A stretch of DNA of 64,000 nucleotides, taken from positions 1 to 64,000 of the forward strand of contig CASFDK010000027.1 in assembly GCA_949293415.1 (NCBI GenBank). Direction: 5' to 3'. A program made the translations under genes and the position numbers. This stretch comes from an uncultured Verrucomicrobiota bacterium (lineage in GTDB: Bacteria; Verrucomicrobiota; Verrucomicrobiia; Opitutales; Intestinicryptomonadaceae). This document shows positions 1 through 64,000 of this stretch, one piece after another. The first letter of the stretch is position 1; the number at the start of each line of letters is the position of its first letter. The notes under the pieces were generated by a model. That model did not search any database. It saw nothing but the letters and a program-made list of their open reading frames with translations, and was not told the DNA's origin.

Positions 1-1026
1 CCGCTCTGGGGCTACGAGAACGAAGCGGACCCGATTGCCGTTGCGCGAAAGATAGACGCCGCGCTTGCTGCGGGTGTTAATGTGTTCATCTACGACTGGT
101 ATTGGTACGGCGGCAGACCGTTTCTCGAGGGCGCGCTCAACGACGGCTTTTTGAAAGCCCCCAACAACGAGCGAATGAAGTTCTATCTGATGTGGGCAAA
201 CCACGACGTAACCAATCTTTGGAACAACAAGGTCGGCGGCAAACAAAAGAACGACATTCTTTGGCGCGCCGATGTTTCGTACGACGAGTTTGTCGAAAAG
301 CTCGTTCCGCGTTTTGTCGGCTATTTCAAGAAGCCCAACTATTACAAAATAAACGGCAAGCCCGTGTTCGCCGTCTACGATATGAAAGTGCTCATACGCG
401 GAATGGGCGGCTGCGAGAACGTCAAAAAGGCGCTTGTCGCGCTCGAAAAGGCGGCGGTGGATGCCGGGTTGAAAGGCGTGCACTATATGGTGAACTGCCC
501 GATTACTCCGTATTCAGTCGGCAAAGATATGGACATTCCGAACAATCCGAAAGCGACTGCCGAAGAGGTCGTGAAATATCTTGGCTTCGAATCGTTCACA
601 ACGTACAACTGGGTCAGCGAACGTTGGAATGCGATGATGAAGGCCAAGCCCGAGCTTACCTATGCGCAGTGGGTTGATATTTGCTTCGAACGCAACAAGA
701 CCATAGCCGCCCGCTACCGCGACGGGCAGTTCTTCCCGCACGTCTCGATTGGTTGGGACACCAACCCGCGCTATCCCGCAAGCGACTACAGACCAAAAAT
801 CGACAAGCCCGATCCGCTCGAGTTCGAACGCGCGCTGCGTCTCGCCAAGGCGTGGGCGGACGAACACACGCGCCCCGATATGCCCAAACTCATAACGCTG
901 AACGCGTGGAACGAATGGACGGAAGGCTGCTATCTTGAGCCGTCGAAGGAGTTCGGCTACGCGTATCTGAACGCGGTCGCGCGTGTATTCGGCGACAGCG
1001 GGCAGGCGAAACCCGCAAAAAAATAG
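1..1026 (+). CDS. WbsX / GH99-like domain protein, 3' part (start lies upstream of the window)
   Basis: The reading frame is open from base 1, so the true start is outside the window; 341 residues are visible. The end shows the hallmark of the WbsX/glycoside hydrolase 99-like family: a TIM-barrel strand ending in NAWNEWTEG, which carries the paired acidic residues, followed by YLEPS and a C-terminal helix. An earlier strand reads VFIYDWYWYGG. Family members act on mannose- or rhamnose-containing glycans or occur in polysaccharide loci, but the substrate cannot be read here. The gene ends just before a strong hairpin terminator that it shares face to face with the convergent pabBC gene. Only the C-terminal portion is seen, so a signal peptide cannot be judged. 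Confidence 0.75.
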   Translation, partial: PLWGYENEADPIAVARKIDAALAAGVNVFIYDWYWYGGRPFLEGALNDGFLKAPNNERMKFYLMWANHDVTNLWNNKVGGKQKNDILWRADVSYDEFVEKLVPRFVGYFKKPNYYKINGKPVFAVYDMKVLIRGMGGCENVKKALVALEKAAVDAGLKGVHYMVNCPITPYSVGKDMDIPNNPKATAEEVVKYLGFESFTTYNWVSERWNAMMKAKPELTYAQWVDICFERNKTIAARYRDGQFFPHVSIGWDTNPRYPASDYRPKIDKPDPLEFERALRLAKAWADEHTRPDMPKLITLNAWNEWTEGCYLEPSKEFGYAYLNAVARVFGDSGQAKPAKK

Positions 1027-1050
1027 CCCGAAGATTTTTGGCTTTGCAAG

Positions 1051-1083
1051 ACGGAGCGCGCTCAAGGCGTTCCGTTTTTTTTT
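1051..1083 (+). terminator. Rho-independent terminator after the WbsX-like gene
   Basis: ACGGAGCGC (1051-1059) pairs with GCGTTCCGT (1067-1075) with one mismatch around a 7-base loop, and nine T residues follow. It closes the upstream gene and reaches the stop codon of the convergent pabBC gene at 1082. Confidence 0.85.
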
Positions 1084-2761
1084 ACGCATTTTTTAAATGC
1101 ACGCGCCGCATTCCGCGCACCGAATTTAGGCAGAAGATTTTGTCGGCGGTTTCGAGGTCCCGCATGGTTAGCGTTTTCTCGCGCATTTTGCCGAGCATCG
1201 AACGGCGGAACACTCCGTCGAGCGCGCCCGATTCGAGCGGCGGCGTAAACAGCGCGCCGTTCTTTTCCACGGCAATGTTCGTGCGCGAGCCCTCCGCCAC
1301 TTCCCCGCGCATGTTGAGGAAAACAACGTCGTAAAGCCCCGCTTCCGAGATTCTCTTTGCCGCGTTTTCGAAACGTCCGCGCTTGGTCGTTTTGTGGCGG
1401 AAAAGCGGGTTCTGCGCATCGATTCTTTCGGGCGAAATTTCGACAAAATCGGATGCGGGCGGCACGAGGTCGCGGTATGCGACTGCAAGCCTGCCGTCTC
1501 GCGAAAGGGCAACGCGCATAATGCCGTCGCGCTCGGGTACGATGCTTTCGAGCGTCCGCCGAGGAAACGGAAAACCGAGTTCGCGGGCGGAGTTTTCCAT
1601 TCTCGCAGCATGCAAATCCCAGAGCGCGATTTTTCCGTTTTCGACCCGCGCGGTCTCGATGAGCGAGAAATCGCCGTCGATGAAACTGCGCTTGTGGAGA
1701 GTCTCGAGCCATTCGCCGTCGACGGTGGAATCCCATACGACGCCCCCGCCAACGCGGTATTCGAAACGCCCGCAGCCCGCGCGTTTCTGGAGCGTGCGAA
1801 TCGGTACGCTGCATACGGTTTTCCCCGGCGAGAACAGGCAGATTGCGCCGCAATACACGCCGCGCGGCGAGTCTTCAAGCTCCTCTATAATGCGCATTGT
1901 CGAAAGTTTCGGCGCGCCCGTTATCGAGCCGCACGGGAAGAGGGCTGCGAACACGTCGAGAGAAGAAACGCCGTTGCGCAATCGGGCTGAAATTCTCGAG
2001 GTCATTTGGTGGACGGTCGGCAGGGCTTGTACGTCGAACATACTTTCAACTTCCACGCTTGCGGGCATTGCGATTCGGCTGAGGTCGTTGCGCATCAGGT
2101 CAACAATCATCAGATTTTCCGCGCGGTTTTTTTCGTCGAGTTTCAGGCTCTGCGCATTGCGTGCATCCTCTTCGGGCGAGTTCCCGCGCGGGGCGGTGCC
2201 CTTCATCGGCAACGCCGTAATTTTGCCGTTTTCGATTTCGAAAAACAGCTCGGGCGAGAACGAAAGCACCGTCAGATGTCCGTTCCTTACGAACGCGCGG
2301 TAGGGCGTGGGTTGGCGCGCGGCGAGCCTTTCGAAAAGCTCGAAATCGTCGGCACAGTCGGCAAAGAGCGTGTTGGGGTAGGTGAAATTTACCTCGTATG
2401 TGTCACCCGCGGCGAGGCGTTTTTTTATTTCGCCGATTGCCGCGCAATATTCGGCGCGCGAAATGTCGGGAACGAGCGAAGTTTCGATTTCTCCGCAATG
2501 CGCGGCGGGTTCGTACTTTTCGCACGAGTCGAAGACCTCGAAATACGCAAGCGGATGTTCCGCTTTCATCCCGTCCGCACCGGATTCTCCCGTGCGGATT
2601 TTTTCGAAAAACTTCCACGCTTCGTATTCTACATACCCGAGCACGAATTTTTTTTCGCGCAGCTCGTCGATTTTGCCGAACGCCTCCGCGAGCGATTCGG
2701 GCGAATCGGCGGCAATCGTTTCGACGGGGTTGCGGAAAATTCTGTCTCCGAAAATCTGCAT
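1082..2761 (-). CDS. pabB: Aminodeoxychorismate synthase component I fused to aminodeoxychorismate lyase (PabB-PabC)
   Basis: This 559-residue protein joins two steps of 4-aminobenzoate synthesis for folate. Residues about 1-355 are a chorismate-binding synthase: PMKGT carries the PabB-type lysine (K187), and PCGSITGAPK (277-286) and GVYCGA are the conserved core motifs. Residues about 360-559 are a class IV PLP-dependent lyase (PabC): it opens with LIETARVENG, contains an HKTTKRG segment with the likely PLP lysine, and has GEVAEGSRTNI. Such fusions are known in several phyla. An open frame extends upstream to 3040 but would run into the divergent gene at 2862, so the ATG at 2761 is chosen. 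The glutaminase partner PabA is not in the window. Confidence 0.88.
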   Translation of the reverse strand: MQIFGDRIFRNPVETIAADSPESLAEAFGKIDELREKKFVLGYVEYEAWKFFEKIRTGESGADGMKAEHPLAYFEVFDSCEKYEPAAHCGEIETSLVPDISRAEYCAAIGEIKKRLAAGDTYEVNFTYPNTLFADCADDFELFERLAARQPTPYRAFVRNGHLTVLSFSPELFFEIENGKITALPMKGTAPRGNSPEEDARNAQSLKLDEKNRAENLMIVDLMRNDLSRIAMPASVEVESMFDVQALPTVHQMTSRISARLRNGVSSLDVFAALFPCGSITGAPKLSTMRIIEELEDSPRGVYCGAICLFSPGKTVCSVPIRTLQKRAGCGRFEYRVGGGVVWDSTVDGEWLETLHKRSFIDGDFSLIETARVENGKIALWDLHAARMENSARELGFPFPRRTLESIVPERDGIMRVALSRDGRLAVAYRDLVPPASDFVEISPERIDAQNPLFRHKTTKRGRFENAAKRISEAGLYDVVFLNMRGEVAEGSRTNIAVEKNGALFTPPLESGALDGVFRRSMLGKMREKTLTMRDLETADKIFCLNSVRGMRRVHLKNA

Positions 2762-2861
2762 TTCAAAAGCCAAAACAAATGCACCGCCGCCGTCCGATAC
2801 GCAAGTATTTTCGCGGGGATTTTTCTTGCCCGCCGCCGCGGCGCGAAATAGCGTTCGGGAT

Positions 2862-3692
2862 ATGGAAAAAATCTTTTTGTTTCTCGCTCTTGCCGTCGCG
2901 CACCTTTCGGTTTTCGCGGGCGGAATCGTCGTAAGCTCGTATCCGTGGCAGAAAACCACGGTTGCAAATATGCTTGTGGATTTCAAAAAGTCGGGCTTCG
3001 ACAAGGTTTCGATGTTCCAGAATATGAAACTCGGCGGCAACTCGAAGTACGCAAACGAACTGTTCTGCTACTGGATGTCGGATGGCGCGAAAGCGGAGGC
3101 AAAGAAAATGTTCGCAGAGGCGGGCGTGCGCGTCGTTTCGATAGGGCACATATACGCGGGAGACGAAGCGAGAATAAAGCAGCTTTTCGACTTCGCAAAA
3201 GACTTCGGCATCGAGATTATGACCGTCGAAGCCCAGCCTGAAGCGTTGCCCATCTACGACCGCTACGCCAAGGAATACGGAATCGGCGCGGGGCTTTACA
3301 ACCACCCCTATATGCCCGAATCGCCCAAGGCTTTGAAGAAATTTCCCTATATGCTGCCCGAAAAAATGCTCGCGGCAATCGAAGGCAGGGCGGCTCTCAA
3401 GGCTTTCCCCGACTGCGGACACTGGGGGCGTTCGAATTGGGACATCGTAAAGTGCCTGAAAAAAATGGAGGGCAAGTTTGTTGCAATCAACATCCAAAAC
3501 CTTGCGCCCGACAACAACTGCGAAGAGTATTCCAAGGGCAGGCTTCCGCTCAAGGAGTTCGTCGCCGAGCTTAAACGCCAGAAATTCGACGGCTACTGCA
3601 TCGTTATGTTCAACGTAGCAAACGACCGCTCGCAGATTGAAAAGGTTGCGCCGTCGGTGAAGTTTCTTGAAGACTGCGGTCTGAAAAAATAA
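2862..3692 (+). CDS. Secreted sugar phosphate isomerase/epimerase-like TIM-barrel protein
   Basis: The 276-residue product starts with a clear signal peptide (MEKIFLFLALAVAHLSVFAGG). The rest resembles the xylose isomerase-like TIM-barrel family: alternating strand and helix segments, GIEIMTVEAQPE, a YNHPYMPESP loop, PDCGHWGRS and a late strand VAINIQNLAP. Family members with signal peptides are common in Verrucomicrobiota and Planctomycetes and are usually annotated only by fold. The ATG at 2862 is chosen because the signal peptide starts there; the frame is open far upstream but only as an antisense shadow of pabBC. It is divergent from pabBC with about 100 bases between. Substrate unknown. 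Confidence 0.75.
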   Translation: MEKIFLFLALAVAHLSVFAGGIVVSSYPWQKTTVANMLVDFKKSGFDKVSMFQNMKLGGNSKYANELFCYWMSDGAKAEAKKMFAEAGVRVVSIGHIYAGDEARIKQLFDFAKDFGIEIMTVEAQPEALPIYDRYAKEYGIGAGLYNHPYMPESPKALKKFPYMLPEKMLAAIEGRAALKAFPDCGHWGRSNWDIVKCLKKMEGKFVAINIQNLAPDNNCEEYSKGRLPLKEFVAELKRQKFDGYCIVMFNVANDRSQIEKVAPSVKFLEDCGLKK

Positions 3693-3708
3693 TTCCAAGT
3701 TGCATTCG

Positions 3709-4506
3709 ATGAAAGGCAAGTTGATAGGCGCGATTTTGGGCGGACTCGCCGCAGGCCCGTGGGGGGCGGCGTTGGGTCTTGCCGCCGGACATATTTTCGA
3801 TTCCGCCGCTTCCGCTGTATCGGGTTCGGCGACGGGCGGCGGAACGGAAACGGGACACATACCGCTTTCGCTTTTCAGCGCAATCTCGAAACTCGCGAAA
3901 ATCGACGGGCAGATAAGCGAAGCCGAAATCGACGCAATCGAGCGCATTTTCAAAGACCTGAATTTTTCGTCCGAGACGCGTTCGCAGGCAATCGAGTGCT
4001 TCCGCCGCGCGAAAACCGACCCGCACACGTTTGCCGAAATCCTGCCGCAGCTTGCCGCCGACTTTACAAGCCCCGAAGCCCGCAAAGCCGTATTTGCCGT
4101 TCTTATGCGCGTGGCAATCGCCGACGGATATTTAAAGCCCGAAGTCGAAGACGCCCTGCATCTGGCCGCCGCCGCGCTCGGTGTAGACTGGTACGGAACA
4201 TACGGCAGTTCGCACGGAAGCGGAGGCGGTTCGCGGGCTTCGGCTGACGGTTTCGGCGGAAGAAACGGCGGCGGTTCGTACTCTTCGCCGAGTGCGGAAC
4301 TTGTCGAGGCATACGCCGTCTTGGGCGTTGCCTCCACCGCGTCCGACGACGAAGTGAAAAAAGTCTACCGCCAAAAATGCAAGGAGCTTCACCCCGACAC
4401 TCTCAAAAGCAAGGGAATCGGCGAATTTGCAATCAAGGCGATTCAGAACGAACTCTGCCGCGTCAACGACGCATACGCTTTAATACAAAAACATAGAAAA
4501 AGATAA
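3709..4506 (+). CDS. DjlA-like co-chaperone with TerB and C-terminal J domain
   Basis: The 265-residue protein has three parts. Residues 5-35 form a glycine/alanine-rich segment that could insert in a membrane, as in DjlA. Residues about 50-155 match a TerB-like helical bundle (SAISKLAKIDGQIS, later MRVAIADGYL). After a Gly/Ser-rich linker, residues about 198-265 are a J domain with the essential HPD at 228-230, placed C-terminally as in DjlA. J domains stimulate the ATPase of DnaK. A TTG nine bases upstream is a possible alternative start; ATG 3709 is preferred. The next small gene starts five bases after the stop, so the two are probably one transcript. Confidence 0.85.
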   Translation: MKGKLIGAILGGLAAGPWGAALGLAAGHIFDSAASAVSGSATGGGTETGHIPLSLFSAISKLAKIDGQISEAEIDAIERIFKDLNFSSETRSQAIECFRRAKTDPHTFAEILPQLAADFTSPEARKAVFAVLMRVAIADGYLKPEVEDALHLAAAALGVDWYGTYGSSHGSGGGSRASADGFGGRNGGGSYSSPSAELVEAYAVLGVASTASDDEVKKVYRQKCKELHPDTLKSKGIGEFAIKAIQNELCRVNDAYALIQKHRKR

Positions 4507-4511
4507 AAACA

Positions 4512-4835
4512 ATGTTGGACAAATTCAAGTCGATAGCCCTCGAAGGGTACATAAAAAACAAGTTCCCCCAATATCTGGAGAACGGCGACATCAGCGTGGA
4601 CCTAAAAGTGGGCGAGGCAAGATGCGCAATCAAGGCGACTCTTGCGGGTGAAACGCAGCCCGTTTGCATAAACATAGCGCACTTCGATGTCGTAGACGGC
4701 GAAAACGGCAAGTGCTTGCGTATTACGGAAGTTTCGTCCGACCGCAAGTGGCTCGACTCTGTTCTAAATGATATTCTAAAAAATCGCGACATAAAACTGC
4801 CGTCATTTGCTGCAGATGCGCTTTGTAATCAATAA
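4512..4835 (+). CDS. Small hypothetical protein in operon with the DjlA-like gene
   Basis: The 107-residue protein is not recognised. It has no signal peptide or membrane segment. It alternates charged helices (MLDKFKSIALEGYIKNKF) with predicted beta strands (GDISVDLKVGEARCAIKATL, INIAHFDVVDG), suggesting a small alpha/beta domain of the cytoplasm. It begins five bases after the DjlA-like gene stops and is followed at once by a strong terminator, so the two genes form a closed transcription unit. Confidence 0.7.
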   Translation: MLDKFKSIALEGYIKNKFPQYLENGDISVDLKVGEARCAIKATLAGETQPVCINIAHFDVVDGENGKCLRITEVSSDRKWLDSVLNDILKNRDIKLPSFAADALCNQ

Positions 4836-4853
4836 GTTGTAAATGTTCCTTTG

Positions 4854-4885
4854 AACGCCATCTGCTAAAAGATGGCGTTTTTTTT
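4854..4885 (+). terminator. Rho-independent terminator
   Basis: AACGCCATCT (4854-4863) pairs perfectly with AGATGGCGTT (4870-4879), followed by a run of T. It ends the djlA-like operon before the FadL-family gene. Confidence 0.9.
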
Positions 4886-4976
4886 GTAAAAAATGCTTTT
4901 TTTCTGGTTTGAAAAGTGCATAATGGGCGACAGCTTTCTTTTTATTATGGAAAGCCACAGCTAAATCTTACTAATT

Positions 4977-6233
4977 ATGAAAAAGCAAATTGTGAACGCA
5001 GGCGCGTTGATTGTCGCCTGTCTTTCCTACGGCGCGGGTTTCCAAGTTTTGGAGCAGGGCGCATCAAACATAGGTTCCGCCTTGGCGGGAGCTACGGCAA
5101 ACGCTTCAGGCGACGCTTCGTCGGCATTCTGGAATCCGTCGGCTTCGATATTCTCCGAAAAAATAAAGGTCGGCGAGGTCGACTTCGAATCGGGCATAAG
5201 TTTTGTAGTTCCCAGTTTCGAATTCCACGACGAGGGCACTACATCCCCGATTCCCACTGGAGGCAACGGCGGCAATGCGGGCGAGGTCGCATACGTTCCC
5301 AATTTCTTCAGCGTATATCGCTTCCACGAAGACTTCGCGTTCACTTTCTCGACGACCGCAACGTACGGTCTTGAAACCGATTACGACGACGGCTGGATTG
5401 GACGTTTTCACGCCCTCAATTCGGACCTCACCACAATCGACGTAAACCCGAGCTTGGCGTACAAAGTCAACGACTGGCTTTCTGTCTCGGCGGGCGCGTC
5501 GCTCAACTGGATGCACGCATATCTGACGCAAAATTTCATCCATCCCGTATACATGCGCGAGGGCAAAATGCGCTTCTCGGGAGACAGTTGGAGCGCGGGC
5601 GCGAACGTTGGCTTTACGATTAAGTACGCCGAGGGCGGCAGGTTTGCGGCAAGTTGGCGCAGCGAAGTCAGCCACGATTTTCGCGGAAACGCCGACGCAA
5701 CCCTTATGGGAATCTCGACACTCAGCCCCATTAAGTGCGACCTCACTTTGCCCCAGACCGTGAACGCGGGCATCTACCAGCGTCTGTGGGGAGACCTCGA
5801 CCGCTTCGCCGTTATGCTCGACTACGCATGGACGGGGTGGAGCGCATTCGAATATCTCGACATCCAGTATATGAACGGCGTATCCGTAGGCAAGGTTCAC
5901 GAAAACTGGAAGGACACTTCCCGCGTGGCGTTCGGCATAAACTACCATCCCGAATTCGACGAATGTCTGGTTCTCCGCGCGGGCGTTGCTTGGGACGAAT
6001 CTCCCGTGCGCGGCTCGGCGTTCAGAACGGCGCGCATTCCCTGTACCGACAGAATGTGGGCTTCGTTCGGCATCGGCTACCAATACGAGAACATCACGCT
6101 GAACGTCGGCTACACGCACATCTTCTTCCTCGAAGACCCCGAAACAAGCAATGTCTCGGCGATGGGCACGCTCAAGGGCTACTACACGGGGCGCGCGGAT
6201 GTCATTTCGTTTCAGGCGGGCATAAGCTGGTAG
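4977..6233 (+). CDS. OmpP1/FadL/TodX-family outer membrane transport protein
   Basis: The 418-residue protein begins with a signal peptide (MKKQIVNAGALIVACLSYGA) followed by GFQVLEQGASNIGSALAGATA and SSAFWNPS. This is the N-terminal hatch signature of the FadL family: G-F-Q, E-Q-x-A and a later W-N-P in place of F-N-P. The remainder is rich in alternating hydrophobic strands typical of a 14-stranded barrel and ends in an aromatic residue after GISW. FadL proteins pass long-chain fatty acids or other hydrophobic compounds across the outer membrane. It lies directly upstream of acpP-fabF, which is suggestive but may be coincidental. A CATAAT at 4919-4924 could be a -10 element. Confidence 0.85.
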   Translation: MKKQIVNAGALIVACLSYGAGFQVLEQGASNIGSALAGATANASGDASSAFWNPSASIFSEKIKVGEVDFESGISFVVPSFEFHDEGTTSPIPTGGNGGNAGEVAYVPNFFSVYRFHEDFAFTFSTTATYGLETDYDDGWIGRFHALNSDLTTIDVNPSLAYKVNDWLSVSAGASLNWMHAYLTQNFIHPVYMREGKMRFSGDSWSAGANVGFTIKYAEGGRFAASWRSEVSHDFRGNADATLMGISTLSPIKCDLTLPQTVNAGIYQRLWGDLDRFAVMLDYAWTGWSAFEYLDIQYMNGVSVGKVHENWKDTSRVAFGINYHPEFDECLVLRAGVAWDESPVRGSAFRTARIPCTDRMWASFGIGYQYENITLNVGYTHIFFLEDPETSNVSAMGTLKGYYTGRADVISFQAGISW

Positions 6234-6304
6234 TTTCGCGTATCCGACGCCGCAAAACGCGCGGCGGGCGGAGGCGGAAAAAAAGCTTTACAAAATCTTC
6301 CATT

Positions 6305-6334
6305 CTGAAATGATTCAGATTCATTCTTGAATGA
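6305..6334 (+). promoter_or_regulatory. Two adjacent small palindromes in the acpP leader
   Basis: CTGAAATGATTCAG (6305-6318) and TCATTCTTGAATGA (6321-6334) lie side by side 24 bases before the acpP start. Each can form a short hairpin or bind a dimeric regulator. No known operator is recognised; the role is a guess. Confidence 0.3.
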
Positions 6335-6357
6335 GACAAACTCAAAAGGACTAAACA

Positions 6358-6609
6358 ATGTCAGACATAGAACAAAGAGTAAAGGATATCATTGTCAAAC
6401 AGCTCAACGTAAACGAAGAGCAAATCACCCCCGAGGCCAGCTTTATAGATGACCTCGGCGCCGATTCGCTCGACACCGTTGAACTCATTATGGCTTTTGA
6501 AGAAGAGTTCAAGGATCAGATGGGCGGAGCTGAAATTCCCGAATCTGATGCCGAAAAGCTCACGACGGTCGGCAAAGTCATCGAATACATCGAATCGAAG
6601 GCTAAGTAG
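6358..6609 (+). CDS. acpP: Acyl carrier protein
   Basis: The 83-residue acidic protein is a canonical [13 protein letters not shown] places the phosphopantetheine-bearing serine at residue 37, and the four-helix pattern is intact. It carries growing acyl chains in type II fatty acid synthesis in the cytoplasm. A purine-rich AAAAGGA lies about ten bases upstream of the ATG. fabF follows, the usual partner, though a terminator separates them, which would allow acpP to be made in excess. Compared with the two ACPs of the 34-47 kb cluster it is closer to the housekeeping consensus, so this is the fatty acid synthesis copy. Confidence 0.97.
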
Positions 6610-6630
6610 GTCGTAGACTCCTTTTTGTAC

Positions 6631-6678
6631 CGACCCGTTTGCGACAAGTTTTTGTTTGTGAACGGGTCGTTTTTTTTT
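6631..6678 (+). terminator. Terminator between acpP and fabF
   Basis: CGACCCGTTT (6631-6640) pairs with AACGGGTCG (6661-6669) and a run of nine T follows. It probably limits read-through from acpP to fabF. Confidence 0.85.
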
Positions 6679-6777
6679 GCGTAAAATCGGGCGGACGTTC
6701 CTGCATTTCGGACGCGTTCGCAAGGTTGTCGGCGCGCAGGCGTCGGCTTTGGTTATTCTGGAAATAAAGGATTTGTA

Positions 6778-8019
6778 ATGAAAGAACGCATTGTAATTAC
6801 GGGTATCGGTGTCATCTCGCCGTTCGGAGACGGTGTGGAGGTTTTTTGGGACTCGCTCAAAAACGGCAAAAACGGCATCGACAGAGTTTCGCTTTTCGAC
6901 GCAAGCCAGCTCAACTGCCAAGTCGCCGCCGAATGCAAGAATTTCGACGCGACAAAATATATGGACCCCAAGGAAGCTAAGCGCAGCGACCGCTACACGC
7001 ACTTTGCCGTAGCCGCTTCGAAATTGGCTATGAAAGACGCGGGGCTTGAATCGGGCGTGAACGTCAAGCCTGAACGCTTCGGCGTGATTATCGGCTCGGG
7101 CGTGGGCGGCATGGACACCATCGAAAAACAGTCGCGGGCGTTTATCGAGCGCGGGCCGCGCCGCGTTTCGCCGTTTATGATTCCCAACCTCTTGGCGAAT
7201 ATGTCGTCGGGGGTGGTTGCAATCGACCTCGGCGCGAAGGGCGTAAACTTCAGCGTTGTCAGCGCGTGCGCAACCGGCACGCACGCAATCGGCGAGGCTA
7301 TGCTCCACTTGCAGGCGGGGCGCGAAGACGTAATTCTTGCGGGCGGCAGCGAAGCCGCCGTAACGCCGCTTAGCTTTGCGGGCTTCTGCGCGATGAAGGC
7401 GATGGCGACCAACTTCAACGACGAGCCCCAGCGCGCTTCGCGTCCGTTCGACGCCGACCGCTGCGGATTCGTTATGGGCGAGGGTGCGGGCGTTCTCGTT
7501 CTCGAACGCTACGACCACGCCATTGCGCGCGGTGCGCACATCTACTGCGAAATTTCGGGCTACGGGGCGACTTGCGACGCGTTCCATATCACGAGCCCCG
7601 ACATCGAGGGGCGCGGCTTGGCTCAGTGCCTTATCCGCACGCTCGAGACGGCGGGGTTGCCGCTCGATTCCGTCGACTACATCAATGCGCACGGCACGTC
7701 CACGCCCTACAACGATAAGTTCGAGACCGCCGCAATCCGCAAGGTCTTCGGCGACAGGGCGGACAAGCTGATGGTAAGCTCCACAAAGAGTATGACTGGG
7801 CATATGCTCGGCGCGGCGGGCGCGATTGAAGCGGCGGTTTGCGCCAAGACAATCGAGGATGGTGTGGTTGCCCCCACAATCAACTACGAGCATCCCGACC
7901 CCGACTGCGATCTCGACTACGTTCCCAATGTAGCCCGCGAAGCCGATGTAAAGGTTGCCATAAGCACCAACTTGGGTTTCGGCGGACACAACGGTGCACT
8001 GCTCTTCAAAAAACTCTAA
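6778..8019 (+). CDS. fabF: 3-oxoacyl-ACP synthase II
   Basis: This 413-residue enzyme condenses acyl-ACP with malonyl-ACP during fatty acid elongation. The C-H-H triad is complete: C164 in VSACATGTHA, H305 in NAHGTST and H342 in GHMLGAAG. Length and start (ITGIGVISPFG) match FabF. AAAGGA precedes the ATG at good spacing. It lies in the conserved acpP-fabF order and is the active housekeeping synthase against which the degenerate domains in the 34-40 kb cluster can be compared. A repeat element begins at the base after its stop codon and contains a hairpin that probably ends transcription. Confidence 0.97.
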   Translation: MKERIVITGIGVISPFGDGVEVFWDSLKNGKNGIDRVSLFDASQLNCQVAAECKNFDATKYMDPKEAKRSDRYTHFAVAASKLAMKDAGLESGVNVKPERFGVIIGSGVGGMDTIEKQSRAFIERGPRRVSPFMIPNLLANMSSGVVAIDLGAKGVNFSVVSACATGTHAIGEAMLHLQAGREDVILAGGSEAAVTPLSFAGFCAMKAMATNFNDEPQRASRPFDADRCGFVMGEGAGVLVLERYDHAIARGAHIYCEISGYGATCDAFHITSPDIEGRGLAQCLIRTLETAGLPLDSVDYINAHGTSTPYNDKFETAAIRKVFGDRADKLMVSSTKSMTGHMLGAAGAIEAAVCAKTIEDGVVAPTINYEHPDPDCDLDYVPNVAREADVKVAISTNLGFGGHNGALLFKKL

Positions 8020-8070
8020 CAAAGGCGAAGCCCTTGACGCCCGAACTTCGTTCGGGAGTTGTGATACCTC

Positions 8071-8096
8071 GGCGGCAACTATAGTTGCCGCCTTTT
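8071..8096 (+). terminator. Hairpin terminator inside repeat copy A
   Basis: A perfect 22-base palindrome (GGCGGCAACT half, then its complement) is followed by TTTTG. It is the only terminator-like structure after fabF. Confidence 0.7.
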
Positions 8097-8100
8097 GTTT

Positions 8101-8158
8101 ATAAGTTCGCATTGAGCGGCGGAATGCCGCTCAATCGCTTCGGATGTTAGAACTTACT
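8101..8158. repeat. Short palindromic element, copy 1 (ATAAGTTCG ... GAACTTAC)
   Basis: ATAAGTTCG at 8101-8109 is mirrored by GAACTTAC at 8150-8157, and inside it ATTGAGCGGC pairs with GCCGCTCAAT. The same design, with ATAAGTT and AACTTAT or AACTTAC ends around an inner GC-rich hairpin, occurs at 15624-15683, 56357-56406 and 56540-56589. Confidence 0.7.
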
Positions 8159-8218
8159 TTGATATTTTTTTTCGAAATATACTTGCGGGCAGTTAATAAA
8201 ACAAGTACTTGTGAACGT

Positions 8219-8650
8219 ATGAAGCGTCCGAAATTGTATACGACGTATCTTCCCGCGCTATTTTCGTTTTTCGGGCTTTTGTATTTTCAAATATTTTGTT
8301 TGCGAAAATATCCCGATATATTCGTATTTTTTGCCGCGTATCTTGCCTTGTCTTATTGGCTGATAGTTCGCAGAAATTACAAATGCGAAAATTTTTCCGC
8401 GGTTTGCCTGCGGGCGTATCTTTTGCAGTTGGCGGTGGTTTACTTTTCAAGTGTTGCGGTTCTTATATTGTGTATTTTCCCCCGCAACACTGCTGTATCC
8501 GAGTTGTCTCTATTGCAAAATATCGGATGGTGTTTCATCGGTGCGGGGATATTTACCGTCGGGAGTTTTATGATATCGGCGTATCTCATGGGGGCGTATT
8601 TTGCCGTTTACGGGGCGGTGGCTCTCTTTTCAAAACTGCGGCGCAGGTAG
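8219..8650 (+). CDS. Hypothetical inner membrane protein, about four transmembrane helices
   Basis: The 143-residue protein is not recognised. Four hydrophobic segments are visible: the first around YLPALFSFFGLLYFQIF, the second around FFAAYLALSYWLIV, the third around LLQLAVVYFSSVAVLILCIF, and the last around WCFIGAGIFTVGSFMISAYL continuing to the C-terminus. The loops are short and basic, and the tail ends KLRRR. The ATG at 8219 is chosen because the protein then starts MKRPKLY with a basic cytoplasmic end; the open frame extends upstream to 8144 with a less likely sequence. Its 3' end overlaps the convergent gene at 8608-9153 by 43 bases. The base composition is more AT-rich than its neighbours. 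Confidence 0.65.
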   Translation: MKRPKLYTTYLPALFSFFGLLYFQIFCLRKYPDIFVFFAAYLALSYWLIVRRNYKCENFSAVCLRAYLLQLAVVYFSSVAVLILCIFPRNTAVSELSLLQNIGWCFIGAGIFTVGSFMISAYLMGAYFAVYGAVALFSKLRRR

Positions 8651-9153
8651 GCTGTTCGGTTTTTTTCTTTAGGAAAGTATTTATCGATTCTCGGAATATC
8701 GCGCGAAGCTTCTATTACTTCGTCGAATTCTTCGCCGCTGTGCGCGTCGAGGCGGATTGCGTTTTTTATGAAAAGCATTGCGTCGGCAAAATCGGGATGG
8801 CTTTTCAGCCGTTTCATATCGGATATTCCAACGACATACGAGAAATTGCGGTCGGCAATCCAAGTGTCTGCATCGGCGGGGTATATGATGTAGTGGGCAA
8901 GAACTATGAGTTTTGCCAGTTCAATCGGGTCGGAAATCCTAAGTATCCTTTGGCGGATGTCTTTGTATTCGTAGGTCAATTTCCCGTTTGAATCGCGCTG
9001 CGTCGATTTTTTTAAATCGACGTTGTTCATTTCCGAAAGCAGTTTCAGAATGCGGTCGGTTTGCGCTTTTTTTGCCGAACTTTCGGGAATGTCGGCAAGT
9101 GCCGCCGCCGTTGCCGCCAGAATGCAAAGCGTTATCTTTAAAACCCGCCCCAT
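8608..9153 (-). CDS. Secreted hypothetical protein
   Basis: The 181-residue protein starts with a signal peptide (MGRVLKITLCILAATAAALA) and cleavage probably follows ALADI. The rest is helical and charged, with LLSEMNNVDLKKS, DPIELAKLIVLAHYIIYP and a region rich in Asp, Arg and Lys towards the end. No known domain is recognised. It starts seven bases after the small zinc-ribbon-like gene upstream and is probably co-transcribed with it. The last 43 bases are shared with the opposite-strand membrane protein gene. Confidence 0.65.
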   Translation of the reverse strand: MGRVLKITLCILAATAAALADIPESSAKKAQTDRILKLLSEMNNVDLKKSTQRDSNGKLTYEYKDIRQRILRISDPIELAKLIVLAHYIIYPADADTWIADRNFSYVVGISDMKRLKSHPDFADAMLFIKNAIRLDAHSGEEFDEVIEASRDIPRIDKYFPKEKNRTAYLRRSFEKRATAP

Positions 9154-9160
9154 CGGGTTT

Positions 9161-9403
9161 TTATCCGATGTATTTTGTGAGTTCCTCCAAGATTTCCTGC
9201 GCGGCGGCTATGCGGCGTTTGAGCTCGGTTGCGTACTCTGGGATGTCGCAGGCGTGGCGGCGCGGCGGGAAGCCCTTTTCTTCGCATCCGCATTTTTCGC
9301 TGACAAAAAAGCCGTCTTCGTCTTGATAGATTGTTACAAAAATTTCCTGTTTGCAGAGGCGGCACTTGCGCCCCATCGACATCGTTGCCTTTTCCTTCTT
9401 CAT
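9161..9403 (-). CDS. Small protein with zinc-ribbon-like cysteines
   Basis: The 80-residue protein has CRLC followed 19 residues later by a CGC group, which could hold one zinc ion. The C-terminal half is a charged helix (ELKRRIAAAQEILEELTKYI). AGAAAGG lies upstream of the ATG at 9403 at good spacing; a second ATG at 9439 in the same frame lacks such a site and is not chosen. It heads a probable two-gene unit with the secreted protein downstream. No function is recognised. Confidence 0.6.
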   Translation of the reverse strand: MKKEKATMSMGRKCRLCKQEIFVTIYQDEDGFFVSEKCGCEEKGFPPRRHACDIPEYATELKRRIAAAQEILEELTKYIG

Positions 9404-9510
9404 ATCGCTTGCCTTTCTGGGGTGAAATAAAAAGAACATTGGGGGATGATTTCAATTCTTTTATTATTTTTTATCTCGGCGTGTCCGTGAAATCGTCTGC
9501 GAATCGGACA

Positions 9511-9538
9511 AAAAAAAGACGGCAAAAACCGCCGTCTC
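9511..9538 (-). terminator. Rho-independent terminator of the rpsP-trmD-rplS operon
   Basis: Read on the minus strand, AGACGGC pairs with GCCGTCT around a short loop and is followed by a run of T (the A run at 9511-9517 on the plus strand). It lies about 185 bases downstream of rplS. A second palindrome (GCGGCAAC/GTTGCCGC) sits between the two. Confidence 0.8.
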
Positions 9539-9722
9539 TGGAGATAACAAACTGTTGTCGCCCGACTTGCGTTTCTTCGAAAAGTGCGGTTTGCAAAGGC
9601 AAGGTACACCAACAAGAAAAGCGGCAACAGTTGTTGCCGCGCAATGCGGACGTTGCGAAACAAACGGCATCGCCGCCCATTCCGCCCGTCGATGACCGCC
9701 GCTTCCGACGACTTCAGCCAGC

Positions 9723-10082
9723 TTATTGAGCCAAGCGGGCTTCTTTAACCTTGGAGGCTTCCTTGCCGATACGGTCGCGGAGGTAGTAGAGGCGCGCGCG
9801 CATCGGAACGGATTCGCGGTCGACTTCGATTTTCGCAATGTTGGGCGAATTTACGGGGAAGACACGTTCTACGCCTTCGCCGTAGGAAATGCGGCGAACC
9901 GTGAAAGTTTCGTGGATTCCGCTGCCCTTGCGCGCGATTACGATGCCGGCGAAAATCTGGATACGTTCCTTGTCGCCTTCGCGTACTTTTGTGTGTACCT
10001 TTACGCCGTCTCCGACCTTGAAATTAACCGTGTCGGTCTTGATTTGGTCTTTTGTGATTTCTTTCAACAAGTCTTGGTTCAT
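9723..10082 (-). CDS. rplS: Large ribosomal subunit protein bL19
   Basis: The 119-residue protein matches bL19: [20 protein letters not shown], then [33 protein letters not shown] and a basic tail beginning [10 protein letters not shown]. It sits at the subunit interface of the 50S particle. The ATG at 10082 overlaps the trmD stop (ATGA), which indicates coupling; a longer frame reaching 10157 lies wholly within trmD and is not used. Confidence 0.97.
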
Positions 10083-10777
10083 TGTATTTCTTCTTTCTGA
10101 TTTAAAATGTCGCTTCTGCGTTTTTTTGTTTTGTCGATTTGCTGTTGCCGCCGCCATTTTGCGATTTTCTCGTGGTCGCCCGACATCAGTACATCGGGAA
10201 CTCCCATTCCTCGGAACACCGCGGGGCGTGTGTATTGGGGAAACGAGAGGAGATTGTCGTTAAACGAGTCGTAGGTGAGGGAGTTTTCCTCGCCGAGAAC
10301 GCCTTTGACATACCTTGCGGTAGCGTCGGCAATGACTGCGGCTGGGAGAGTCCCGTTAGTGAGAACGTAGTCGCCAATCGAAATTTCCCTGTCGATAAGG
10401 CAATCGCGCACCCGTTGGTCGATACCCTCGTAATGACCGCTCAGAATTATCAGATGACCCGCTTCGGAAAATTCCGCCGCGTGGCGCGGGGAAAATTTCT
10501 CTCCGTCGGGGCACATATAGATTCTTGTGCAGTTTGGCGTTTGCAATTCTTCGATAGCGGCGAATATCGGTTCGGGCTTCATCAACATCCCCGGACCGCC
10601 TCCGAAAGGGCGGTCGTCGGTATTTTTGTGTTTCGAAGTCGCCCAGTCTCGGATGTCGTAGACATTGATGTCGAGGATACCCGCCTGACGGGCGCGCCCG
10701 AGCATACTTTCGCTCAAAAAGCCTTCCAACATTTTGGGAAAGAGTGTCAGAAAGTCTATCTTGAGGTGCTCAGCCAT
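10079..10777 (-). CDS. trmD: tRNA (guanine37-N1)-methyltransferase
   Basis: The 232-residue protein is a SPOUT methyltransferase that methylates G37 of tRNAs with S-adenosylmethionine and prevents frameshifting. Conserved pieces are [10 protein letters not shown] at the start, [23 protein letters not shown] at the knot, and [14 protein letters not shown]. The final region ([15 protein letters not shown]) is the typical C-terminal helix domain. It lies between rpsP and rplS; rimM, which normally sits between rpsP and trmD, is absent. Confidence 0.97.
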
Positions 10778-10846
10778 ATTAGAGAGAGTTCAAAAAGCAA
10801 AATCGCCTGCGGATTCTGCGGATTTCAAAAAAACGCCGAGTTTGAC

Positions 10847-11110
10847 TTATTCGGCTTTCGCCTTTGCCAAACGAGCCTTCTTGATGACGGTTTTAGCCGT
10901 GTCGCTCGGGAGTGCGCCGACGCTGAGCCAATAGTCAACGCGGTCGAGGTTGACCTGAGTTTCGACATCCTTGCCGCGCGGCTTCGGGTTGTAGAGACCG
11001 AGGTTTTCTACGAATTTACCGTTGCGGCGCGATGCGCTTTCCGCCACGACCATGCGGTACATCGGATTGTGTACCGAACCGTGTCTTTGTAATCTGATTC
11101 TGAGTGCCAT
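10847..11110 (-). CDS. rpsP: Small ribosomal subunit protein bS16
   Basis: The 87-residue protein starts MALRIRLQRHGSVHNPMYR and contains YNPKPRGKD and VDYWLSVGALPSDT, all standard for bS16. It heads the rpsP-trmD-rplS operon on the minus strand, with 69 bases between its stop and trmD. About 220 bases upstream are AT-rich and should contain the operon promoter, but no convincing -35/-10 pair is visible. Confidence 0.97.
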   Translation of the reverse strand: MALRIRLQRHGSVHNPMYRMVVAESASRRNGKFVENLGLYNPKPRGKDVETQVNLDRVDYWLSVGALPSDTAKTVIKKARLAKAKAE

Positions 11111-11276
11111 ATTGTTGGATTTTTAATTTTGAAAGCGTCTCATTTCATCTCGTTTTTTTGTTTTGTAAAGCTTATTTTTTCAATTTTTTACGAAAAAACC
11201 CATCTCGGGTTTTTCGGGCGTGTAAATTGCTTTCTTTCGGGCGGTTTGCACGCGGAAAATTTCCCCGAAAAAGCGC

Positions 11277-11307
11277 AAAAAAAGGCACTGCGGAAGTCCG
11301 AAGTGCC
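11277..11307 (-). terminator. Terminator after the rhamnosidase-like gene
   Basis: On the minus strand GGCACT pairs with AGTGCC around a 12-base loop and is followed by seven T. It lies 23 bases past the stop codon of the gene at 11331-13703 and isolates it from rpsP. Confidence 0.8.
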
Positions 11308-11330
11308 TTGAAAGTAATTTGCCGTACAGT

Positions 11331-13703
11331 CTATTTTGAAACCGAAACCCCCTTGGGCGCGTCGACGGTAGAAGAGAACTTTCCGTCGACGTTTTTGCGC
11401 CACGATACCTTGATGTCGCCCTGCGGCGTTGGGTATGTGATTTCGGCGAAGTCTTCGAAGAAGTTGGGCTTGAACGAGACTTCCGTCCAAGCGGGGGCTT
11501 TCTGTCTTATGCCGCCGAGAATGCGCGGCAGCAGGAACGCTGGGTGTGCGCTCCATGCATGCGAGTGCGACGCCTTGCCGTCGAAATTTTCGAAAGTCGT
11601 GCCGTATTCGGCGAACTCGCGCCAGTTGCGCTTGATGTAGTCGTAGACTTCCGCGCCATGCCCCTCGTCCGCCATCAGTTCGAGAACGTACACGACCCAG
11701 AACGACGACGGCATAGCCTTGAATTTCTTTTTGCCCCCGAGGAACGGCAGGAGCATTTCGCGCTTTGCCTTTTCGAAGTCGAGCCCCTTGATGCCCGTCA
11801 TTTTACCGAGTACCTGCGCGTGTATGCTAGATTCGGTGTTTTGGCTGCCGTCGGGCAGTATTCCGTCGGAAATCAGACCGTCCTTTTTGACGAGATTTTT
11901 TTCGATTGCCGCGCGGACTTTTGCGGCGCGCTCTGCGTACATTTTCGCGTCGCCGGATATTGCGTTGTCGGTGCAGAGTTTTTGCATTTTCTCGAGCGCT
12001 TCAAGCAGCCAGAGATTGAGGATTGCGGGCTGTCCGATCTTCTGGATGTTCGTCCAATCAAGGAAGAGCCAGTAGCGGTTGTCGGCTTTTACAAGCCCCG
12101 TTTCGGGATCGGTCATACCGTCGAAGTAGGAGAGAATCGACGCTACGGTGTCGCGGTGCGAAAGATAGGCTTCAATGCTGCCTGTCTGCCAATAGTAGTC
12201 GTAGAGCGTGAGTATCCACGTCAGCGAGAAGTCGGGCAGAATGCAGTGGTGCGACGATGTCGGCGCGTGTCCGTATGTTAGCCCGTTGGGCACTTTCTGC
12301 ATCGAAATCGAGCGGATACCGCGGCGCAGCAAACGCGCGTCGCCCGAGATGAAGAACGTGTTCCAACTTTGCACGCGCGCATCGCCCCACCACTGCGCCT
12401 GTTCGCGGTAGGGGGTGTCGACGTATGCGTCGAGGGCGCAGATTTTCTGGGTCTGTTTGCACGCCTGCCAGATTTTGTCGACATACGCGTTCGATGTTTT
12501 GAACTTGCCTTTGTCGGCGAGCGGGTACGCACTCCACATCAACGATGGCTTCACCTTTATTGTCGAGTCGGGATTGTTGCGCACGCGAACCGTGATGTAG
12601 CGCACGCCGAACGGATTGAAGAACATATGCCTTTGCTTGCCCGCGCGGCAGATTATGCGGTTTGCCGCCGCAATCTTGCTGCCGCCGACGGGGTTGCCCG
12701 TGCCGTCCTTGAGAAGTTCGGTTGCAAGCATATCGACGATTTCCCCGCCCTTTGCTCCGTCGATTTCAAGAATCGGCATACCCACGCACATTCTGCCCAT
12801 ATCGAAGACGAAAGAGCTTACACCGTCCTTAGAGGGCTTCGCCTCAACTTCGAACACGCTTTCGGTCTTCACCGTGTGCGGAATGTTTTCGGCAACGAAA
12901 AGCTTTGCCACGTCGAAAACGCGTTCGCCGTTCGAGACGGATTTGCCCGAGCCGCGCGATACGAGAGCTTCGGGCTTCATTTCGAATTCCTCCAGCATCG
13001 GAATCATGCGCGATTCCATCGAGTAGTAGGGCATTGCGTTGTAAGGGCGCGAAGAGGGTTTTCCCCAAGAGGAGTCGTCGAAGCCCGTTTGAATCCAGTC
13101 GGGATTTTCAACGCGCAGGTCGATGTGCTCCTGATTGTTCATCTGGATTGAAAGCTGCGCCGTGTTTCTGTCGCAGCCCTCCTGAGTGCGAACCTTTGTT
13201 GCGGTGTCGGAGACGATGTTTCTGCCGCCGCCGAGCTCGAGCGCGAAGATGAAGCCCGCATAGCCCTGCGTCAGGTACGAGAACGTGCTGCGCCCCGCAT
13301 TGTAGGCGCGCACGGCGATTACGTTCCTGCCCTTTTGCAGATATTTTGCAACGTCGATTTCATCGAACGGCTGCGAGAACTGGTAGCCGCGCGCGGGACC
13401 CGAACACACGAATTTGCCGTTGATGAAGAGCCTGTACGACTGGTCGGCTGTGATGAAAATCGGGGCTTTTCTCGGCACGCTTTCGAGGTCGAACGTCCTG
13501 CGCCCGAGGCAGTAGACGTTGACGATTTCGTACGCTTCGTACGGGTACGCGCGCCAAAGCCATCTTGCCGATTTGAGCGACTGCGGCACGTTCGCCCAGA
13601 TTGCGGGCGATTCTTTTATGGGCGTGAATTTGTTTTCCGCCGCCGTTGCCGCCGTTGTCGCGAGCGAAAGGGCGAGCGCGGTTATGATTGCAAGTTTTTT
13701 CAT
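11331..13703 (-). CDS. Secreted alpha-L-rhamnosidase-like protein (GH78 type)
   Basis: The 790-residue protein begins with a signal peptide (MKKLAIITALALSLATTAATA). An N-terminal beta-sandwich (about 40-250, with the FINGKFVCSGPARGY loop) is followed by an alpha/alpha barrel whose signature is DTPYREQAQWWGDARVQSW, the counterpart of the GH78 D-C-P-x-R-(D/E) stretch. The C-terminal sandwich is also typical, ending TPQGDIKVSWRK and a final VDAPKGVSV. GH78 enzymes remove rhamnose from plant glycosides and pectin side chains. The Cys of the usual motif is Thr here, so activity is inferred. The frame is open to 14759 on the minus strand but only the ATG at 13703 yields a signal peptide. Confidence 0.82.
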   Translation of the reverse strand: MKKLAIITALALSLATTAATAAENKFTPIKESPAIWANVPQSLKSARWLWRAYPYEAYEIVNVYCLGRRTFDLESVPRKAPIFITADQSYRLFINGKFVCSGPARGYQFSQPFDEIDVAKYLQKGRNVIAVRAYNAGRSTFSYLTQGYAGFIFALELGGGRNIVSDTATKVRTQEGCDRNTAQLSIQMNNQEHIDLRVENPDWIQTGFDDSSWGKPSSRPYNAMPYYSMESRMIPMLEEFEMKPEALVSRGSGKSVSNGERVFDVAKLFVAENIPHTVKTESVFEVEAKPSKDGVSSFVFDMGRMCVGMPILEIDGAKGGEIVDMLATELLKDGTGNPVGGSKIAAANRIICRAGKQRHMFFNPFGVRYITVRVRNNPDSTIKVKPSLMWSAYPLADKGKFKTSNAYVDKIWQACKQTQKICALDAYVDTPYREQAQWWGDARVQSWNTFFISGDARLLRRGIRSISMQKVPNGLTYGHAPTSSHHCILPDFSLTWILTLYDYYWQTGSIEAYLSHRDTVASILSYFDGMTDPETGLVKADNRYWLFLDWTNIQKIGQPAILNLWLLEALEKMQKLCTDNAISGDAKMYAERAAKVRAAIEKNLVKKDGLISDGILPDGSQNTESSIHAQVLGKMTGIKGLDFEKAKREMLLPFLGGKKKFKAMPSSFWVVYVLELMADEGHGAEVYDYIKRNWREFAEYGTTFENFDGKASHSHAWSAHPAFLLPRILGGIRQKAPAWTEVSFKPNFFEDFAEITYPTPQGDIKVSWRKNVDGKFSSTVDAPKGVSVSK

Positions 13704-13826
13704 TTTATATTGTTTCTCTCTGCATATTTGTGTTTGGTTTGATTCGTATTGAAAAGCGCGCATCGGGCAAGTAAAAAAAATCGGTTTGGGGTTGACAAAT
13801 TCGCGATCGGAAAAAGCATCGGTTGT

Positions 13827-14930
13827 ATGGCTTCCAAGGCGGTACACTTCATTACGGCGGACGACGATTTCATCGCGGCGAACAGGGCGCGCGAAATCTT
13901 CGAGGAACTTTCCGCGGATGTCGCCGACGATATGTCGAAAGAGGTAATCGACGGGGCGGCGGGCAAAGTCGACGAAGCCGTTTCCGCCTGCGCAAAGACG
14001 ATAGAAGCCGCGGCGACGCTCTCGATGTTCGGCGGCGGAAAGGTCGTGTGGCTCAAGGGGCTTAACTTTGTCGGCGACAGTGTCGTTGGCAAGTCGGCAA
14101 GCGTGAAAGAGTCGCTCGAAAAGCTCGCCGACTTTCTCGAAACGCTCACGCCCGACGTCGCTTCGGTCGTGATAAGCGCGTACCCCGTAGACCGCCGCAA
14201 ACCGTTCTACAAAAAGCTCCAGACTTTTGCCGCCTGCGAAGACTTCAAAAGCAAAGACCCGCTTTCGGGGTGCGTCGATTTGATTCTGCGCGAAAGCCGC
14301 ATCAAAAAAATCGCAATGGAAAGCGGCGCGGCTGAAACGCTCGCATCCATTGTCGCGGGCAATCCTCGGATGGCATTGTCCGAACTCGAAAAGCTCGCCG
14401 TGTACGTCGACGGCGAACGCCCGATTTCCGAGCGCGACGTTGTGGAAATGGTGCCGATTTTCGGCGAAGGCTCGCCTTTCGACCTCTCGAACGCGTTTTA
14501 TTCGGGCGATTTGGACACCGCGCTTGCGGCAATCAAACGCTATTTCTTCGCGAACAAAAAGGCTTCGGCGCGTCCGATTATCTCGATGCTGCAAAACCAG
14601 AATTCGATTCTCATACAACTGCGCTCGCTGATGGACGGCGGGGTTCTGGCGAAATCGACATATCCGCAGCCGCGCGGCGCAATGGAGGATGCTGCTCCCC
14701 GCTTTGCCGAGTATTTCGACGACGCTCAGGACAAAAGCAACTTCAACGTCTTCACCCAAAATCCGTGGTATGTCGGCTCAAAGCTCGCGCCGATTGCGGG
14801 GGCTACGACGCTGAAAAAACTTATCGACAGGCAAATGTATCTGGCAAAGGCTTTCGAAGACCTCATCAGCCGGCCCAACTCGGACGAAACGGTAATCCGC
14901 GATATGTTCGTTCTGTGCATGTCCAAATAA
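13827..14930 (+). CDS. holA: DNA polymerase III subunit delta
   Basis: The 367-residue protein fits HolA, the clamp-loader subunit that opens the sliding clamp. It starts KAVHFITADDDFIAANRAREIF, the fold of an AAA+ family member without a Walker A motif, and carries FGGGKVVWLKGLNF, VVISAYPVDRRKPFYKKLQ and the collar-domain pattern AGNPRMALSELEKLAVY and FDLSNAFYSGDLDTAL. Sequence conservation in this family is low, so the assignment relies on this order of segments. A TTGACA lies at 13792-13797, 35 bases before the ATG. The SanA-like gene follows nine bases after the stop. Confidence 0.82.
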   Translation: MASKAVHFITADDDFIAANRAREIFEELSADVADDMSKEVIDGAAGKVDEAVSACAKTIEAAATLSMFGGGKVVWLKGLNFVGDSVVGKSASVKESLEKLADFLETLTPDVASVVISAYPVDRRKPFYKKLQTFAACEDFKSKDPLSGCVDLILRESRIKKIAMESGAAETLASIVAGNPRMALSELEKLAVYVDGERPISERDVVEMVPIFGEGSPFDLSNAFYSGDLDTALAAIKRYFFANKKASARPIISMLQNQNSILIQLRSLMDGGVLAKSTYPQPRGAMEDAAPRFAEYFDDAQDKSNFNVFTQNPWYVGSKLAPIAGATTLKKLIDRQMYLAKAFEDLISRPNSDETVIRDMFVLCMSK

Positions 14931-14939
14931 AATTTCCCT

Positions 14940-15566
14940 ATGCGACGACTTGTAAAAAACCTCCTGAAAATAGCCGTTGTGCCGTTCCTTTTGTGTGCGG
15001 GGTTTCTGTTGTTTTCGAACGCTCTGATTCTTTCGTACAGGGCGTCGGATACGCCCGACAAAGTTCTTCCGCGCGAGTACGCGCTGCTTTTGGGGACGTC
15101 GAAATTTACATACAGCGGAATGGTAAACCCGTACTACCGCTACCGCATAGTTGCGGCTGCCGAACTGTACAAGGCGGGCAAGGTTAAAAAGATAATCGCA
15201 AGCGGCGACAACTCTACGAAATACTACAACGAACCGGCAACCATGCGCGCCGATCTCGTTGCCTCGGGCATTCCCGAGCGCGACATAATAATGGATTTTG
15301 CGGGTTTGCGCACGCTCGATTCGGTCGTGCGGTGCAGGGATAAATTCGGCGTGTCCGCGCCCGTCATCATAACGCAGGAATACCACGCACACAGGGCGTT
15401 GTTTCTGGCGAAGAAATTCGGATTGGAGGGAGCGGTCGCATACGCGGCAAAATCGCCCGACACACTGACATACCGTCTGCGCAACGAACTGAGGGAGTCG
15501 CTGGCAAGGGCAAAAGCCGTGCTCGATTTCTACGTTTTAAAAACGACCCCGAAGTACTCGAAATAA
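14940..15566 (+). CDS. SanA/YdcF-like DUF218 membrane protein
   Basis: The 208-residue protein has one N-terminal transmembrane segment (LLKIAVVPFLLCAGFLLFSNALIL) and a periplasmic DUF218 domain. Typical pieces are YALLLGTSKFT, RYRIVAAAELYKAGKVKKIIASGDN, YNEPATMRADLVASGIPERDI and VIITQEYHAHRALFLAKKFG. SanA of enterobacteria affects envelope permeability to vancomycin; the biochemical role is not settled. It starts nine bases after holA and is likely co-transcribed. Another repeat element lies between its 3' end and the convergent GH10 gene. Confidence 0.85.
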   Translation: MRRLVKNLLKIAVVPFLLCAGFLLFSNALILSYRASDTPDKVLPREYALLLGTSKFTYSGMVNPYYRYRIVAAAELYKAGKVKKIIASGDNSTKYYNEPATMRADLVASGIPERDIIMDFAGLRTLDSVVRCRDKFGVSAPVIITQEYHAHRALFLAKKFGLEGAVAYAAKSPDTLTYRLRNELRESLARAKAVLDFYVLKTTPKYSK

Positions 15567-15623
15567 TTTTCCGTATTATCCGTCTTGAATTACTCTTGTT
15601 AATTCGTTTCGGGAAGAAACAAA

Positions 15624-15683
15624 ATAAGTTCGAGCAAACAAAGCTATTGCGCGGTGAAAACCCGCCGCTCAATGCGAACTTAT
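15624..15683. repeat. Short palindromic element, copy 2 (ATAAGTTCG ... CGAACTTAT)
   Basis: The nine terminal bases at 15624-15632 and 15675-15683 are exact inverse complements. The interior holds an imperfect hairpin (GCGCGGTG with CCGCCGCTC-side bases). It is part of repeat copy B. Confidence 0.7.
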
Positions 15684-15713
15684 ACAAAAAAGGCGGCAAG
15701 TATAGTTGCCGCC
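15684..15713 (-). terminator. Hairpin terminator of the GH10 gene inside repeat copy B
   Basis: On the minus strand GGCGGCAA pairs with TTGCCGCC around a short loop, followed by a T run (A run at 15685-15691 on the plus strand). It lies about 50 bases past the stop codon of the GH10 gene. Confidence 0.7.
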
Positions 15714-15764
15714 GAAGTATCACAAGTAGGAACGAAGTTCCGTCCGTCAAGGGCTTCGCCTTTG

Positions 15765-17336
15765 CTATTTTACGTGGATGATTTTGAATTGTTCCTTGCC
15801 GTCTTTGTCGAACCACGCTAGGCGATACCTGCCCTTGAAGCCGCGGAACTTGACGTTGCCGTCGGAGTCGGGCTTTGCGGAAAGGTTCGTGCGCCACTCG
15901 TGGTTGATAAGCTCGTCGAGCGCATAGAACGCGGGCTTCGGATTCATACCGCGCGTGAAAATGCCCGAAAGCGAGGGCTCGCCGGGGGCGCCGCAGTCGT
16001 CGACGACATTCCACCAAGTAATGCCCATCATCGGCTTGATGCTGAACCAGAGCCTGTAGGCGTTGCGCGTTATGATTGCCTGCACCATTCTGCCGCGTTC
16101 TGTCGTATCGACGGCGGTGATGGTGATTTCGCTCAAGTGGATGGGCTTGCCCACATCGATAAGCTTCATCGTGCTCCAGACATTCTCGGGATTTATACCC
16201 GCGGGGATTTTGCCTTCGGAAATCTCCTTGCTCGTCTTGGGATTGAACAGGTGCATCTGCGAACCGACAATGTCGATTTTACATCCGCGGCCAATCAGTT
16301 CGTTGATTTGATCGCGATAGGCGGGCTTCGTATTGTAGTCGTTGATGTTGAGCTTTACGCTTTCGGGGAACGATTTTTGTGCGGTCTGGAACGCCTTGAA
16401 CGTAAAGTCGGAGGGCATGATACCGCACCAGGTTTTCATCAGCGCGCAGTCTTTCGCCTCTTGGAACTGACCCTTTCCATAGGCGTGCGACGACTCGTTT
16501 ACAACGTCCCAGCTGTCTATTTCGCCGCCGTAATACTCGGCAAGCTCCTTGATGCGCTTTTCGAAAGCCTTGTTGAGGTTTTCGGCAAATACGGGAAGCT
16601 TAGCGGAAAGCTCCTGCGGAGTCATTTTCTTGAACGTTTCGGTATATTCCTCGCAGATTCCCTTGTTCCCGAAAACGGGATACTTTTTGATGATTTCCTT
16701 GTCGAAAAATTCGCGTTCGGAGGGGTCGGTCAGGCAATCCTTGAAGAGCCAAGTGGGCATGTGCCAATAACGGTTGTCCCAAATGAGCGGATGCCCGTGG
16801 ATGCGGATTCCCATTTCCTTGCAGAACTTGACGACGTTTTCGGGAGCGGGTCTGCGCCAGTGTTGCTCGGTCTTGGGCGATTCCGACTTGTTCCAGTAGT
16901 CCTGTTCGTCCCAATATTCCGAGACGAAACGCGGGCGGTTGGGCTGTGGTTCAAACTGCTGCCAGTAGAACGATACCGTAGCGGAGTTGAAAAGCGAGCC
17001 GTACAGCGACTTGTACTTTGCGTTGAGCGCGGGGTCGCCGAGCTGGTCGAAGTTGAAGATGTGCGCACCGAAAATGAAGTCGTGCGAAATCTGCTCTACG
17101 ACAACCTCCGTGCCGTCCTTGATTTTCCCGACGTTTACGACGGCGTCCGCCTTGCGGTTCGCCTCGATGTCGGCGTCGATTTTCTTCTGCACGTCCTCGT
17201 TCCAGATGTCCCAGTACTTCTGCGACATTATCTTGTCGGTATCCTGCGCCGCATTCTTCGGAATGTCGAACCGCTTCGCTTGTGCGAACACCGCTGAGAC
17301 CGCGAGTATCCCCGCCACCATATATTTAATTTTCAT
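15765..17336 (-). CDS. Secreted GH10 endo-xylanase-like protein, copy 1
   Basis: The 523-residue protein has a signal peptide (MKIKYMVAGILAVSAVFAQA) and a GH10 TIM barrel. The acid/base glutamate is E281 in SWDVVNESSHAYG; the nucleophile is E403 in PIHLSEITIT. GHPLIWDNRYWHMPTWL and NINDYN are further GH10 marks. An insert of about 100 residues precedes the acid/base strand, and a short C-terminal beta domain (FRGFKGRYRLAWF) follows the barrel. GH10 enzymes cleave beta-1,4-xylan or related glucans outside the cytoplasm. The gene is a tandem paralogue of 17356-18942; a stretch of about 280 bases near the 5' end is almost identical between them. Confidence 0.88.
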   Translation of the reverse strand: MKIKYMVAGILAVSAVFAQAKRFDIPKNAAQDTDKIMSQKYWDIWNEDVQKKIDADIEANRKADAVVNVGKIKDGTEVVVEQISHDFIFGAHIFNFDQLGDPALNAKYKSLYGSLFNSATVSFYWQQFEPQPNRPRFVSEYWDEQDYWNKSESPKTEQHWRRPAPENVVKFCKEMGIRIHGHPLIWDNRYWHMPTWLFKDCLTDPSEREFFDKEIIKKYPVFGNKGICEEYTETFKKMTPQELSAKLPVFAENLNKAFEKRIKELAEYYGGEIDSWDVVNESSHAYGKGQFQEAKDCALMKTWCGIMPSDFTFKAFQTAQKSFPESVKLNINDYNTKPAYRDQINELIGRGCKIDIVGSQMHLFNPKTSKEISEGKIPAGINPENVWSTMKLIDVGKPIHLSEITITAVDTTERGRMVQAIITRNAYRLWFSIKPMMGITWWNVVDDCGAPGEPSLSGIFTRGMNPKPAFYALDELINHEWRTNLSAKPDSDGNVKFRGFKGRYRLAWFDKDGKEQFKIIHVK

Positions 17337-17355
17337 GATTTTTGCCTTTTTTGTG

Positions 17356-18942
17356 TTATTTTACGTTTACAATCTTAAACTGTTCCCTGCCGTCTTTGTC
17401 GAACCAAGACAGGCGGTACTTGCCTTTGAAGCCGCGGAACTTGATGTTGCCGTCGGAGTCGGGCTTTGCGGAAAGGTTCGTGCGCCACTCGTGGTTGATA
17501 AGCTCGTCGAGCGCGAAGAACGCGGGTTTGGGATTCATACCGCGCGTAAACAGCCCCGACAGCGAAGGCTCGCCCGCCATTCCGCAACCGTCGACTACGT
17601 TCCACCAAGTAATGCCCATCATCGGCTTTATGCTAAACCACGTTCTGTAGAGGTTTCGGGCGATGATTGCCTGGATCATTCTGCCGCGTTCGTCGTTGCC
17701 CGTTGCGGTGATGGTAATTTCGCTCAAGTGGATGGGCTTGCCAACGTCGATGCCGTTCATAATCTTGCGGATTCCGTCGGGGCGCATGCGTTCGGAAGTT
17801 TTGCCTGCGGCTACATCCTCGATTGACTTGGGGTTGAAGATGTGCATCTGCGAACCCACGATGTCTATCTTGCATCCGCGCGAGAGCATTTCTTCAATCA
17901 TATTGCGGTAGTCTTTCCCCATCAGGTAGTCGTTTATGTTCAGCTTGACCTTCTTGGGGAAGTGCTTTTGCGCGGTCTGGAATGCGTCGAAAACGAAGTC
18001 GGCGGGCATAATCACGCCGAAGCGCGACTTCATCAGCTTGTCGCCGTCCTTGAAACCGCCCTGCTTGTACGCCTGCACAGCCTCGTTTACGACATCCCAA
18101 CTGTCTACGGTATCGCCATAGTATTCGGCGATTTCGATTATGCGCTTTTCGAAAGCCTTTTTGAGATTCGCCGACAACACGGGGAACATTTTCGAGAGGT
18201 CCTTGCCCGTCAGCTTTTGATACTTTTCGGTATAGACTTCGGGCTTGGGGCGCACGCCGAACTCGGGCAGCTTCGTGATGATGTCGCGCATAAAGACATC
18301 GCGCTCCTGCGGGTCGGTAAGGCACGATTCGAGCAGCCAAGTGGGAATGTGGAAAATGCGGATGTCCCAAATGAGCGGGTGTCCGTGAATGCGGATTCCC
18401 ATTTCCTTGCAGAACTTGATTACGTTTTCGGGAGCGGGTCTGCGCCAGTGCGGCTCGGTACTGGGAGACTTCGACTTGTTCCAGTAGTCCTGTCCGTCCC
18501 AATATTCACTCTTGAAACGCGGACGGTTGGGCTGCATTTCGAAAGTATACCAGTAGAACGATACCGTAGCGGAGTTGAAAAGCGAGCCGTACAGCGACTT
18601 GTACTTTGCGTTGAGCGCGGGGTCGCCGAGCTGGTCGAAGTTGAAGATGTGCGCTCCGAAAACGAAGTCGTGCGAAATCTGCTCTACGACAACCTCCGTG
18701 CCGTCCTTGATTTGCCCGACGTTTACGACGGCGTCCGCCTTGCGGTTCGCCTCGATGTCGGCGTCGATTTTCTTCTGCACGTCCTCGTTCCAGATGTCCC
18801 AGTACTTCTGCGACATTATCTTGTCGGTGTCTTCAGCCGCATTCTTCGGAATTCTGAACTGTTTTGCCTGCGCCGAAAACGCCCCGAAACAGAGGGCAAT
18901 CAGCGGCAGGATTTTCGCGCCGCGTATAAAAAATCTTTTCAT
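17356..18942 (-). CDS. Secreted GH10 endo-xylanase-like protein, copy 2
   Basis: The 528-residue protein is the paralogue of the neighbouring gene and lies 19 bases upstream of it, so both are probably on one transcript. Signal peptide: MKRFFIRGAKILPLIALCFG and cleavage near FSAQA. Catalytic residues are conserved: E287 in SWDVVNEAVQAYK and E408 in PIHLSEITIT. It shares with copy 1 the motif RIHGHPLIWD and the C-terminal FRGFKGKYRLSWF. The two differ mainly in the insert before the acid/base strand and in the loops around the active site, which suggests different specificities within one pathway. The divergent upstream region carries two palindromes that may be operators. Confidence 0.88.
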   Translation of the reverse strand: MKRFFIRGAKILPLIALCFGAFSAQAKQFRIPKNAAEDTDKIMSQKYWDIWNEDVQKKIDADIEANRKADAVVNVGQIKDGTEVVVEQISHDFVFGAHIFNFDQLGDPALNAKYKSLYGSLFNSATVSFYWYTFEMQPNRPRFKSEYWDGQDYWNKSKSPSTEPHWRRPAPENVIKFCKEMGIRIHGHPLIWDIRIFHIPTWLLESCLTDPQERDVFMRDIITKLPEFGVRPKPEVYTEKYQKLTGKDLSKMFPVLSANLKKAFEKRIIEIAEYYGDTVDSWDVVNEAVQAYKQGGFKDGDKLMKSRFGVIMPADFVFDAFQTAQKHFPKKVKLNINDYLMGKDYRNMIEEMLSRGCKIDIVGSQMHIFNPKSIEDVAAGKTSERMRPDGIRKIMNGIDVGKPIHLSEITITATGNDERGRMIQAIIARNLYRTWFSIKPMMGITWWNVVDGCGMAGEPSLSGLFTRGMNPKPAFFALDELINHEWRTNLSAKPDSDGNIKFRGFKGKYRLSWFDKDGREQFKIVNVK

Positions 18943-18997
18943 AAAGAAAGGTTAAAATGCGTCCGTCCGATATGCAACAGTAAAAAGGCGCGGATTT

Positions 18998-19012
18998 GGT
19001 AAACTGTTTACC
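18998..19012. promoter_or_regulatory. 15-base palindrome between divergent glycosidase genes, possible operator
   Basis: GGTAAACTGTTTACC is a perfect inverted repeat around a central T. It lies 56 bases upstream of the GH10 start codon and 101 bases upstream of the divergent glycosidase. Sites of this shape are used by LacI- and GntR-type regulators. No such regulator gene is nearby. Confidence 0.45.
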
Positions 19013-19066
19013 GACGGGACTTTTTTCTTGAAGCGGCGGCGCGTTTTTGGGATAACCCGTACCGCT

Positions 19067-19083
19067 CAAACGTATGACGTTTG
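19067..19083. promoter_or_regulatory. 17-base palindrome upstream of the tandem glycosidases, possible operator
   Basis: CAAACGTATGACGTTTG has seven-base arms around a 3-base centre. It sits 30 bases before the ATG at 19113, a position suited to repression of that gene. It is distinct from the GGTAAAC palindrome 55 bases away. Confidence 0.4.
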
Positions 19084-19112
19084 CATAATACCAACAACAC
19101 TACTCGGACACT

Positions 19113-21365
19113 ATGAAGAAAATTTTTGCACTTTTTGCGCTATCCGTCGCGTCGTCGAACCTGTTCGCCGACAAGTTCGTATCGGGCATATCGGGCGTGG
19201 GCGACACCGTCGACAAGTCGCGGTACGGCACGGCGATGATTGCCAACGGGCACGTCTCCACGGTTATCGACTACCTCGGACTTCAGAAGCAACAGCGTTA
19301 TGCACACCTAACCCCCGCCGTTTCCGTCGCCGACCGCCGTTACGGTCAGCCCGTGGACTACCTGATTTCGCACGGCTGGTTCGACGCCGCTCTTTATATA
19401 GACGGCAAAGAACAGAAGCCGATTAAGTGGACGCAAACGCTCGACACAAAAAGCGCGTTTTCCGAAAACGTCGTAGAATACCCCGACGCAACGGTTAAGA
19501 CCGTCGCGTTCGTGCCGGCCAACCGCAAAATGCTCGTCGTAAAAAAGACGGTCGTTCCCAAAGCCCCATCAAAGGTAAAGTTCGGCTTCAAATACACATT
19601 CGCCCCGTCGATGCCCGCAAAACCGCGCGACCGTGCCGTTACGACGGGCGCGTTCGCCGAAAAAAACTGCGCGCGCTTCGTCTATAAACTCTACGGTCTC
19701 GACGTATACCGCGGCGAAATTTCGATAACATCCACAGCCGACGCAAAGGTTTCGTTCGTCGAAAACAACGATGCCGCGCTTCTGGAATCGGAAGCCGACG
19801 CGACTCCCGAAAAGCCCTTCGAAAGCGTCTATTATATGACCTACGAAGACGACTACGACGGCTCGCTCAAACCGCAAAAAAACATCGACTACACAGCAGC
19901 CTCCGCCGCCGCCCGCAAGTCCGCGCTTTCCGACGGCTTCGACAAAATTTTCGCCGAACACAAAGCCGAGTGGGGTAAATACTGGGACGGCGTGTCGGTA
20001 TCGATTCCCGACGAAAAGCTCGAACGCGCCTACCATACCGCGCTCTACCATATGAAGTGCATCGCCACGCGTTGGGGCTTCCCCGTCGGCATTTTCGCCG
20101 GTTCGCATTTCGGCGGCGCGTACTTCGGCTGGGACGAAACCTTCTGTATGCTCGCCCTCGCATCGACGGGAAAATTCGACATCTCGCGCGTATCGGTCGA
20201 TTTCCGCAGAACCGTTCTGCCGAAAGCGATGAACCGCGTGGGCAAATACGGCAGGGCAAAGCGTATCACCGTGGGTGCGCGCTACACTTGGCAGACATAC
20301 GACCCCAAATTCGCCGAACTCGAAAAGGCGACCCCCGGCTATTGGATTGAACACATATTCCATATGTCGAACATCTCCCTTCAGGCGTGGACGCAGTACC
20401 TTTATACGAACGACCGCGCCTACCTCGAAAAGACGGTTTACCCGATTGTCTCCGAATGTGCCGCATACTACTTGGCAAACCACCTCTACGAAACGCGCGA
20501 CGGCGACCTTATCGTAGGCTATAGCACCGACCTCGAACGCCTCGGGCCCGCCAAACTCAACGCCTTTATGACATCCTGCGGCATCGTCTACACGCTCGAG
20601 CGCGCCGCCGAAGGCGCGGAAATCCTAGGGGTGGATTCCGACTTCGCCGAAAAGTGCCGCGCCGCCGCCGCCCGCCTGCGCAAGAGCTTCGCCAACGACG
20701 GCAAAAAATATATTCCCTACGACAAAAGCAAAGACAAGAGCATAAACGTCGTCGCGGGGCTGTTCCCGTACCCCGTCAACGACCCCGAAAATCCGCTTCA
20801 AAAGAACGCCGTTTACGACTACTTCAAAAACATCGACAAGGCGGGCAATATGTACTCCACGGGCAAGAGCGTGAACGCGTGGTACGCGGGCTGGACGATT
20901 TCCGCGCTCGTGCCGTACTCCGACAACGTCGTGCCCGCGCAGCTTCTCGAAGTCGTCGCCCGCAACCTCGGCGCGTTCGGCGACACCTTCGAAATCAACG
21001 AGCCGGAAAACCGCATACAATACCATCCCTGGTTCTCGACCGCGGCGGGCAACATCGTCTACGCGCTCAACAAAATGATGCTCTTCAGCGAAGAAAACGG
21101 CGGCATAAAAATCGCGCCGTCCGTGCCCGAATCTTGGCGCGATTTCTCCTATACACTGCCGACCTTCGGCGGACTGAAGGTTTCGGTCAAAGCCGAAAAC
21201 GGCAGACTTGTCTACGCCGAACTTTTGGGCGAAAACGGGCGGAGCCGCGAAATCTCCGTTCCCAAACGGCTCGTCGACGTTTCGAAAATTTCGGGCGGAT
21301 ACAAAGACGCGGGCGGCTATATTACAATCACCGCAAAGACGGGCGCGCCGTTCTATAAAAATTAG
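19113..21365 (+). CDS. Secreted six-hairpin glycosidase-like protein, copy 1
   Basis: The 750-residue protein has a signal peptide (MKKIFALFALSVASSNLFA). An N-terminal beta-sandwich (about 25-270) is joined to an alpha/alpha barrel: FGWDETFCMLAL, WIEHIFHMSNISLQAWTQYLY, GYSTDLERLGPAKLNAFMTS and DTFEINEPENRIQYHPWFS. The last part is a small beta domain (LPTFGGLKVSVKAENG). This layout is shared by families such as GH65 and GH95, but I cannot assign the family. Conserved acidic residues in GWDET and EINEPEN are candidates for catalysis. It is followed by a paralogue, with 62 bases between, and both are divergent from the GH10 pair. Confidence 0.7.
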   Translation: MKKIFALFALSVASSNLFADKFVSGISGVGDTVDKSRYGTAMIANGHVSTVIDYLGLQKQQRYAHLTPAVSVADRRYGQPVDYLISHGWFDAALYIDGKEQKPIKWTQTLDTKSAFSENVVEYPDATVKTVAFVPANRKMLVVKKTVVPKAPSKVKFGFKYTFAPSMPAKPRDRAVTTGAFAEKNCARFVYKLYGLDVYRGEISITSTADAKVSFVENNDAALLESEADATPEKPFESVYYMTYEDDYDGSLKPQKNIDYTAASAAARKSALSDGFDKIFAEHKAEWGKYWDGVSVSIPDEKLERAYHTALYHMKCIATRWGFPVGIFAGSHFGGAYFGWDETFCMLALASTGKFDISRVSVDFRRTVLPKAMNRVGKYGRAKRITVGARYTWQTYDPKFAELEKATPGYWIEHIFHMSNISLQAWTQYLYTNDRAYLEKTVYPIVSECAAYYLANHLYETRDGDLIVGYSTDLERLGPAKLNAFMTSCGIVYTLERAAEGAEILGVDSDFAEKCRAAAARLRKSFANDGKKYIPYDKSKDKSINVVAGLFPYPVNDPENPLQKNAVYDYFKNIDKAGNMYSTGKSVNAWYAGWTISALVPYSDNVVPAQLLEVVARNLGAFGDTFEINEPENRIQYHPWFSTAAGNIVYALNKMMLFSEENGGIKIAPSVPESWRDFSYTLPTFGGLKVSVKAENGRLVYAELLGENGRSREISVPKRLVDVSKISGGYKDAGGYITITAKTGAPFYKN

Positions 21366-21427
21366 AATTGATTCAACCGCCCGATTTTGGAATAATCGGG
21401 TCTTTAAACAAAACAGGGAAAACATAT

Positions 21428-23647
21428 ATGAGGAAAATGGAAATTATCGCGCTCGCCGCGACGTTTATACCGCTTTCGCTGTCCGCCCATTGGGCGAACA
21501 CAACCGAAGGCGTTGGGGAGAAAACCGATTCGGCGAAATACGCCTGCGCTCTCATCTCGAACGGGAGCATATCCACGCAAATCGACAACCTCGGCGTCCA
21601 GAAACCGAAGAAGTACGTTTCGTTCGTTCCGCAGGTCGCTTGGGAGGGCCGCCGCTACGGCGCGCCGAAAGACTCGCTCATCTCGCACGGCTCTTTCGAT
21701 ACCGTCCTTTCCGTCGGCGGAAAAATTCAGGACAAACCCGTGAAGTGGAGACAGACGCTCGACAACAAATCGGCGTTCTCGGAAAACGTCGTGGAATATC
21801 CCGACGCGACGGTTAGGACAATCGCGTTCGTCCCCGCGGGGCGCGATATGCTCGTTGTCAAGAAGACGATAACCCCGAAAAAAGAGGGTGTTGTAAAGTT
21901 CGATTTCGTCTACAAATTCGCCCCCAAGACGCGCTTCAAGGAGCGCGAACGCGTGTCCACGGTAAACAGAATCGTCGAACCCAACCGCGCTACGTTCGAA
22001 TATATCGCAATCGGGATGAAAGCGTACAAGGGTATGATTTCGCTGATGTCCGATTTCCCGAGCGCGCCGACCTTCGCCGACGGCGACACGGCGGTTCTTT
22101 CGTCCGAATCCAAGGTTTCGCCCGCAACGCCGCTCGAAATTTCCTATTTTGTAACCTTCAACGACAACTTCGAAAAGCCCGACTACAAAGCCGCCGACTC
22201 CGCCGCAAAGGCGTTCGTGCAGGCGAACGGCTTCGACAAAATTTTCGCCGAACACAAAGCCGTCTGGGCGAAATACTGGCAGGGCTCGCACATCAACATT
22301 CCGAACAAGGAAATCGAAAACACATACTATACGGGCTTGTACCACCAGCGTTGCAACTCCACAAAGTGGTCGCTGCCTGTCGGCGTGTTCGTCGACTCGC
22401 ACTGGGACGGCAGATTTTTCGGCTGGGACGAGGCGTTCAACTCGATGGCACTGGCCACAAGCGGCAAATTCGACGACTCACGCAAAGTCTCCGACTTCCG
22501 TACAAAACATCTCGGCAAGGCCGTCTACTGGGTGAACAAAAACGGCAAACGGCGCAGCAGCGGCGCGCGCTACGTTTGGGAATCGACGGAGCTCGGCGAC
22601 GAAGCCGCTCCCTACGGATTCTGGATGGAGCACATCTTCCATATGTCGAATATGGCGATGGCCACTTGGGGGCACTACCTCTACTCGAACGACAGGGATT
22701 TTCTGAAAAAAAACTACGAACTGATGGTCGAGTCGTCGCTCTATTACGTCAAGAACCGCATCTATAACATGGACGGCGCGACGAAAGTGGGCTATTGCAC
22801 CGACCTCGAAAGAATGGGCGAAGCCAAGTTCAACGCCTTTATGACATCGTGCGGTATCATCTATACGCTCGAAAAGACGGCGGCGGCGGCGGACATACTC
22901 GGGGTGGACGCAGACCTCGCAAAGCAGTTCCGCGAAATCGCCGCAAAGCTCCGCAAAAGCCTGCCCAACGACGGCGAAAAATACGTTCCCTACGAAGGTA
23001 GCAAGGACTATTCAATCGGCAGCGTGGGCGGTTTCTATCCCTACCCCGTGCTCGACCCGAAAGACAAATTCGCCGAAAAGGCTGTCTACGATTTCCACAA
23101 GAATATCGACAAGGGCGGCAATATGTACGATATGGGCAAAGGCGTAAACGCATGGTACGCGGGCTGGATGTCGTCGGCACTCGTGAACTTCAACGACAAG
23201 ACCAACCCCGCAATCCTCCTTGCGGGCGCGGCAAAGGAAACCGGTTCGTTCTACGACACGTACGAGATCAACGAACCCGCAAACAAGGTGCAGAAATGCC
23301 CGTGGTTCTCGACGGGTTCGGGCAACTACGTATATGCGGTCAACCAAATGCTTCTGCGCCCGTCGGAAAACGGCGACATATACCTGTGCTCGTCCGTGCC
23401 CGACTCGTGGAACGACATCGACTTCCGCCTGCCGACCTACGGCGGACTTTGGTTTAGCGCGGACATCAAAGACGGCAAGCTCGTTTCTGCATCGCTCGAG
23501 GCGCGCGGCAAGGGCGACAAGTCCGCAAAGCGCACGCTGCTTGTTCCCGTCCGTTTCGTGGATACTTCGAAGATTCTTTCGAACTGGGAAAAGCGCGGCG
23601 ACTTCGTTGCGATACAAATCGAAGCGGGCAAAAAGTTCTACAAATAG
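21428..23647 (+). CDS. Secreted six-hairpin glycosidase-like protein, copy 2
   Basis: The 739-residue protein is a paralogue of the preceding gene with the same domain order and conserved blocks: FGWDEAFNSMALATSGKFD, WMEHIFHMSNMA, GYCTDLERMGEAKFNAFMTS and YEINEPANKVQKCPWFS. The start at 21428 gives a signal peptide (MRKMEIIALAATFIPLSLSA). The tandem pair probably forms an operon serving the same glycan as the divergent GH10 pair, an inference from synteny. The acidic residues in GWDE and EINEP are conserved in both copies, which supports a catalytic role. Confidence 0.7.
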   Translation: MRKMEIIALAATFIPLSLSAHWANTTEGVGEKTDSAKYACALISNGSISTQIDNLGVQKPKKYVSFVPQVAWEGRRYGAPKDSLISHGSFDTVLSVGGKIQDKPVKWRQTLDNKSAFSENVVEYPDATVRTIAFVPAGRDMLVVKKTITPKKEGVVKFDFVYKFAPKTRFKERERVSTVNRIVEPNRATFEYIAIGMKAYKGMISLMSDFPSAPTFADGDTAVLSSESKVSPATPLEISYFVTFNDNFEKPDYKAADSAAKAFVQANGFDKIFAEHKAVWAKYWQGSHINIPNKEIENTYYTGLYHQRCNSTKWSLPVGVFVDSHWDGRFFGWDEAFNSMALATSGKFDDSRKVSDFRTKHLGKAVYWVNKNGKRRSSGARYVWESTELGDEAAPYGFWMEHIFHMSNMAMATWGHYLYSNDRDFLKKNYELMVESSLYYVKNRIYNMDGATKVGYCTDLERMGEAKFNAFMTSCGIIYTLEKTAAAADILGVDADLAKQFREIAAKLRKSLPNDGEKYVPYEGSKDYSIGSVGGFYPYPVLDPKDKFAEKAVYDFHKNIDKGGNMYDMGKGVNAWYAGWMSSALVNFNDKTNPAILLAGAAKETGSFYDTYEINEPANKVQKCPWFSTGSGNYVYAVNQMLLRPSENGDIYLCSSVPDSWNDIDFRLPTYGGLWFSADIKDGKLVSASLEARGKGDKSAKRTLLVPVRFVDTSKILSNWEKRGDFVAIQIEAGKKFYK

Positions 23648-23662
23648 TTTTCGAATACCGAC

Positions 23663-23702
23663 AAAAAAGATGCGGAGCGCGGAAATCGCCCCGCATTTTT
23701 TG
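23663..23702. terminator. Bidirectional terminator between convergent genes
   Basis: A run of A, GATGCGG, a short spacer, CCGCAT and a run of T form a hairpin readable from both strands. It lies between the convergent glycosidase and acyltransferase genes. Confidence 0.75.
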
Positions 23703-23710
23703 TGCAAACA

Positions 23711-24379
23711 TCAGTCGATGTTGTCGGAGTTTAGAAAGTTTTCGACCAGTTTTTCGGGCGCGATGTTTTGCTCCGCCGCGGCGCGTTCGAGGTCGGCGTA
23801 GGTCTTGAATTCCAGCACTTCGATATGCGCCTTCGAGAACGGCTTGGGCAGAATGAATTTGTCCCACGTCTTGCCTATGCGCCAGTACGATTTCGGCGTG
23901 ATTTTCAGCGCGAGCACCCTTGCCCCGCTTTCCTTCGCCACGAGCGCAAACCCCGCCTTCGCCCGATTTTTCGGACCTACGGGTCCGTCGGGCGTAATGA
24001 AAACGTCGCCGCCGCCCCGCAGCGTATCGACAAGCTCCTTGACCGCCGCCGCCCCGCGCCTCTTGTGCGAGCCGCGCACCGCGCCGATTTTCGAGAGCCT
24101 GAAAAACGCGCACAAATACGCGCCGTCGCGGCTCGCGCTGACAAGCCCGCTCATCGGAATGCCGTCGCGATACCAGTATTTGCACATCGCGAGGAAGAAA
24201 ATCCTGCTGTGCCACGCAACGCCCACGAGCCGCTCTGGCGACGACATCTTCGCAACGTCTCCCGCCGCCGCCTCGAGCCTTACCGTAGACTGGAGAAGCC
24301 TTGTAAGCAGGAAAAGCGGAAGCACGGCGATATAGTGCCGCAGGGTGGGATTGTATACGTCTGGTCTTTTTTCGCTCAT
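23711..24379 (-). CDS. DUF374 lysophospholipid acyltransferase-like protein
   Basis: The 222-residue protein fits the DUF374 branch of the LPLAT superfamily. The catalytic histidine lies in VGVAWHSRIFF (H57), and VSASRDG, VRGSHKRRG and FITPDGPVGPK are the family blocks. An N-terminal hydrophobic stretch (YIAVLPLFLLTRLLQ) places it at the inner membrane. These enzymes act near lipid A or phospholipid assembly; in some bacteria a DUF374 member adds a secondary acyl chain or Kdo-linked lipid. The ATG at 24379 is used; the TTG one codon earlier is less likely. It is divergent from the ArnT-like gene. Confidence 0.82.
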   Translation of the reverse strand: MSEKRPDVYNPTLRHYIAVLPLFLLTRLLQSTVRLEAAAGDVAKMSSPERLVGVAWHSRIFFLAMCKYWYRDGIPMSGLVSASRDGAYLCAFFRLSKIGAVRGSHKRRGAAAVKELVDTLRGGGDVFITPDGPVGPKNRAKAGFALVAKESGARVLALKITPKSYWRIGKTWDKFILPKPFSKAHIEVLEFKTYADLERAAAEQNIAPEKLVENFLNSDNID

Positions 24380-24497
24380 CAAATTAACGCCCGATTAAAG
24401 GGGGGAAGCGCGGGTTTTTCAACATAAAACCTTGCGGGAGCATCCGCGCCGCCATTTTTTCTTGTCTCGCAAGTTCAAATGGTTTGTGCTTGGGCGA

Positions 24498-26282
24498 ATG
24501 GAAAACAGCGGAATTTCAAAAACCGGAACTAAGAACTTTCTTACCGACTTGCTTCTGATTGCGGCGGCGTTTTTTGCGCTTTATTTGGGGCTTGCGTTTA
24601 TGCGTCCGCTCGCCAGCCCCGACGAAGGCAGATACAGCGAGATTCCGCTCGAGATGGTTCGCAACGGCGACTACGTTTCGCCGCGCCTGAACGATATGGT
24701 CTATTTCTACAAGCCGCCGTTTTTCTATTGGATGCAGGCGGCTTCGATTAAGGCGTTCGGCGTCAACCGCACGTCGCTGCGCTTCCCGAATGCGGCGGCG
24801 GCGGTTTTCGGGATACTTGCCGCGTATTGCGCGGCGCGCGCCCTCTACAACAGGCGCGCGGGGATATTTTCGGCAATCGTCACGGGTACGAGCGTGCTGT
24901 ATTTTGCGCTCGGCGAAATCATAACTCTCGATATGACCGTGGCGGTGTTCATATCGGCGGCGATGTTTTCGTTTATCGTCGCGCTCAAGCGGAGCGGAGT
25001 TTGGCGCGGGCTTCTGATTCTTGCCTTCTTCGCATTCTGCGCGTTGGCGGTGATGACGAAAGGTCTCATCGGAGTACTCATTCCGTGCGCGACGATATTT
25101 CTGTACGCGCTCGCTCTCGGCGTGTTTCCGTTTTTTCGAAAGCTGAAGGTTTCCGACATTTGGTGGTGCGTTGCGGGCGCGGCTTTGTTTGCGGCAATCG
25201 CCGCGCCGTGGCACGTTTTGGCGGCACTGGCAAATCCGCCATATGAAACCGCGGAGGGGATATTTTCGAAAAACTGGGAGGGGCAGGGCTTCTTTTGGTA
25301 TTACATAATCCACGAACACATTTTGCGCTACATCGACCCCGAAACGAGTATGCGCGCCGAGCCGTGGTGGCTGTTTTTGGTGCTCGCGCCCGTTGGGTTG
25401 ATTCCGTGGGTCGTGCTGCTTCCGCAGGCTTTGCGCGACGCGTTTAGGGGCGGCTATGCAAGGCTCCGCGCGGAGAATCCCGAGATGCTGTTTTTCGGGC
25501 TCTGGATATTTTTCGTAATCGCGTTTTTTTCCGCGTCGAGCTCGAAACTTCCCGCGTACATAGTCCCGATTTACCCCGCATTCGGCGTGGTTATCGGCGT
25601 GTGGATTGCGAAAGTTTGGGACAATCCGCGCGCCTTTTCGACGAAGGCGGTCAAGATAATCTTCATCGTCTTGGGGTATATTGCCGCCATTGCGCCCGTG
25701 GTGGTCTACTTTGTGCTGCAGCACAAGGGCAAGCTTTGCGAACTGGCCGGCGAAATGCTCGCGCTTTCGATTGCGATGTCGGCGACGCTGTTCGTCTGCA
25801 CTACGGCGGTGCTTGTGGTCTACCGCAGGGGCGGAGATCGCGCGTTTTTGGTCGCAACCATCCTCACGGTTTTCGTTCTGCTTTTGTTTTTCAACCCGCT
25901 CGGCAGATATTTGCAGCGCGAGAGCGCGCAGCCGCTCGTAGACAAAATCGCCGCAGACATAAAGGCGGATGACGCCTTCGCAATCGCCTACAATTACAAC
26001 GAACTTCAGGACTTCCCCGTGTGGCTCGGGCGAACCGTCTGTCTTATCGGCGAACCGCCCGAGGAGCAGAAGTTCGGTTTTATGCGCGAGCGCGAAAAAA
26101 ACCGCCCGCGTTTCATAACGGACAAAGCCGCGTTCCTGAAATTTCTTTCGTCCGCTTCGGGCAATATATATGTCGCATCCGACAAGGGTGGCGCGGAGAG
26201 ATTCGCCGCCGAAATGGACGTATCCGTTTCGGAAGTCGCCCGTTCGCGCAACCTCGTACTTCTTAAAATAACCCGCAAATGA
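24498..26282 (+). CDS. ArnT-like membrane glycosyltransferase (PMT superfamily)
   Basis: The 594-residue protein has about a dozen transmembrane helices. The first periplasmic loop carries RPLASPDEGRYSEIPLEM, the D-E motif of the lipid-A glycosyltransferase ArnT and its relatives, followed by YFYKPPFFYWMQAAS. These enzymes move a sugar from undecaprenyl phosphate to lipid A or another acceptor on the periplasmic side. A soluble C-terminal domain of about 100 residues ends the protein. The ATG at 24498 is chosen since it precedes the first transmembrane segment. Its stop overlaps the next start (ATGA), so it is coupled to the VC0807-like gene. Confidence 0.85.
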   Translation: MENSGISKTGTKNFLTDLLLIAAAFFALYLGLAFMRPLASPDEGRYSEIPLEMVRNGDYVSPRLNDMVYFYKPPFFYWMQAASIKAFGVNRTSLRFPNAAAAVFGILAAYCAARALYNRRAGIFSAIVTGTSVLYFALGEIITLDMTVAVFISAAMFSFIVALKRSGVWRGLLILAFFAFCALAVMTKGLIGVLIPCATIFLYALALGVFPFFRKLKVSDIWWCVAGAALFAAIAAPWHVLAALANPPYETAEGIFSKNWEGQGFFWYYIIHEHILRYIDPETSMRAEPWWLFLVLAPVGLIPWVVLLPQALRDAFRGGYARLRAENPEMLFFGLWIFFVIAFFSASSSKLPAYIVPIYPAFGVVIGVWIAKVWDNPRAFSTKAVKIIFIVLGYIAAIAPVVVYFVLQHKGKLCELAGEMLALSIAMSATLFVCTTAVLVVYRRGGDRAFLVATILTVFVLLLFFNPLGRYLQRESAQPLVDKIAADIKADDAFAIAYNYNELQDFPVWLGRTVCLIGEPPEEQKFGFMREREKNRPRFITDKAAFLKFLSSASGNIYVASDKGGAERFAAEMDVSVSEVARSRNLVLLKITRK

Positions 26283-26995
26283 GCACTCCGCAGAAAACCG
26301 AAAACGTCTGGCTGAATCTGGGCTTCAACATCGCCGCGCCGAGTCTGCTTCTGATCAAGGGGGGCAAAATTCTCGAACGTCTCGACATACGGCTCGAGAA
26401 CGCCGACCTGTGGGTGTTCGTGCTTGCGCTCGCATTCCCGCTCGCCTACGGAATTTTCGATCTCCTACGCCGCCGCAAATGGAATCTGTTCTCCGTAATC
26501 GGCTTGGCGAGCGTCGTGCTTACGGGCGGAATCGGACTTCTGAAACTTTCGCGGGAGTGTATGATAATAAAGGAAACCGCGGTTCCGCTTGCGATAGGCG
26601 TTGCGGTTCTCGCCACGGCGTTCTCGAAAAAGCCGCTCGCGAAAATGATAATGCTCAACGAGTCGCTTGTCGATGTCGGAAAAATCGATGCCGCCCTCGA
26701 GTCGCACGGAGCGCGCGCACGGTACGATGCGGCGTTGCGCACCGCCACATACTGGGTTGCGGGTTCGTTTCTTTTGAGCGCGTTTTTGAACTTCGTCTTG
26801 GCTTCGATAATCTTCCAAAGCCCCGCGGGCACGGAGGAGTTCAACGCTGAAGTCGGCAGGATGACCGCGCTTTCGTTTCCCGTAATCGCGCTGCCCACAA
26901 TGGTAGTTTTCGTGTTCGCAATGTACCGCTTTTTCTCGGCTCTGACGGAATGCACGGGAATGAAGATGGATGAAATTATCGCACCTAAAAAATGA
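26279..26995 (+). CDS. VC0807-like integral membrane protein
   Basis: The 238-residue protein has five or six transmembrane helices, for example WVFVLALAFPLAYGIFDLL and SVIGLASVVLTGGIGLL, and later one spanning TYWVAGSFLLSAFLNFVLAS. The LLLIKGGKI segment near the N-terminus and the overall spacing resemble the VC0807 family, which is related to septation protein A and has no established function. It overlaps the ArnT-like gene by four bases upstream and the substrate-binding protein gene by four bases downstream, forming a three-gene coupled unit. Confidence 0.65.
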   Translation: MSTPQKTENVWLNLGFNIAAPSLLLIKGGKILERLDIRLENADLWVFVLALAFPLAYGIFDLLRRRKWNLFSVIGLASVVLTGGIGLLKLSRECMIIKETAVPLAIGVAVLATAFSKKPLAKMIMLNESLVDVGKIDAALESHGARARYDAALRTATYWVAGSFLLSAFLNFVLASIIFQSPAGTEEFNAEVGRMTALSFPVIALPTMVVFVFAMYRFFSALTECTGMKMDEIIAPKK

Positions 26996-27852
26996 CGTTC
27001 CGCTTCTCCGCAAAGTTTGTCGCAACCGCCGTCGCGACGTTTTTCGCCGCCTGCGCCTTTGCGTATTCGGTAACCGACGCACAGGGAACGCGCTTCGATT
27101 TCGAAAAGCCGCCGCGTTGCGCAACGGTCGTTCCCGCGATAACCCAGAACATTTTCGCGATAGGCGCGGGGGAATATTTGCTCGCGAACTCGCGCTATTG
27201 CGACTTCCCCGAAGAGGCGAAGCGCAAGATAAAAATAGGCGGATATATCGACCCCGACTACGAAAAAATCGTATCGCTAAAGCCGGACATTTTCATACTG
27301 CCCGCGACCGCCGATTCGCGCGTGGCAAGGCGTCTGGAAAAGCTCGGCATAAAATGCTTCGTCTTGCACGGCGAGGGAATCGCGAACATTTCCGCCGATG
27401 TCCGAATGCTCGGCAAGCTTTTCGACCTCGGAAAATCCGCCGAAAAAATAGCCGCCGATTTCGACGACGCCGTAAAGCCCGTCAACTCGGGCGGCGGACG
27501 CAGGGCGTTTTTTATGTTCGGCAAAATGGCGGCGGGCAGGGGAACGTTCGCGGGCAACCTTCTGACCGCCTGCGGACTTGCAAACTGCGCCGACAAAATC
27601 GGCAGACCGTGGGCGGAAGTCCCGCGCGAGTTCGTTCTGGCGGCGAACCCCGAAATCATATTCGCGGAATGCGAAAGCGAAAAGTCGCGCGCCGAAACCG
27701 AACGCTTTTTCCGCACCGACCCCGTTTGGCGCACGACGGCGGCGGTCAAAAATTCCCGAATCTGTTTTGTCCCGCGCGATACCGTGATAGTGCCGTCGGT
27801 GCGCGTGGCGGAAGCCCTGAAAATTATGCGCGCCTTTCTGCTGAAGAATTGA
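26992..27852 (+). CDS. Periplasmic substrate-binding protein, BtuF/FhuD type
   Basis: The 286-residue protein starts with a signal peptide (sequence ends AACAFA). The rest is a class III binding protein: RCATVVPAITQNIFAIGAGEYLLANSRYC, then IGGYIDPDYEKIVSLKPDIFILP, a long connecting helix and a C-lobe with WAEVPREFVLAANPEIIF. Such proteins capture cobalamin, haem or ferric siderophores for an ABC importer. No permease or ATPase is in the window, so it must pair with components elsewhere. The absence of a lipobox means it is free in the periplasm. Translationally coupled to the VC0807-like gene. Confidence 0.8.
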   Translation: MTFRFSAKFVATAVATFFAACAFAYSVTDAQGTRFDFEKPPRCATVVPAITQNIFAIGAGEYLLANSRYCDFPEEAKRKIKIGGYIDPDYEKIVSLKPDIFILPATADSRVARRLEKLGIKCFVLHGEGIANISADVRMLGKLFDLGKSAEKIAADFDDAVKPVNSGGGRRAFFMFGKMAAGRGTFAGNLLTACGLANCADKIGRPWAEVPREFVLAANPEIIFAECESEKSRAETERFFRTDPVWRTTAAVKNSRICFVPRDTVIVPSVRVAEALKIMRAFLLKN

Positions 27853-27936
27853 AACTTTCATTCTTTGTTTGACATTTAACCCGTGTTAACATTTTCTTCT
27901 CGGGAGAAAAGGAGTTCGTAATTCCGAAAAAAATCT

Positions 27937-28653
27937 ATGAAAAAGCTCATATCCACACTTACCCTCATGTCTTCACTGGTTTTCTGCTGCCTGCCGTCGG
28001 CATATTCCGCTCCGTCGCAGTCGGGCGCGGCGGCAAAAGCCGCCCTCAAGGAGAAATTCAAAAACAACGTCGCAACGCTCGACAACGGCGACGTTATCCT
28101 AAAGGGATTCCCCGACGCCGATTTCAGCAAATTGCAGGGAACCGACTTGGTCAGCGACGCGCTTCTGGTGTTCCTGACGTACGTCGATTCGGAAATAGAT
28201 TTCAAGGCTCTCGACAAGGCGATACTGCGCGAAACGGGCGGCAAAAAGGGAAGCGTGCCGATTAAGTCGATAATGCAGGGCGTGAGCAAATACCTCGGAC
28301 GCTACAATATGCAGCTTCAGAAAGTGCCCGTGTCGGGTTCCGGCGTTTCGCAGAAAATCGACGACGGCACACCGATAATCATCTACCTTCTCGCCGATTC
28401 CCTATACGGAAAAATCGCCGACCGCACACAGAAACGGAGGGCAGCCAAGAGCATCGACGATTGGACGAAAGACCTGCGCAAGCTCGAAATCAAGAAGTTC
28501 CCCAAGGGGCACATTTTCGCGAACGCCATCATCGCGGGCTACAACAAAAGGAGCGGCGAATACCTTGTGCTCGGCGTTTCGCGCAAGCCCGTTTGGATGA
28601 CGGAAAAGGAAGTGCGCAATCTTATGCTCGCAGCCTACCAGTTGCGCTTCTAA
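27937..28653 (+). CDS. Secreted hypothetical protein, possibly a C39-like fold without the catalytic cysteine
   Basis: The 238-residue protein has a signal peptide (MKKLISTLTLMSSLVFCCLPSAYS). The mature part contains IDDGTPIIIYLLAD and later KGHIFANAIIAGYNKRSGEYLVLG, a layout that recalls C39/papain-like proteins (a strand after a Gly-x-Pro, then a conserved H-x(3)-A-x-x-x-G-Y). The cysteines present lie only in the signal peptide, so it would not be an active cysteine peptidase. This reading is tentative. It is alone between an operon and a convergent gene and is closed by a terminator. Confidence 0.55.
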   Translation: MKKLISTLTLMSSLVFCCLPSAYSAPSQSGAAAKAALKEKFKNNVATLDNGDVILKGFPDADFSKLQGTDLVSDALLVFLTYVDSEIDFKALDKAILRETGGKKGSVPIKSIMQGVSKYLGRYNMQLQKVPVSGSGVSQKIDDGTPIIIYLLADSLYGKIADRTQKRRAAKSIDDWTKDLRKLEIKKFPKGHIFANAIIAGYNKRSGEYLVLGVSRKPVWMTEKEVRNLMLAAYQLRF

Positions 28654-28673
28654 CACATTCCGTTTTTAAGATA

Positions 28674-28712
28674 AAAACCGACGGCAGACAGACCTTTGCC
28701 GCCGGTTTTTTG
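28674..28712 (+). terminator. Terminator after the secreted hypothetical gene
   Basis: ACCGACGGCA pairs with TGCCGCCGGT with one mismatch and is followed by six T. It lies 21 bases past the stop codon. Confidence 0.75.
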
Positions 28713-28756
28713 TGCCCGCATTCGCGCGCGCACCATCTGCGCCGCGCAAGCGCAAA

Positions 28757-28791
28757 CAAAAAACGGCGGGCGCATTTGCCGACGTCCGCCG
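28757..28791 (-). terminator. Terminator after the GH-A glycosidase gene
   Basis: On the minus strand CGGCGGACG pairs with CGCCCGCCG around a loop and is followed by a T run (A run at 28757-28763 on the plus strand, one C apart). It lies 28 bases beyond the stop codon at 28819. Confidence 0.75.
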
Positions 28792-28818
28792 CTTTACTTT
28801 TTCGAAAAATCCGCCGCC

Positions 28819-31629
28819 TTACTGAGCCGCGATTTCGAAGAACGTCGTCGGGTTTTTCGAGTTGTCGATTTTAATTTCGAGCTTGCCGTCCTTCAGCTCG
28901 ACGGGAATTTCCGCCTTGCGTTCGCCGTTGTATTTCAGCTCGTACAGCCTGAACGCCGTATCGGGCGCAACCGCCAGCCGCGCCGACATCCTGCCGCGCT
29001 TGATGAGAATCTTCGAGCGCGATGTGGCGTTTTGGACGAGCGAGTTGCGGTCTTTAGAAAGAACCATATTGTCGTTGATGTTGTCGGTAGCATAGACGAG
29101 CACCATTCTTTTGCTTTCGCGAATCGGCGCGCCGTCGACCGAGCAGACCGCCACCGAACACGGCACCGACGATTCCACATCCCCGAGCGCGTCGAGGTGT
29201 TCCGTTCCCTTTTTGAACGCCACGGCTTCGGTCTTCGGCGTAATCACCGAGACTTTCAGATTCTTCGAATCGAGCACGATTTCGCCCGTGTCCGACTGGA
29301 AAATGCCCTGTGTCGGCGACGTAATGTTGTCTTCGCCCAGAATGCCCTTTGTCCGCATTTCCTGTACGAACGCCTCGATGTCGAATTTTTTGCCAACATT
29401 CGCGCCGGTCGATGCGAAGTTCTGCGCCGCATCCGTCAACGCCGCGCCCACGGGAAGCATCGTCATATTCGGCTTCTTCGCCCTTACTCGCCTTAGCGAC
29501 TTCGGCGTTTGCGCGTTTTCGAAACGCATCGCAAAGCCCGAGAGCAGCGCGATTTTCGACTGGTCGTTGTTGACCGTGTTGTTCATATCGGCGCTGTTTT
29601 TCACGAAGTCGGTCGGCACGAAAAATTCGACGCGGTTCTTCGACCTTTTCGCGTCGCCGCGCTTGAACAGGCAGTAGGTTATGAACTCGTTCGCGCGGAA
29701 GACGGGCGAGTTGTAAATGCCGAACGGCGCGAGGTATTTGTTGGGCTTTTCGCCCGTTTTAACGCCGTCCGAGTGCACGACCATTCCGTCGAAATCCTGC
29801 AACGCCGCATACGCGCCGAACACGATTCCGCCCTCGTGCTTGAATTCGTTCCAGTGGCAGTGGTTGTATTCGGTCATACATACGGGGCGGTCGAATATCT
29901 TTCTCGTCGCGCCAGCGCGGAACGTATCGGCGCAGTTTTCGAGCGAGCTTTTCGGATTTATCGAGGAACCGATGTTCATAAAATCCGAGGGGTGCGAGTG
30001 GTAGATGTTGAGCGCGGTATAGTCGCATATTTCCGAAGCCATATAGGTTAGGTTCATCGAACGCCTTGCGTTGAACTGGTAAATCAGACCCTTGTAGCCG
30101 ATTTCGTTCTTGACGACGTTTTCGCAGTAGTCGCGGAACTGCCGCGATTTCATCTGCAGGAACTGCGCCCATTCCGACGACTGTAATTCGCCCAAAAACC
30201 CGATTTTGCCGAAATCGGTGTAGTTTTTGCGCAACAGTTTTCCATTTGAATTGAGATTTTCAACTGTTTCGTATTTTTCCCTGAGGTATTTCGAGAACTC
30301 GTCGTCGCCGAGTTTTTTGTCGTTGTCGTTTACCCTTGCCCACATTGCGAACAGGCACATCTCGTTCCAGTACTCCATACCCATAAACGCGGGGTCGTCC
30401 TTCCACGCAAGCCCCGTGTAGGGGTTAATGTGTTCGAGCTGCTTTTTAGCGTGCTCGCGCCACTGCTCGCGTGTTTTCGGGTCTCCGAGAATCATTCTGA
30501 ATTTCATCGAGAAGCGGTCTTCCCAGTTCGCCGCTCCGTCTTCGAAGATATTGTTGCCGATTAGCAGGTTCAGGTAGATGCCGTTCTTGCCCGCTTCGGA
30601 GATGAGGAAGTCGTAGAGGTCGAAGCCGAGCGCGAGCTTTGCGGGGTCTTTCGAGCAGAGGTAGTCGCTTGTATGAAAACGCAGCAGATTGTAGCCTTGC
30701 CGTTTTGCGATTTTGCAGAGTTTTCTGAGATTTTCCTTGCTCTTGTTTACGTCGGATACCGCTTCGCCGCCCATATACCAGACCGTTCCGTGGAACTTCA
30801 GCTTTGCGTTCGGCTTTTTCTCGAACGCGAATTTTCCCTTTTTCGAAACGACGACCCTGCCGTACGTTCCCGCGGGCGCGTCGTCGAAATCCTTTGAAAC
30901 GTCGAGAGCCGAACCTTCTACAATGGCGATGTCGTTTATGTTTGTCTCGACCCATTCCTTTGAGTCCGCCCGCCAAGTGGGGTACTCGTCGGTAATCGTA
31001 ATGCCTGCAACGACCCACGTTGCGATGTCCATTGTCGAGAGTTTAAGCGACGCTATTTCGCGCTTTTCGTCGATTTTAAAGCGGCTGAAATAGTACGCGG
31101 GAACATTCCCTTTGGTAGGCGACCAGACAAAGGCGTTCGCCCTGTTCTGGGGATGAAAAGCGTTCATTACGTCGATTGCGTAGTTTATTTCGAACTTCTG
31201 CTTTTTGCCGTCGGCGTAGGTTATTTCGATTTTTCCGATTTTCGTATAGCGCAGGTCGGGCGACTTCGTGGAAGTATGCAGCAGATTGAGCGCGCCGCCC
31301 CTTACCTTTTTGCCGCGCATATCGAATACGACTTCGCGAAGTCCCGTCTTCGACTTTTTGCATTCGAAAGTCAAAACCGCCCTGCCGCCGTTTTTTGCGG
31401 GGTCGATTAGGTCAAACGACACTTCGTCGACCGTATTGATTCCGTCGGCGTAGGCGATGTTGTTTATGCTTACGCCGTCGTCGGAAAATCCTCCTTTGCC
31501 GTCGCACGCAATTCCGTTGTCTTCAAGACCGAAATTCGCCGCATTCCTTATTGAAACGTGGTATGGTGTGGCCGACAAGCCCCCGAACGCGGCGATCGCC
31601 GCCGTGGTAAACAATAATTTTTTTATCAT
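28819..31629 (-). CDS. Large secreted clan GH-A glycosidase-like protein
   Basis: The 936-residue protein has a signal peptide (MIKKLLFTTAAIAAFGGLSA), an N-terminal beta-rich region of about 270 residues, and a TIM barrel. In the barrel, FMGMEYWNEM gives the acid/base (E423) and VCMTEYNHCHWNEF gives the nucleophile (E587), the usual clan GH-A pair in strands 4 and 7. GYNLLRFHTSDYLCS marks an early strand. The C-terminal 250 residues are a beta domain. Such enzymes act on beta-linked polysaccharides, but the GH family cannot be fixed from the motifs alone. The gene lies 85 bases downstream of another secreted glycosidase on the same strand, so they may share a transcript. Confidence 0.78.
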   Translation of the reverse strand: MIKKLLFTTAAIAAFGGLSATPYHVSIRNAANFGLEDNGIACDGKGGFSDDGVSINNIAYADGINTVDEVSFDLIDPAKNGGRAVLTFECKKSKTGLREVVFDMRGKKVRGGALNLLHTSTKSPDLRYTKIGKIEITYADGKKQKFEINYAIDVMNAFHPQNRANAFVWSPTKGNVPAYYFSRFKIDEKREIASLKLSTMDIATWVVAGITITDEYPTWRADSKEWVETNINDIAIVEGSALDVSKDFDDAPAGTYGRVVVSKKGKFAFEKKPNAKLKFHGTVWYMGGEAVSDVNKSKENLRKLCKIAKRQGYNLLRFHTSDYLCSKDPAKLALGFDLYDFLISEAGKNGIYLNLLIGNNIFEDGAANWEDRFSMKFRMILGDPKTREQWREHAKKQLEHINPYTGLAWKDDPAFMGMEYWNEMCLFAMWARVNDNDKKLGDDEFSKYLREKYETVENLNSNGKLLRKNYTDFGKIGFLGELQSSEWAQFLQMKSRQFRDYCENVVKNEIGYKGLIYQFNARRSMNLTYMASEICDYTALNIYHSHPSDFMNIGSSINPKSSLENCADTFRAGATRKIFDRPVCMTEYNHCHWNEFKHEGGIVFGAYAALQDFDGMVVHSDGVKTGEKPNKYLAPFGIYNSPVFRANEFITYCLFKRGDAKRSKNRVEFFVPTDFVKNSADMNNTVNNDQSKIALLSGFAMRFENAQTPKSLRRVRAKKPNMTMLPVGAALTDAAQNFASTGANVGKKFDIEAFVQEMRTKGILGEDNITSPTQGIFQSDTGEIVLDSKNLKVSVITPKTEAVAFKKGTEHLDALGDVESSVPCSVAVCSVDGAPIRESKRMVLVYATDNINDNMVLSKDRNSLVQNATSRSKILIKRGRMSARLAVAPDTAFRLYELKYNGERKAEIPVELKDGKLEIKIDNSKNPTTFFEIAAQ

Positions 31630-31714
31630 ATATGTATATAGCTGTATGTTGAATTGGCATGTACGAGTAGGTTTTCCGACAATTGCAGAACCGTACCCGT
31701 ATGTCCAACCAAAA

Positions 31715-33883
31715 TTACTGATATTTACCGAAACCTTCGGCTTTTACCTTCCAATTCTTGGGGAAGGCGAGCGATTTTTTACCGAACGCGTCTGCGGGCA
31801 TTGCGTCCCAGCCGCCCGCGAGCATTGCCACCGCCGCAAGCACGCCGCCGTTCGAGGGAAAATACGGGCAGGGCCCGCCCCTCGCAACGCCGTGTTCGTC
31901 GAAGCCGAATTGTTTCGAGTCGGTCGTAAGAAAGTCGACCGCGCCGTTTGCGTCGCCCGTGCGCGCCGCCGCCATTGCGAGCATAGGGAAGTCCCACCCC
32001 CACACGCGGTCGAAATTCCAGCACTTTTTGATTTTCGCGAGCGTCGCGGCGACCGTCTTCGGGTTTGCCCCGTCGCCGCGCAACATTCCGTACACGCCGA
32101 TTATCGCGGGGTGCTCGAAGGCGTACTTTGTCCACATTTCTTGGATTCCCTCGTAGGTTTCGTATACGCCGTCCTTTACGGGAAGCGGCGCAAGCTTCTC
32201 CAAAACCGTCCTCCATTCGGCGGGCTTTTCCTCGCCCAGCCTCGACTTCCATTCGAGCGCGACAGCCAATCCGTATCGCCAGTAGGAAAGTTCGAACGTC
32301 GGATTTTTCGTCGTCAAAACATTCGTGTTTTCGGAGACGAGCGACATCGGCGGCTGCATATTGTAGCGGTCGGCAGACTTGTCGTATTCGGGATACGACG
32401 CGAGGAATTCCGCCGTTTCGAAAACGACATCGCGCCACTTTTCGAGCGTTGCGCGCGACGGGTTGTTTCGGTATTCAAGCTCGGCGTAGTAGATTGGATG
32501 CGGCTGCTGCCACAGGAGGGTTGCGTGGATTATGTGCGGCCACTCGTGCGGCATATTGCCCGTTGCCTTGCTCCACTTTGCGCCTCTGAAGCCTTCGGTT
32601 GCGGCGCGTTTTTTCGCGGTTTCGAGGTTGTCGGCAAACACCCGCCACTGCTTTTGCACAAGTTCGCCGTGCCCCCAGAGCACGAAGTGCACCGTGTGCC
32701 ACCAAATCATTTCGTAGTGGAATTTACCGTACCAACTGTTGGAGAGCAGCCCGCTTTCCTGCGGCGGCAGACTTCCCGCCGAGTTTATCCGCATAAGGTA
32801 TTGGGAAAGAACCGTGCGGCGTTCAAGCTCTTTTGCGCGCGGGTCGGCAGTCTGCGAAAAGTCGACCGCCGCGCCCGAGTGCCAATAGTTTTTCCATACC
32901 CCGTCCGATTCCGCCTTCGACTTGCCGAAATCGAAATTGCCCGCAACCTTTCCGTCTTTCGAAAAGTTGGCGAACAGTTTTATGTTGCCGCCGCGCGGCG
33001 CGAGTTCGAAGCGGTTCGGCTTGTCCGCCGAGCGCGAAAATTCGGCGTCGCCCACCCATTCTATCAGCACGAAATATTTCGAAGTGCCGAGGTCGCGCTC
33101 GATGACTGCGCGGTTTTTGGAAAGCGTGAGGTTCGAGGTGTTCGCCTCTGTTTTCTTGTAGTCGCCGATGTAAAAGGCATAGGCTTTGCCGTCGGGCGCT
33201 GGAAATTCGAAAAATATTTTCGTCTTTCCGTCGGCGAGTTCGGGGGATGAAATTTCGAAAACCGCAGTGTCGTCGCTTTGGCGGCAGAAGGTTGTTATTG
33301 CGAAATTTTTTCCGTCGAAATCGAACGAGCTTTTCGCCGAACCCGTGTAGAGGTCGAGCACCTGCTTGGCGTTCTTCAAGTCGGCTTCCGAGGCGGGCTT
33401 GCCGCCTTTCGAACGCATATCAAGCCCGATGCGTCCGAGGTTGAGCGCCGACGGATTTGCCGCCATCCATTGGGCGATTTGCTTTTGTTCGGGCGACAGT
33501 TGGAAATCGGGGAAATCCCTGCGCCAGAGCGGCTGCAGGCTCGGCTGAATCCTCATCGCCTGCAACATTGCCGTTTTGCCCTTCGACTTAAACGGAAAGC
33601 CCTTGAAGTCGTCGGGCGATTTCATGCAGGCGGGCATCGGCGCGCAGTACCAGCCCCAGTGCGACATCGTGTTGAAAGGCACAAAAGTCTGCATTCCCGT
33701 GATGTCGAAATTGTAGGCGAATTCGCCGTTGCCGACCTGCGCGGGGTTTTTGCAGGTCTTTTCGACGACCACGTTATGCCGTCCGACGAGCGACTTTCTG
33801 TCGATTTTTGCGGAACACCCAAGCCCCGCAAAAATCGTCAAAAATAAGTTGAGTATAGCAATATAGTGTACGGCGGTTTTCAT
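31715..33883 (-). CDS. Secreted GH65/GH95-like six-hairpin glycosidase
   Basis: The 722-residue protein has an N-terminal hydrophobic signal (AILNLFLTIFAGLGCSA) with a cysteine that could be a lipidation site, though the lipobox is not ideal. An N-terminal beta-sandwich carries NGEFAYNFDITGMQTF. The barrel shows WYGKFHYEMIWWHTVHFVLWG, with the conserved E in the first barrel helix, then NPTFELSYWRYGL and GYETYEG-like segments. This resembles GH65 and GH95 enzymes, which process alpha-glucosides or fucosides. An upstream in-frame ATG at 33913 exists, but 33883 gives the better signal peptide. It follows the biosynthetic cluster by only 43 bases and may be read from its transcript. Confidence 0.7.
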   Translation of the reverse strand: MKTAVHYIAILNLFLTIFAGLGCSAKIDRKSLVGRHNVVVEKTCKNPAQVGNGEFAYNFDITGMQTFVPFNTMSHWGWYCAPMPACMKSPDDFKGFPFKSKGKTAMLQAMRIQPSLQPLWRRDFPDFQLSPEQKQIAQWMAANPSALNLGRIGLDMRSKGGKPASEADLKNAKQVLDLYTGSAKSSFDFDGKNFAITTFCRQSDDTAVFEISSPELADGKTKIFFEFPAPDGKAYAFYIGDYKKTEANTSNLTLSKNRAVIERDLGTSKYFVLIEWVGDAEFSRSADKPNRFELAPRGGNIKLFANFSKDGKVAGNFDFGKSKAESDGVWKNYWHSGAAVDFSQTADPRAKELERRTVLSQYLMRINSAGSLPPQESGLLSNSWYGKFHYEMIWWHTVHFVLWGHGELVQKQWRVFADNLETAKKRAATEGFRGAKWSKATGNMPHEWPHIIHATLLWQQPHPIYYAELEYRNNPSRATLEKWRDVVFETAEFLASYPEYDKSADRYNMQPPMSLVSENTNVLTTKNPTFELSYWRYGLAVALEWKSRLGEEKPAEWRTVLEKLAPLPVKDGVYETYEGIQEMWTKYAFEHPAIIGVYGMLRGDGANPKTVAATLAKIKKCWNFDRVWGWDFPMLAMAAARTGDANGAVDFLTTDSKQFGFDEHGVARGGPCPYFPSNGGVLAAVAMLAGGWDAMPADAFGKKSLAFPKNWKVKAEGFGKYQ

Positions 33884-33926
33884 CCAAAGACGACTACCAT
33901 ACCCGTTTTTCATGCGCAACAATATT

Positions 33927-36371
33927 CTATTGCAGAATGCGTCCGCCCCGCGCGACAAGCATTGCGTAGTTGTTGCCCGTCGGACTGGATGCGAGGCACA
34001 TAACCAATTCCGGATTTTCGGGCAGGGGGGCGTTGTCGAACAGGGGAAGTCCCGTCCGTTGCCGCCAGAGTTTCCGCCCCGATTCGAGCGATTCGAGAGC
34101 GCACGCCAACGTGTGGAGCGCGGAAGCCGACTGCATATAGCCGGTGTCCAACGAAGAGGCAAGCATTGGCGCGCCCGCAAAGAGTTTGTCTCTTGCAAAG
34201 ATTGCCGCCGAATCCTGCGCGCACCCGCGCGGACTCCAGACAATCAGACCGATTTCGTCCGCCCGCACTTTTGCCGAATCGAGCGCGGACTGCGCCGCCC
34301 GCAAAAGACCGTCGTTGTCGAGATTGGGTGAATCGAACGCGCAGATGTCGGAAGTCGTCTCGAACGCCAGAATTTCGCCGAGAATTTTCGCGCCGCGCTT
34401 TTGCGCGCTTTCGAAATCCTCCGCGAGCAGTGCCGCCGCGCCCTCGCCGAGAACGCTCTTTGCGTACGAGGAATAGTCGAGTTTAAAATTCTCCTCTGCT
34501 TTGCCGGAATGGAGCAGCCCGAATTTTTCGTAAGCGTCCATCTGCCGCTTGTAAAGCTCGTCGGCGGCAACGGCAACGACACGCTCGGCGGCGTTTTCGC
34601 AAACGAGCCTCGCCGCAAAACCGAGAGCCGCAAGCCCCGAATTTTCGCCGCAAGTAAACGTGGTGTTCGCGCCCTTTATCTCGAGAGCCTTCGACACCCA
34701 GCCCGCCGTCGAGTTCGGCGTGATGTTCGAGAAGCATCCGATGTCTCCGCGCCGCTCGGGGTTCGAGAATACAGCCTCCATATGCGCGCTTTCGTCCGAG
34801 CCGCGGTAGGTTGCGAAGACAAGCCCAGTGGATTCGCAGTCGTTCCTGCCGATTCGCGCGCCCGCTTGGTCGAGCGCACCCTTTGCCGCGATTGTCGCAT
34901 AGGTGCTGATTCGGTTCATTCCGCCGAAATCGATGCGCCTGTCGAATGCGCGCAGATTGGGCAGCTCAACCGTTCCCGCAAGGCGTTCCGATTCGAAACG
35001 CGAAATTTTCGCGATGCCGCAACGCCCGCTTTCGAGCGCGTCGAGATTTTCGCCCAAACCGATGCCGAGCGGCGAGACAACCGAACATCCGCAGATTGCA
35101 ACGCGCGCGCCGCGTTTTGGCTCGGGCTTTTTGAAATCTTCGAAAGAGTCCTTCGCCACGACAACCGCAGCGTTGTTGCCCGCAAAGGCGTAGTTTGCCG
35201 AAAGGAAGCAGTCGTAATTTTTTTCGATTCCCGCGCCGCCGACCGCGCCGACTTCGCAGCCCTGACGCACGCCCGTATTGCGGAGCGTCGGCGGAATGAA
35301 ATTGTCGTTCATCGCAAGGAGCTGGCAGGTTGCCTCTATGATTCCCGTCGCGCCCATGCAGTGACCGGTGTACGACTTCGTGGACGTAACCGGAATTTCC
35401 TCGCCCGCCAAAATTTTCGCAATGCCCTTCGATTCCGACTTGTCGTTCGCAACCGTTCCCGAGCCGTGCGCATTTATGCAGCCGATTTTCCCGATTCCAA
35501 CGCCCGCATTTTCGAGCGCGTTGCGCATGGTTCTGAACGCGCCGTCGCCGCGCGGATCGGGCTGGGTTGGGTGGTGCGCGTCGCCCGTGATTGCGTGGCC
35601 TATGATTTTGCCGTATATTTTTGCGCCGCGTTTTTTCGCAAGGGTTCTGTTTTCGACAATCCAGAACGCCGCGCCTTCGCCGAGATTCATTCCCGCGGGA
35701 TTCGAGAACGGCGCGGTCTTTTCGGGCGATACAACTTTTATCGCGCAGAACCCCGCATAGTTCACGAGCGACGCGGCGTCCGCGCCGCCAGCCAGCACGC
35801 AGTCGAAGCGTCCCGATTCCACGAGCGACTCGGCCATCCCCAACGCCGCCGTCGCGCCCGAGCATGCCGTATTGACAAGCCAACACTCGTCGCCGATTTT
35901 AAGCGAGCCGACAATCGCCTTGCAGACCGCGCTGTGCTCGTATTGCGCAAGCGTGTTCGCATCGAACTTCGCAGCGGCGTCACCGAATTCCCGCCTGTAT
36001 TCAAGCTCGCCCGAATTCAGCCCGCCGTTGCAGGTTGCAAGCACCACCGCAGTACGCGCGGGGAGACCGTCGAAACCCGCATCGGCAACCGCCTTGCGCG
36101 CCGCCGAAATCGCGAGCCTTATGTAGGGATCTGTAAAGGTTTCAAACTCGCCCGCTGTCATCGTCTCTGAGAAGTCGAACGGGGGGCACTCGCCGAGCAG
36201 ATGCGACGCAAAGGGAGCGGTGTCGATTTTCGCCGCCGTTTTTATTCCATCGCGCCGGGCGCGCAGCGATTCGAGAATTTCCGCGCAGCTGCAGCCTATC
36301 GGTGTTATCGCGCCGATACCCGTAATTGCCGCCGTGATTTTTTCGCCGGTTGTATTTTTTGAAAATTCCAT
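33927..36371 (-). CDS. Two-domain ketosynthase: active KS fused to a degenerate chain-length-factor-like KS
   Basis: The 814-residue protein is a natural fusion. Domain 1 (about 10-415) has a complete C-H-H triad: C170 in NTACSGATAA, H302 in NAHGSGT and H337 in GHCMGAT. Domain 2 (about 422-810) has the thiolase fold but not the triad: the cysteine region reads TCGENSG so that the catalytic position falls on E576, the first histidine region reads VWSPRG, and the second is TGYMQSAS with Y745 in place of His. This KS-KSbeta pairing is the hallmark of chain-length control in type II polyketide and aryl polyene synthases, normally on two genes. It is the last gene of the minus-strand operon, 23 bases after the DUF3261-like gene. 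Confidence 0.85.
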   Translation of the reverse strand: MEFSKNTTGEKITAAITGIGAITPIGCSCAEILESLRARRDGIKTAAKIDTAPFASHLLGECPPFDFSETMTAGEFETFTDPYIRLAISAARKAVADAGFDGLPARTAVVLATCNGGLNSGELEYRREFGDAAAKFDANTLAQYEHSAVCKAIVGSLKIGDECWLVNTACSGATAALGMAESLVESGRFDCVLAGGADAASLVNYAGFCAIKVVSPEKTAPFSNPAGMNLGEGAAFWIVENRTLAKKRGAKIYGKIIGHAITGDAHHPTQPDPRGDGAFRTMRNALENAGVGIGKIGCINAHGSGTVANDKSESKGIAKILAGEEIPVTSTKSYTGHCMGATGIIEATCQLLAMNDNFIPPTLRNTGVRQGCEVGAVGGAGIEKNYDCFLSANYAFAGNNAAVVVAKDSFEDFKKPEPKRGARVAICGCSVVSPLGIGLGENLDALESGRCGIAKISRFESERLAGTVELPNLRAFDRRIDFGGMNRISTYATIAAKGALDQAGARIGRNDCESTGLVFATYRGSDESAHMEAVFSNPERRGDIGCFSNITPNSTAGWVSKALEIKGANTTFTCGENSGLAALGFAARLVCENAAERVVAVAADELYKRQMDAYEKFGLLHSGKAEENFKLDYSSYAKSVLGEGAAALLAEDFESAQKRGAKILGEILAFETTSDICAFDSPNLDNDGLLRAAQSALDSAKVRADEIGLIVWSPRGCAQDSAAIFARDKLFAGAPMLASSLDTGYMQSASALHTLACALESLESGRKLWRQRTGLPLFDNAPLPENPELVMCLASSPTGNNYAMLVARGGRILQ

Positions 36372-36394
36372 AATTTTTTATTCCGCGCCGCACT

Positions 36395-36910
36395 CTAACG
36401 GCGTTTTATTTCGCCGACAAAATCCAGCCCGAGGCGATAGTTTTTGTCCGATATTTCGATTCGCGACGGAACACAGATGCCGCCGATTTTTTTGTAGTCC
36501 GAAAATTCCATGGCGTAGCCGTCGGTCGATACCGACACCGTTTTGCCGTCCGCAACCCTTCGCACCACAACAGCTGAACCATCGAAACCGCCCAGCCCGA
36601 GCGCAACGCGCAAGTCGCGCAGAACAAAACGGCGCACAAGTCGCTCGGGCAGGATTGCGCCGCCGACACACACAAGCTCGCGCCCGTCGTCCGCCGATAC
36701 CGAAACCTTCGCAAGCGTTCCCGCATCGGACTCAACCGCCATATCCACCGCATTCCCGTTGCGCGCCACGTAGACCGTCAGCGGAATCTCCGCGCCGCCG
36801 TATTCCAAAATCCCGCGCTGAATGTACGACATCCCCGCGAAAGGCGAAGCCGCGCCGCCGAACGCGCAAACAGCCGCAAAAAGCGAAAATATCAAAAACG
36901 CGCACCTCAT
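36395..36910 (-). CDS. Secreted DUF3261-like protein of the cluster
   Basis: The 171-residue protein has a signal peptide (MRCAFLIFSLFAAVCAFGGA). The mature part is all-beta in appearance, with GYAMEFSDYKKIGGICVPSRIEI near the end. Position and size match the DUF3261 lipoprotein-like members seen in aryl polyene clusters, where they are thought to help product transport; the family match is by context more than by motif. Its ATG overlaps the LolA-like stop by four bases. Confidence 0.55.
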   Translation of the reverse strand: MRCAFLIFSLFAAVCAFGGAASPFAGMSYIQRGILEYGGAEIPLTVYVARNGNAVDMAVESDAGTLAKVSVSADDGRELVCVGGAILPERLVRRFVLRDLRVALGLGGFDGSAVVVRRVADGKTVSVSTDGYAMEFSDYKKIGGICVPSRIEISDKNYRLGLDFVGEIKRR

Positions 36911-37485
36911 TTTTTTTCGAAACCGAGAAAGTCAGATTCGTCGAACGCCGCCTGTGCATTTTGCGGATTTTCAGCCGCCGCTGTCGTTTTCAAAACCGTT
37001 TTGTCGCCGTTTGGCTCTTCGAATTCTATCGACCGCGGAATGTTTCCGCGCCCGTCGAGTTCAATGCGTATCGACTTTACGAATCTTGCCGTCGCCGAAC
37101 TTTTCGGAACGAGGACGACGGTTTTGCCGTTGCGCCGCACGGCGTACGATTCGGGAATTTCGCCCCTTGCAACCGCCGCGATTTCCGCCGCAATCTTGCG
37201 CACCTTTTCGGCGAAGCCCGATTCCAGTTTGCGCCACTGCCCCGAGATTTTTTCGAACCTGAATGCGCCGCGTCCGTTTACGATAAGCAGCGACTCGAAC
37301 GGCGAGAACACGCGCCAACGCACGTTTCCGCTTTCGTCGGCGACGATTTCGCACTTGCCGACCACGGGTTCCGCCAGAATCGAAACGAACTTTTGCCGCT
37401 CCATTTCAATGCACACAGTTCCGCCCGCCGCGAAAATTTCGGCCGCCGCGACAAGCATCGGGATTGGAGAAAGAATTTTTTTCAT
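36907..37485 (-). CDS. LolA-like outer membrane lipoprotein carrier of the cluster
   Basis: The 192-residue protein has a signal peptide (MKKILSPIPMLVAAAEIFAA). The mature part has the half-barrel pattern of LolA: RQKFVSILAEPVVGKCEIVAD, then WRVFSPFESLLIVNG and GRGNIPRSIEFEEPNGDKT. LolA proteins ferry lipidated cargo across the periplasm; dedicated LolA paralogues occur in aryl polyene and flexirubin-type clusters and are thought to move the pigment lipid to the outer membrane. Both ends overlap the neighbours, consistent with one operon. Confidence 0.72.
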   Translation of the reverse strand: MKKILSPIPMLVAAAEIFAAGGTVCIEMERQKFVSILAEPVVGKCEIVADESGNVRWRVFSPFESLLIVNGRGAFRFEKISGQWRKLESGFAEKVRKIAAEIAAVARGEIPESYAVRRNGKTVVLVPKSSATARFVKSIRIELDGRGNIPRSIEFEEPNGDKTVLKTTAAAENPQNAQAAFDESDFLGFEKK

Positions 37486-39599
37486 AGTTTTTTGAAAAGC
37501 GTAAACGCCCGCATCGAAGTGGATGAAATCGTGTAGAGCGCGCATATTTCCGCGCCGCCGCCGGAGCATTCGGCAAATGCCGCCGCCGAAACGCAGTAGT
37601 TCCCGCCGTACTTTTCGAAAGGCGAATCGAACGCGTCGAGCCCCGATTTTTCGGCGATTCCCGCGAGCCGTTTGCGTTGGTAGGCATTGCACGGCGCGGG
37701 CGAAAGCCAGCGTTTCACATCGCCGAATGCAATGTTGTGCCTTTTCAGGATTTTTTCGATTGCGTCGCATTCGGATTTGTCGGAGGCGGGGAGTCTGCGG
37801 ATGTCGCAGTCGAGAATCTCGAAGAGCGGCGCGGATTCCGCCGAGCCTTCCGCGCCGACATAATACGCCGCCGCAAAATCCGAGAGATTCGAACCGTCGT
37901 TTTCGGAATACTTCGAAGTCTTCAAAAAGTCGGCGGCAAGCGAGCAGTATTCGTCGCCCGCACACACTACCGCCGCGTCCGCACCGCCCGATTTTATTTC
38001 GCGCAACGCCTGCGCAAGCGCGGCTTCGAATGATATTTCCTTTGCCGTAACCGCGCCGTTCAGCCCGCCGAATTTTTCGCGCACGGCAATGGCGGACGGA
38101 ACCGCATTGTGCACCGAATTTGTGAACGCGGTCGGCATAGGCTCTGCTTCGCGCTTTTCGAGAACGTTTTCGACAAACGCGCGGGTCTGCGAGGTCATTC
38201 CCAGCCCCGTTCCCCAACAGACGGCGGTTCTGTTTTTGCAGGCAAGGGGCTTTGCCTGCGCCAAAACGTCTTTCGCCGCCTGAAGCCCCATTTTTTGCAG
38301 ATGCGCAAACTTGCGCGTTTTCAGCGGAGACTCGCCCGCGAGCAGCTCGCCGTCTGGATATATTCCGCCGTTTGAAAGCACCGCGCCGCCGTATACGAAA
38401 ATCCTTTTGCCGCCGTTCCGCGGCTTAGTCTGCGGGCGTTCGCGCGAAAGCACGACCGCGCCGTTGTTGCCGCCGAACCCGAGCGATACGCTGAGCACGT
38501 TTTCCACTTCGGCATTTTTTGCCGACTCCGCTGGATGCACGCCCGTACTTTCGTCGAAGTTTTCGAAGCCCGCATTCGGCGGAATCAGCGACCGTTCCAT
38601 CGCTTCCGCCGAGACGATTGCGTTGACGATTCCGCTTGCGCCGAGAGTGTGCCCGAACACGCGCTTGAGCGACGAGACGGGCGGAATTTTCCCGCCGAAG
38701 ATTTTCCGCAACGCCGCGCCCTCCGCCGAATCGTTGCCTTTCGTCGCCGTTCCGTGCGCGTTGTAGTACGAAATTTTTTCCGGCGCAACGCCCGCGCAAT
38801 CGAGGGCGTTTTCGAACGCCCGCGCCGCGCCCGCGCCGTCGGGCGAAGGTGCCGTTGCATGGTATGCGTCGCAAGTTCGCGCCCAGCCCGCGATGTAGGC
38901 TTTGGGCTTTGCGCCGCCCAGAAATCCGTCGGCGCAGAGAATCGCCGCGCCTGCGGCTTCGCCCAGATTTATTCCGTCGCGGTCTTTGTCGAAAGGTCTG
39001 CACTTGCCCTGCGAAAGCAGCAGCAGCGAGCCGAAGCCGTTTACCGTTATGCGCGAGAGCGCGTCGATCCCCACGACCACCGCCGCGTCGCACTGTTCCG
39101 ATACTATCGCGTTGCACGCCTCCGCAAGCGCGAGCGAAGAGCTTGAGCACGCCGTCGAGAACGCCGCGCATTCGCCGCGCGCGCCGCATTTTTTAGCCGC
39201 CAGTTCCGCGAGCGTCGAACACTCGTAGCCCGCGAGCGCGGCAAGATTTTCTGTTCCGTTTTTTTTGTTTTCGGCGAGCATATTTTCGGTTTCGAAAATC
39301 CCGCCTATGCTCGTGCCCGCGTAGACGAAAACCCTTTCGGGCGCGATTTTGGAAATGTCGAATTTCGCCAGAGCTTCGCCGAGGGCTGCGAACATCATTT
39401 CCGTACAGCGCGACCGTCCACGTTTTACGGCGATTCCGTCCGCTACCGAAACGAATTTTCCGCCGTGCTTGGGGCTTTCGAAAAGCGAAATTTTCGCCAG
39501 AGCGTCCGCGCCCGCAAACGCCGCATCCGTCGACGCTTCGAGCGTTGCACCCGCGCCCGAACAAAGCCCCGTCGCGGCAACTGCTACGGCGCGGTTCAT
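37482..39599 (-). CDS. Ketosynthase fused to a second thiolase-fold domain (Ketoacyl-synt_2 type)
   Basis: The 705-residue protein has an active FabF-like KS at residues about 1-390: C151 in STACSSSSLA, H282 in NAHGTAT and H317 in FGHTLGAS. Residues about 398-705 form a second, shorter domain with FTNSVHNAVPSAIAVREKF at 492-510, the signature of the Ketoacyl-synt_2 family found in aryl polyene, flexirubin and related clusters; at the cysteine position it reads TAKEISF, so it is probably not a synthase. In most known clusters the two are separate proteins. It overlaps the preceding ACP and the following LolA-like gene by four bases each. Confidence 0.82.
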   Translation of the reverse strand: MNRAVAVAATGLCSGAGATLEASTDAAFAGADALAKISLFESPKHGGKFVSVADGIAVKRGRSRCTEMMFAALGEALAKFDISKIAPERVFVYAGTSIGGIFETENMLAENKKNGTENLAALAGYECSTLAELAAKKCGARGECAAFSTACSSSSLALAEACNAIVSEQCDAAVVVGIDALSRITVNGFGSLLLLSQGKCRPFDKDRDGINLGEAAGAAILCADGFLGGAKPKAYIAGWARTCDAYHATAPSPDGAGAARAFENALDCAGVAPEKISYYNAHGTATKGNDSAEGAALRKIFGGKIPPVSSLKRVFGHTLGASGIVNAIVSAEAMERSLIPPNAGFENFDESTGVHPAESAKNAEVENVLSVSLGFGGNNGAVVLSRERPQTKPRNGGKRIFVYGGAVLSNGGIYPDGELLAGESPLKTRKFAHLQKMGLQAAKDVLAQAKPLACKNRTAVCWGTGLGMTSQTRAFVENVLEKREAEPMPTAFTNSVHNAVPSAIAVREKFGGLNGAVTAKEISFEAALAQALREIKSGGADAAVVCAGDEYCSLAADFLKTSKYSENDGSNLSDFAAAYYVGAEGSAESAPLFEILDCDIRRLPASDKSECDAIEKILKRHNIAFGDVKRWLSPAPCNAYQRKRLAGIAEKSGLDAFDSPFEKYGGNYCVSAAAFAECSGGGAEICALYTISSTSMRAFTLFKKL

Positions 39600-39859
39600 T
39601 TTTTATCCGCCAGAATGTAGTCGGCAAGCGCGCCGACCGACGCGAAAATCTTTTTCGTATCCGTGCTTTCGTCAATGCTTACGCCGTATTCGCGCTCGGT
39701 CATCACGACCAGTTCGAGCGCGTCCACCGAGTCCAATCCCAATCCGTCGTCGCCGAACAGGTTGGCGTCCGTTTCGATGTCTTCGGGCGAAACGCCCTTG
39801 AGATTGAGGGCGGCGAGGATTTTCCGTTTGATGTCTGCTGCAAGCTGTTCCCTGTCCAT
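39596..39859 (-). CDS. Acyl carrier protein of the cluster, copy 1
   Basis: The 87-residue protein has GLGLDSVDALEL with the phosphopantetheine serine at 44, flanked by helices 1 and 3. The D-G-L-G-L-D-S pattern and the YGVSID-type third helix set it apart from the housekeeping AcpP and match ACPs of aryl polyene-like clusters. The ATG at 39859 follows a 59-base gap from the acyltransferase gene; a longer open frame upstream is an antisense-like extension and is not used. Coupled by ATGA overlap to the downstream KS. Confidence 0.9.
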   Translation of the reverse strand: MDREQLAADIKRKILAALNLKGVSPEDIETDANLFGDDGLGLDSVDALELVVMTEREYGVSIDESTDTKKIFASVGALADYILADKK

Positions 39860-39918
39860 TTCGATAAAAAAGTTCGGATTGGGAGAGTACCGAAACCGCG
39901 CGGGCGGGCAAGCATATT

Positions 39919-40776
39919 TCATTTCCAGAAGTCGTAAAAATTGAACCACTGGTATTTGTATTTTGTCGCGACCGACTGCAGGTTGCGCATGAATATCTGC
40001 GCGCATTCTTCGGGCGCAAGGTTCGCCGCGTCTATCGGCGGGAAGGCGGACATTCTGTATTTGAAAAGTTTTTCGCGCACGCAGACCGTCTGCACGACCG
40101 CCGCGTTTGCCGCCTTCGCGAGATGGTACGCCGCCGTCGGGGCTTTGACTTTGCCGCCGAAAAAATCTGCTTCGGAGAAACGCCCGCCCGCATACCTGTC
40201 GGCGTGCATCGCCACAATCGCGCCGCCCCTGAGAGCGGCATACGCTTCGATGTTCGCCGCCGCGCCGTAGCCGCCCGATATTTCGGGCTTGTCGACCTTC
40301 CGCATCGACTCGCCGATCGCGCGGATTTTCGGGTCTTCGTTGTCCACGCCCAAAACGAATACGCGCCTTCCGTACTTGAAAAGCTCCGCGCCCGACATCT
40401 CCCAACCGCCGACGTGCGCGGTAAGCACCACCGCGCCGCGTCCGTCCGCCAGAAGGGGCTCGAGAACTTTTCCGCACTCGTCGTCGATTTCGATTTTTTT
40501 GCTGCCGAAATAATACGCCGCCCTGTCGAGCAGGCACACTCCGAACGACATCAGCAGCTTGTATGTTTCGGGCGAGAACGCGCCGACTTCCCGACCGTCT
40601 ACGCGCGAGAGAAACCGCACGCCGCCCGCGCACGCCGCGCGCCTGAAGAACATAAAATATGCCGCCACGAAAACCAGCAGCAAATACGCGGGGAACAATC
40701 CCAGTTTCAGCAACAGCGCAAAACACTTGTTGCCGAAATATCCGCCGTAGCTTTTGCCCGTCCAGCCTCTATCCAT
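39919..40776 (-). CDS. LpxL/HtrB-like acyltransferase of the cluster
   Basis: The 285-residue protein belongs to the lipid A acyltransferase family: H121 and E126 in TAHVGGWE form the H-x4-E site, preceded by a single transmembrane segment (FPAYLLLVFVAAYFMFF). Later segments FVLGVDNED, GAIVAMHADRYAGG and YKYQWFNFYDFW are typical. In aryl polyene-like clusters such enzymes attach the polyketide or a fatty acid to a lipid headgroup. Its ATG lies eight bases inside the end of the exporter gene. A TTG at 40794 is a possible but weaker start. Confidence 0.82.
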   Translation of the reverse strand: MDRGWTGKSYGGYFGNKCFALLLKLGLFPAYLLLVFVAAYFMFFRRAACAGGVRFLSRVDGREVGAFSPETYKLLMSFGVCLLDRAAYYFGSKKIEIDDECGKVLEPLLADGRGAVVLTAHVGGWEMSGAELFKYGRRVFVLGVDNEDPKIRAIGESMRKVDKPEISGGYGAAANIEAYAALRGGAIVAMHADRYAGGRFSEADFFGGKVKAPTAAYHLAKAANAAVVQTVCVREKLFKYRMSAFPPIDAANLAPEECAQIFMRNLQSVATKYKYQWFNFYDFWK

Positions 40777-43144
40777 TTTTTTCCACTCCAGCAAGTTTTG
40801 CCGTCACTCCCGCAAGCAGGAATGTCGCAATTAAAATCGACGAAATCGACACCGCCGCCGCCGCGCCGATGCCGCGCAATACGGGATGCGACGAGAGCGC
40901 GAGCATTCCGAACGCCGCGACAGTCGTAACCGCCGACACGAGCACCGCCGCCGCCGCCCGCCCGCCGCCGCCGCGCGCCCTCGAGAAAATCGAGAACACT
41001 GCATAGTCCTGCGCGAGGCACACCGCGAAAATCACGAATACCGCCCCGACAATGTTTATCTTCATCTCTATTGCGCCGAAAATCCCGAAAGTCCAAAGCA
41101 GCCCAGCCGCAACGGGCAGCATTACCGCCGCCGCAAAACGCAGACTGCGCGTCAAAACGAAAATGTACGCGCCCGCCGCAAGCACCGCCGCCGCCGCGAA
41201 ATTCACAAGCCATTCGAAGCTCTTGTGCGCTATGTGCGAACCGAGAAATTTTGCGTCGATGTAGTTTGCAAACGGAAATTTTTTTGCGATTTCCCCCGCG
41301 AAAGCCGCTTTGTCCGCATCCTTCGGAAGTTCGACGGAAAACGAAACCGACGCGTTTTCGCCCGAAACCGAAAGCCTCGATTCGAAGAATTTTTCGAACG
41401 CGCTTCTACCCGCGCCGTCCGCCTTTCCACCGCGGTTCCCGAAGAGCGCAAGCGAAAGCGCGTTCGCGTTTATACCGTTTTCCGCCGCGCATTTTTTCGC
41501 CGTCTCCAGCGCGTCGGCGACTGTTTTCCCCGAGAGAAATTTTTCGGCGCGTCTTTCGTTTTCCACCGCCGTTTTTTCGTCGGGTAAAATCGGCGTTATC
41601 GGGAAAACTTTCGCGCCGCACGCCGCCGAAAACCTTTCGACTTCCGCGCAGCGTTGCTTTGCCTGAGCCGCGTTTATCCCGTCGACCACAATGAAAGTTT
41701 TCGCCAGCGCGCCGCCCCAGACTTTCCGCAAAGTTGCGTCGTCCGACTTCGAGTCCTTTGCGAGTGCGCCGAGCGACGAAATTTCGCCGTCGAACCCGAC
41801 ATTGCACGCAAACGGCACGGCCGCCGCACACAATGCCGCCGCCGCGAAAGCCGATTTCCCGCCGCCGCGCGCGGCATATTTCGCGAGCCGTTCGAATGCG
41901 TTTTCCCCTTTGCTTTCGACACCCGCGCCGACCGAAAACACGGGCATAACAAACACCGCGACCAACGCCGCAACGCATACTCCGACCGCTCCGAAAATCC
42001 CTATCTGCGCGAATCCCAAGCACCCCGACAATCCCATTATCGCGAACGCCAAGACGGTCGTTCCCGCCGTGATTGCAATCGGCTTTGCAAGGTCTGACGC
42101 CGCTCCGGCGGCGCGTTGCGGAGCGATTTTTCCGCCGCCGTCGAGCGCGTACAAAATGTGTACCGCATAGTCCACGCTAACCCCAACCGCAACCGACGCA
42201 AAGCCGATTGCGATTGTCGAAATTTCGCCGTACAACAGCGCGAGAACGCCGAACGCCGCCGCCGTGCCCACAAGCGAAGGCAAAAGCGCAAGCGGCGCGA
42301 GAATGCGCGCCGAGAACGCCGCAAAGCAGACGAGCGCGACAACCGCAACCGTTCCCGCGAGTGCAAGCGAGGAGTCGCGCGATGCAATCGCCGCGTTGTC
42401 CGCCGCGATTCTGTAGCCGCCCGCAACCGCGATTTTCGCATTCGGAAATTTCGCCGCAATGTCCGCCCGCAACGCGTCCACGCGTTCCGTCAGAGCCGCG
42501 CTTTTCTTCGAGTCGGCGGGGTCGAACGAACCTTCGGCAAGCACCAAGAAGTTGCCGCCGCGCCCGATTCGCCCGCCCGACAAGTCGGCGATTGCGCTCG
42601 TATCGGCAGCGGCTTTTAGCTTTTCGAAAAACGGCGCAAGCAGCCCGAGCGGATCGTTTTTGAGCGTCTCCACGGCGGACGCCGAACCGAACCCCGAAAG
42701 CCGTTTTTTCAATTCGAGCATGCGCTTTTCCACCGCCGTTTTTTCGAGATTTTTTTCGAGCGTTTTTTCGTCTTCGGCGGTGAACGTTTTCGGCGCGGCT
42801 GCCGCGGCTGCGCGGAACGCGTCCGCAAGCGAAAAATCCGACCCGCCCGTTACCGACGCTATTTGCGGAATTTTCCGAAGTCCCGCTTCGAGCGCGTCGC
42901 AGACTTCTTCCGCGTTTTCCCCCGAAACGTTGAAAAAAAGCGTTTTCGACTGGCCGAACTTTTTCGCCGCCGCGATGTGCGAGCGCACAATGCGGTCGCC
43001 CGACGGCACAATGTCGTAGATGTCGGAACGGAACTTTGCGCCCGATAGCGCGAGGAGCGAAACCGCCGCGAAGATTGCGGTCGCCGCCGCGCAAAGCCTT
43101 TTGTGCGCCGCCGTCCGGAGTACGAATTTTCCCGCGGCGTTCAT
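40769..43144 (-). CDS. RND/MMPL-type exporter of the cluster
   Basis: The 791-residue protein has two repeats of one helix, a large periplasmic domain and five helices, as in MMPL transporters. Marks are SVAVGVSVDYAVHILYAL in the first half, with the proton-relay Asp, and AVCLAQDYAVFSIFSRA in the second. Such a transporter is found in aryl polyene clusters next to a LolA-like protein and is thought to move the lipid-linked product out of the inner membrane. Alanine content is extreme, reflecting the GC-rich coding. Coupled by ATGA to the glycosyltransferase gene upstream. Confidence 0.85.
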   Translation of the reverse strand: MNAAGKFVLRTAAHKRLCAAATAIFAAVSLLALSGAKFRSDIYDIVPSGDRIVRSHIAAAKKFGQSKTLFFNVSGENAEEVCDALEAGLRKIPQIASVTGGSDFSLADAFRAAAAAAPKTFTAEDEKTLEKNLEKTAVEKRMLELKKRLSGFGSASAVETLKNDPLGLLAPFFEKLKAAADTSAIADLSGGRIGRGGNFLVLAEGSFDPADSKKSAALTERVDALRADIAAKFPNAKIAVAGGYRIAADNAAIASRDSSLALAGTVAVVALVCFAAFSARILAPLALLPSLVGTAAAFGVLALLYGEISTIAIGFASVAVGVSVDYAVHILYALDGGGKIAPQRAAGAASDLAKPIAITAGTTVLAFAIMGLSGCLGFAQIGIFGAVGVCVAALVAVFVMPVFSVGAGVESKGENAFERLAKYAARGGGKSAFAAAALCAAAVPFACNVGFDGEISSLGALAKDSKSDDATLRKVWGGALAKTFIVVDGINAAQAKQRCAEVERFSAACGAKVFPITPILPDEKTAVENERRAEKFLSGKTVADALETAKKCAAENGINANALSLALFGNRGGKADGAGRSAFEKFFESRLSVSGENASVSFSVELPKDADKAAFAGEIAKKFPFANYIDAKFLGSHIAHKSFEWLVNFAAAAVLAAGAYIFVLTRSLRFAAAVMLPVAAGLLWTFGIFGAIEMKINIVGAVFVIFAVCLAQDYAVFSIFSRARGGGGRAAAAVLVSAVTTVAAFGMLALSSHPVLRGIGAAAAVSISSILIATFLLAGVTAKLAGVEKNG

Positions 43145-43851
43145 TTTTTGAGCGCGATTTTTTTGAGCCGGCCGCGCGGAAGCAGCAGCGACTGGAAGTA
43201 GAGTTTGGTGTTCATCAGCGTGAATTTGAGCGTGTCCGAAAACGGCTTGTAGTGCGAACCGCCGATTGTGCTTTCGTCGTAGATTGTCGGAATCGGAATT
43301 TGTTCGAACCCGATTCCCGCCCACGCCGCCTTTACCAGAAGTTCGACCTCGAACACGAATCCGCCGAAGTCGAGCGCGAGCCTTTCGATTTGCGCAAGCG
43401 GATAACAGCGGAAGCCGCACTGCGTGTCGCCGAGCCTTTCGCCCGTCTCGCGTTCGAACCAGAAGTTGGAGAATTTGTTTAGGAATCTCCGCTTCGGCGG
43501 AATGTCGGGCGCGTCGAAATCGCGTATACCCACTATTATTTTGTCGGGAGATTTTTCGGCGGCGGATATGAAGTCGGGCAGGGAGGACGGTGCGTGCTGC
43601 CCGTCGGCATCCATCGTGACGACGTGCGTGAACCCGAGCTTTCCCGCGAAACCGAACGCCGCTTTCAATGCCTCCGCCTTTCCCCTGTTCTTTTCGAAAC
43701 GCAAAAGCCGAACATTTTCCCCGCCGACTTTAACTGGCGGATTAGAGCCGTCGTCGACGACCACGGCGCAGACGCCGCGCGGCAGCGACGCGACGATTCC
43801 GCCGAGCCTTTCGGTGTGGTTGTAAGTCGGTATTGCGACGCAAATTTTCAT
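43141..43851 (-). CDS. Family 2 glycosyltransferase of the cluster
   Basis: The 236-residue protein is a GT2 enzyme of the dolichol-phosphate mannosyltransferase kind: VAIPTYNHTERL, VVVDDGS, EKNRGKAEALKAAF and TMDADGQHAP (the D-x-D at 81-83), followed by the conserved DTQCGFRCYP. It has no C-terminal membrane domain. It should transfer a sugar from a nucleotide to a lipid carrier or to the polyketide head group at the inner face of the membrane. It starts the minus-strand operon; 107 bases separate it from the divergent ACP gene, and both promoters must lie there. Confidence 0.88.
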   Translation of the reverse strand: MKICVAIPTYNHTERLGGIVASLPRGVCAVVVDDGSNPPVKVGGENVRLLRFEKNRGKAEALKAAFGFAGKLGFTHVVTMDADGQHAPSSLPDFISAAEKSPDKIIVGIRDFDAPDIPPKRRFLNKFSNFWFERETGERLGDTQCGFRCYPLAQIERLALDFGGFVFEVELLVKAAWAGIGFEQIPIPTIYDESTIGGSHYKPFSDTLKFTLMNTKLYFQSLLLPRGRLKKIALKK

Positions 43852-43958
43852 GCATTGAGCTTTGCTCTTGAAAAGGGGGGAGATTTTCGCCAGAGTGCCT
43901 GTTTATTAAACCGTAAGACTTGCAGAAACGCGCCGTTTATACAAACCAAAAGAAAGAA

Positions 43959-44249
43959 ATGTCCGTAGATAAAAACAGACTGCAAATGCGCAGGCAAATA
44001 TGCCGAACGCTCAAGGAAAAGCTTGTCGAAAATCTCGACATCCCGTACTCGCCCGACGATCTCTCGGACGACGTTTCGCTTATAGGTTCGGGCTTGGGCT
44101 TGGACTCGCTCGACATCCTCGAGATTGTCCTGTGCGTGGAAAACAATTTTTCCGTCAAGATGCCCGAAAATTCCGCAGGCGTTTTGCGCTCGCTCAACAC
44201 CCTAGTAGACTACATAATTTCGCAAAAGGACGCACAATGCGCGAACTGA
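43959..44249 (+). CDS. Acyl carrier protein of the cluster, copy 2
   Basis: The 96-residue protein carries GSGLGLDSLDILEI with the phosphopantetheine serine at 50. It is the second cluster ACP, quite different from the first and from AcpP outside the serine motif, which suggests the two are loaded or recognised by different enzymes. AGAAAGAA precedes the ATG at 43959. It starts the plus-strand arm of the cluster and overlaps the GcvT-like gene by 13 bases. Confidence 0.9.
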   Translation: MSVDKNRLQMRRQICRTLKEKLVENLDIPYSPDDLSDDVSLIGSGLGLDSLDILEIVLCVENNFSVKMPENSAGVLRSLNTLVDYIISQKDAQCAN

Positions 44250-45313
44250 TTTTAAAGGATATATGGACTGCTGCGGGCGCGGATTTCGGCGCGCTCGGCG
44301 GCGCGCAGTGCGTGGCGAATTTCGGCGACGTAAGGCGGGAACTCAACGCCCTGCGCACTACCGCGGCCCTCTGCGATTTTTCGTTCTCGAAAATTTTCGA
44401 ATACGGCGAGTCCGACGGCATCGACTTTCTCGACACAAGGCTTGCGGCCAACATTCTCAAGCTCCGCTACGGCAGGATAATCGACACGTTTCTCGCCGAC
44501 GAAAGCGGGCGCATCGCCGCCGAAGCGTTTGTCGCAAACGCCGCCGACAAGGTTGTTGCAGTGTGCGAACCGCTTTCCGACGGGGCGGTTTCCGTTCTCG
44601 CCGAGCCGCCCGAAGCCGACAAAACCGCCGACCGCGTTCTGCTTTCCGTGGACGGACCCCTTGCGTGGCGCGTGGTGCGCGACGTTTTCGGCTCGGACAT
44701 TTTGAACCTTTCCGTCCTTTCTGTCGAAAAATACGACTTCGACGGCGCGGACGTGTTCCTTATGCGCAACGGCAGAACTGGCGAATTCGGCTACCAGTTT
44801 CTCGCTCCTGCATCGGCGGCCGAAAGCCTGTACGGAAAAATTTCGGCATCGCTCGAATCGGTCGGCGGAACGCTATGCGGCTTCGACGCTCACGCAATCG
44901 CGCGGCTCGAGGGCAATTTTTTCAACGTCTACGCCGAGGGCGCGAAAATCGGCTGCCCGCTCGAGCTCGGGCTGCAATGGATGGTCGATTTCGACAAAGA
45001 ATCGTTCGACGGTTTCGGGGCGATTTTCGCAAAGCGCAATGCGGGCGTGGAACGCACCGTTGTGGGCTTGAAAACCTCGGGCGCAATTCCCGAGCGCGCG
45101 GAGATTTTCGACGGTTCGGAGAAGGTCGGCGAAGTCGCCGTGTCGGCTGAAAGCCCGACGCTTTCGGCAAACATCGGCTTGGGGCTGTTTTCGAAGGAAT
45201 ATGCCGCGTCGGGTTTCGACTTTTCCCTCTCTCCCGATTCCCCCGCAACAGTTTCGACCGTCTCGCGTCCGTTCGTCTTTGCCGCGAGCCTCGAGCGCGG
45301 AATGGACGGGTAA
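44237..45313 (+). CDS. GcvT-like aminomethyltransferase family protein in the biosynthetic cluster
   Basis: The 358-residue protein shows the GcvT/YgfZ tetrahydrofolate-binding fold: TTAALCDFSFSKIFEYGESD, then LRYGRIIDTFLADESGRIAAEAF, and GRTGEFGYQFLAPASA, where GcvT has G-x-T-G-E-x-G-Y-E. CGFDAHAIARLEGNFF replaces the ARD-LR-E motif. It lies between an ACP and a ketoreductase gene and overlaps the ACP, so it belongs to the pathway and not to glycine cleavage; no gcvP or gcvH is nearby. It could transfer a one-carbon unit, or simply use the folate fold for another role. I cannot tell which. Confidence 0.7.
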   Translation: MRELILKDIWTAAGADFGALGGAQCVANFGDVRRELNALRTTAALCDFSFSKIFEYGESDGIDFLDTRLAANILKLRYGRIIDTFLADESGRIAAEAFVANAADKVVAVCEPLSDGAVSVLAEPPEADKTADRVLLSVDGPLAWRVVRDVFGSDILNLSVLSVEKYDFDGADVFLMRNGRTGEFGYQFLAPASAAESLYGKISASLESVGGTLCGFDAHAIARLEGNFFNVYAEGAKIGCPLELGLQWMVDFDKESFDGFGAIFAKRNAGVERTVVGLKTSGAIPERAEIFDGSEKVGEVAVSAESPTLSANIGLGLFSKEYAASGFDFSLSPDSPATVSTVSRPFVFAASLERGMDG

Positions 45314-45328
45314 TTTCCGACAGCAATT

Positions 45329-46087
45329 ATGGCACCGCAATTTTCTACAGGAAAGCCGCTCGACGGCAAAACCGCAATCATAACGGGCGGCTCGCGCGGA
45401 ATCGGCGCGGCTGTCGTCTCGAAATTTTGCGAACTCGGAGCGCGGGTCTTCTTCACATACGCTTCGAACGCCGAATCCGCGTCGCGCGTTGCCGCCGCAA
45501 ACGGGGCGGCGGCGTTCAAATGCGACCAGTCCGACCCCGCCGCCATCGACCGCACTTTCGGCGAAATCTTTTCCGTAGCGGGGCGCATCGACATTCTCGT
45601 CAACAATGCGGGAATCACAAAAGACGGCTTCATAATAACGCAGCCCGATTCCGATTTCACTTCCGTGCTCGAAACGAACGCCGTTGGGGCATACCGTTGG
45701 ACGAAACTGGCGGCGAAAAAAATGTTTTCGCAAAAGGCGGGCTCGGTGATTTTCGTCTCGTCCGCCGCGGCGGTCGTCGGCATTGCAGGGCAGACAAACT
45801 ACGCGGCGAGCAAGGGCGCACTCTGCGCATTTTCGCGGGCATTGGCGGCCGAACTCGGGCGCAAGGGCGTTCGGTCGAACGCAATTTGCCCCGGTTTCAT
45901 CGAAACGGACATGACGGCGAAAATTCCGCGCCAGCTTTCGCAACGCTATAAAGATTCGGTTGCGCTCGGGCGTTTCGGGCGCGCGGACGAGGTCGCGGAA
46001 GTCGCCGCATTCTTGGCTTCCGACGCGTCGTCGTACATTACGGGGCAGACCATTGTGGTAGACGGCGGCTTGACGGGCTGCTTCTGA
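45329..46087 (+). CDS. 3-oxoacyl-ACP reductase of the cluster (FabG type)
   Basis: The 252-residue protein is a classical short-chain dehydrogenase. The NADP site is TGGSRGIG (19-26), NNAG is at 91-94, and the catalytic tetrad is N116, S144, Y157 and K161 (NYAASKG). The end ITGQTIVVDGGLTG is FabG-like. It reduces the 3-keto group left by the ketosynthases. It starts 15 bases after the GcvT-like gene. It is the only reductive enzyme of the cluster; no dehydratase is present, so that step must come from elsewhere or not occur. Confidence 0.93.
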   Translation: MAPQFSTGKPLDGKTAIITGGSRGIGAAVVSKFCELGARVFFTYASNAESASRVAAANGAAAFKCDQSDPAAIDRTFGEIFSVAGRIDILVNNAGITKDGFIITQPDSDFTSVLETNAVGAYRWTKLAAKKMFSQKAGSVIFVSSAAAVVGIAGQTNYAASKGALCAFSRALAAELGRKGVRSNAICPGFIETDMTAKIPRQLSQRYKDSVALGRFGRADEVAEVAAFLASDASSYITGQTIVVDGGLTGCF

Positions 46088-46129
46088 TTTTTTCGCGAAG
46101 ACGTTTCGGCTTCCCGAATTTTCCGCCGC

Positions 46130-47209
46130 CTACATTTGCGATTGCGGTTTTGCGGGCGAGTCCGAATAGTCGTCGGCAGTCGCCGCGCCGCGGAAGCTTC
46201 CGCTCCAGTTTATCAACGCCGAGCCCCACGAAAGCCCCACGCCGAACGCGCAGACAACGACTTTCATCCCCGCCTTCAGCACGCCGTGCGCCGCCGCGTC
46301 GGCAAGGGCGATAGGCGCGCTCGCCCCGCCGCAGTTGCCGATGTCGTGCATTTTAAAATGGAGCTTCGAGCGCGGAATTTTCAGACGCTTCGCCGCCGCC
46401 GATACAATCATTTCGCCCGCCTGATGGAACACGAAAAGGTCGATGTCGTCCACCGAAAGACCGTTTTTTCCGAGCAGCCTATTCACGCTCTGCGGAACGG
46501 TTTTATAGGCGAAGGCGAAAATTTTCAGCCCGTCGATTTTCATATTCGCGTTCGTGCGCACGTTCCCGTTTTCGTCGCGGTATTCCTCGAAGTCCTCGGG
46601 CTTTGGAGGGTTGCGCATACCCGAAGTCGGGCAGATTAAATCGGCGAACCCCGCGCCGTTCGTGCCGAAATCGAAATCGACAATCGAATTTTCGTCGGAA
46701 CGTTCAACGACCGCCGCCGCCGCCGCATCGCCGAAAAGCGATACCGCGCTTTTGTCGAGCGGATGTATGAGGCGCGAGGGCGTGTCGGCGGTTATCACGA
46801 GGGCTTTTTTTGCAAGCCCCGAATTTATCCACGCCGCCGCAGTCGCCAGCGAGTAGGGGAATTGCGAACATCCCAAATTTACGTCGAACGCCGCGCAGGT
46901 TTTGCGCAGTCCGAGCCTGTCCTGCATAATGCAGGCGGTCGACGGCATTGCGTAGTCGGGCGTTTGGGTCGCGAAAACCAACAGGTCGAAGTCTTCCGGA
47001 GCTGCGAGCTTTTCGCGTCCGAGCAGCCGCACGGCTTTCTCCGCCAAGTCCGACGCGCAGGTTTTCGAATCAACCACCCTGCGCTGCCAAATACCCGACA
47101 TCTCGGCGATTTTGTCCGCCGTCTCCGCGCCGAGACGTTCGCGCAGCATTCCGTGCGTGAACCTGTTTTCGCCCGTGGCGTACGCGATTGCCGTGATTGC
47201 CGCGTTCAT
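46130..47209 (-). CDS. KASIII-like 3-oxoacyl-ACP synthase of the cluster
   Basis: The 359-residue protein has the FabH-type triad: C114 in VNLGCSQFPYS, H262 in FVFHQAG and N292 in DIGNCGGAS. It starts chains from an acyl-CoA or acyl-ACP, or joins two chains as in resorcinol synthases. The substrate channel is not deducible. It is convergent with the ketoreductase gene, 42 bases away, and lies 20 bases downstream of the beta-helix lipoprotein gene on the same strand. The long upstream open frame (to 47674) lies antisense-like within that gene and is ignored; the ATG at 47209 matches the FabH start. Confidence 0.85.
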   Translation of the reverse strand: MNAAITAIAYATGENRFTHGMLRERLGAETADKIAEMSGIWQRRVVDSKTCASDLAEKAVRLLGREKLAAPEDFDLLVFATQTPDYAMPSTACIMQDRLGLRKTCAAFDVNLGCSQFPYSLATAAAWINSGLAKKALVITADTPSRLIHPLDKSAVSLFGDAAAAAVVERSDENSIVDFDFGTNGAGFADLICPTSGMRNPPKPEDFEEYRDENGNVRTNANMKIDGLKIFAFAYKTVPQSVNRLLGKNGLSVDDIDLFVFHQAGEMIVSAAAKRLKIPRSKLHFKMHDIGNCGGASAPIALADAAAHGVLKAGMKVVVCAFGVGLSWGSALINWSGSFRGAATADDYSDSPAKPQSQM

Positions 47210-47229
47210 CGGCTTTTTATTGCGCAATG

Positions 47230-49596
47230 TTATTTTACGGTGTTTTTTCTCACCACGATTTTCTTCGTGTCCGACGAGTCGTACACTACCTTCGGATTCG
47301 GCGCGAGGTCTGATTTTTCGAACTTGTTGCCCACGATTTTCACATCCGACGACGACATTACGAAGAAGCCGTTCCTGTAGTCGCGCGGCGTTTTGCGTTT
47401 TGTATTGTTCGTGAAGACGTTTTCGTTGAAGACCACGTTTTGCGCCGAACCGATTGTTGCGACCATTCCGAAAGTATCCTTGAACGTGTTTTTCTCGAAG
47501 AGAATGTCCCTGATGATAGGGTAGCGTGTTTGTTCCGTAGAGGGGTCGCCCTTGAGGTATGCGCCGATGAATATGTCGCGTTCGAAATTCCAGTTTTTTA
47601 CTCCGAGTTGGTTGCAGGAGTCGAACGAGTTGCCGCGCACGACAACGTTGTCCACTCCGAACCCCTCGCACCAAGTGTTCTGCGTGTAGCCCGTTTCGAT
47701 TTTTATCGCGCCCATTTCGTTGCGTTTGAATTTGCAGTTTTCAATCAGAACGTCGCGGGCGAGCACCAAGATTCCGCGCGCCCTGTTGTGGTGGAAGTAC
47801 GAGTTGCGCACGATTACGTTGCGGGTGTCGAAAGCGCGGTTGAAGACGATGTAGTTGCCGTTCGCGTTTTTCGGCAGCGGCTTGTCGAACGAAATTTCGT
47901 AGCCGTTTGCGAGCTTCCTCTTCGAAACGATTTTCGCCGAAAAACCGAGCGGCGAGTAGTCCGTGTTTCTGAATTCGATTATGTCGCCCTCCCTGCCGTA
48001 GTTGTGGCGCGAGCGCATCGACCTTTCGCCGCACTTAGCACCGTACGACGAATTGTCGTGCATATTTATGCAGTCGTCCGCGCCGAACGAGAAATCGCAG
48101 CCGTCGAGCTTTATGTAGCCGAGCGACGAAGCAATGTGGTAGTGGTCGGCTGTACAGGTTATGACGCGCTTTTCGTCTTCCTTTTTCGGCACTATTTTCA
48201 CGCGTTCGAAGTGCGTGAATTTCTGCTTGCCGTGCTGGAGGAACGCGTGCCCCGGGTTCGAATAAACCGTGATGTCCGAGAGCGTGATGTGCGTGTTTGA
48301 AAGCATCACGAAATTGTTCATATCGTAGTAGTAGTGCTGCATTCTGAACAGTCTGCCGACTTTTGCCGAGGGGTGGTTTGTGTTGCCGTAGAGCCTGAGC
48401 GTGTTGGGAGTTGTCCATTTGAATTTCGGGCGCGGCTTGCGCCCAGGGAACATATCGTAGTTGAACGGCATTACGCCCTCCAATCCGACGGATTTTTCGG
48501 TTTCGTCCCACGCCGAGAGCGTGGCGCAGCGCACATAGTCAGGCGCATGGGGAAACGTGTCGTAGTGGACGAACTTGAATTCCACATAGCCCTCCGCGTC
48601 GTTTACCTCGGTGATTTTCACGAGGCTTGCGAGCGGGTCTTTGCTCCAGTCCCAGTCGATTTTGAGATTGCAGATTTTGATTCTGGTGTTGTCCTTAATC
48701 CAGAAGTTGCTGGCTTTTTTCTTGAGGAAAACGAAAGTCGAACCGTTTGCGTCGAATGTGAAATCCTTCATGTCGGCAATCAAGATTGAGCTGTCGCCTA
48801 CGAGGTTGTAGACGGCGTCCTTTTCGAAAAGCAGCTTCGCCGCCCCGATTTTTTTGCAGTGCTCGAGGGCCTTGTTTATGTCTTTCGGATGCACGGTTTT
48901 TTCGGGCGTTATTCCGAAATCCTTCGCCCGCACGATTGCGCCGTTCGGGTTGTTCGGCAGGTCGATGTCGAACTCCTTCGCTCCCGTCGGCAGGGCGGAG
49001 CGGTCGAGAACGTAGTCGGTCTTGTTGCCTTCAATCGGTATTGCGCGGAACGAGTCGTCTTCGATAATCGACACATTTTCGACAACAGCCGAGAGTTTCG
49101 AAAACGCCGTAAACATAAGCGCGTAGTCGCCGCCGTTTTCCTCCGTTTTGAACCTTACGGAAAATTTTTCGGGTCTGCCGTTTGCGACGACGTTGAATCT
49201 CAGCGCATCCGTGCCGTTGCGGAAATTTGCCGTGTTTCGTACAAGCATGTGCAGATACGCGTCGGAGTCCGCTTCGACTTTCGCCGTCATGTTGAACACA
49301 TACGCAGTGTTCGGCTTTAACATACCCGTCTTGAATTTCAGGATATTCGCAAAGAACTTTCCGCCCGTTTGCGTCGTATCTATCGACAGCGTTTTGCCGT
49401 CGGGCGGGAGCTTCGCGCTCTTTCGGTCGAGGTAGGCAATGTTCTCTTTTTTGAAGCCGTCGAGGACGACAACCTTCGGCTTGGCGTCGGAAACTTTCGG
49501 CAGAGTGTCGTCCGCATTGGAGTAGTCGGCATTCGAACACGCCGAGAGCGACAGAATCGCGAAAGCCGCCAGAGCGGATGCTAAAATTTTTTCCAT
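47230..49596 (-). CDS. Right-handed beta-helix lipoprotein, possibly GH110-like
   Basis: The 788-residue protein has a lipoprotein signal (ILSLSACS) whose lipobox L-S-A-C predicts an acylated cysteine. After about 230 residues of beta-sandwich, the rest is a parallel beta-helix with repeats such as ITLSDITVYSNPGHAFLQHG, LDGCDFSFGADDCINMHDNS, NVIVRNSYFHHNRARGILVLA and NVVVRGNSFDSCN. The F-G-A-D-D-C-I-N-M-H segment resembles the acidic pair in GH110 alpha-galactosidases, but related beta-helix lyases have similar turns. GGCGGAG lies at good spacing before the ATG at 49596; an ATG two codons upstream is too close to it. Confidence 0.7.
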   Translation of the reverse strand: MEKILASALAAFAILSLSACSNADYSNADDTLPKVSDAKPKVVVLDGFKKENIAYLDRKSAKLPPDGKTLSIDTTQTGGKFFANILKFKTGMLKPNTAYVFNMTAKVEADSDAYLHMLVRNTANFRNGTDALRFNVVANGRPEKFSVRFKTEENGGDYALMFTAFSKLSAVVENVSIIEDDSFRAIPIEGNKTDYVLDRSALPTGAKEFDIDLPNNPNGAIVRAKDFGITPEKTVHPKDINKALEHCKKIGAAKLLFEKDAVYNLVGDSSILIADMKDFTFDANGSTFVFLKKKASNFWIKDNTRIKICNLKIDWDWSKDPLASLVKITEVNDAEGYVEFKFVHYDTFPHAPDYVRCATLSAWDETEKSVGLEGVMPFNYDMFPGRKPRPKFKWTTPNTLRLYGNTNHPSAKVGRLFRMQHYYYDMNNFVMLSNTHITLSDITVYSNPGHAFLQHGKQKFTHFERVKIVPKKEDEKRVITCTADHYHIASSLGYIKLDGCDFSFGADDCINMHDNSSYGAKCGERSMRSRHNYGREGDIIEFRNTDYSPLGFSAKIVSKRKLANGYEISFDKPLPKNANGNYIVFNRAFDTRNVIVRNSYFHHNRARGILVLARDVLIENCKFKRNEMGAIKIETGYTQNTWCEGFGVDNVVVRGNSFDSCNQLGVKNWNFERDIFIGAYLKGDPSTEQTRYPIIRDILFEKNTFKDTFGMVATIGSAQNVVFNENVFTNNTKRKTPRDYRNGFFVMSSSDVKIVGNKFEKSDLAPNPKVVYDSSDTKKIVVRKNTVK

Positions 49597-49657
49597 AATC
49601 ATACTCCGCCGACGATAAAACAATACCGAGCTAATGCAACACTTAAAATATACACGG

Positions 49658-49801
49658 CGGCGCACAAAAAAAGCTCCGCGCGCGCGGAGCTTTTCGAAAA
49701 GTCTGTTTTTCGGTGCTACTTGCGTCTGCGGTAGACAGCCAAGCCGAATGCGATAGCCCCGAAGATTGCAGCCCATTCCGCGGGTTCGGGAACTGCCGTC
49801 A
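49658..49801. repeat. 144-base repeat over the PEP-CTERM 3' end, copy 1
   Basis: This segment and 51382-51525 differ at a single base in 144. Each covers the terminator, the spacer, and the codons for the PEP-CTERM anchor of a different gene. Confidence 0.9.
49666..49695 (-). terminator. Terminator of PEP-CTERM gene 1
   Basis: AAGCTCCGCGCGCGCGGAGCTT is a perfect hairpin flanked by A on one side, giving a T run when read on the minus strand. It lies 20 bases beyond the stop codon at 49716. Confidence 0.85.
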
Positions 49802-51311
49802 GCCAGCCGCTTTCGTTTACCCTAACGTTGAGCAGATTTTTTTCCGAGTCGTAGAAGCGCGCCTTTGCGAGTTCCGAAATTGTTTCGGAGTTCGTGCCGA
49901 CGTAAATGGAATTTTCGCGGAAGTTGTAGATTCGCAATTCGCCGTCTTTGACTATCGAAACGGTTCTACCTTCGCCTTCGAAAATGAGTTTTGCAAGGTC
50001 GTTTTGCATTTTGATATCGAGAGCCGAGCCGCTTGTAATGTAGATGTCTTCAAAAGTCTGTTCCGAGTATACATTCATTACGCTTCCGAGGTCGGAGTTT
50101 ACGTCCAACGCCGTGGCGATTCTGATTCCCTTGCCGTTTTGGTCTTTGAACGCGTTCGTCTGATGGAGGTTCAGTTCCGAGTTGCCCCAAAGTCTGATTC
50201 GCGCGTTTACGCCCGAAACTTCGTTGACCACAACATGTGCGCCCGATTGAACATTGAGTACCGCGCGGGTTATACCCAAGTCGACATCTTTCATCCTTTC
50301 GCCGAAGAGGTCAACAATTTGGTCTACATTCCAGTTTGCCCCTTCAAAGAGCTCCGCCTTGCGGACGAATCTTACGCCGTTGTTCGTCGAAGCCGTTGCT
50401 TGGTTGAACGTGCCGTTCGATTCCACCATGAACAATTTGAGCTGTTGGACGGGCTTTGTGTTGTGGATGTTCAGCGTTCCGTTTACGAAGATTTTGCTGC
50501 CGCCGCCCATTTCGAGCTTGCCGTAGACGTTCGACGTTGTGCCTGTGTCGATGGAAAGCCAGTTGTCGAGCGACCTGAACACACCCTTTTCGCCGATGTT
50601 GAACTGTCCGCCCTTGAAGACGAAATTGCCTGTCTTGCTTTGCACCGTAAGCGTGCCGTCAATTTGCACGAGCCCCGCCTTGCGCGATTCCATACAAGAT
50701 TCCAGTCTGCCCGCCCAATTTACGTTCGAATCCTCTTTAATCCAGAGCTTTGATTCCGCCTTGGTATTTAGCCCTATAACGGTTTTTGTCGCTTTCACCG
50801 TGCCGTTGAAGTGCTCGAAAACCATCGACTGCCCCTGAGTATCCGCGCCGCTATCGATTGTCAACTGCGAGCCGAAATCTGCCAAAACATTTGCTTTCTT
50901 GTAGTCGGCATTCGAGTTTTTTACCGTGGTCAGCATAAAGTTTTGCGCCCACGAGGCCGCGGAAATTGCGGTGATATCGGCAGCCGAATTTACGTCGACC
51001 GTTATACCGTCCGTCGGTCCGTAGCTTGCAATGTTCACCTTGCCCTTGCCGTCGGCGGCAGTCGAATCGATTGCGGTTATCGTCTTGACGATTTTGCCGT
51101 CCGTGGCGCGGAACATTTCGCCCTTGTCTGCCGCTTGGTTGGGCGTGGCGTCGAGAATAAGGTTGGTATCGGCGTTGACACCCGTTATGGACTCGCGTTG
51201 ACCCGTTGTGTTCGTATATTTTCCCGCGATTGTAACTTTGTCGGCAAACAAAGCCGAATATGCAGCAATGCAGAGCGTTGTAGTAAATATGTTTTTGATG
51301 GCAGCCTTCAT
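49716..51311 (-). CDS. PEP-CTERM surface protein 1
   Basis: The 531-residue protein has a signal peptide (MKAAIKNIFTTTLCIAAYSALFA) and ends in VPEPAEWAAIFGAIAFGLAV followed by YRRRK. This is the PEP-CTERM sorting signal: PEP box, hydrophobic helix, basic tail. It directs cleavage and anchoring by an exosortase. The 480 residues between are rich in Asn, Thr, Ser, Asp and Gly, with repeated strands like VHVNGTLNIHNTKPVQ, consistent with a long beta-helix or adhesin stalk. No exosortase gene lies in this window. It is the most downstream of three such genes. Confidence 0.88.
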   Translation of the reverse strand: MKAAIKNIFTTTLCIAAYSALFADKVTIAGKYTNTTGQRESITGVNADTNLILDATPNQAADKGEMFRATDGKIVKTITAIDSTAADGKGKVNIASYGPTDGITVDVNSAADITAISAASWAQNFMLTTVKNSNADYKKANVLADFGSQLTIDSGADTQGQSMVFEHFNGTVKATKTVIGLNTKAESKLWIKEDSNVNWAGRLESCMESRKAGLVQIDGTLTVQSKTGNFVFKGGQFNIGEKGVFRSLDNWLSIDTGTTSNVYGKLEMGGGSKIFVNGTLNIHNTKPVQQLKLFMVESNGTFNQATASTNNGVRFVRKAELFEGANWNVDQIVDLFGERMKDVDLGITRAVLNVQSGAHVVVNEVSGVNARIRLWGNSELNLHQTNAFKDQNGKGIRIATALDVNSDLGSVMNVYSEQTFEDIYITSGSALDIKMQNDLAKLIFEGEGRTVSIVKDGELRIYNFRENSIYVGTNSETISELAKARFYDSEKNLLNVRVNESGWLTAVPEPAEWAAIFGAIAFGLAVYRRRK

Positions 51312-51381
51312 TGTAATTATTATAATGCGCGAGAATTTTTTCGCCTTGTCCGATTTTTGTCAAGCACAATACACGGGCGGA

Positions 51382-51525
51382 CGGCGCACAAAAAAAGCTC
51401 CGCGCGCGCGGAGCTTTTCGAAAAGTCTGTTTTTCGGTGCTACTTGCGTCTGCGGTAGACAGCCAAGCCGAGTGCGATAGCCCCGAAGATTGCAGCCCAT
51501 TCCGCGGGTTCGGGAACTGCCGTCA
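51382..51525. repeat. 144-base repeat over the PEP-CTERM 3' end, copy 2
   Basis: Matches 49658-49801 except for one base; includes the terminator and the anchor codons of the second PEP-CTERM gene. Confidence 0.9.
51390..51417 (-). terminator. Terminator of PEP-CTERM gene 2
   Basis: Same hairpin as at 49666-49695 (GCTCCGCGCGCGCGGAGC) with a T run on the minus strand. It lies 23 bases beyond the stop at 51440. Confidence 0.85.
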
Positions 51526-53080
51526 TAGTCAACCAGCCGTTGGAGTCGATTCCGATGCCATCAGCCAAAACCTGTTTGTCCGACGTATCGTAGATTTCGA
51601 GTCTGCCGTCCTTGAGCGCATTGACAAGGTTGTTGTACGACTCCGCTGTCGTGCCGATGTTAACCTTGTTGTCGGCAAAGCCCGTAATTTTGAGCGACGT
51701 GCCATTTGAAATGTTTATCGTCGTTTCTTCTGAGTCGAAAATGAGCTTTGCGGTATCGTTCATCAGGTTGATTTCAAGCGAATTTCCCGATTCCGAAGAA
51801 TTGAGGTACAAGTCCTTGAACGTCTGCTTTGAGTAGATGTTTACGACATTGCCGTTGCCGTTGAAGTTGCAGGCCGAAGCCAGACGGACACCCTTGCCGT
51901 TTTCGTCCTTGATGGCGTCTTCCTGTCTGAGGTCGGTTTGCGTGTTGCCCCAGAGCATATACTTTGCATCGCGCGCGCTCGAGTCGGCGTTCTTGATTGT
52001 CATCGTCGCGCCGTTCCGGATTTCGAGAGTCGATTTCTGTATGCCCCAGTCTCCCGCGTCGTAGCCTGCCATATCGATGCGTCCCACAACCGTCGTTGTC
52101 GAACCCGCGTACAGTATATTCTCCTTTCTGAGCACCAAGTGCTTTTCCGACGTATTGACGTGATTGTATACGAACGAGCCGTGATTCTTGAAATTAAAGA
52201 GTTGTCCCGACGAAGAGAAAGTCGCGTTTTCGCCCATTACAAGCGACGAGGTCGTCGCGATGTAGATGGTGCTTCCCGGCGACATATTGAGCGCGCCGTT
52301 GATTTGCGCATTCGTCGAAAATATGCTAAGCCCTCTGTTGTTCATTTTGAGCGTTGCACCTTCGGCAACATTGAGCGAACCCCTTTGGTCGATATATATC
52401 GAACCGCCGACATCGAGAGTGCCGTTTACGTTCAATTCGCCCGAGCCTAAACTTTTGCTGCCGATTGTCATTTTATCATCGGCACCGCCTTCCCAGCGGA
52501 GGTACGAATCCGCCGCTATAGTCAGCTTTGATGTATAGCCGCTTCCCGCCTTAACGCCTACATTTACGCTCTTTGTCTGAAGCGTGCCGTTGTAGTGCGT
52601 GAAGATGGCATCCTGACTCGAAGGACCGCCCGTGTCGTTGTCGACGTTGAAGTAATCGGTAGCCACCAATTTCATATTGGTTTCTTTGTAGTCGGCACTT
52701 GAATTTGTTACCGTCAGCGTGCCCAAAGTCTGCGTAAAGCCCCCAGAGTCCATCGCGGTGACCGCTTCGGATGTGTTTGCGTCTATCGACAGGCTGCTGC
52801 GGATGTTTGCATAGCCCTGTGCTTCGCCGTCGGTCGCCTTAACCGAAGTGATTGTTGGCGTAGTGCCGTTAACATTGTAATAACCCGTCTTGTATCCAGC
52901 CGAGGGGGCGGGTGCAAGCGACGTGTCCAAGATGAGGTCGTTGCCCGCAGCTTTTGTCGCGTCGATGTTTGTTCTTATTGCAACCGAGCAGTCGGCGGCT
53001 GCCGTTACCGTGTAGGTTTCCGCGCCTGCCGTTGCCGCAAAGGCTGCCAGGCAGAATGTATATAGTAGCGTTTTCTTCAT
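51440..53080 (-). CDS. PEP-CTERM surface protein 2
   Basis: The 546-residue protein has a signal peptide (MKKTLLYTFCLAAFAATAGA) and a PEP-CTERM anchor (VPEPAEWAAIFGAIALGLAV, YRRRK). The centre is Ser/Thr/Asn/Gly-rich with many short strands (TITSVKATDGEAQGYANIRS, SGELNVNGTLDVGGSIYI), a beta-solenoid pattern as in autotransporter-type stalks. It is paralogous in layout to its neighbours, but only the last 26 residues and the 3' flank are nearly identical at DNA level. The ATG at 53080 is chosen for the signal peptide; an upstream open frame adds AT-rich low-complexity residues. Confidence 0.88.
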   Translation of the reverse strand: MKKTLLYTFCLAAFAATAGAETYTVTAAADCSVAIRTNIDATKAAGNDLILDTSLAPAPSAGYKTGYYNVNGTTPTITSVKATDGEAQGYANIRSSLSIDANTSEAVTAMDSGGFTQTLGTLTVTNSSADYKETNMKLVATDYFNVDNDTGGPSSQDAIFTHYNGTLQTKSVNVGVKAGSGYTSKLTIAADSYLRWEGGADDKMTIGSKSLGSGELNVNGTLDVGGSIYIDQRGSLNVAEGATLKMNNRGLSIFSTNAQINGALNMSPGSTIYIATTSSLVMGENATFSSSGQLFNFKNHGSFVYNHVNTSEKHLVLRKENILYAGSTTTVVGRIDMAGYDAGDWGIQKSTLEIRNGATMTIKNADSSARDAKYMLWGNTQTDLRQEDAIKDENGKGVRLASACNFNGNGNVVNIYSKQTFKDLYLNSSESGNSLEINLMNDTAKLIFDSEETTINISNGTSLKITGFADNKVNIGTTAESYNNLVNALKDGRLEIYDTSDKQVLADGIGIDSNGWLTMTAVPEPAEWAAIFGAIALGLAVYRRRK

Positions 53081-53438
53081 AGATAATACCAATATGATTT
53101 TTTGCGTTAAGCTTTCATTCAACGCCCGAACTGCGTTTTGGTCAAGAATATTTTTGCATTTTATGTTGTTGAAAATTTGTAAATTGCAATTTGCCGTTTG
53201 TTGAGAAAGATTTGAGAGCACCCTCCTTTCTCTTTGAATTGGATTTTATATCTTGTTGAATGTAAATATATAAATCGGGATAGTTTGTTGAGATGGAAAA
53301 GAAGTTTTATGTATTTTTTCTCAAATTTGCTCAACTTATGTGAAATTGGAAGTGGTTTATTGGGCGTGCTTTTCATTGCCGAACAAACAAAGAAGCCCCG
53401 CTTTTACGGGGCTTCTTCAAAGTGCCTGTTTTATAGTC
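53081..53438. other. AT-rich spacer between PEP-CTERM genes 2 and 3
   Basis: This 358-base gap is much richer in A and T than its flanks. Its first half should hold the promoter of PEP-CTERM gene 2 on the minus strand. Near its end lies the terminator of gene 3 (53392-53417). Short open frames on both strands lack ribosome-binding sites and recognisable content, so no gene is called. Confidence 0.6.
53392..53417 (-). terminator. Terminator of PEP-CTERM gene 3
   Basis: GAAGCCCCG pairs with CGGGGCTTC around a short loop; the minus strand continues with a T-rich tail. It differs in sequence from the shared hairpin of the other two genes. Confidence 0.75.
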
Positions 53439-55103
53439 CTACTTGCGTCTGCGGTAAAGAGCCAAGCCGAGTGCGATAGCCCCGAAGATTGCAGCCCATT
53501 CCGCGGGTTCGGGAACGGTCGTAAGCCAGTAGCCGCCCGCCACCGAGTCGAGCTCGCTGAAGCGCAGGGCGTCGTTCTTTGCACCGTCGATGAGAATCTT
53601 CGAGAGGAACTTTGTGTTTTCTTCGTCCGTGCCGATTGCACGGAAGAGAACGCTCTTTTCTTCGAAGCCGACAATGTCGAGCGAATTGCTTATAGCGTCG
53701 TCGAGTTCGCCGAAACCAACGTAAACTTCGCTGCCCACTGTCGCCGAGCCTTTGATGTTGCCGACAATCAGCAGCGCACCGTCGTCGAGCGTAATCGTGG
53801 AAGATTTTCCCGAAACCGACGAAATCGACAGAAGCGAGTTGATTTCGAACGTTGCGTCATTGCCCACCGCAATCTGCGTTCTGCCGCCGCGCAAGAGAAC
53901 CGAGGAATTCCACTTATTGTCGGCGTTGACTCTGAAGCCGCCGAACTCGTTCATCTTGATGTTGCCGTTAAGCTCGTTGCCCGTCGAATTGAAGGTCGTC
54001 GAGATTCTGCCCGCCGCAGTCGTAAGGTTGCCCGTTATCAGGAAGAGTCCGTCGACCGCCAGCGTGCCCGTTTTGCCTACAACCATATCGTTGTTGGAAT
54101 CCGTTTTGAACTCTCCCGAGACATTCATCGCGCCGTCGATGTTCATCTTCATATTGCTTGCGCCGTCGGAGAAACTGACGGTTTTGAACGTAGCCTTGCC
54201 GCCTTCCTTGAGGTTGAAGGTTGCCGCGCCCGTGCCCTTCAGCGTGGAAGTCGCCGCGTTTACCGTGCCCCAAATGTTTGCCGTCGCCGAGTGTTCATTT
54301 GCTGTGCCGACGTAGAAAAAGTTTGCATTGTTGAGCGTATACGATGAAGCGGAGTCTATGTTTATCACCGAAGCGCCTCTGCCTTTGTAGCCCCCATAGG
54401 TTTGCACGTTTGCGCCGTTCGTAAACTCCACGATTGAGTCGCCCTCCGCCGCGATGTCGCCGCCGACGAACTTTTTCGTAGAGCCGTCCAACGAGAATTT
54501 GATGTTCGAAAGCATCATGTAGCTGTTGAAGTTCGTTTCGCCCTTGAAGAGCAGCTGCGAGTTTTCCGAACCCTGCCCCTTACCGGAGAACGCGCTCGCA
54601 TTGTTGAACTTGATTCCCGTGTCGAAAACCACTTTCGCCTTTTGGCTTGTCGCGTTCGTCGTCGTCAAGGCAATGTACGAGGTGGTAGCGTTGGTGAAAT
54701 TGACTTCGCCCGTGCCGTCGAAATACAGGTCGGCGTAGTAGGTGTTCAGGTTGAAGAACGAAGTACCTTTCGAGAAGTTCAATACCGAGTTCTTCTCTTC
54801 GCTGAAAATAAGGTGTAAATCGCTCCCGATTCCGCCGCCGCCGCTGACTTTTATCGCGCCGATTTCGCGAGTGCCGTCGAAGATGATATATCCCGGCGCC
54901 GAGGTTTTGCCGTCGATGCCCTTCCAGACGGCTTCGTCGCTTGTCGTCGCCATCGTGCCGTTTGCCCACGGCTGATTTTTTGTTGTCGAAGACCATTCGT
55001 ACGCGCCTTCCGCCGTCGAAGAGCCGTAGAACGAAACGTCCGCCGCCGATGCGCACAGTGCGCCGAGGGCGGTAATAGTTGTTGCCGATAATAATTTTTT
55101 CAT
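53439..55103 (-). CDS. PEP-CTERM surface protein 3
   Basis: The 554-residue protein has a signal peptide (MKKLLSATTITALGALCASA) and ends VPEPAEWAAIFGAIALGLAL, YRRRK. The mature part is rich in Asn, Ser, Thr, Ala and Gly and shows repeated strand-turn units (FNLKEGGKATFKTVSFSDGA, LNGNIKMNEFGGFRVNADN). It is divergent from the AraC-type regulator, 136 bases away. The anchor codons and about 75 bases at the 3' end match the other two genes, but the terminator does not. Confidence 0.88.
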   Translation of the reverse strand: MKKLLSATTITALGALCASAADVSFYGSSTAEGAYEWSSTTKNQPWANGTMATTSDEAVWKGIDGKTSAPGYIIFDGTREIGAIKVSGGGGIGSDLHLIFSEEKNSVLNFSKGTSFFNLNTYYADLYFDGTGEVNFTNATTSYIALTTTNATSQKAKVVFDTGIKFNNASAFSGKGQGSENSQLLFKGETNFNSYMMLSNIKFSLDGSTKKFVGGDIAAEGDSIVEFTNGANVQTYGGYKGRGASVINIDSASSYTLNNANFFYVGTANEHSATANIWGTVNAATSTLKGTGAATFNLKEGGKATFKTVSFSDGASNMKMNIDGAMNVSGEFKTDSNNDMVVGKTGTLAVDGLFLITGNLTTAAGRISTTFNSTGNELNGNIKMNEFGGFRVNADNKWNSSVLLRGGRTQIAVGNDATFEINSLLSISSVSGKSSTITLDDGALLIVGNIKGSATVGSEVYVGFGELDDAISNSLDIVGFEEKSVLFRAIGTDEENTKFLSKILIDGAKNDALRFSELDSVAGGYWLTTVPEPAEWAAIFGAIALGLALYRRRK

Positions 55104-55239
55104 AACCGTTTTTCTCCTGTTGTCGGGAAATCTCGGGCGGACACGACCGTCCGTTTTGCAATCTCACGGACATTGTAAATAAATTCTTGCAAAAAAGCCA
55201 GTAATAAATTTAGGTATCTTCGGAAAAACAGATATTGCC

Positions 55240-56196
55240 ATGAAGCAGAAGATTACTCCGCACGAAAAATACATTTGGCAGATATTCGACGACAACCAGC
55301 TCCGGCTTCTTCCAAGGGGCAACAAGGTAAGCTACTTCTCGAACAACAGTAGCACCCGCTATATGCCGTCGAACCTAATCAACAGCGGTACGCACACAAT
55401 CACCGTTCCCGAAAATCTGCCGACAGACATTCTCGCAAAGCGCGGGATAGTTTCGGGCGGATTCGCCGAACACACAAAGGGTTATTACCACTCGCGCCGA
55501 AACAAGAAATTCACCGACGTTTTGTGCGTCGTGCGCGGGGTGCTTTCGGTAAAGTACGACGGCAAAAAATACAAACTCCGCAAGGGCGAGGCCCTGATAA
55601 TTCCGCCGAACCGCCTGTGCGACTCGTACATCGAAGTGCCGAAGTCGAATCTGTTCTGGATGCACTTCAAAAACAATGCCTATTGGAACAGGATTTTCGG
55701 AAGCGAAATCATAATCAAGCCGCTTGCGCGCTTCAACGACATCCACTCCGTGATGCACGTCTACCTGAACGAGGTCTACGGCAAACACCGCTCCATGATT
55801 ATTCTCGAGGCTCTCGCCGACGCGCTCGCCGAGCTTGTAAAGGGCGAGTTCCTGCCGAACCAGCGGGCGACCAAGCAGGAGCAGCGCGATAAACTTGCCG
55901 AGATGCTTTCGCGCGTGGCGAAAAATCCCGAGAAGAAGTGGCGTTCGATGGATGTTGCCAGCGAGTTTTGCATATCTGTAAAGCAGCTCGACGAATTTTG
56001 CCTTGAGTACACGGCGCAGACTTTTCCGAAGTACGTTTTGAAGACGAGGATGACAATAGCCAAGGAAATGATGAAGTCGAAGGGTTTGACGATGGCGGAA
56101 ATCGCAAAAAAGGTGGGGTATTCAACGCCGTATTCGTTCTCGAGAATCTTCAAAAGCTATTACGGGTCGTCGCCCCGAAACTATGACGGCGCGTGA
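55240..56196 (+). CDS. AraC-family transcriptional regulator
   Basis: The 318-residue protein has an N-terminal cupin-like sensing domain (YYHSRRNKKFTDVLCVVRGV, KLRKGEALIIPP, FWMHF) and a C-terminal pair of helix-turn-helix motifs (WRSMDVASEFCISVKQLDEFC; then TMAEIAKKVGYSTPYSFSRI followed by FKSYYGSSPRNY). The second helix-turn-helix is the AraC signature. The closest gene is the divergent PEP-CTERM gene, so it may control it. Ligand unknown; AraC proteins with this cupin domain often sense sugars, which fits the many glycosidases in the window. Confidence 0.92.
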   Translation: MKQKITPHEKYIWQIFDDNQLRLLPRGNKVSYFSNNSSTRYMPSNLINSGTHTITVPENLPTDILAKRGIVSGGFAEHTKGYYHSRRNKKFTDVLCVVRGVLSVKYDGKKYKLRKGEALIIPPNRLCDSYIEVPKSNLFWMHFKNNAYWNRIFGSEIIIKPLARFNDIHSVMHVYLNEVYGKHRSMIILEALADALAELVKGEFLPNQRATKQEQRDKLAEMLSRVAKNPEKKWRSMDVASEFCISVKQLDEFCLEYTAQTFPKYVLKTRMTIAKEMMKSKGLTMAEIAKKVGYSTPYSFSRIFKSYYGSSPRNYDGA

Positions 56197-56235
56197 AAGT
56201 ACTTCCCTAAGGGCGTTTCACAAACGCCCCAGACC

Positions 56236-56405
56236 GCACGCGTACGCCAGGTACGCTGTGCGCCCTGTGTCGTTTGCAAAGCCACCCTTATGAAAGCACT
56301 TTGACGCGCCTAAAGTTACAGTGCTTCGCACGGAAGTTTTTAGGGCGTTTACGGGGATAAGTTTTGTTGTTTGTGGCGGAACGCCCGAGGCGTTGTCCGA
56401 ACTTA
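56236..56405 (+). repeat. Direct repeat unit 1 (period 182 bases)
   Basis: The unit runs from GCACGCGTACG to CGAACTTA. It matches 56420-56588 over almost its whole length; the core from TACGCTGTGCGCCC to CGGAAGTTTTT is identical in both. Confidence 0.85.
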
Positions 56406-56406
56406 C
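56357..56406. repeat. Short palindromic element, copy 3 (ATAAGTT ... AACTTAC)
   Basis: ATAAGTT at 56357-56363 and AACTTAC at 56400-56406 enclose the inner hairpin AACGCCCGAGGCGTT. Same design as copies at 8101, 15624 and 56540. Confidence 0.65.
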
Positions 56407-56419
56407 TTTTACGGACTTC

Positions 56420-56588
56420 GCACGTACGCCAAGTACGCTGTGCGCCCTGTGTCGTTTGCAAAGCCACCCTTATGAAAGCACTTTGACGCGCCTAAAGTTA
56501 CAGTGCTTCGCACGGAAGTTTTTTAGGATGTTTACGGGGATAAGTTTTGTTTTTTTGCGCGGAACGCCCGAGGCGTTTCTCGAACTTA
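56420..56588 (+). repeat. Direct repeat unit 2 (period 182 bases)
   Basis: Second copy of the unit at 56236-56405, beginning GCACGTACG. It keeps the identical core and diverges mainly around the T-rich stretch before the inner hairpin. Confidence 0.85.
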
Positions 56589-56589
56589 T
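56540..56589. repeat. Short palindromic element, copy 4 (ATAAGTT ... AACTTAT)
   Basis: ATAAGTT at 56540-56546 and AACTTAT at 56583-56589 are exact inverse complements around the same AACGCCCGAGGCGTT hairpin. Confidence 0.65.
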
Positions 56590-56603
56590 TCAGACCACAG
56601 CAC

Positions 56604-56639
56604 GCGTACTTGGATACGAGAGAGTCGCCGAACGACCGA
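56604..56639 (+). repeat. 36-base direct repeat, copy 1
   Basis: Begins GCGTACTTGGATACG and ends AACGACCGA. It matches 56770-56805 at 32 of 36 positions. Confidence 0.7.
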
Positions 56640-56649
56640 GTTGTATATA

Positions 56650-56680
56650 AAAAAAGACATTACTTGTTCGTAATGTCTTT
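56650..56680. terminator. Bidirectional hairpin terminator
   Basis: AAAGACATTAC (56653-56663) and GTAATGTCTTT (56670-56680) are perfect inverse complements around a 6-base loop, with A before and T at the end. It can stop transcripts from both the AraC and the GspF side. Confidence 0.75.
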
Positions 56681-56769
56681 AAGAGTTCGATGGTGAGAAC
56701 GTGGGACTCGCGATTTGGCGTAATGATTTTGGAGCTAAAAAGGCGGCGCAAGGTTGGCGGCGGGTCGAA

Positions 56770-56805
56770 GCGTACTTGAGTACGTGAGAGTCGCCGAACG
56801 ACTGA
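56770..56805 (+). repeat. 36-base direct repeat, copy 2
   Basis: Begins GCGTACTTGAGTACG and ends AACGACTGA, second copy of 56604-56639. Confidence 0.7.
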
Positions 56806-56841
56806 AGAGACGCCTTTTTTAGCCCAAAAGCATTCGCCAAA

Positions 56842-58083
56842 TCAGCCGCCTGTCAGCTTTTGGATGATTTGGATGATGGGCAGGAAGAGGGCGATAACAA
56901 TAGTACCCACCATTACCGCCAGGAACACGATCATAATCGGCTCGATAACCGACGTTATGCCGCCCACCGCATTGTCGACTTCTTCGTCGTAGTTGTCGGC
57001 GATTCTGTTGAGCATTTCCGAGAGCTGACCCGTTTCTTCGCCGACTTCCACCATGCTTGTTACCATTGTGGGAAATATTTTCTGCTGGTCGAGGGGCGTA
57101 GCGAGGGGTTCGCCGTCGCGTACTCTGTCGTGCACACGCAGGAGTGCGTCGGAAATGACACTGTTTTTGATTGTGCCGCGCGTGATGTTGAGTGCTTCCA
57201 AAATGGGAACACCCGAAGCGAGCAGCGTGCCGAACGTGCGCGTGAAACGCGCAACCGTCGATTTCATCACGAGGTCGCCGAACTTGGGCAGGCGCAATCC
57301 CGCAATATCCCAAAGCCTGATACCGACCTTCGTCTTGAAGAAAATCTTAACCGCTGCGATAACGGCAATGACAATGCCGAGCGTGGCGATGTAATTTTGC
57401 TTCATAAAGTCGGAAATGTCGATAATCGACTGGGTGAGGGCGGGCATCGGCGCGCCGTTTAGCATATCCGAGAAAATTTTCTGGAACTGCGGAACGACGA
57501 AAATCATAAGGATTACCACAATCGCCAGCGCAACGGTCAAAATCACGATAGGGTAAACCATCGCGCTCTTGACCTTGTTCGTGGTCTTCATCGCCTTTTC
57601 CTGGAACGTTGCGAGACGGTCGAGAACAACGTCGAGCACGCCGCCGGCTTCGCCCGCGCGAGCCATATTTACATAGAGCTTGTCGAACACCTTGGGGTGC
57701 TGCTGCAGACCGTCGGAGAACTTATTGCCCGTGCGGACTGCGTCGGCAAGGTTGTCTACGATATCCTTGAAATAGGGGTTCTTTTCCTGTCTGCCGATTA
57801 CTTCGAGCGAGCGCAGAAGCGGCAGACCCGCCTTGAGCAGGGTTGCTAGCTGGCGCGAGAAAATCGTGACATTTTCGCTTGTAACGCCCGTGCCGAACAT
57901 AGGCTTGCGCTGCTTTTTCGCCGCCGCCTTTTTCTCGGACTGGATTGCGACTTCCGATATGCGCGATACCGTAAGACCTTGGTCTGCGAGTTCCTTGCGC
58001 GCGGTGCGCTCGCTTGTAGATTCGAGCACGCCGCTCATCTCGCGGCCGTCCTTGTCCAAGGCTGAATATTTGAATTTTGCCAT
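56842..58083 (-). CDS. Type II secretion / type IV pilus inner membrane platform protein (GspF/PilC)
   Basis: The 413-residue protein has the two T2SF domains of the family. The start AKFKYSALDKDGREMSGVLE and the hits GVTSENVTIFSRQLATLLKAGLPLLRSLEVI and RFTRTFGTLLASGVPILEALNITRG are typical, as are SMVEVGEETGQLSEML and the last membrane helix IMIVFLAVMVGTIVIALFLPI. It anchors the pilus or secretion machine in the inner membrane and is turned by the ATPase. It lies 36 bases downstream of a PilB-type ATPase gene in the same operon. Confidence 0.95.
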   Translation of the reverse strand: MAKFKYSALDKDGREMSGVLESTSERTARKELADQGLTVSRISEVAIQSEKKAAAKKQRKPMFGTGVTSENVTIFSRQLATLLKAGLPLLRSLEVIGRQEKNPYFKDIVDNLADAVRTGNKFSDGLQQHPKVFDKLYVNMARAGEAGGVLDVVLDRLATFQEKAMKTTNKVKSAMVYPIVILTVALAIVVILMIFVVPQFQKIFSDMLNGAPMPALTQSIIDISDFMKQNYIATLGIVIAVIAAVKIFFKTKVGIRLWDIAGLRLPKFGDLVMKSTVARFTRTFGTLLASGVPILEALNITRGTIKNSVISDALLRVHDRVRDGEPLATPLDQQKIFPTMVTSMVEVGEETGQLSEMLNRIADNYDEEVDNAVGGITSVIEPIMIVFLAVMVGTIVIALFLPIIQIIQKLTGG

Positions 58084-58119
58084 AGGTATAACCTTTTGAT
58101 GATTCTTGGGGTGATGGGT

Positions 58120-59802
58120 TTAAGTGTATTTCAAGACTTCGTCGACGGTTGTTGCGCCGTCGAATATCGCGCGCAGACCGTCGTCTCTGAGGGTGCGCAT
58201 ACCGAGCTCGATTGCCTTTTGCTTGAGAACCATGGTCGGGGCGCGGTTTGTAATTAAATCGCGCAGCGCGTCGTTGACAAGCAAAAGTTCGAAAAGCCCC
58301 TGCCGTCCGCGGTAGCCCGAGCCGCCGCAGTCGGCGCAGCCCTTGCCGAAGAAGAACTGCTTGTCGGCGATTTCAATCGGGTCGACACCGAGGCGGTCGA
58401 TAAGCTCTTGGTCTGGTTCGTACGCCGTGCGGCAGGTCGTGCAGATTTTTCGGACGAGTCGCTGACCGAGCACGCCTTCGAGGGACGCTGCGATAAGATA
58501 GGGCTCGAGACCCATATCCATAAGACGCGTAACAGCCCCCGGCGAGTCGTTCGTGTGGAGCGTCGCGAGAACAACGTGCCCCGTAAGGGACGCCTGAACG
58601 GCGATTTGCGCGGTTTCCAAGTCGCGAATTTCGCCGACCATTATCTTGTCGGGGTCCTGACGGAGGAAGGCGCGCAGGCATCGGGCGAAGTCCAGCCCCA
58701 CTTGGTGGTTGATCTGCACCTGCATAATGCCGTCGATTTCGTATTCGACGGGGTCTTCGGAAGTGAGGATTTTAACGTCCACCGTGTTGACTTCGCGCAG
58801 CGCGGAGTAAAGGGTTGTCGTCTTACCCGAACCCGTCGGACCAGTTACGATGAAAATACCGTTCGGCATCTTTACGAGCCTGCGGATATTGTTCATAATT
58901 TCGTCGGTCATACTGAGCTTTTCGAGGTCGAGGTTTACGACGCTCTTGTCGAGAACACGGAGCACGACGCTCTCGCCGAACTGGGTCGGGAGAGTCGAAA
59001 CACGCAAGTCCACGGGTCTGCCCGAGATTGTCATTTTGATTCTGCCGTCCTGCGGAATGCGGTTTTCGGCGATGTTCAAGTTCGCCAAAACCTTGATGCG
59101 CGAGATTACGGGCAACGCCAAACTTTTGGGCGGCGGGGCCATTTCGTAGAGCGCGCCGTCGATACGGTAGCGGATGCGGAACTGGTCTTCGAACGGTTCG
59201 AAGTGGATGTCGGAGGCCTTGTCGCGGATTGCCTGCTGCAAAATGAGGTTTACGAAGCGGATAATCGGCGTTTCGTTCGCCAGATTCGCCGCGTCGTTTT
59301 CGCCCGCGTCGTCGCCGAAATCGACCTGCGAGATTTCGGAAAGCAGGTCGTCGATGCTAGAATTTTCCTCGCCGTAGCATTGCACGATGAGCGTGTCCAC
59401 GGCGGCGGGGTCGGTAACGACCAAGTTCACGTCCTTGTTGAGCGTGAATGTAAGGTCGTCTATGACGGCATTGTTAAAGGGGTCTTTCGCGAGCAGGGTA
59501 ATCGAGGTGTCGTCAACCCTAATCGGCACCACGCCGTAGGTTCTTGCAAGGTTCGGGCGCAGCTGGCGGTAGATGTCCTCGCGGATGTCGGCGGGCGGGA
59601 TGGGCTCGTACTCGTACTTCAGGTCTTTTGCAATCGCCTCCAAGAGCTGCGGCTTTTCGACCAACCCGGAATCGACCGCCGCGTCCGCCAGCGACTTGCC
59701 CGTGCTGTTGCGCGTTTCGTTGAGTTCGTCAAGCTGCTGTTTGTCGAGAAGCTTGGCGGTCAGAAGAATATCGTAAATTGCGTTGTTGTGGTCTTCGAAC
59801 AT
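58120..59802 (-). CDS. PilB/GspE-type assembly ATPase, copy 1
   Basis: The 560-residue protein has an N-terminal MshEN-like domain (about 1-140), then the ATPase core: Walker A GPTGSGKT at 321-328, the Asp box starting EDPVEYE at 349, Walker B around IMVGEIRD at 387-394, and a zinc site with C454, C457, C489 and C492. All residues for activity are present. It powers assembly of pilin or pseudopilin fibres. Twelve bases downstream of a second, similar ATPase gene and 36 upstream of the platform protein gene. Confidence 0.95.
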
Positions 59803-59814
59803 TGCGGTAAAATC

Positions 59815-61533
59815 CTATGCTTCGTTCATTGTAACTTTGAGAACTTCGTCGGCGGTGGTCAGCCCGCTCGACACCTTTCGCACGCCGTCTTCGCGCATTG
59901 TACGCATGCCGAGCTCGCGTGCTTTCGTTCGCAGTTCGACAAGGGTTCTGCCCTCGTAAATCATCTGCTGAAGCTCTTCGTTGACGATGAATATTTCGAA
60001 AATACCCATACGGCCGCGGTAGCCGATTCCGTTGCACTTGGGGCAGCCTTCGCCGTGGTAGAACGTCATCTTTGACGCCTCTATTTCGTTTATGCCTATA
60101 GCCTGCAGTATGTGGGGGTCGGGCGAATACGCCGCCTTGCAGTGCACGCAGTTTTTGCGGACGAGTCGCTGTGCGAGAGCCGCGCGGAGCGACGCGCTGA
60201 CAAGGAACGGTTTTACGCCGATATCCACAAGACGCGTTACCGCGCTGGGAGCGTCGTTTGTGTGCAGCGTACTGAAAACCATGTGACCCGTAAGGGAGGC
60301 GTTGATGGCGATTTCCGCCGTTTCCAAGTCTCGGATTTCGCCTATCATTATGATGTTCGGAGCTTGGCGGAGCATCGAGCGCAGGGCGGCGGCGAATGTC
60401 ATACCCACTTCGCGGCGCACCTGAACCTGATTGATACCCGTCATCTGGTATTCGACGGGGTCTTCAACCGTGATGATTTTGCGGTCGGGGTGGTTGAGGT
60501 AGTTGAGGGCGGAGTAGAGTGTTGTGGATTTACCCGAACCCGTCGGACCCGTTACGAGGAAAATACCGTCCGCCATACCCACGATTCTTTCGAATACCGC
60601 TTGGTCGTCGGAGAAGAAGCCGAGTTCGGGAAGCCCGAGCCTCAAGCCCTCCTTGTCGAGAATACGCATAACGATGCTTTCGCCGTAGACCGTCGGCAGA
60701 CTCGAAACACGCAAGTCGATTTCCTTTTTATTATATACAATCTGGATTCTGCCGTCCTGCGGAACGCGCTTTTCGGCGATTGAAATGTTCGCCATCAGCT
60801 TGAGGCGCGAAATAATCGAAGGTTGCAGACGCTTGGGCGGATTTTCGACCTCGAGCAGCACGCCGTCGATGCGGTAGCGGATTCTGAAGCGCTTTTCGAG
60901 CGGCTCTAGGTGGATGTCGGAAGCCCTGCGCTTGACGGCTTCGGTAATGAGCTTGTGCACATAGCGGATGATGGGCGCTTCCTCTTCGGATACGCCTTCT
61001 TCGTTGCCCGTATCAAGTCCCTTGATGTCGCCGGTGTCTTCGGACGCGCCCTCCGTGCCGAGGATGTCGCCGTAGGCGTTCACGCCGTAGTGCTCGTCGA
61101 TTGCGCTCTTGATGTCGGCGGGGGTCGCAATGCGGATGTCGATTGGCATCCCGATGATGTGGCTGAGGTTGTCCACAACATCCATATCCATCGGGTCGAT
61201 AACCGCAAGCTCGAGTTGACCCGAGGTAATCGCCACGGGGAACACATTGTACTTGCAGGCGTTTTCCCGCGATACGAGCTTTTTTACGTCGTCGTCTACG
61301 GTGAGGTTTTGGAGCGAAATGAACGGCACGTTGAACTCGTTTGCGAGCATGAACGAAATGTCGTCGTACTTGCAATACTTGCGTTCGACGAGCAGGTCGA
61401 TAATTTTTCCGTCTACATCGGCGGTTGTGGCGTCCTTTGCCAGAAGCTCCTCGCGGGCGTTCGCGATAACGTCGGCGGGCACAAGCCCCTTTTCTTCCAT
61501 CAGTTGCAATACAAAATCGTCTGCGGATGTCAT
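59815..61533 (-). CDS. PilB/GspE-type assembly ATPase, copy 2
   Basis: The 572-residue protein is a paralogue of the adjacent ATPase. Walker A is GPTGSGKS at 329-336; the Asp box (DPVEYQ), Walker B (MIGEIRDLE) and two CxxC zinc pairs (CVHC and CPKC) are intact. It has an acidic linker ([20 protein letters not shown]) between the N-terminal and ATPase parts that copy 1 lacks. GGAGA precedes the ATG at 61533; the TTG one codon earlier is rejected. It is first in the operon ATPase-ATPase-platform. No pilT, prepilin or prepilin peptidase gene is in the window. Confidence 0.93.
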
Positions 61534-61589
61534 CAATATCTCCGTTGTGTATAGTATAAAATTAAAGTAGAAAACGTGAATTTAGCGGT

Positions 61590-61629
61590 TTTTCGGAAAT
61601 TTTTCAATCTTTGTTTTCGGAAATTTTTC
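61590..61629 (+). repeat. Two 16-base direct repeats upstream of the DUF5696-like gene
   Basis: TTTTCGGAAATTTTTC occurs at 61590-61605 and again at 61614-61629, 24 bases apart. It lies 83-122 bases before the ATG at 61712 and could be a regulator site. Confidence 0.45.
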
Positions 61630-61711
61630 GGCGCGCCGATTTTTCTTGCGCCGTTTTACCGTACGTCTACTCTTCGGACCGATTCCAACACCGCAACTTG
61701 GGGAGATGTAT

Positions 61712-63490
61712 ATGAACCGTTTTGCGAAAATCTGCCTTTCAGCCTTTGCCGCGGCATTGTGCGCGTGTTCCGTCGACGGAACACCCGCCGGCCGACGCGA
61801 ACGCGCCGAAGTTCCGCGCCAAACCGCCGTCGTAAGCTTTACGAAAAACGACGGCGGCGTTGTGTCGCGCACATTCGAACTCGAGCCGCAGCCTGACGGC
61901 GCGGCGCGGCTTGTCGTGCCCGCCGACAGCATACCGCCCGACGCCAAGCTTCTCGACATAGTGCACTGCGCGTTCGTCGCAAAAAAAGGCGAAAGCGGCT
62001 TCTGGCTTTTCCCGCGCGGTGAATACGGGCAGTTCGATTCCGACAACGGAGTGTTCACTTTCAAAAGCCTGATTATGCCGTTCTACGGAATGCAGACTCC
62101 GCGCGGAACGTATATCGGAATGGTCAAGGGCTTCCGCTTCGGACTGTTCACGCGCGTTTCGGCGGAAAAGGGCAACTACAAGCTTTCGCTGCGTTCCGAC
62201 CTCTACAAAACCGCGGGAGTCAAACCCTACGAAGACATAGTCGTAGACTACTACAGGCTCGACGGCGCGGACGCAAACTACAGCGGAATTGCCCGATTTT
62301 ACCGCAACTACCAGCTATCGCGCGGCGCGTGCAAACCGCTGAAAGACCGCTTCGCCGACCGCCCCGATTTGCGCTACCAAGCCGATTCAATCCCCGTACG
62401 CATCCAGTACCACGCGGCAAAGCAAAAGCCCGCCGGCGGCAAAAAAGAGCACTACACGCCCGCCGACGAACCGCCTGTGAAAGTCTATCTGGATTTTGCC
62501 GATTCGATAAAATTCGTCCGCGCGATAAAAGACGCGGGAGTCGACAAAATCACATTCTGCTCGGCGGGCTGGCAGAGCGGCGGCTACGACGGACGCTTTC
62601 CCGACATATTTCCGATAGACGGGGAACTCGGCGGCGAAGAGGGGCTGAAGGCGTTCACAAAAGCCGTGCGCGATATGGGCTATCTCGTTTCGGCGCACAC
62701 AAACAGCACCGACTGCTATTCGTGTTCGCGCCTTTGGACCGAGGATATGGTCTGCCGCAATCCCGACGGCAGCCTTGCCAAGAACGGCATTTGGTGCGGC
62801 GGCAGGGCGTACAACCTCTGCCTAAAATACGCGTGGGACAACTTCCTGCCCGAACAGATTGACGGGATGGGGCGGCTCGGCTTCACCGCGCCGCATTATA
62901 TCGACGTTTTCAGCGCGGTAAATCCGTACGCGTGCTACAATCCGAAACACGCGGTAAACCCGAAAGAGGCGGCGGAATACCAAAACAGGATAGCGCAAAA
63001 GTGCATCGACGTTTTCGGAGGCTTCGCGTCGGAGAGCGGCTTCGACCACATCGTGGACAAACTCGACTACTGCAATTACGTCGGCAACCGTATACAATAC
63101 GAGGGTACGAAACCGCTCATCAAGCGGGTGCTGCCAATTTGGGAAATCGTCTACCACGGAATCGTTTTGTACAACCCCGACCGCTATACGCAGCAGTATA
63201 TTTTGGGCGACAAAAGGAAAGTTTTGCGCCTTGTCGAATTCGGCGGCAGACCCATTGTCTATACCAACAAGTTCGCAAGCATTCCGAAAATCGCCGCCCT
63301 CTACGAATTTTACAAACCGCTCCGACATCTACAGTCCGAATTTATATATTCGCATTCCGAACTTTCCGACGGCGTTTATCTTACAAAATACGAAAACGGC
63401 GCGGAAACGGTCTGCAACTATTCTGCTAAACCCTTTGAATATAGAGGCGAAACCGTTGCGCCGCTCGACTACAAGCTTTTCGAAAAATAG
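61712..63490 (+). CDS. DUF5696-like glycosidase-like lipoprotein
   Basis: The 592-residue protein has a lipoprotein signal (FAAALCACS). The mature part begins with a beta-rich region and then a TIM-barrel-like domain: GVDKITFCSAGWQSGGYDG, LGGEEGLKAFTKAVRDMGYLVSAH, then GGRAYNLCLKYAWDNF and HYIDVFSAVNPYACYNP. This order of segments matches DUF5696 proteins, which are probable glycosidases of unknown specificity. GGGGAG lies six bases before the ATG at 61712; the ATG at 61706 is inside that site and is rejected. It is divergent from the pilus operon. Confidence 0.6.
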   Translation: MNRFAKICLSAFAAALCACSVDGTPAGRRERAEVPRQTAVVSFTKNDGGVVSRTFELEPQPDGAARLVVPADSIPPDAKLLDIVHCAFVAKKGESGFWLFPRGEYGQFDSDNGVFTFKSLIMPFYGMQTPRGTYIGMVKGFRFGLFTRVSAEKGNYKLSLRSDLYKTAGVKPYEDIVVDYYRLDGADANYSGIARFYRNYQLSRGACKPLKDRFADRPDLRYQADSIPVRIQYHAAKQKPAGGKKEHYTPADEPPVKVYLDFADSIKFVRAIKDAGVDKITFCSAGWQSGGYDGRFPDIFPIDGELGGEEGLKAFTKAVRDMGYLVSAHTNSTDCYSCSRLWTEDMVCRNPDGSLAKNGIWCGGRAYNLCLKYAWDNFLPEQIDGMGRLGFTAPHYIDVFSAVNPYACYNPKHAVNPKEAAEYQNRIAQKCIDVFGGFASESGFDHIVDKLDYCNYVGNRIQYEGTKPLIKRVLPIWEIVYHGIVLYNPDRYTQQYILGDKRKVLRLVEFGGRPIVYTNKFASIPKIAALYEFYKPLRHLQSEFIYSHSELSDGVYLTKYENGAETVCNYSAKPFEYRGETVAPLDYKLFEK

Positions 63491-63655
63491 ACTTATGGGC
63501 ATTTTGAAAACCTTACAATTCCCGTTTTGGGGAGTGTGCGGGTTGTGTTTTTTTGCGGTTCGCGTTCGCTTGCGAATGTCCGAAAAATCGGCGTTTTTGC
63601 CTGAAATGTACAGAAAAAGCTTTAAATTTCGGCGTATCGGTCCATATATGGAGGA

Positions 63656-64000
63656 ATGAAGAATTTTTATTTGACAACGGCAATCGACTACGCAAACGGC
63701 TCTCCCCACCTCGGGCACGCCTACGAAAAAGTCCTCAGCGACGTAATCGTGCGCTACAAACGCCTTTGCGGAGTGCCCGTATACTTCCTCACGGGGCTTG
63801 ACGAGCACGGGCAGAAAGTGCAGCAGAGCGCGAGGAAGGCGGGCGTTGCCCCCATCGATTTCTGCGACGAACAGGCGGCGAAATTCACCGCAATGTGCAA
63901 AACTCTCGACATTTCCAACGACGACTACATCCGCACCTCGCAGCCGCGCCACATCAAGGTCGTAAAGGAGATTCTCCAGAAACTCTACGACAAGGGCGAC
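63656..64000 (+). CDS. metG: Methionyl-tRNA synthetase, 5' part (continues past the window)
   Basis: The first 115 residues are seen. FYLTTAIDYANGSPHLGHAYEK carries the class I HIGH signature as HLGH at 18-21, and TGLDEHGQKVQ follows; both are specific for MetRS. GGAGG lies just before the ATG. The gene runs off the end of the window, so the KMSKS loop and the zinc region cannot be checked. It charges tRNA-Met in the cytoplasm. Confidence 0.96.
   Translation, partial: MKNFYLTTAIDYANGSPHLGHAYEKVLSDVIVRYKRLCGVPVYFLTGLDEHGQKVQQSARKAGVAPIDFCDEQAAKFTAMCKTLDISNDDYIRTSQPRHIKVVKEILQKLYDKGD

Follow-up and report, generated by a model that had tools for sequence, protein, structure and literature searches.

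A covalently fused ketosynthase and triad-less partner domain in an aryl-polyene-like gene cluster of a gut Opitutales bacterium

The fused gene and its cluster

The DNA analyzed here (hereafter, the window) is a 64,000-nucleotide stretch of a contig from a gut Opitutales bacterium. Its sequence holds a single uninterrupted frame of 814 codons on the minus strand, at exactly 33927–36371 with the stop codon included, which encodes an 814-aa protein consisting of a ketosynthase (KS) and a second, KSbeta-like domain. Domain 1 (KS1; aa 10–409, 35145–36344, minus strand) is a FabF-like ketosynthase (Pfam PF00109/PF02801; ketosynthase match at ~aa 15–363). A short linker (~aa 408–421, 35109–35150, minus strand), similar in length in all orthologues, leads into domain 2 (D2; aa 422–814, 33930–35108, minus strand), which has KS-type sequence without the catalytic triad. 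Two stretches of the protein match FabF-type NCBIfam models, PRK06519 matching best at aa 422–763. The chain stops with D2 and has none of the FabA-like dehydratase domains that follow the KS and chain length factor (CLF) in PfaC.

KS1 carries a complete set of active-site motifs: NTACSG (C170, 35862–35864), NAHGSG (H302, 35466–35468), and TSTKSYTGH (K332 and H337, the latter at 35361–35363). This triad, together with K332 and the gating residue F396, is invariant in all 23 orthologues. D2 reads TCGENSG with E576 (34644–34646) at the cysteine position, VWSPRG (S713-P714, 34230–34235) in place of NAHG, and TGY with Y745 (34137–34139) in place of GH, so that its catalytic columns hold E576, S713, and Y745. 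Translation and alignment reproduced these readings exactly as a preliminary description of the locus had given them. When D2 was aligned jointly with FabF, Streptomyces KS-alpha and CLF, ApeO, and ApeR, its three motifs lined up with the catalytic columns and the register was unshifted, which rules out catalytic residues at shifted positions. The D2 columns never read Cys/His/His in the 23 orthologues, and the cysteine column is without Cys in every one: it holds Pro (n = 9) or His (n = 7) in 16 of them, Leu in two, and Glu, Gln, Ser, Ala, and Tyr in one each. The glutamate at 576 is thus private to the window protein; what the orthologues conserve is the lack of a triad.

The fused gene stands at the end of a cluster that spans 33927 to ~47209. 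Beside it, also on the minus strand, are genes for a secreted 171-aa protein with weak LolB/DUF6544 similarity that is syntenic in relatives (36395–36910), a LolA-like periplasmic carrier (36907–37485), a second fusion of 705 aa (37482–39599), acyl carrier protein (ACP) 2 (39596–39853; PF00550), a lipid A-type acyltransferase (39919–40794; PF03279), an MMPL-family exporter (40769–43144), and a family 2 glycosyltransferase (GT2; 43141–43851). The plus strand encodes ACP 1 (43959–44249), which has a GLGLDSLDILE motif and matches the divergent ACP of relatives, a GcvT-like protein of the aminomethyltransferase fold (44237–45313), and a FabG-type ketoreductase (45329–46087); a FabH-type KS III follows on the minus strand (46130–47209). 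The start codons of the exporter and the KS III are our choice. Gene order from GT2 to the KS-KSbeta gene is conserved across the genus, as is the 705-aa fusion. The GcvT-like protein is kept beside an ACP and FabG across phyla (for example, at L036 1850–2935 and L060 11606–12760). Flanking the cluster are several genes for GH95/GH65-like glycosidases, as is typical for the use of mucin or polysaccharides (19113–23647, plus strand; 31715–33922, minus strand).

The 705-aa protein joins an ApeO-type KS (aa 1–388) to an ApeC-like half domain (aa ~393–705). Its KS groups with E. coli ApeO (support 100/98) in a tree of 54 rows that included two Streptomyces CLFs, and its half domain shares the SVHN motif with E. 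coli ApeC and scores 23.8 bits against PF13723, just below the cut-off of 25. This neighbor is the counterpart of ApeO/ApeC in fused form, and each of the cluster's two condensing enzymes is therefore fused to an inactive partner. The aryl polyene cluster of E. coli CFT073 comprises MMPL, LolA, GT2, acyltransferase, two ACPs, ApeO, ApeR, and ApeC; compared with aryl polyene clusters, that of the window differs in the fusion of both condensing enzymes and in the additional GcvT-like gene. Among the window cluster genes scanned, none was recognized as coding for a dehydratase (hot-dog types included), an ammonia-lyase-like enzyme, or an acyl-CoA ligase, and no aryl starter pathway was recognized either; without a recognized dehydratase a polyene product is not assured.

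Conservation and descent of the two domains

Across Opitutales, Fibrobacterota, Omnitrophota, and Victivallales, 23 orthologues retain the KS1-D2 fusion, and 12 relatives from the window's genus and family have the long fused frame. A D2 profile search of related loci returned 23 loci, 22 of which had the two domains in a single frame, the remaining locus being cut by a contig end. In a scan of genome contigs with two peptide patterns, which diverged standalone forms could escape, all non-truncated D2 domains lay behind a KS in one frame and no standalone D2 was found; D2 occurred in four of 388 Verrucomicrobiota genomes, each time in a frame of 812–1157 aa. We rejected an assembly fault, a frameshift fusion, or chance as the origin of the gene because 22 other species have the fused frame.

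Between the window protein and its nearest relative, dN is 0.23 for KS1 and 0.27 for D2 at a dS of ~2.1–2.3, which is near saturation, indicating that selection holds D2 about as tightly as KS1. D2 is under purifying selection and nearly as constrained as its catalytic neighbor. Pairwise distances of KS1 and D2 are correlated (r = 0.89, 253 pairs), as expected for one gene and with a contribution from shared species history. These data bear on whether D2 could be a decaying, functionless duplicate. All three of its catalytic residues are lost, and in one member of the genus (genome G009) the KS1 part of the frame is degraded too: its 556-aa relative (L049 6575–8245) has a shortened KS1 half without the triad and retains the D2 motifs. 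Decay is nonetheless scarcely credible for a domain whose constraint is near that of KS1, that is full-length across several phyla, and whose sister D2 is present in the second fused protein of Fibrobacterota and Victivallales. Two further KS genes of G009 lie on a different contig (L050).

In the 54-row tree, the KS1 domains of the 814-aa family form one clade, which is sister to the KS of the second fused protein encoded next door in Fibrobacterota and Victivallales and does not group with ApeO; the D2 domains likewise form one clade, sister to the second domain of that same neighboring fusion. The simplest interpretation of these mirrored topologies is that a single ancestral KS-D2 pair or fusion would have been duplicated later. 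A recent internal duplication giving rise to KS1 and D2 was rejected, as joining the two domains in one clade costs 90 lnL units (p-AU 4e-6). D2 and the Streptomyces CLFs fall on one side of a branch with support of 89/88, and both of their own branches are long. The earlier likening of D2 to a CLF therefore stands in one respect, in that D2 is triad-less like the Streptomyces CLFs and has a full KS fold in the models described below; as regards common descent, this grouping neither establishes nor contradicts it.

Predicted fold and domain packing

An AlphaFold2 model of D2 alone (mean pLDDT 91.8, pTM 0.93) shows strands and helices alternating in the complete KS-like pattern, and D2 is similar to solved KSs along almost its whole length (profile matches up to 9e-45), supporting a complete thiolase-type KS fold as the predicted structure of the domain; the lack of such a fold had been named as grounds for dropping the CLF comparison. 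Modeled as a whole chain, in a monomer prediction from 23 aligned rows, the protein reached a pTM of 0.92 and a mean pLDDT of 89.2. The top Foldseek match of this model in the PDB was 6riw, the single-chain KS-CLF of PfaC (E 2.2e-46), aligned over 912 columns and nearly the whole chain with a TMq of 0.79, an rmsd of 6.2, and 16% identity, compared with TMq values of 0.44–0.46 for the single-domain KSs among the matches listed. PDB 6riw is absent from the best 60 sequence matches. VIA-align matched only the KS1 half of the whole-chain model, best to the ishigamide KS (6kxf_A; Z 49, rmsd 2.0, 388 residues aligned), which is itself one half of a KS-CLF. By sequence, the PDB chain that KS1 matches best is chain B of 9s5h; this entry and 9s5i each have two KS chains, B and C, that differ from one another.

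The confident whole-chain model and the near-whole-chain match to PfaC together predict that KS1 and D2 pack as an intramolecular KS-CLF pair, with D2 contacting the active KS1 through the KS dimer face. The suggestion that the domains might pack like a KS-KSbeta heterodimer is thus borne out at the level of a structural model. FabF- and FabB-type KSs are homodimers, which counts for an alternative arrangement in which the fused chains would homodimerize through KS1:KS1 and D2:D2 contacts and work as a tandem enzyme in which no heterodimer would form within a chain; a monomer prediction, moreover, does not address assembly between chains. We regard this arrangement as quite improbable given the confidence of a model in which the two domains adopt a KS-CLF-like arrangement, and given a linker that is short throughout the orthologues.

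A different possibility is that D2 runs a non-KS reaction of its own, or serves as a docking or loading platform for ACPs, through newly conserved residues. W712, P714, G716, Q719, D720, T743-G744-Y745, and H530-M531 are invariant or nearly so across the 23 orthologues although the triad is gone, and a purely structural partner need not keep the old active-site loops. On the other side, the conserved loops may be structural, the cysteine position varies freely among eight residues, and the whole-chain fold match is to a KS-CLF; we consider such a role unlikely.

Comparison with known systems and proposed function

The preliminary description contrasted the window protein with CLFs known as separate proteins that dimerize with a KS. 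That contrast fails because KS-CLF fusions are known in PfaC of the polyunsaturated fatty acid (PUFA) synthases, the structure of which has been solved, and in thraustochytrid PfaB (PMC9702510, PMC12895367). The KS-CLF didomain of PUFA synthases elongates chains of specific lengths (PMC9702510), and the didomain structure 6riw is attributed to Santin et al. 2020 as cited there. PfaC resembles the window protein in having a KS and an inactive CLF in one chain, and it is the best fold match over nearly the whole chain. PfaC is, however, part of a multidomain, type I-like synthase, whereas pairs of the window type are either independent, with free ACPs encoded nearby, or preceded by a B12-radical-SAM domain.

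The other comparisons are with type II systems. Aryl polyene clusters need two condensing KSs, ApeO-ApeC and ApeR, and their KS-CLF pairs are separate proteins with a half-size CLF (PMC8358021). ApeO-ApeC is like the window protein in combining a KS and an inactive partner within a cluster of similar make-up; unlike the separate, half-length ApeC, D2 is fused, full-length, and without a PF13723 match. In Streptomyces CLFs, the columns that have lost Cys and the two His residues coincide with those of D2 and read Q, ADAA, and GR. The actinobacterial type II KS-alpha and CLF are separate proteins with a Cys-to-Gln change that D2 does not share, and D2 is only weakly grouped with the CLFs. KS1 also aligns with the NCBIfam model of PigJ, from prodigiosin biosynthesis (759 aa), at profile positions 496–704, which suggests an additional N-terminal domain in PigJ; the score was 68.9 bits against a cut-off of 900. 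If PigJ is a two-KS protein, its domain order would be the reverse of that in the window protein, with the active half C-terminal.

We propose that KS1 and D2, covalently joined in a KS-CLF-like enzyme, form an intramolecular pair that acts in an aryl-polyene-like export pathway, a reading that we hold to be probable. KS1 would use its Cys-His-His triad to condense ACP-bound acyl chains with malonyl-ACP, and D2, its catalysis lost, would pack on the KS dimer face as the pseudo-heterodimer partner within the same chain. By analogy with PfaC and the type II KS-CLF pairs, we infer that D2 probably helps to form the acyl tunnel at its far end and in this way restricts chain length. The ACPs, the FabG-type reductase, and the FabH-type starter enzyme of the cluster would be its partners, and the 705-aa KS/ApeC-like fusion may carry out a complementary elongation, a division of labor modeled on that of ApeR and ApeO-ApeC. 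The pathway may be an aryl-polyene-like one with a membrane-exported lipid or polyketide as its product.

Radical SAM-fused relatives in other phyla

In all 12 of the non-Opitutales orthologues, which come from Omnitrophota, Fibrobacterota (Chitinivibrionales among them), and Victivallales, and in three from Opitutales, a B12-radical-SAM (rSAM) domain is fused in front of KS1-D2, giving proteins of ~1,250 aa in total. The N-terminal domain measures ~430 aa, is in frame, and matches B12-binding and radical SAM models (scanned on the Opitutales locus L038); a CxxxCxxC motif was read in 14 of the 15 rSAM-fused proteins, the fifteenth (L066) lying outside the filter of the script. The fusions include L055 7469–11182, L057 4571–8293, and L059 7469–11188, and are also present at L060–L067, L069, and L072–L074. 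One lies on a 1.77-Mb contig of Puniceicoccaceae bacterium Marseille-Q1082. The window's own lineage is without the fused domain, and a search of the window genome for an rSAM domain homologue elsewhere gave no match at 1e-30. On a tree of 23 full-length pairs, the presence and absence of the domain require three changes. Since all 12 non-Opitutales proteins have it, the simplest reading is an ancestral rSAM-KS-KSbeta protein that would have lost the domain in the window's lineage, with an inferred root and direction of change.

In many of these phyla, genes for a second KS-KSbeta' fusion, an ACP, a GcvT-like protein, and FabG follow downstream. Tandem KS-KSbeta' fusions of ~770–800 aa lie directly downstream at L062 11194–13500, L066 10376–12703, L067 11185–13500, L072 5992–8367, L073 11173–13542, and L074 11068–13485. 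A 4HBT hot-dog protein is encoded at L060 and L073, loci from Omnitrophota and Fibrobacterota, and a FabD-like acyltransferase at L060 and L067. Under the tentative broader reading given below, the operon type would consist of rSAM-KS-KSbeta, in many cases a second KS-KSbeta', ACP, GcvT-like, 4HBT, FabG, and FabD-like genes.

The nearest thematic parallel is provided by the ladderane fatty acid synthesis clusters of anammox bacteria, where FabF paralogues without catalytic residues stand beside radical SAM genes, one of them with a B12 domain (PMC2649909); there, in contrast to the fused relatives, these are separate genes. Assignment to a ladderane system was rejected, as the rSAM domain scores 57 bits against the ladderane model TIGR04072, which has a cut-off of 360. 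The fusion suggests a modification of the chain in physical coupling to condensation. Searchable papers yielded no description of such coupling, nor did the searchable literature describe rSAM-KS fusions or ladderane KS heterodimers. A broader reading, which we put forward tentatively as somewhat doubtful, places the window protein as a shortened form within an rSAM-KS-KSbeta family that spans phyla. In that family, the rSAM domain would modify the chain on the ACP or the KS between rounds of elongation, for instance by C-methylation or cyclization, within a distinct operon for an undescribed lipid or polyketide of anaerobes.

Although KS-CLF fusion is already known from PfaC, the fusion in the window is real, under selection, and located outside a megasynthase. 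A natural KS-CLF of this kind, in a single polypeptide with a fixed 1:1 ratio, would allow the way an inactive partner sets chain length to be studied. The rSAM-fused relatives are more surprising. They point to a so far unstudied family of pathways for lipids or polyketides, whose clusters are found in gut and sediment anaerobes, organisms with lipids and polyketides that are little explored.
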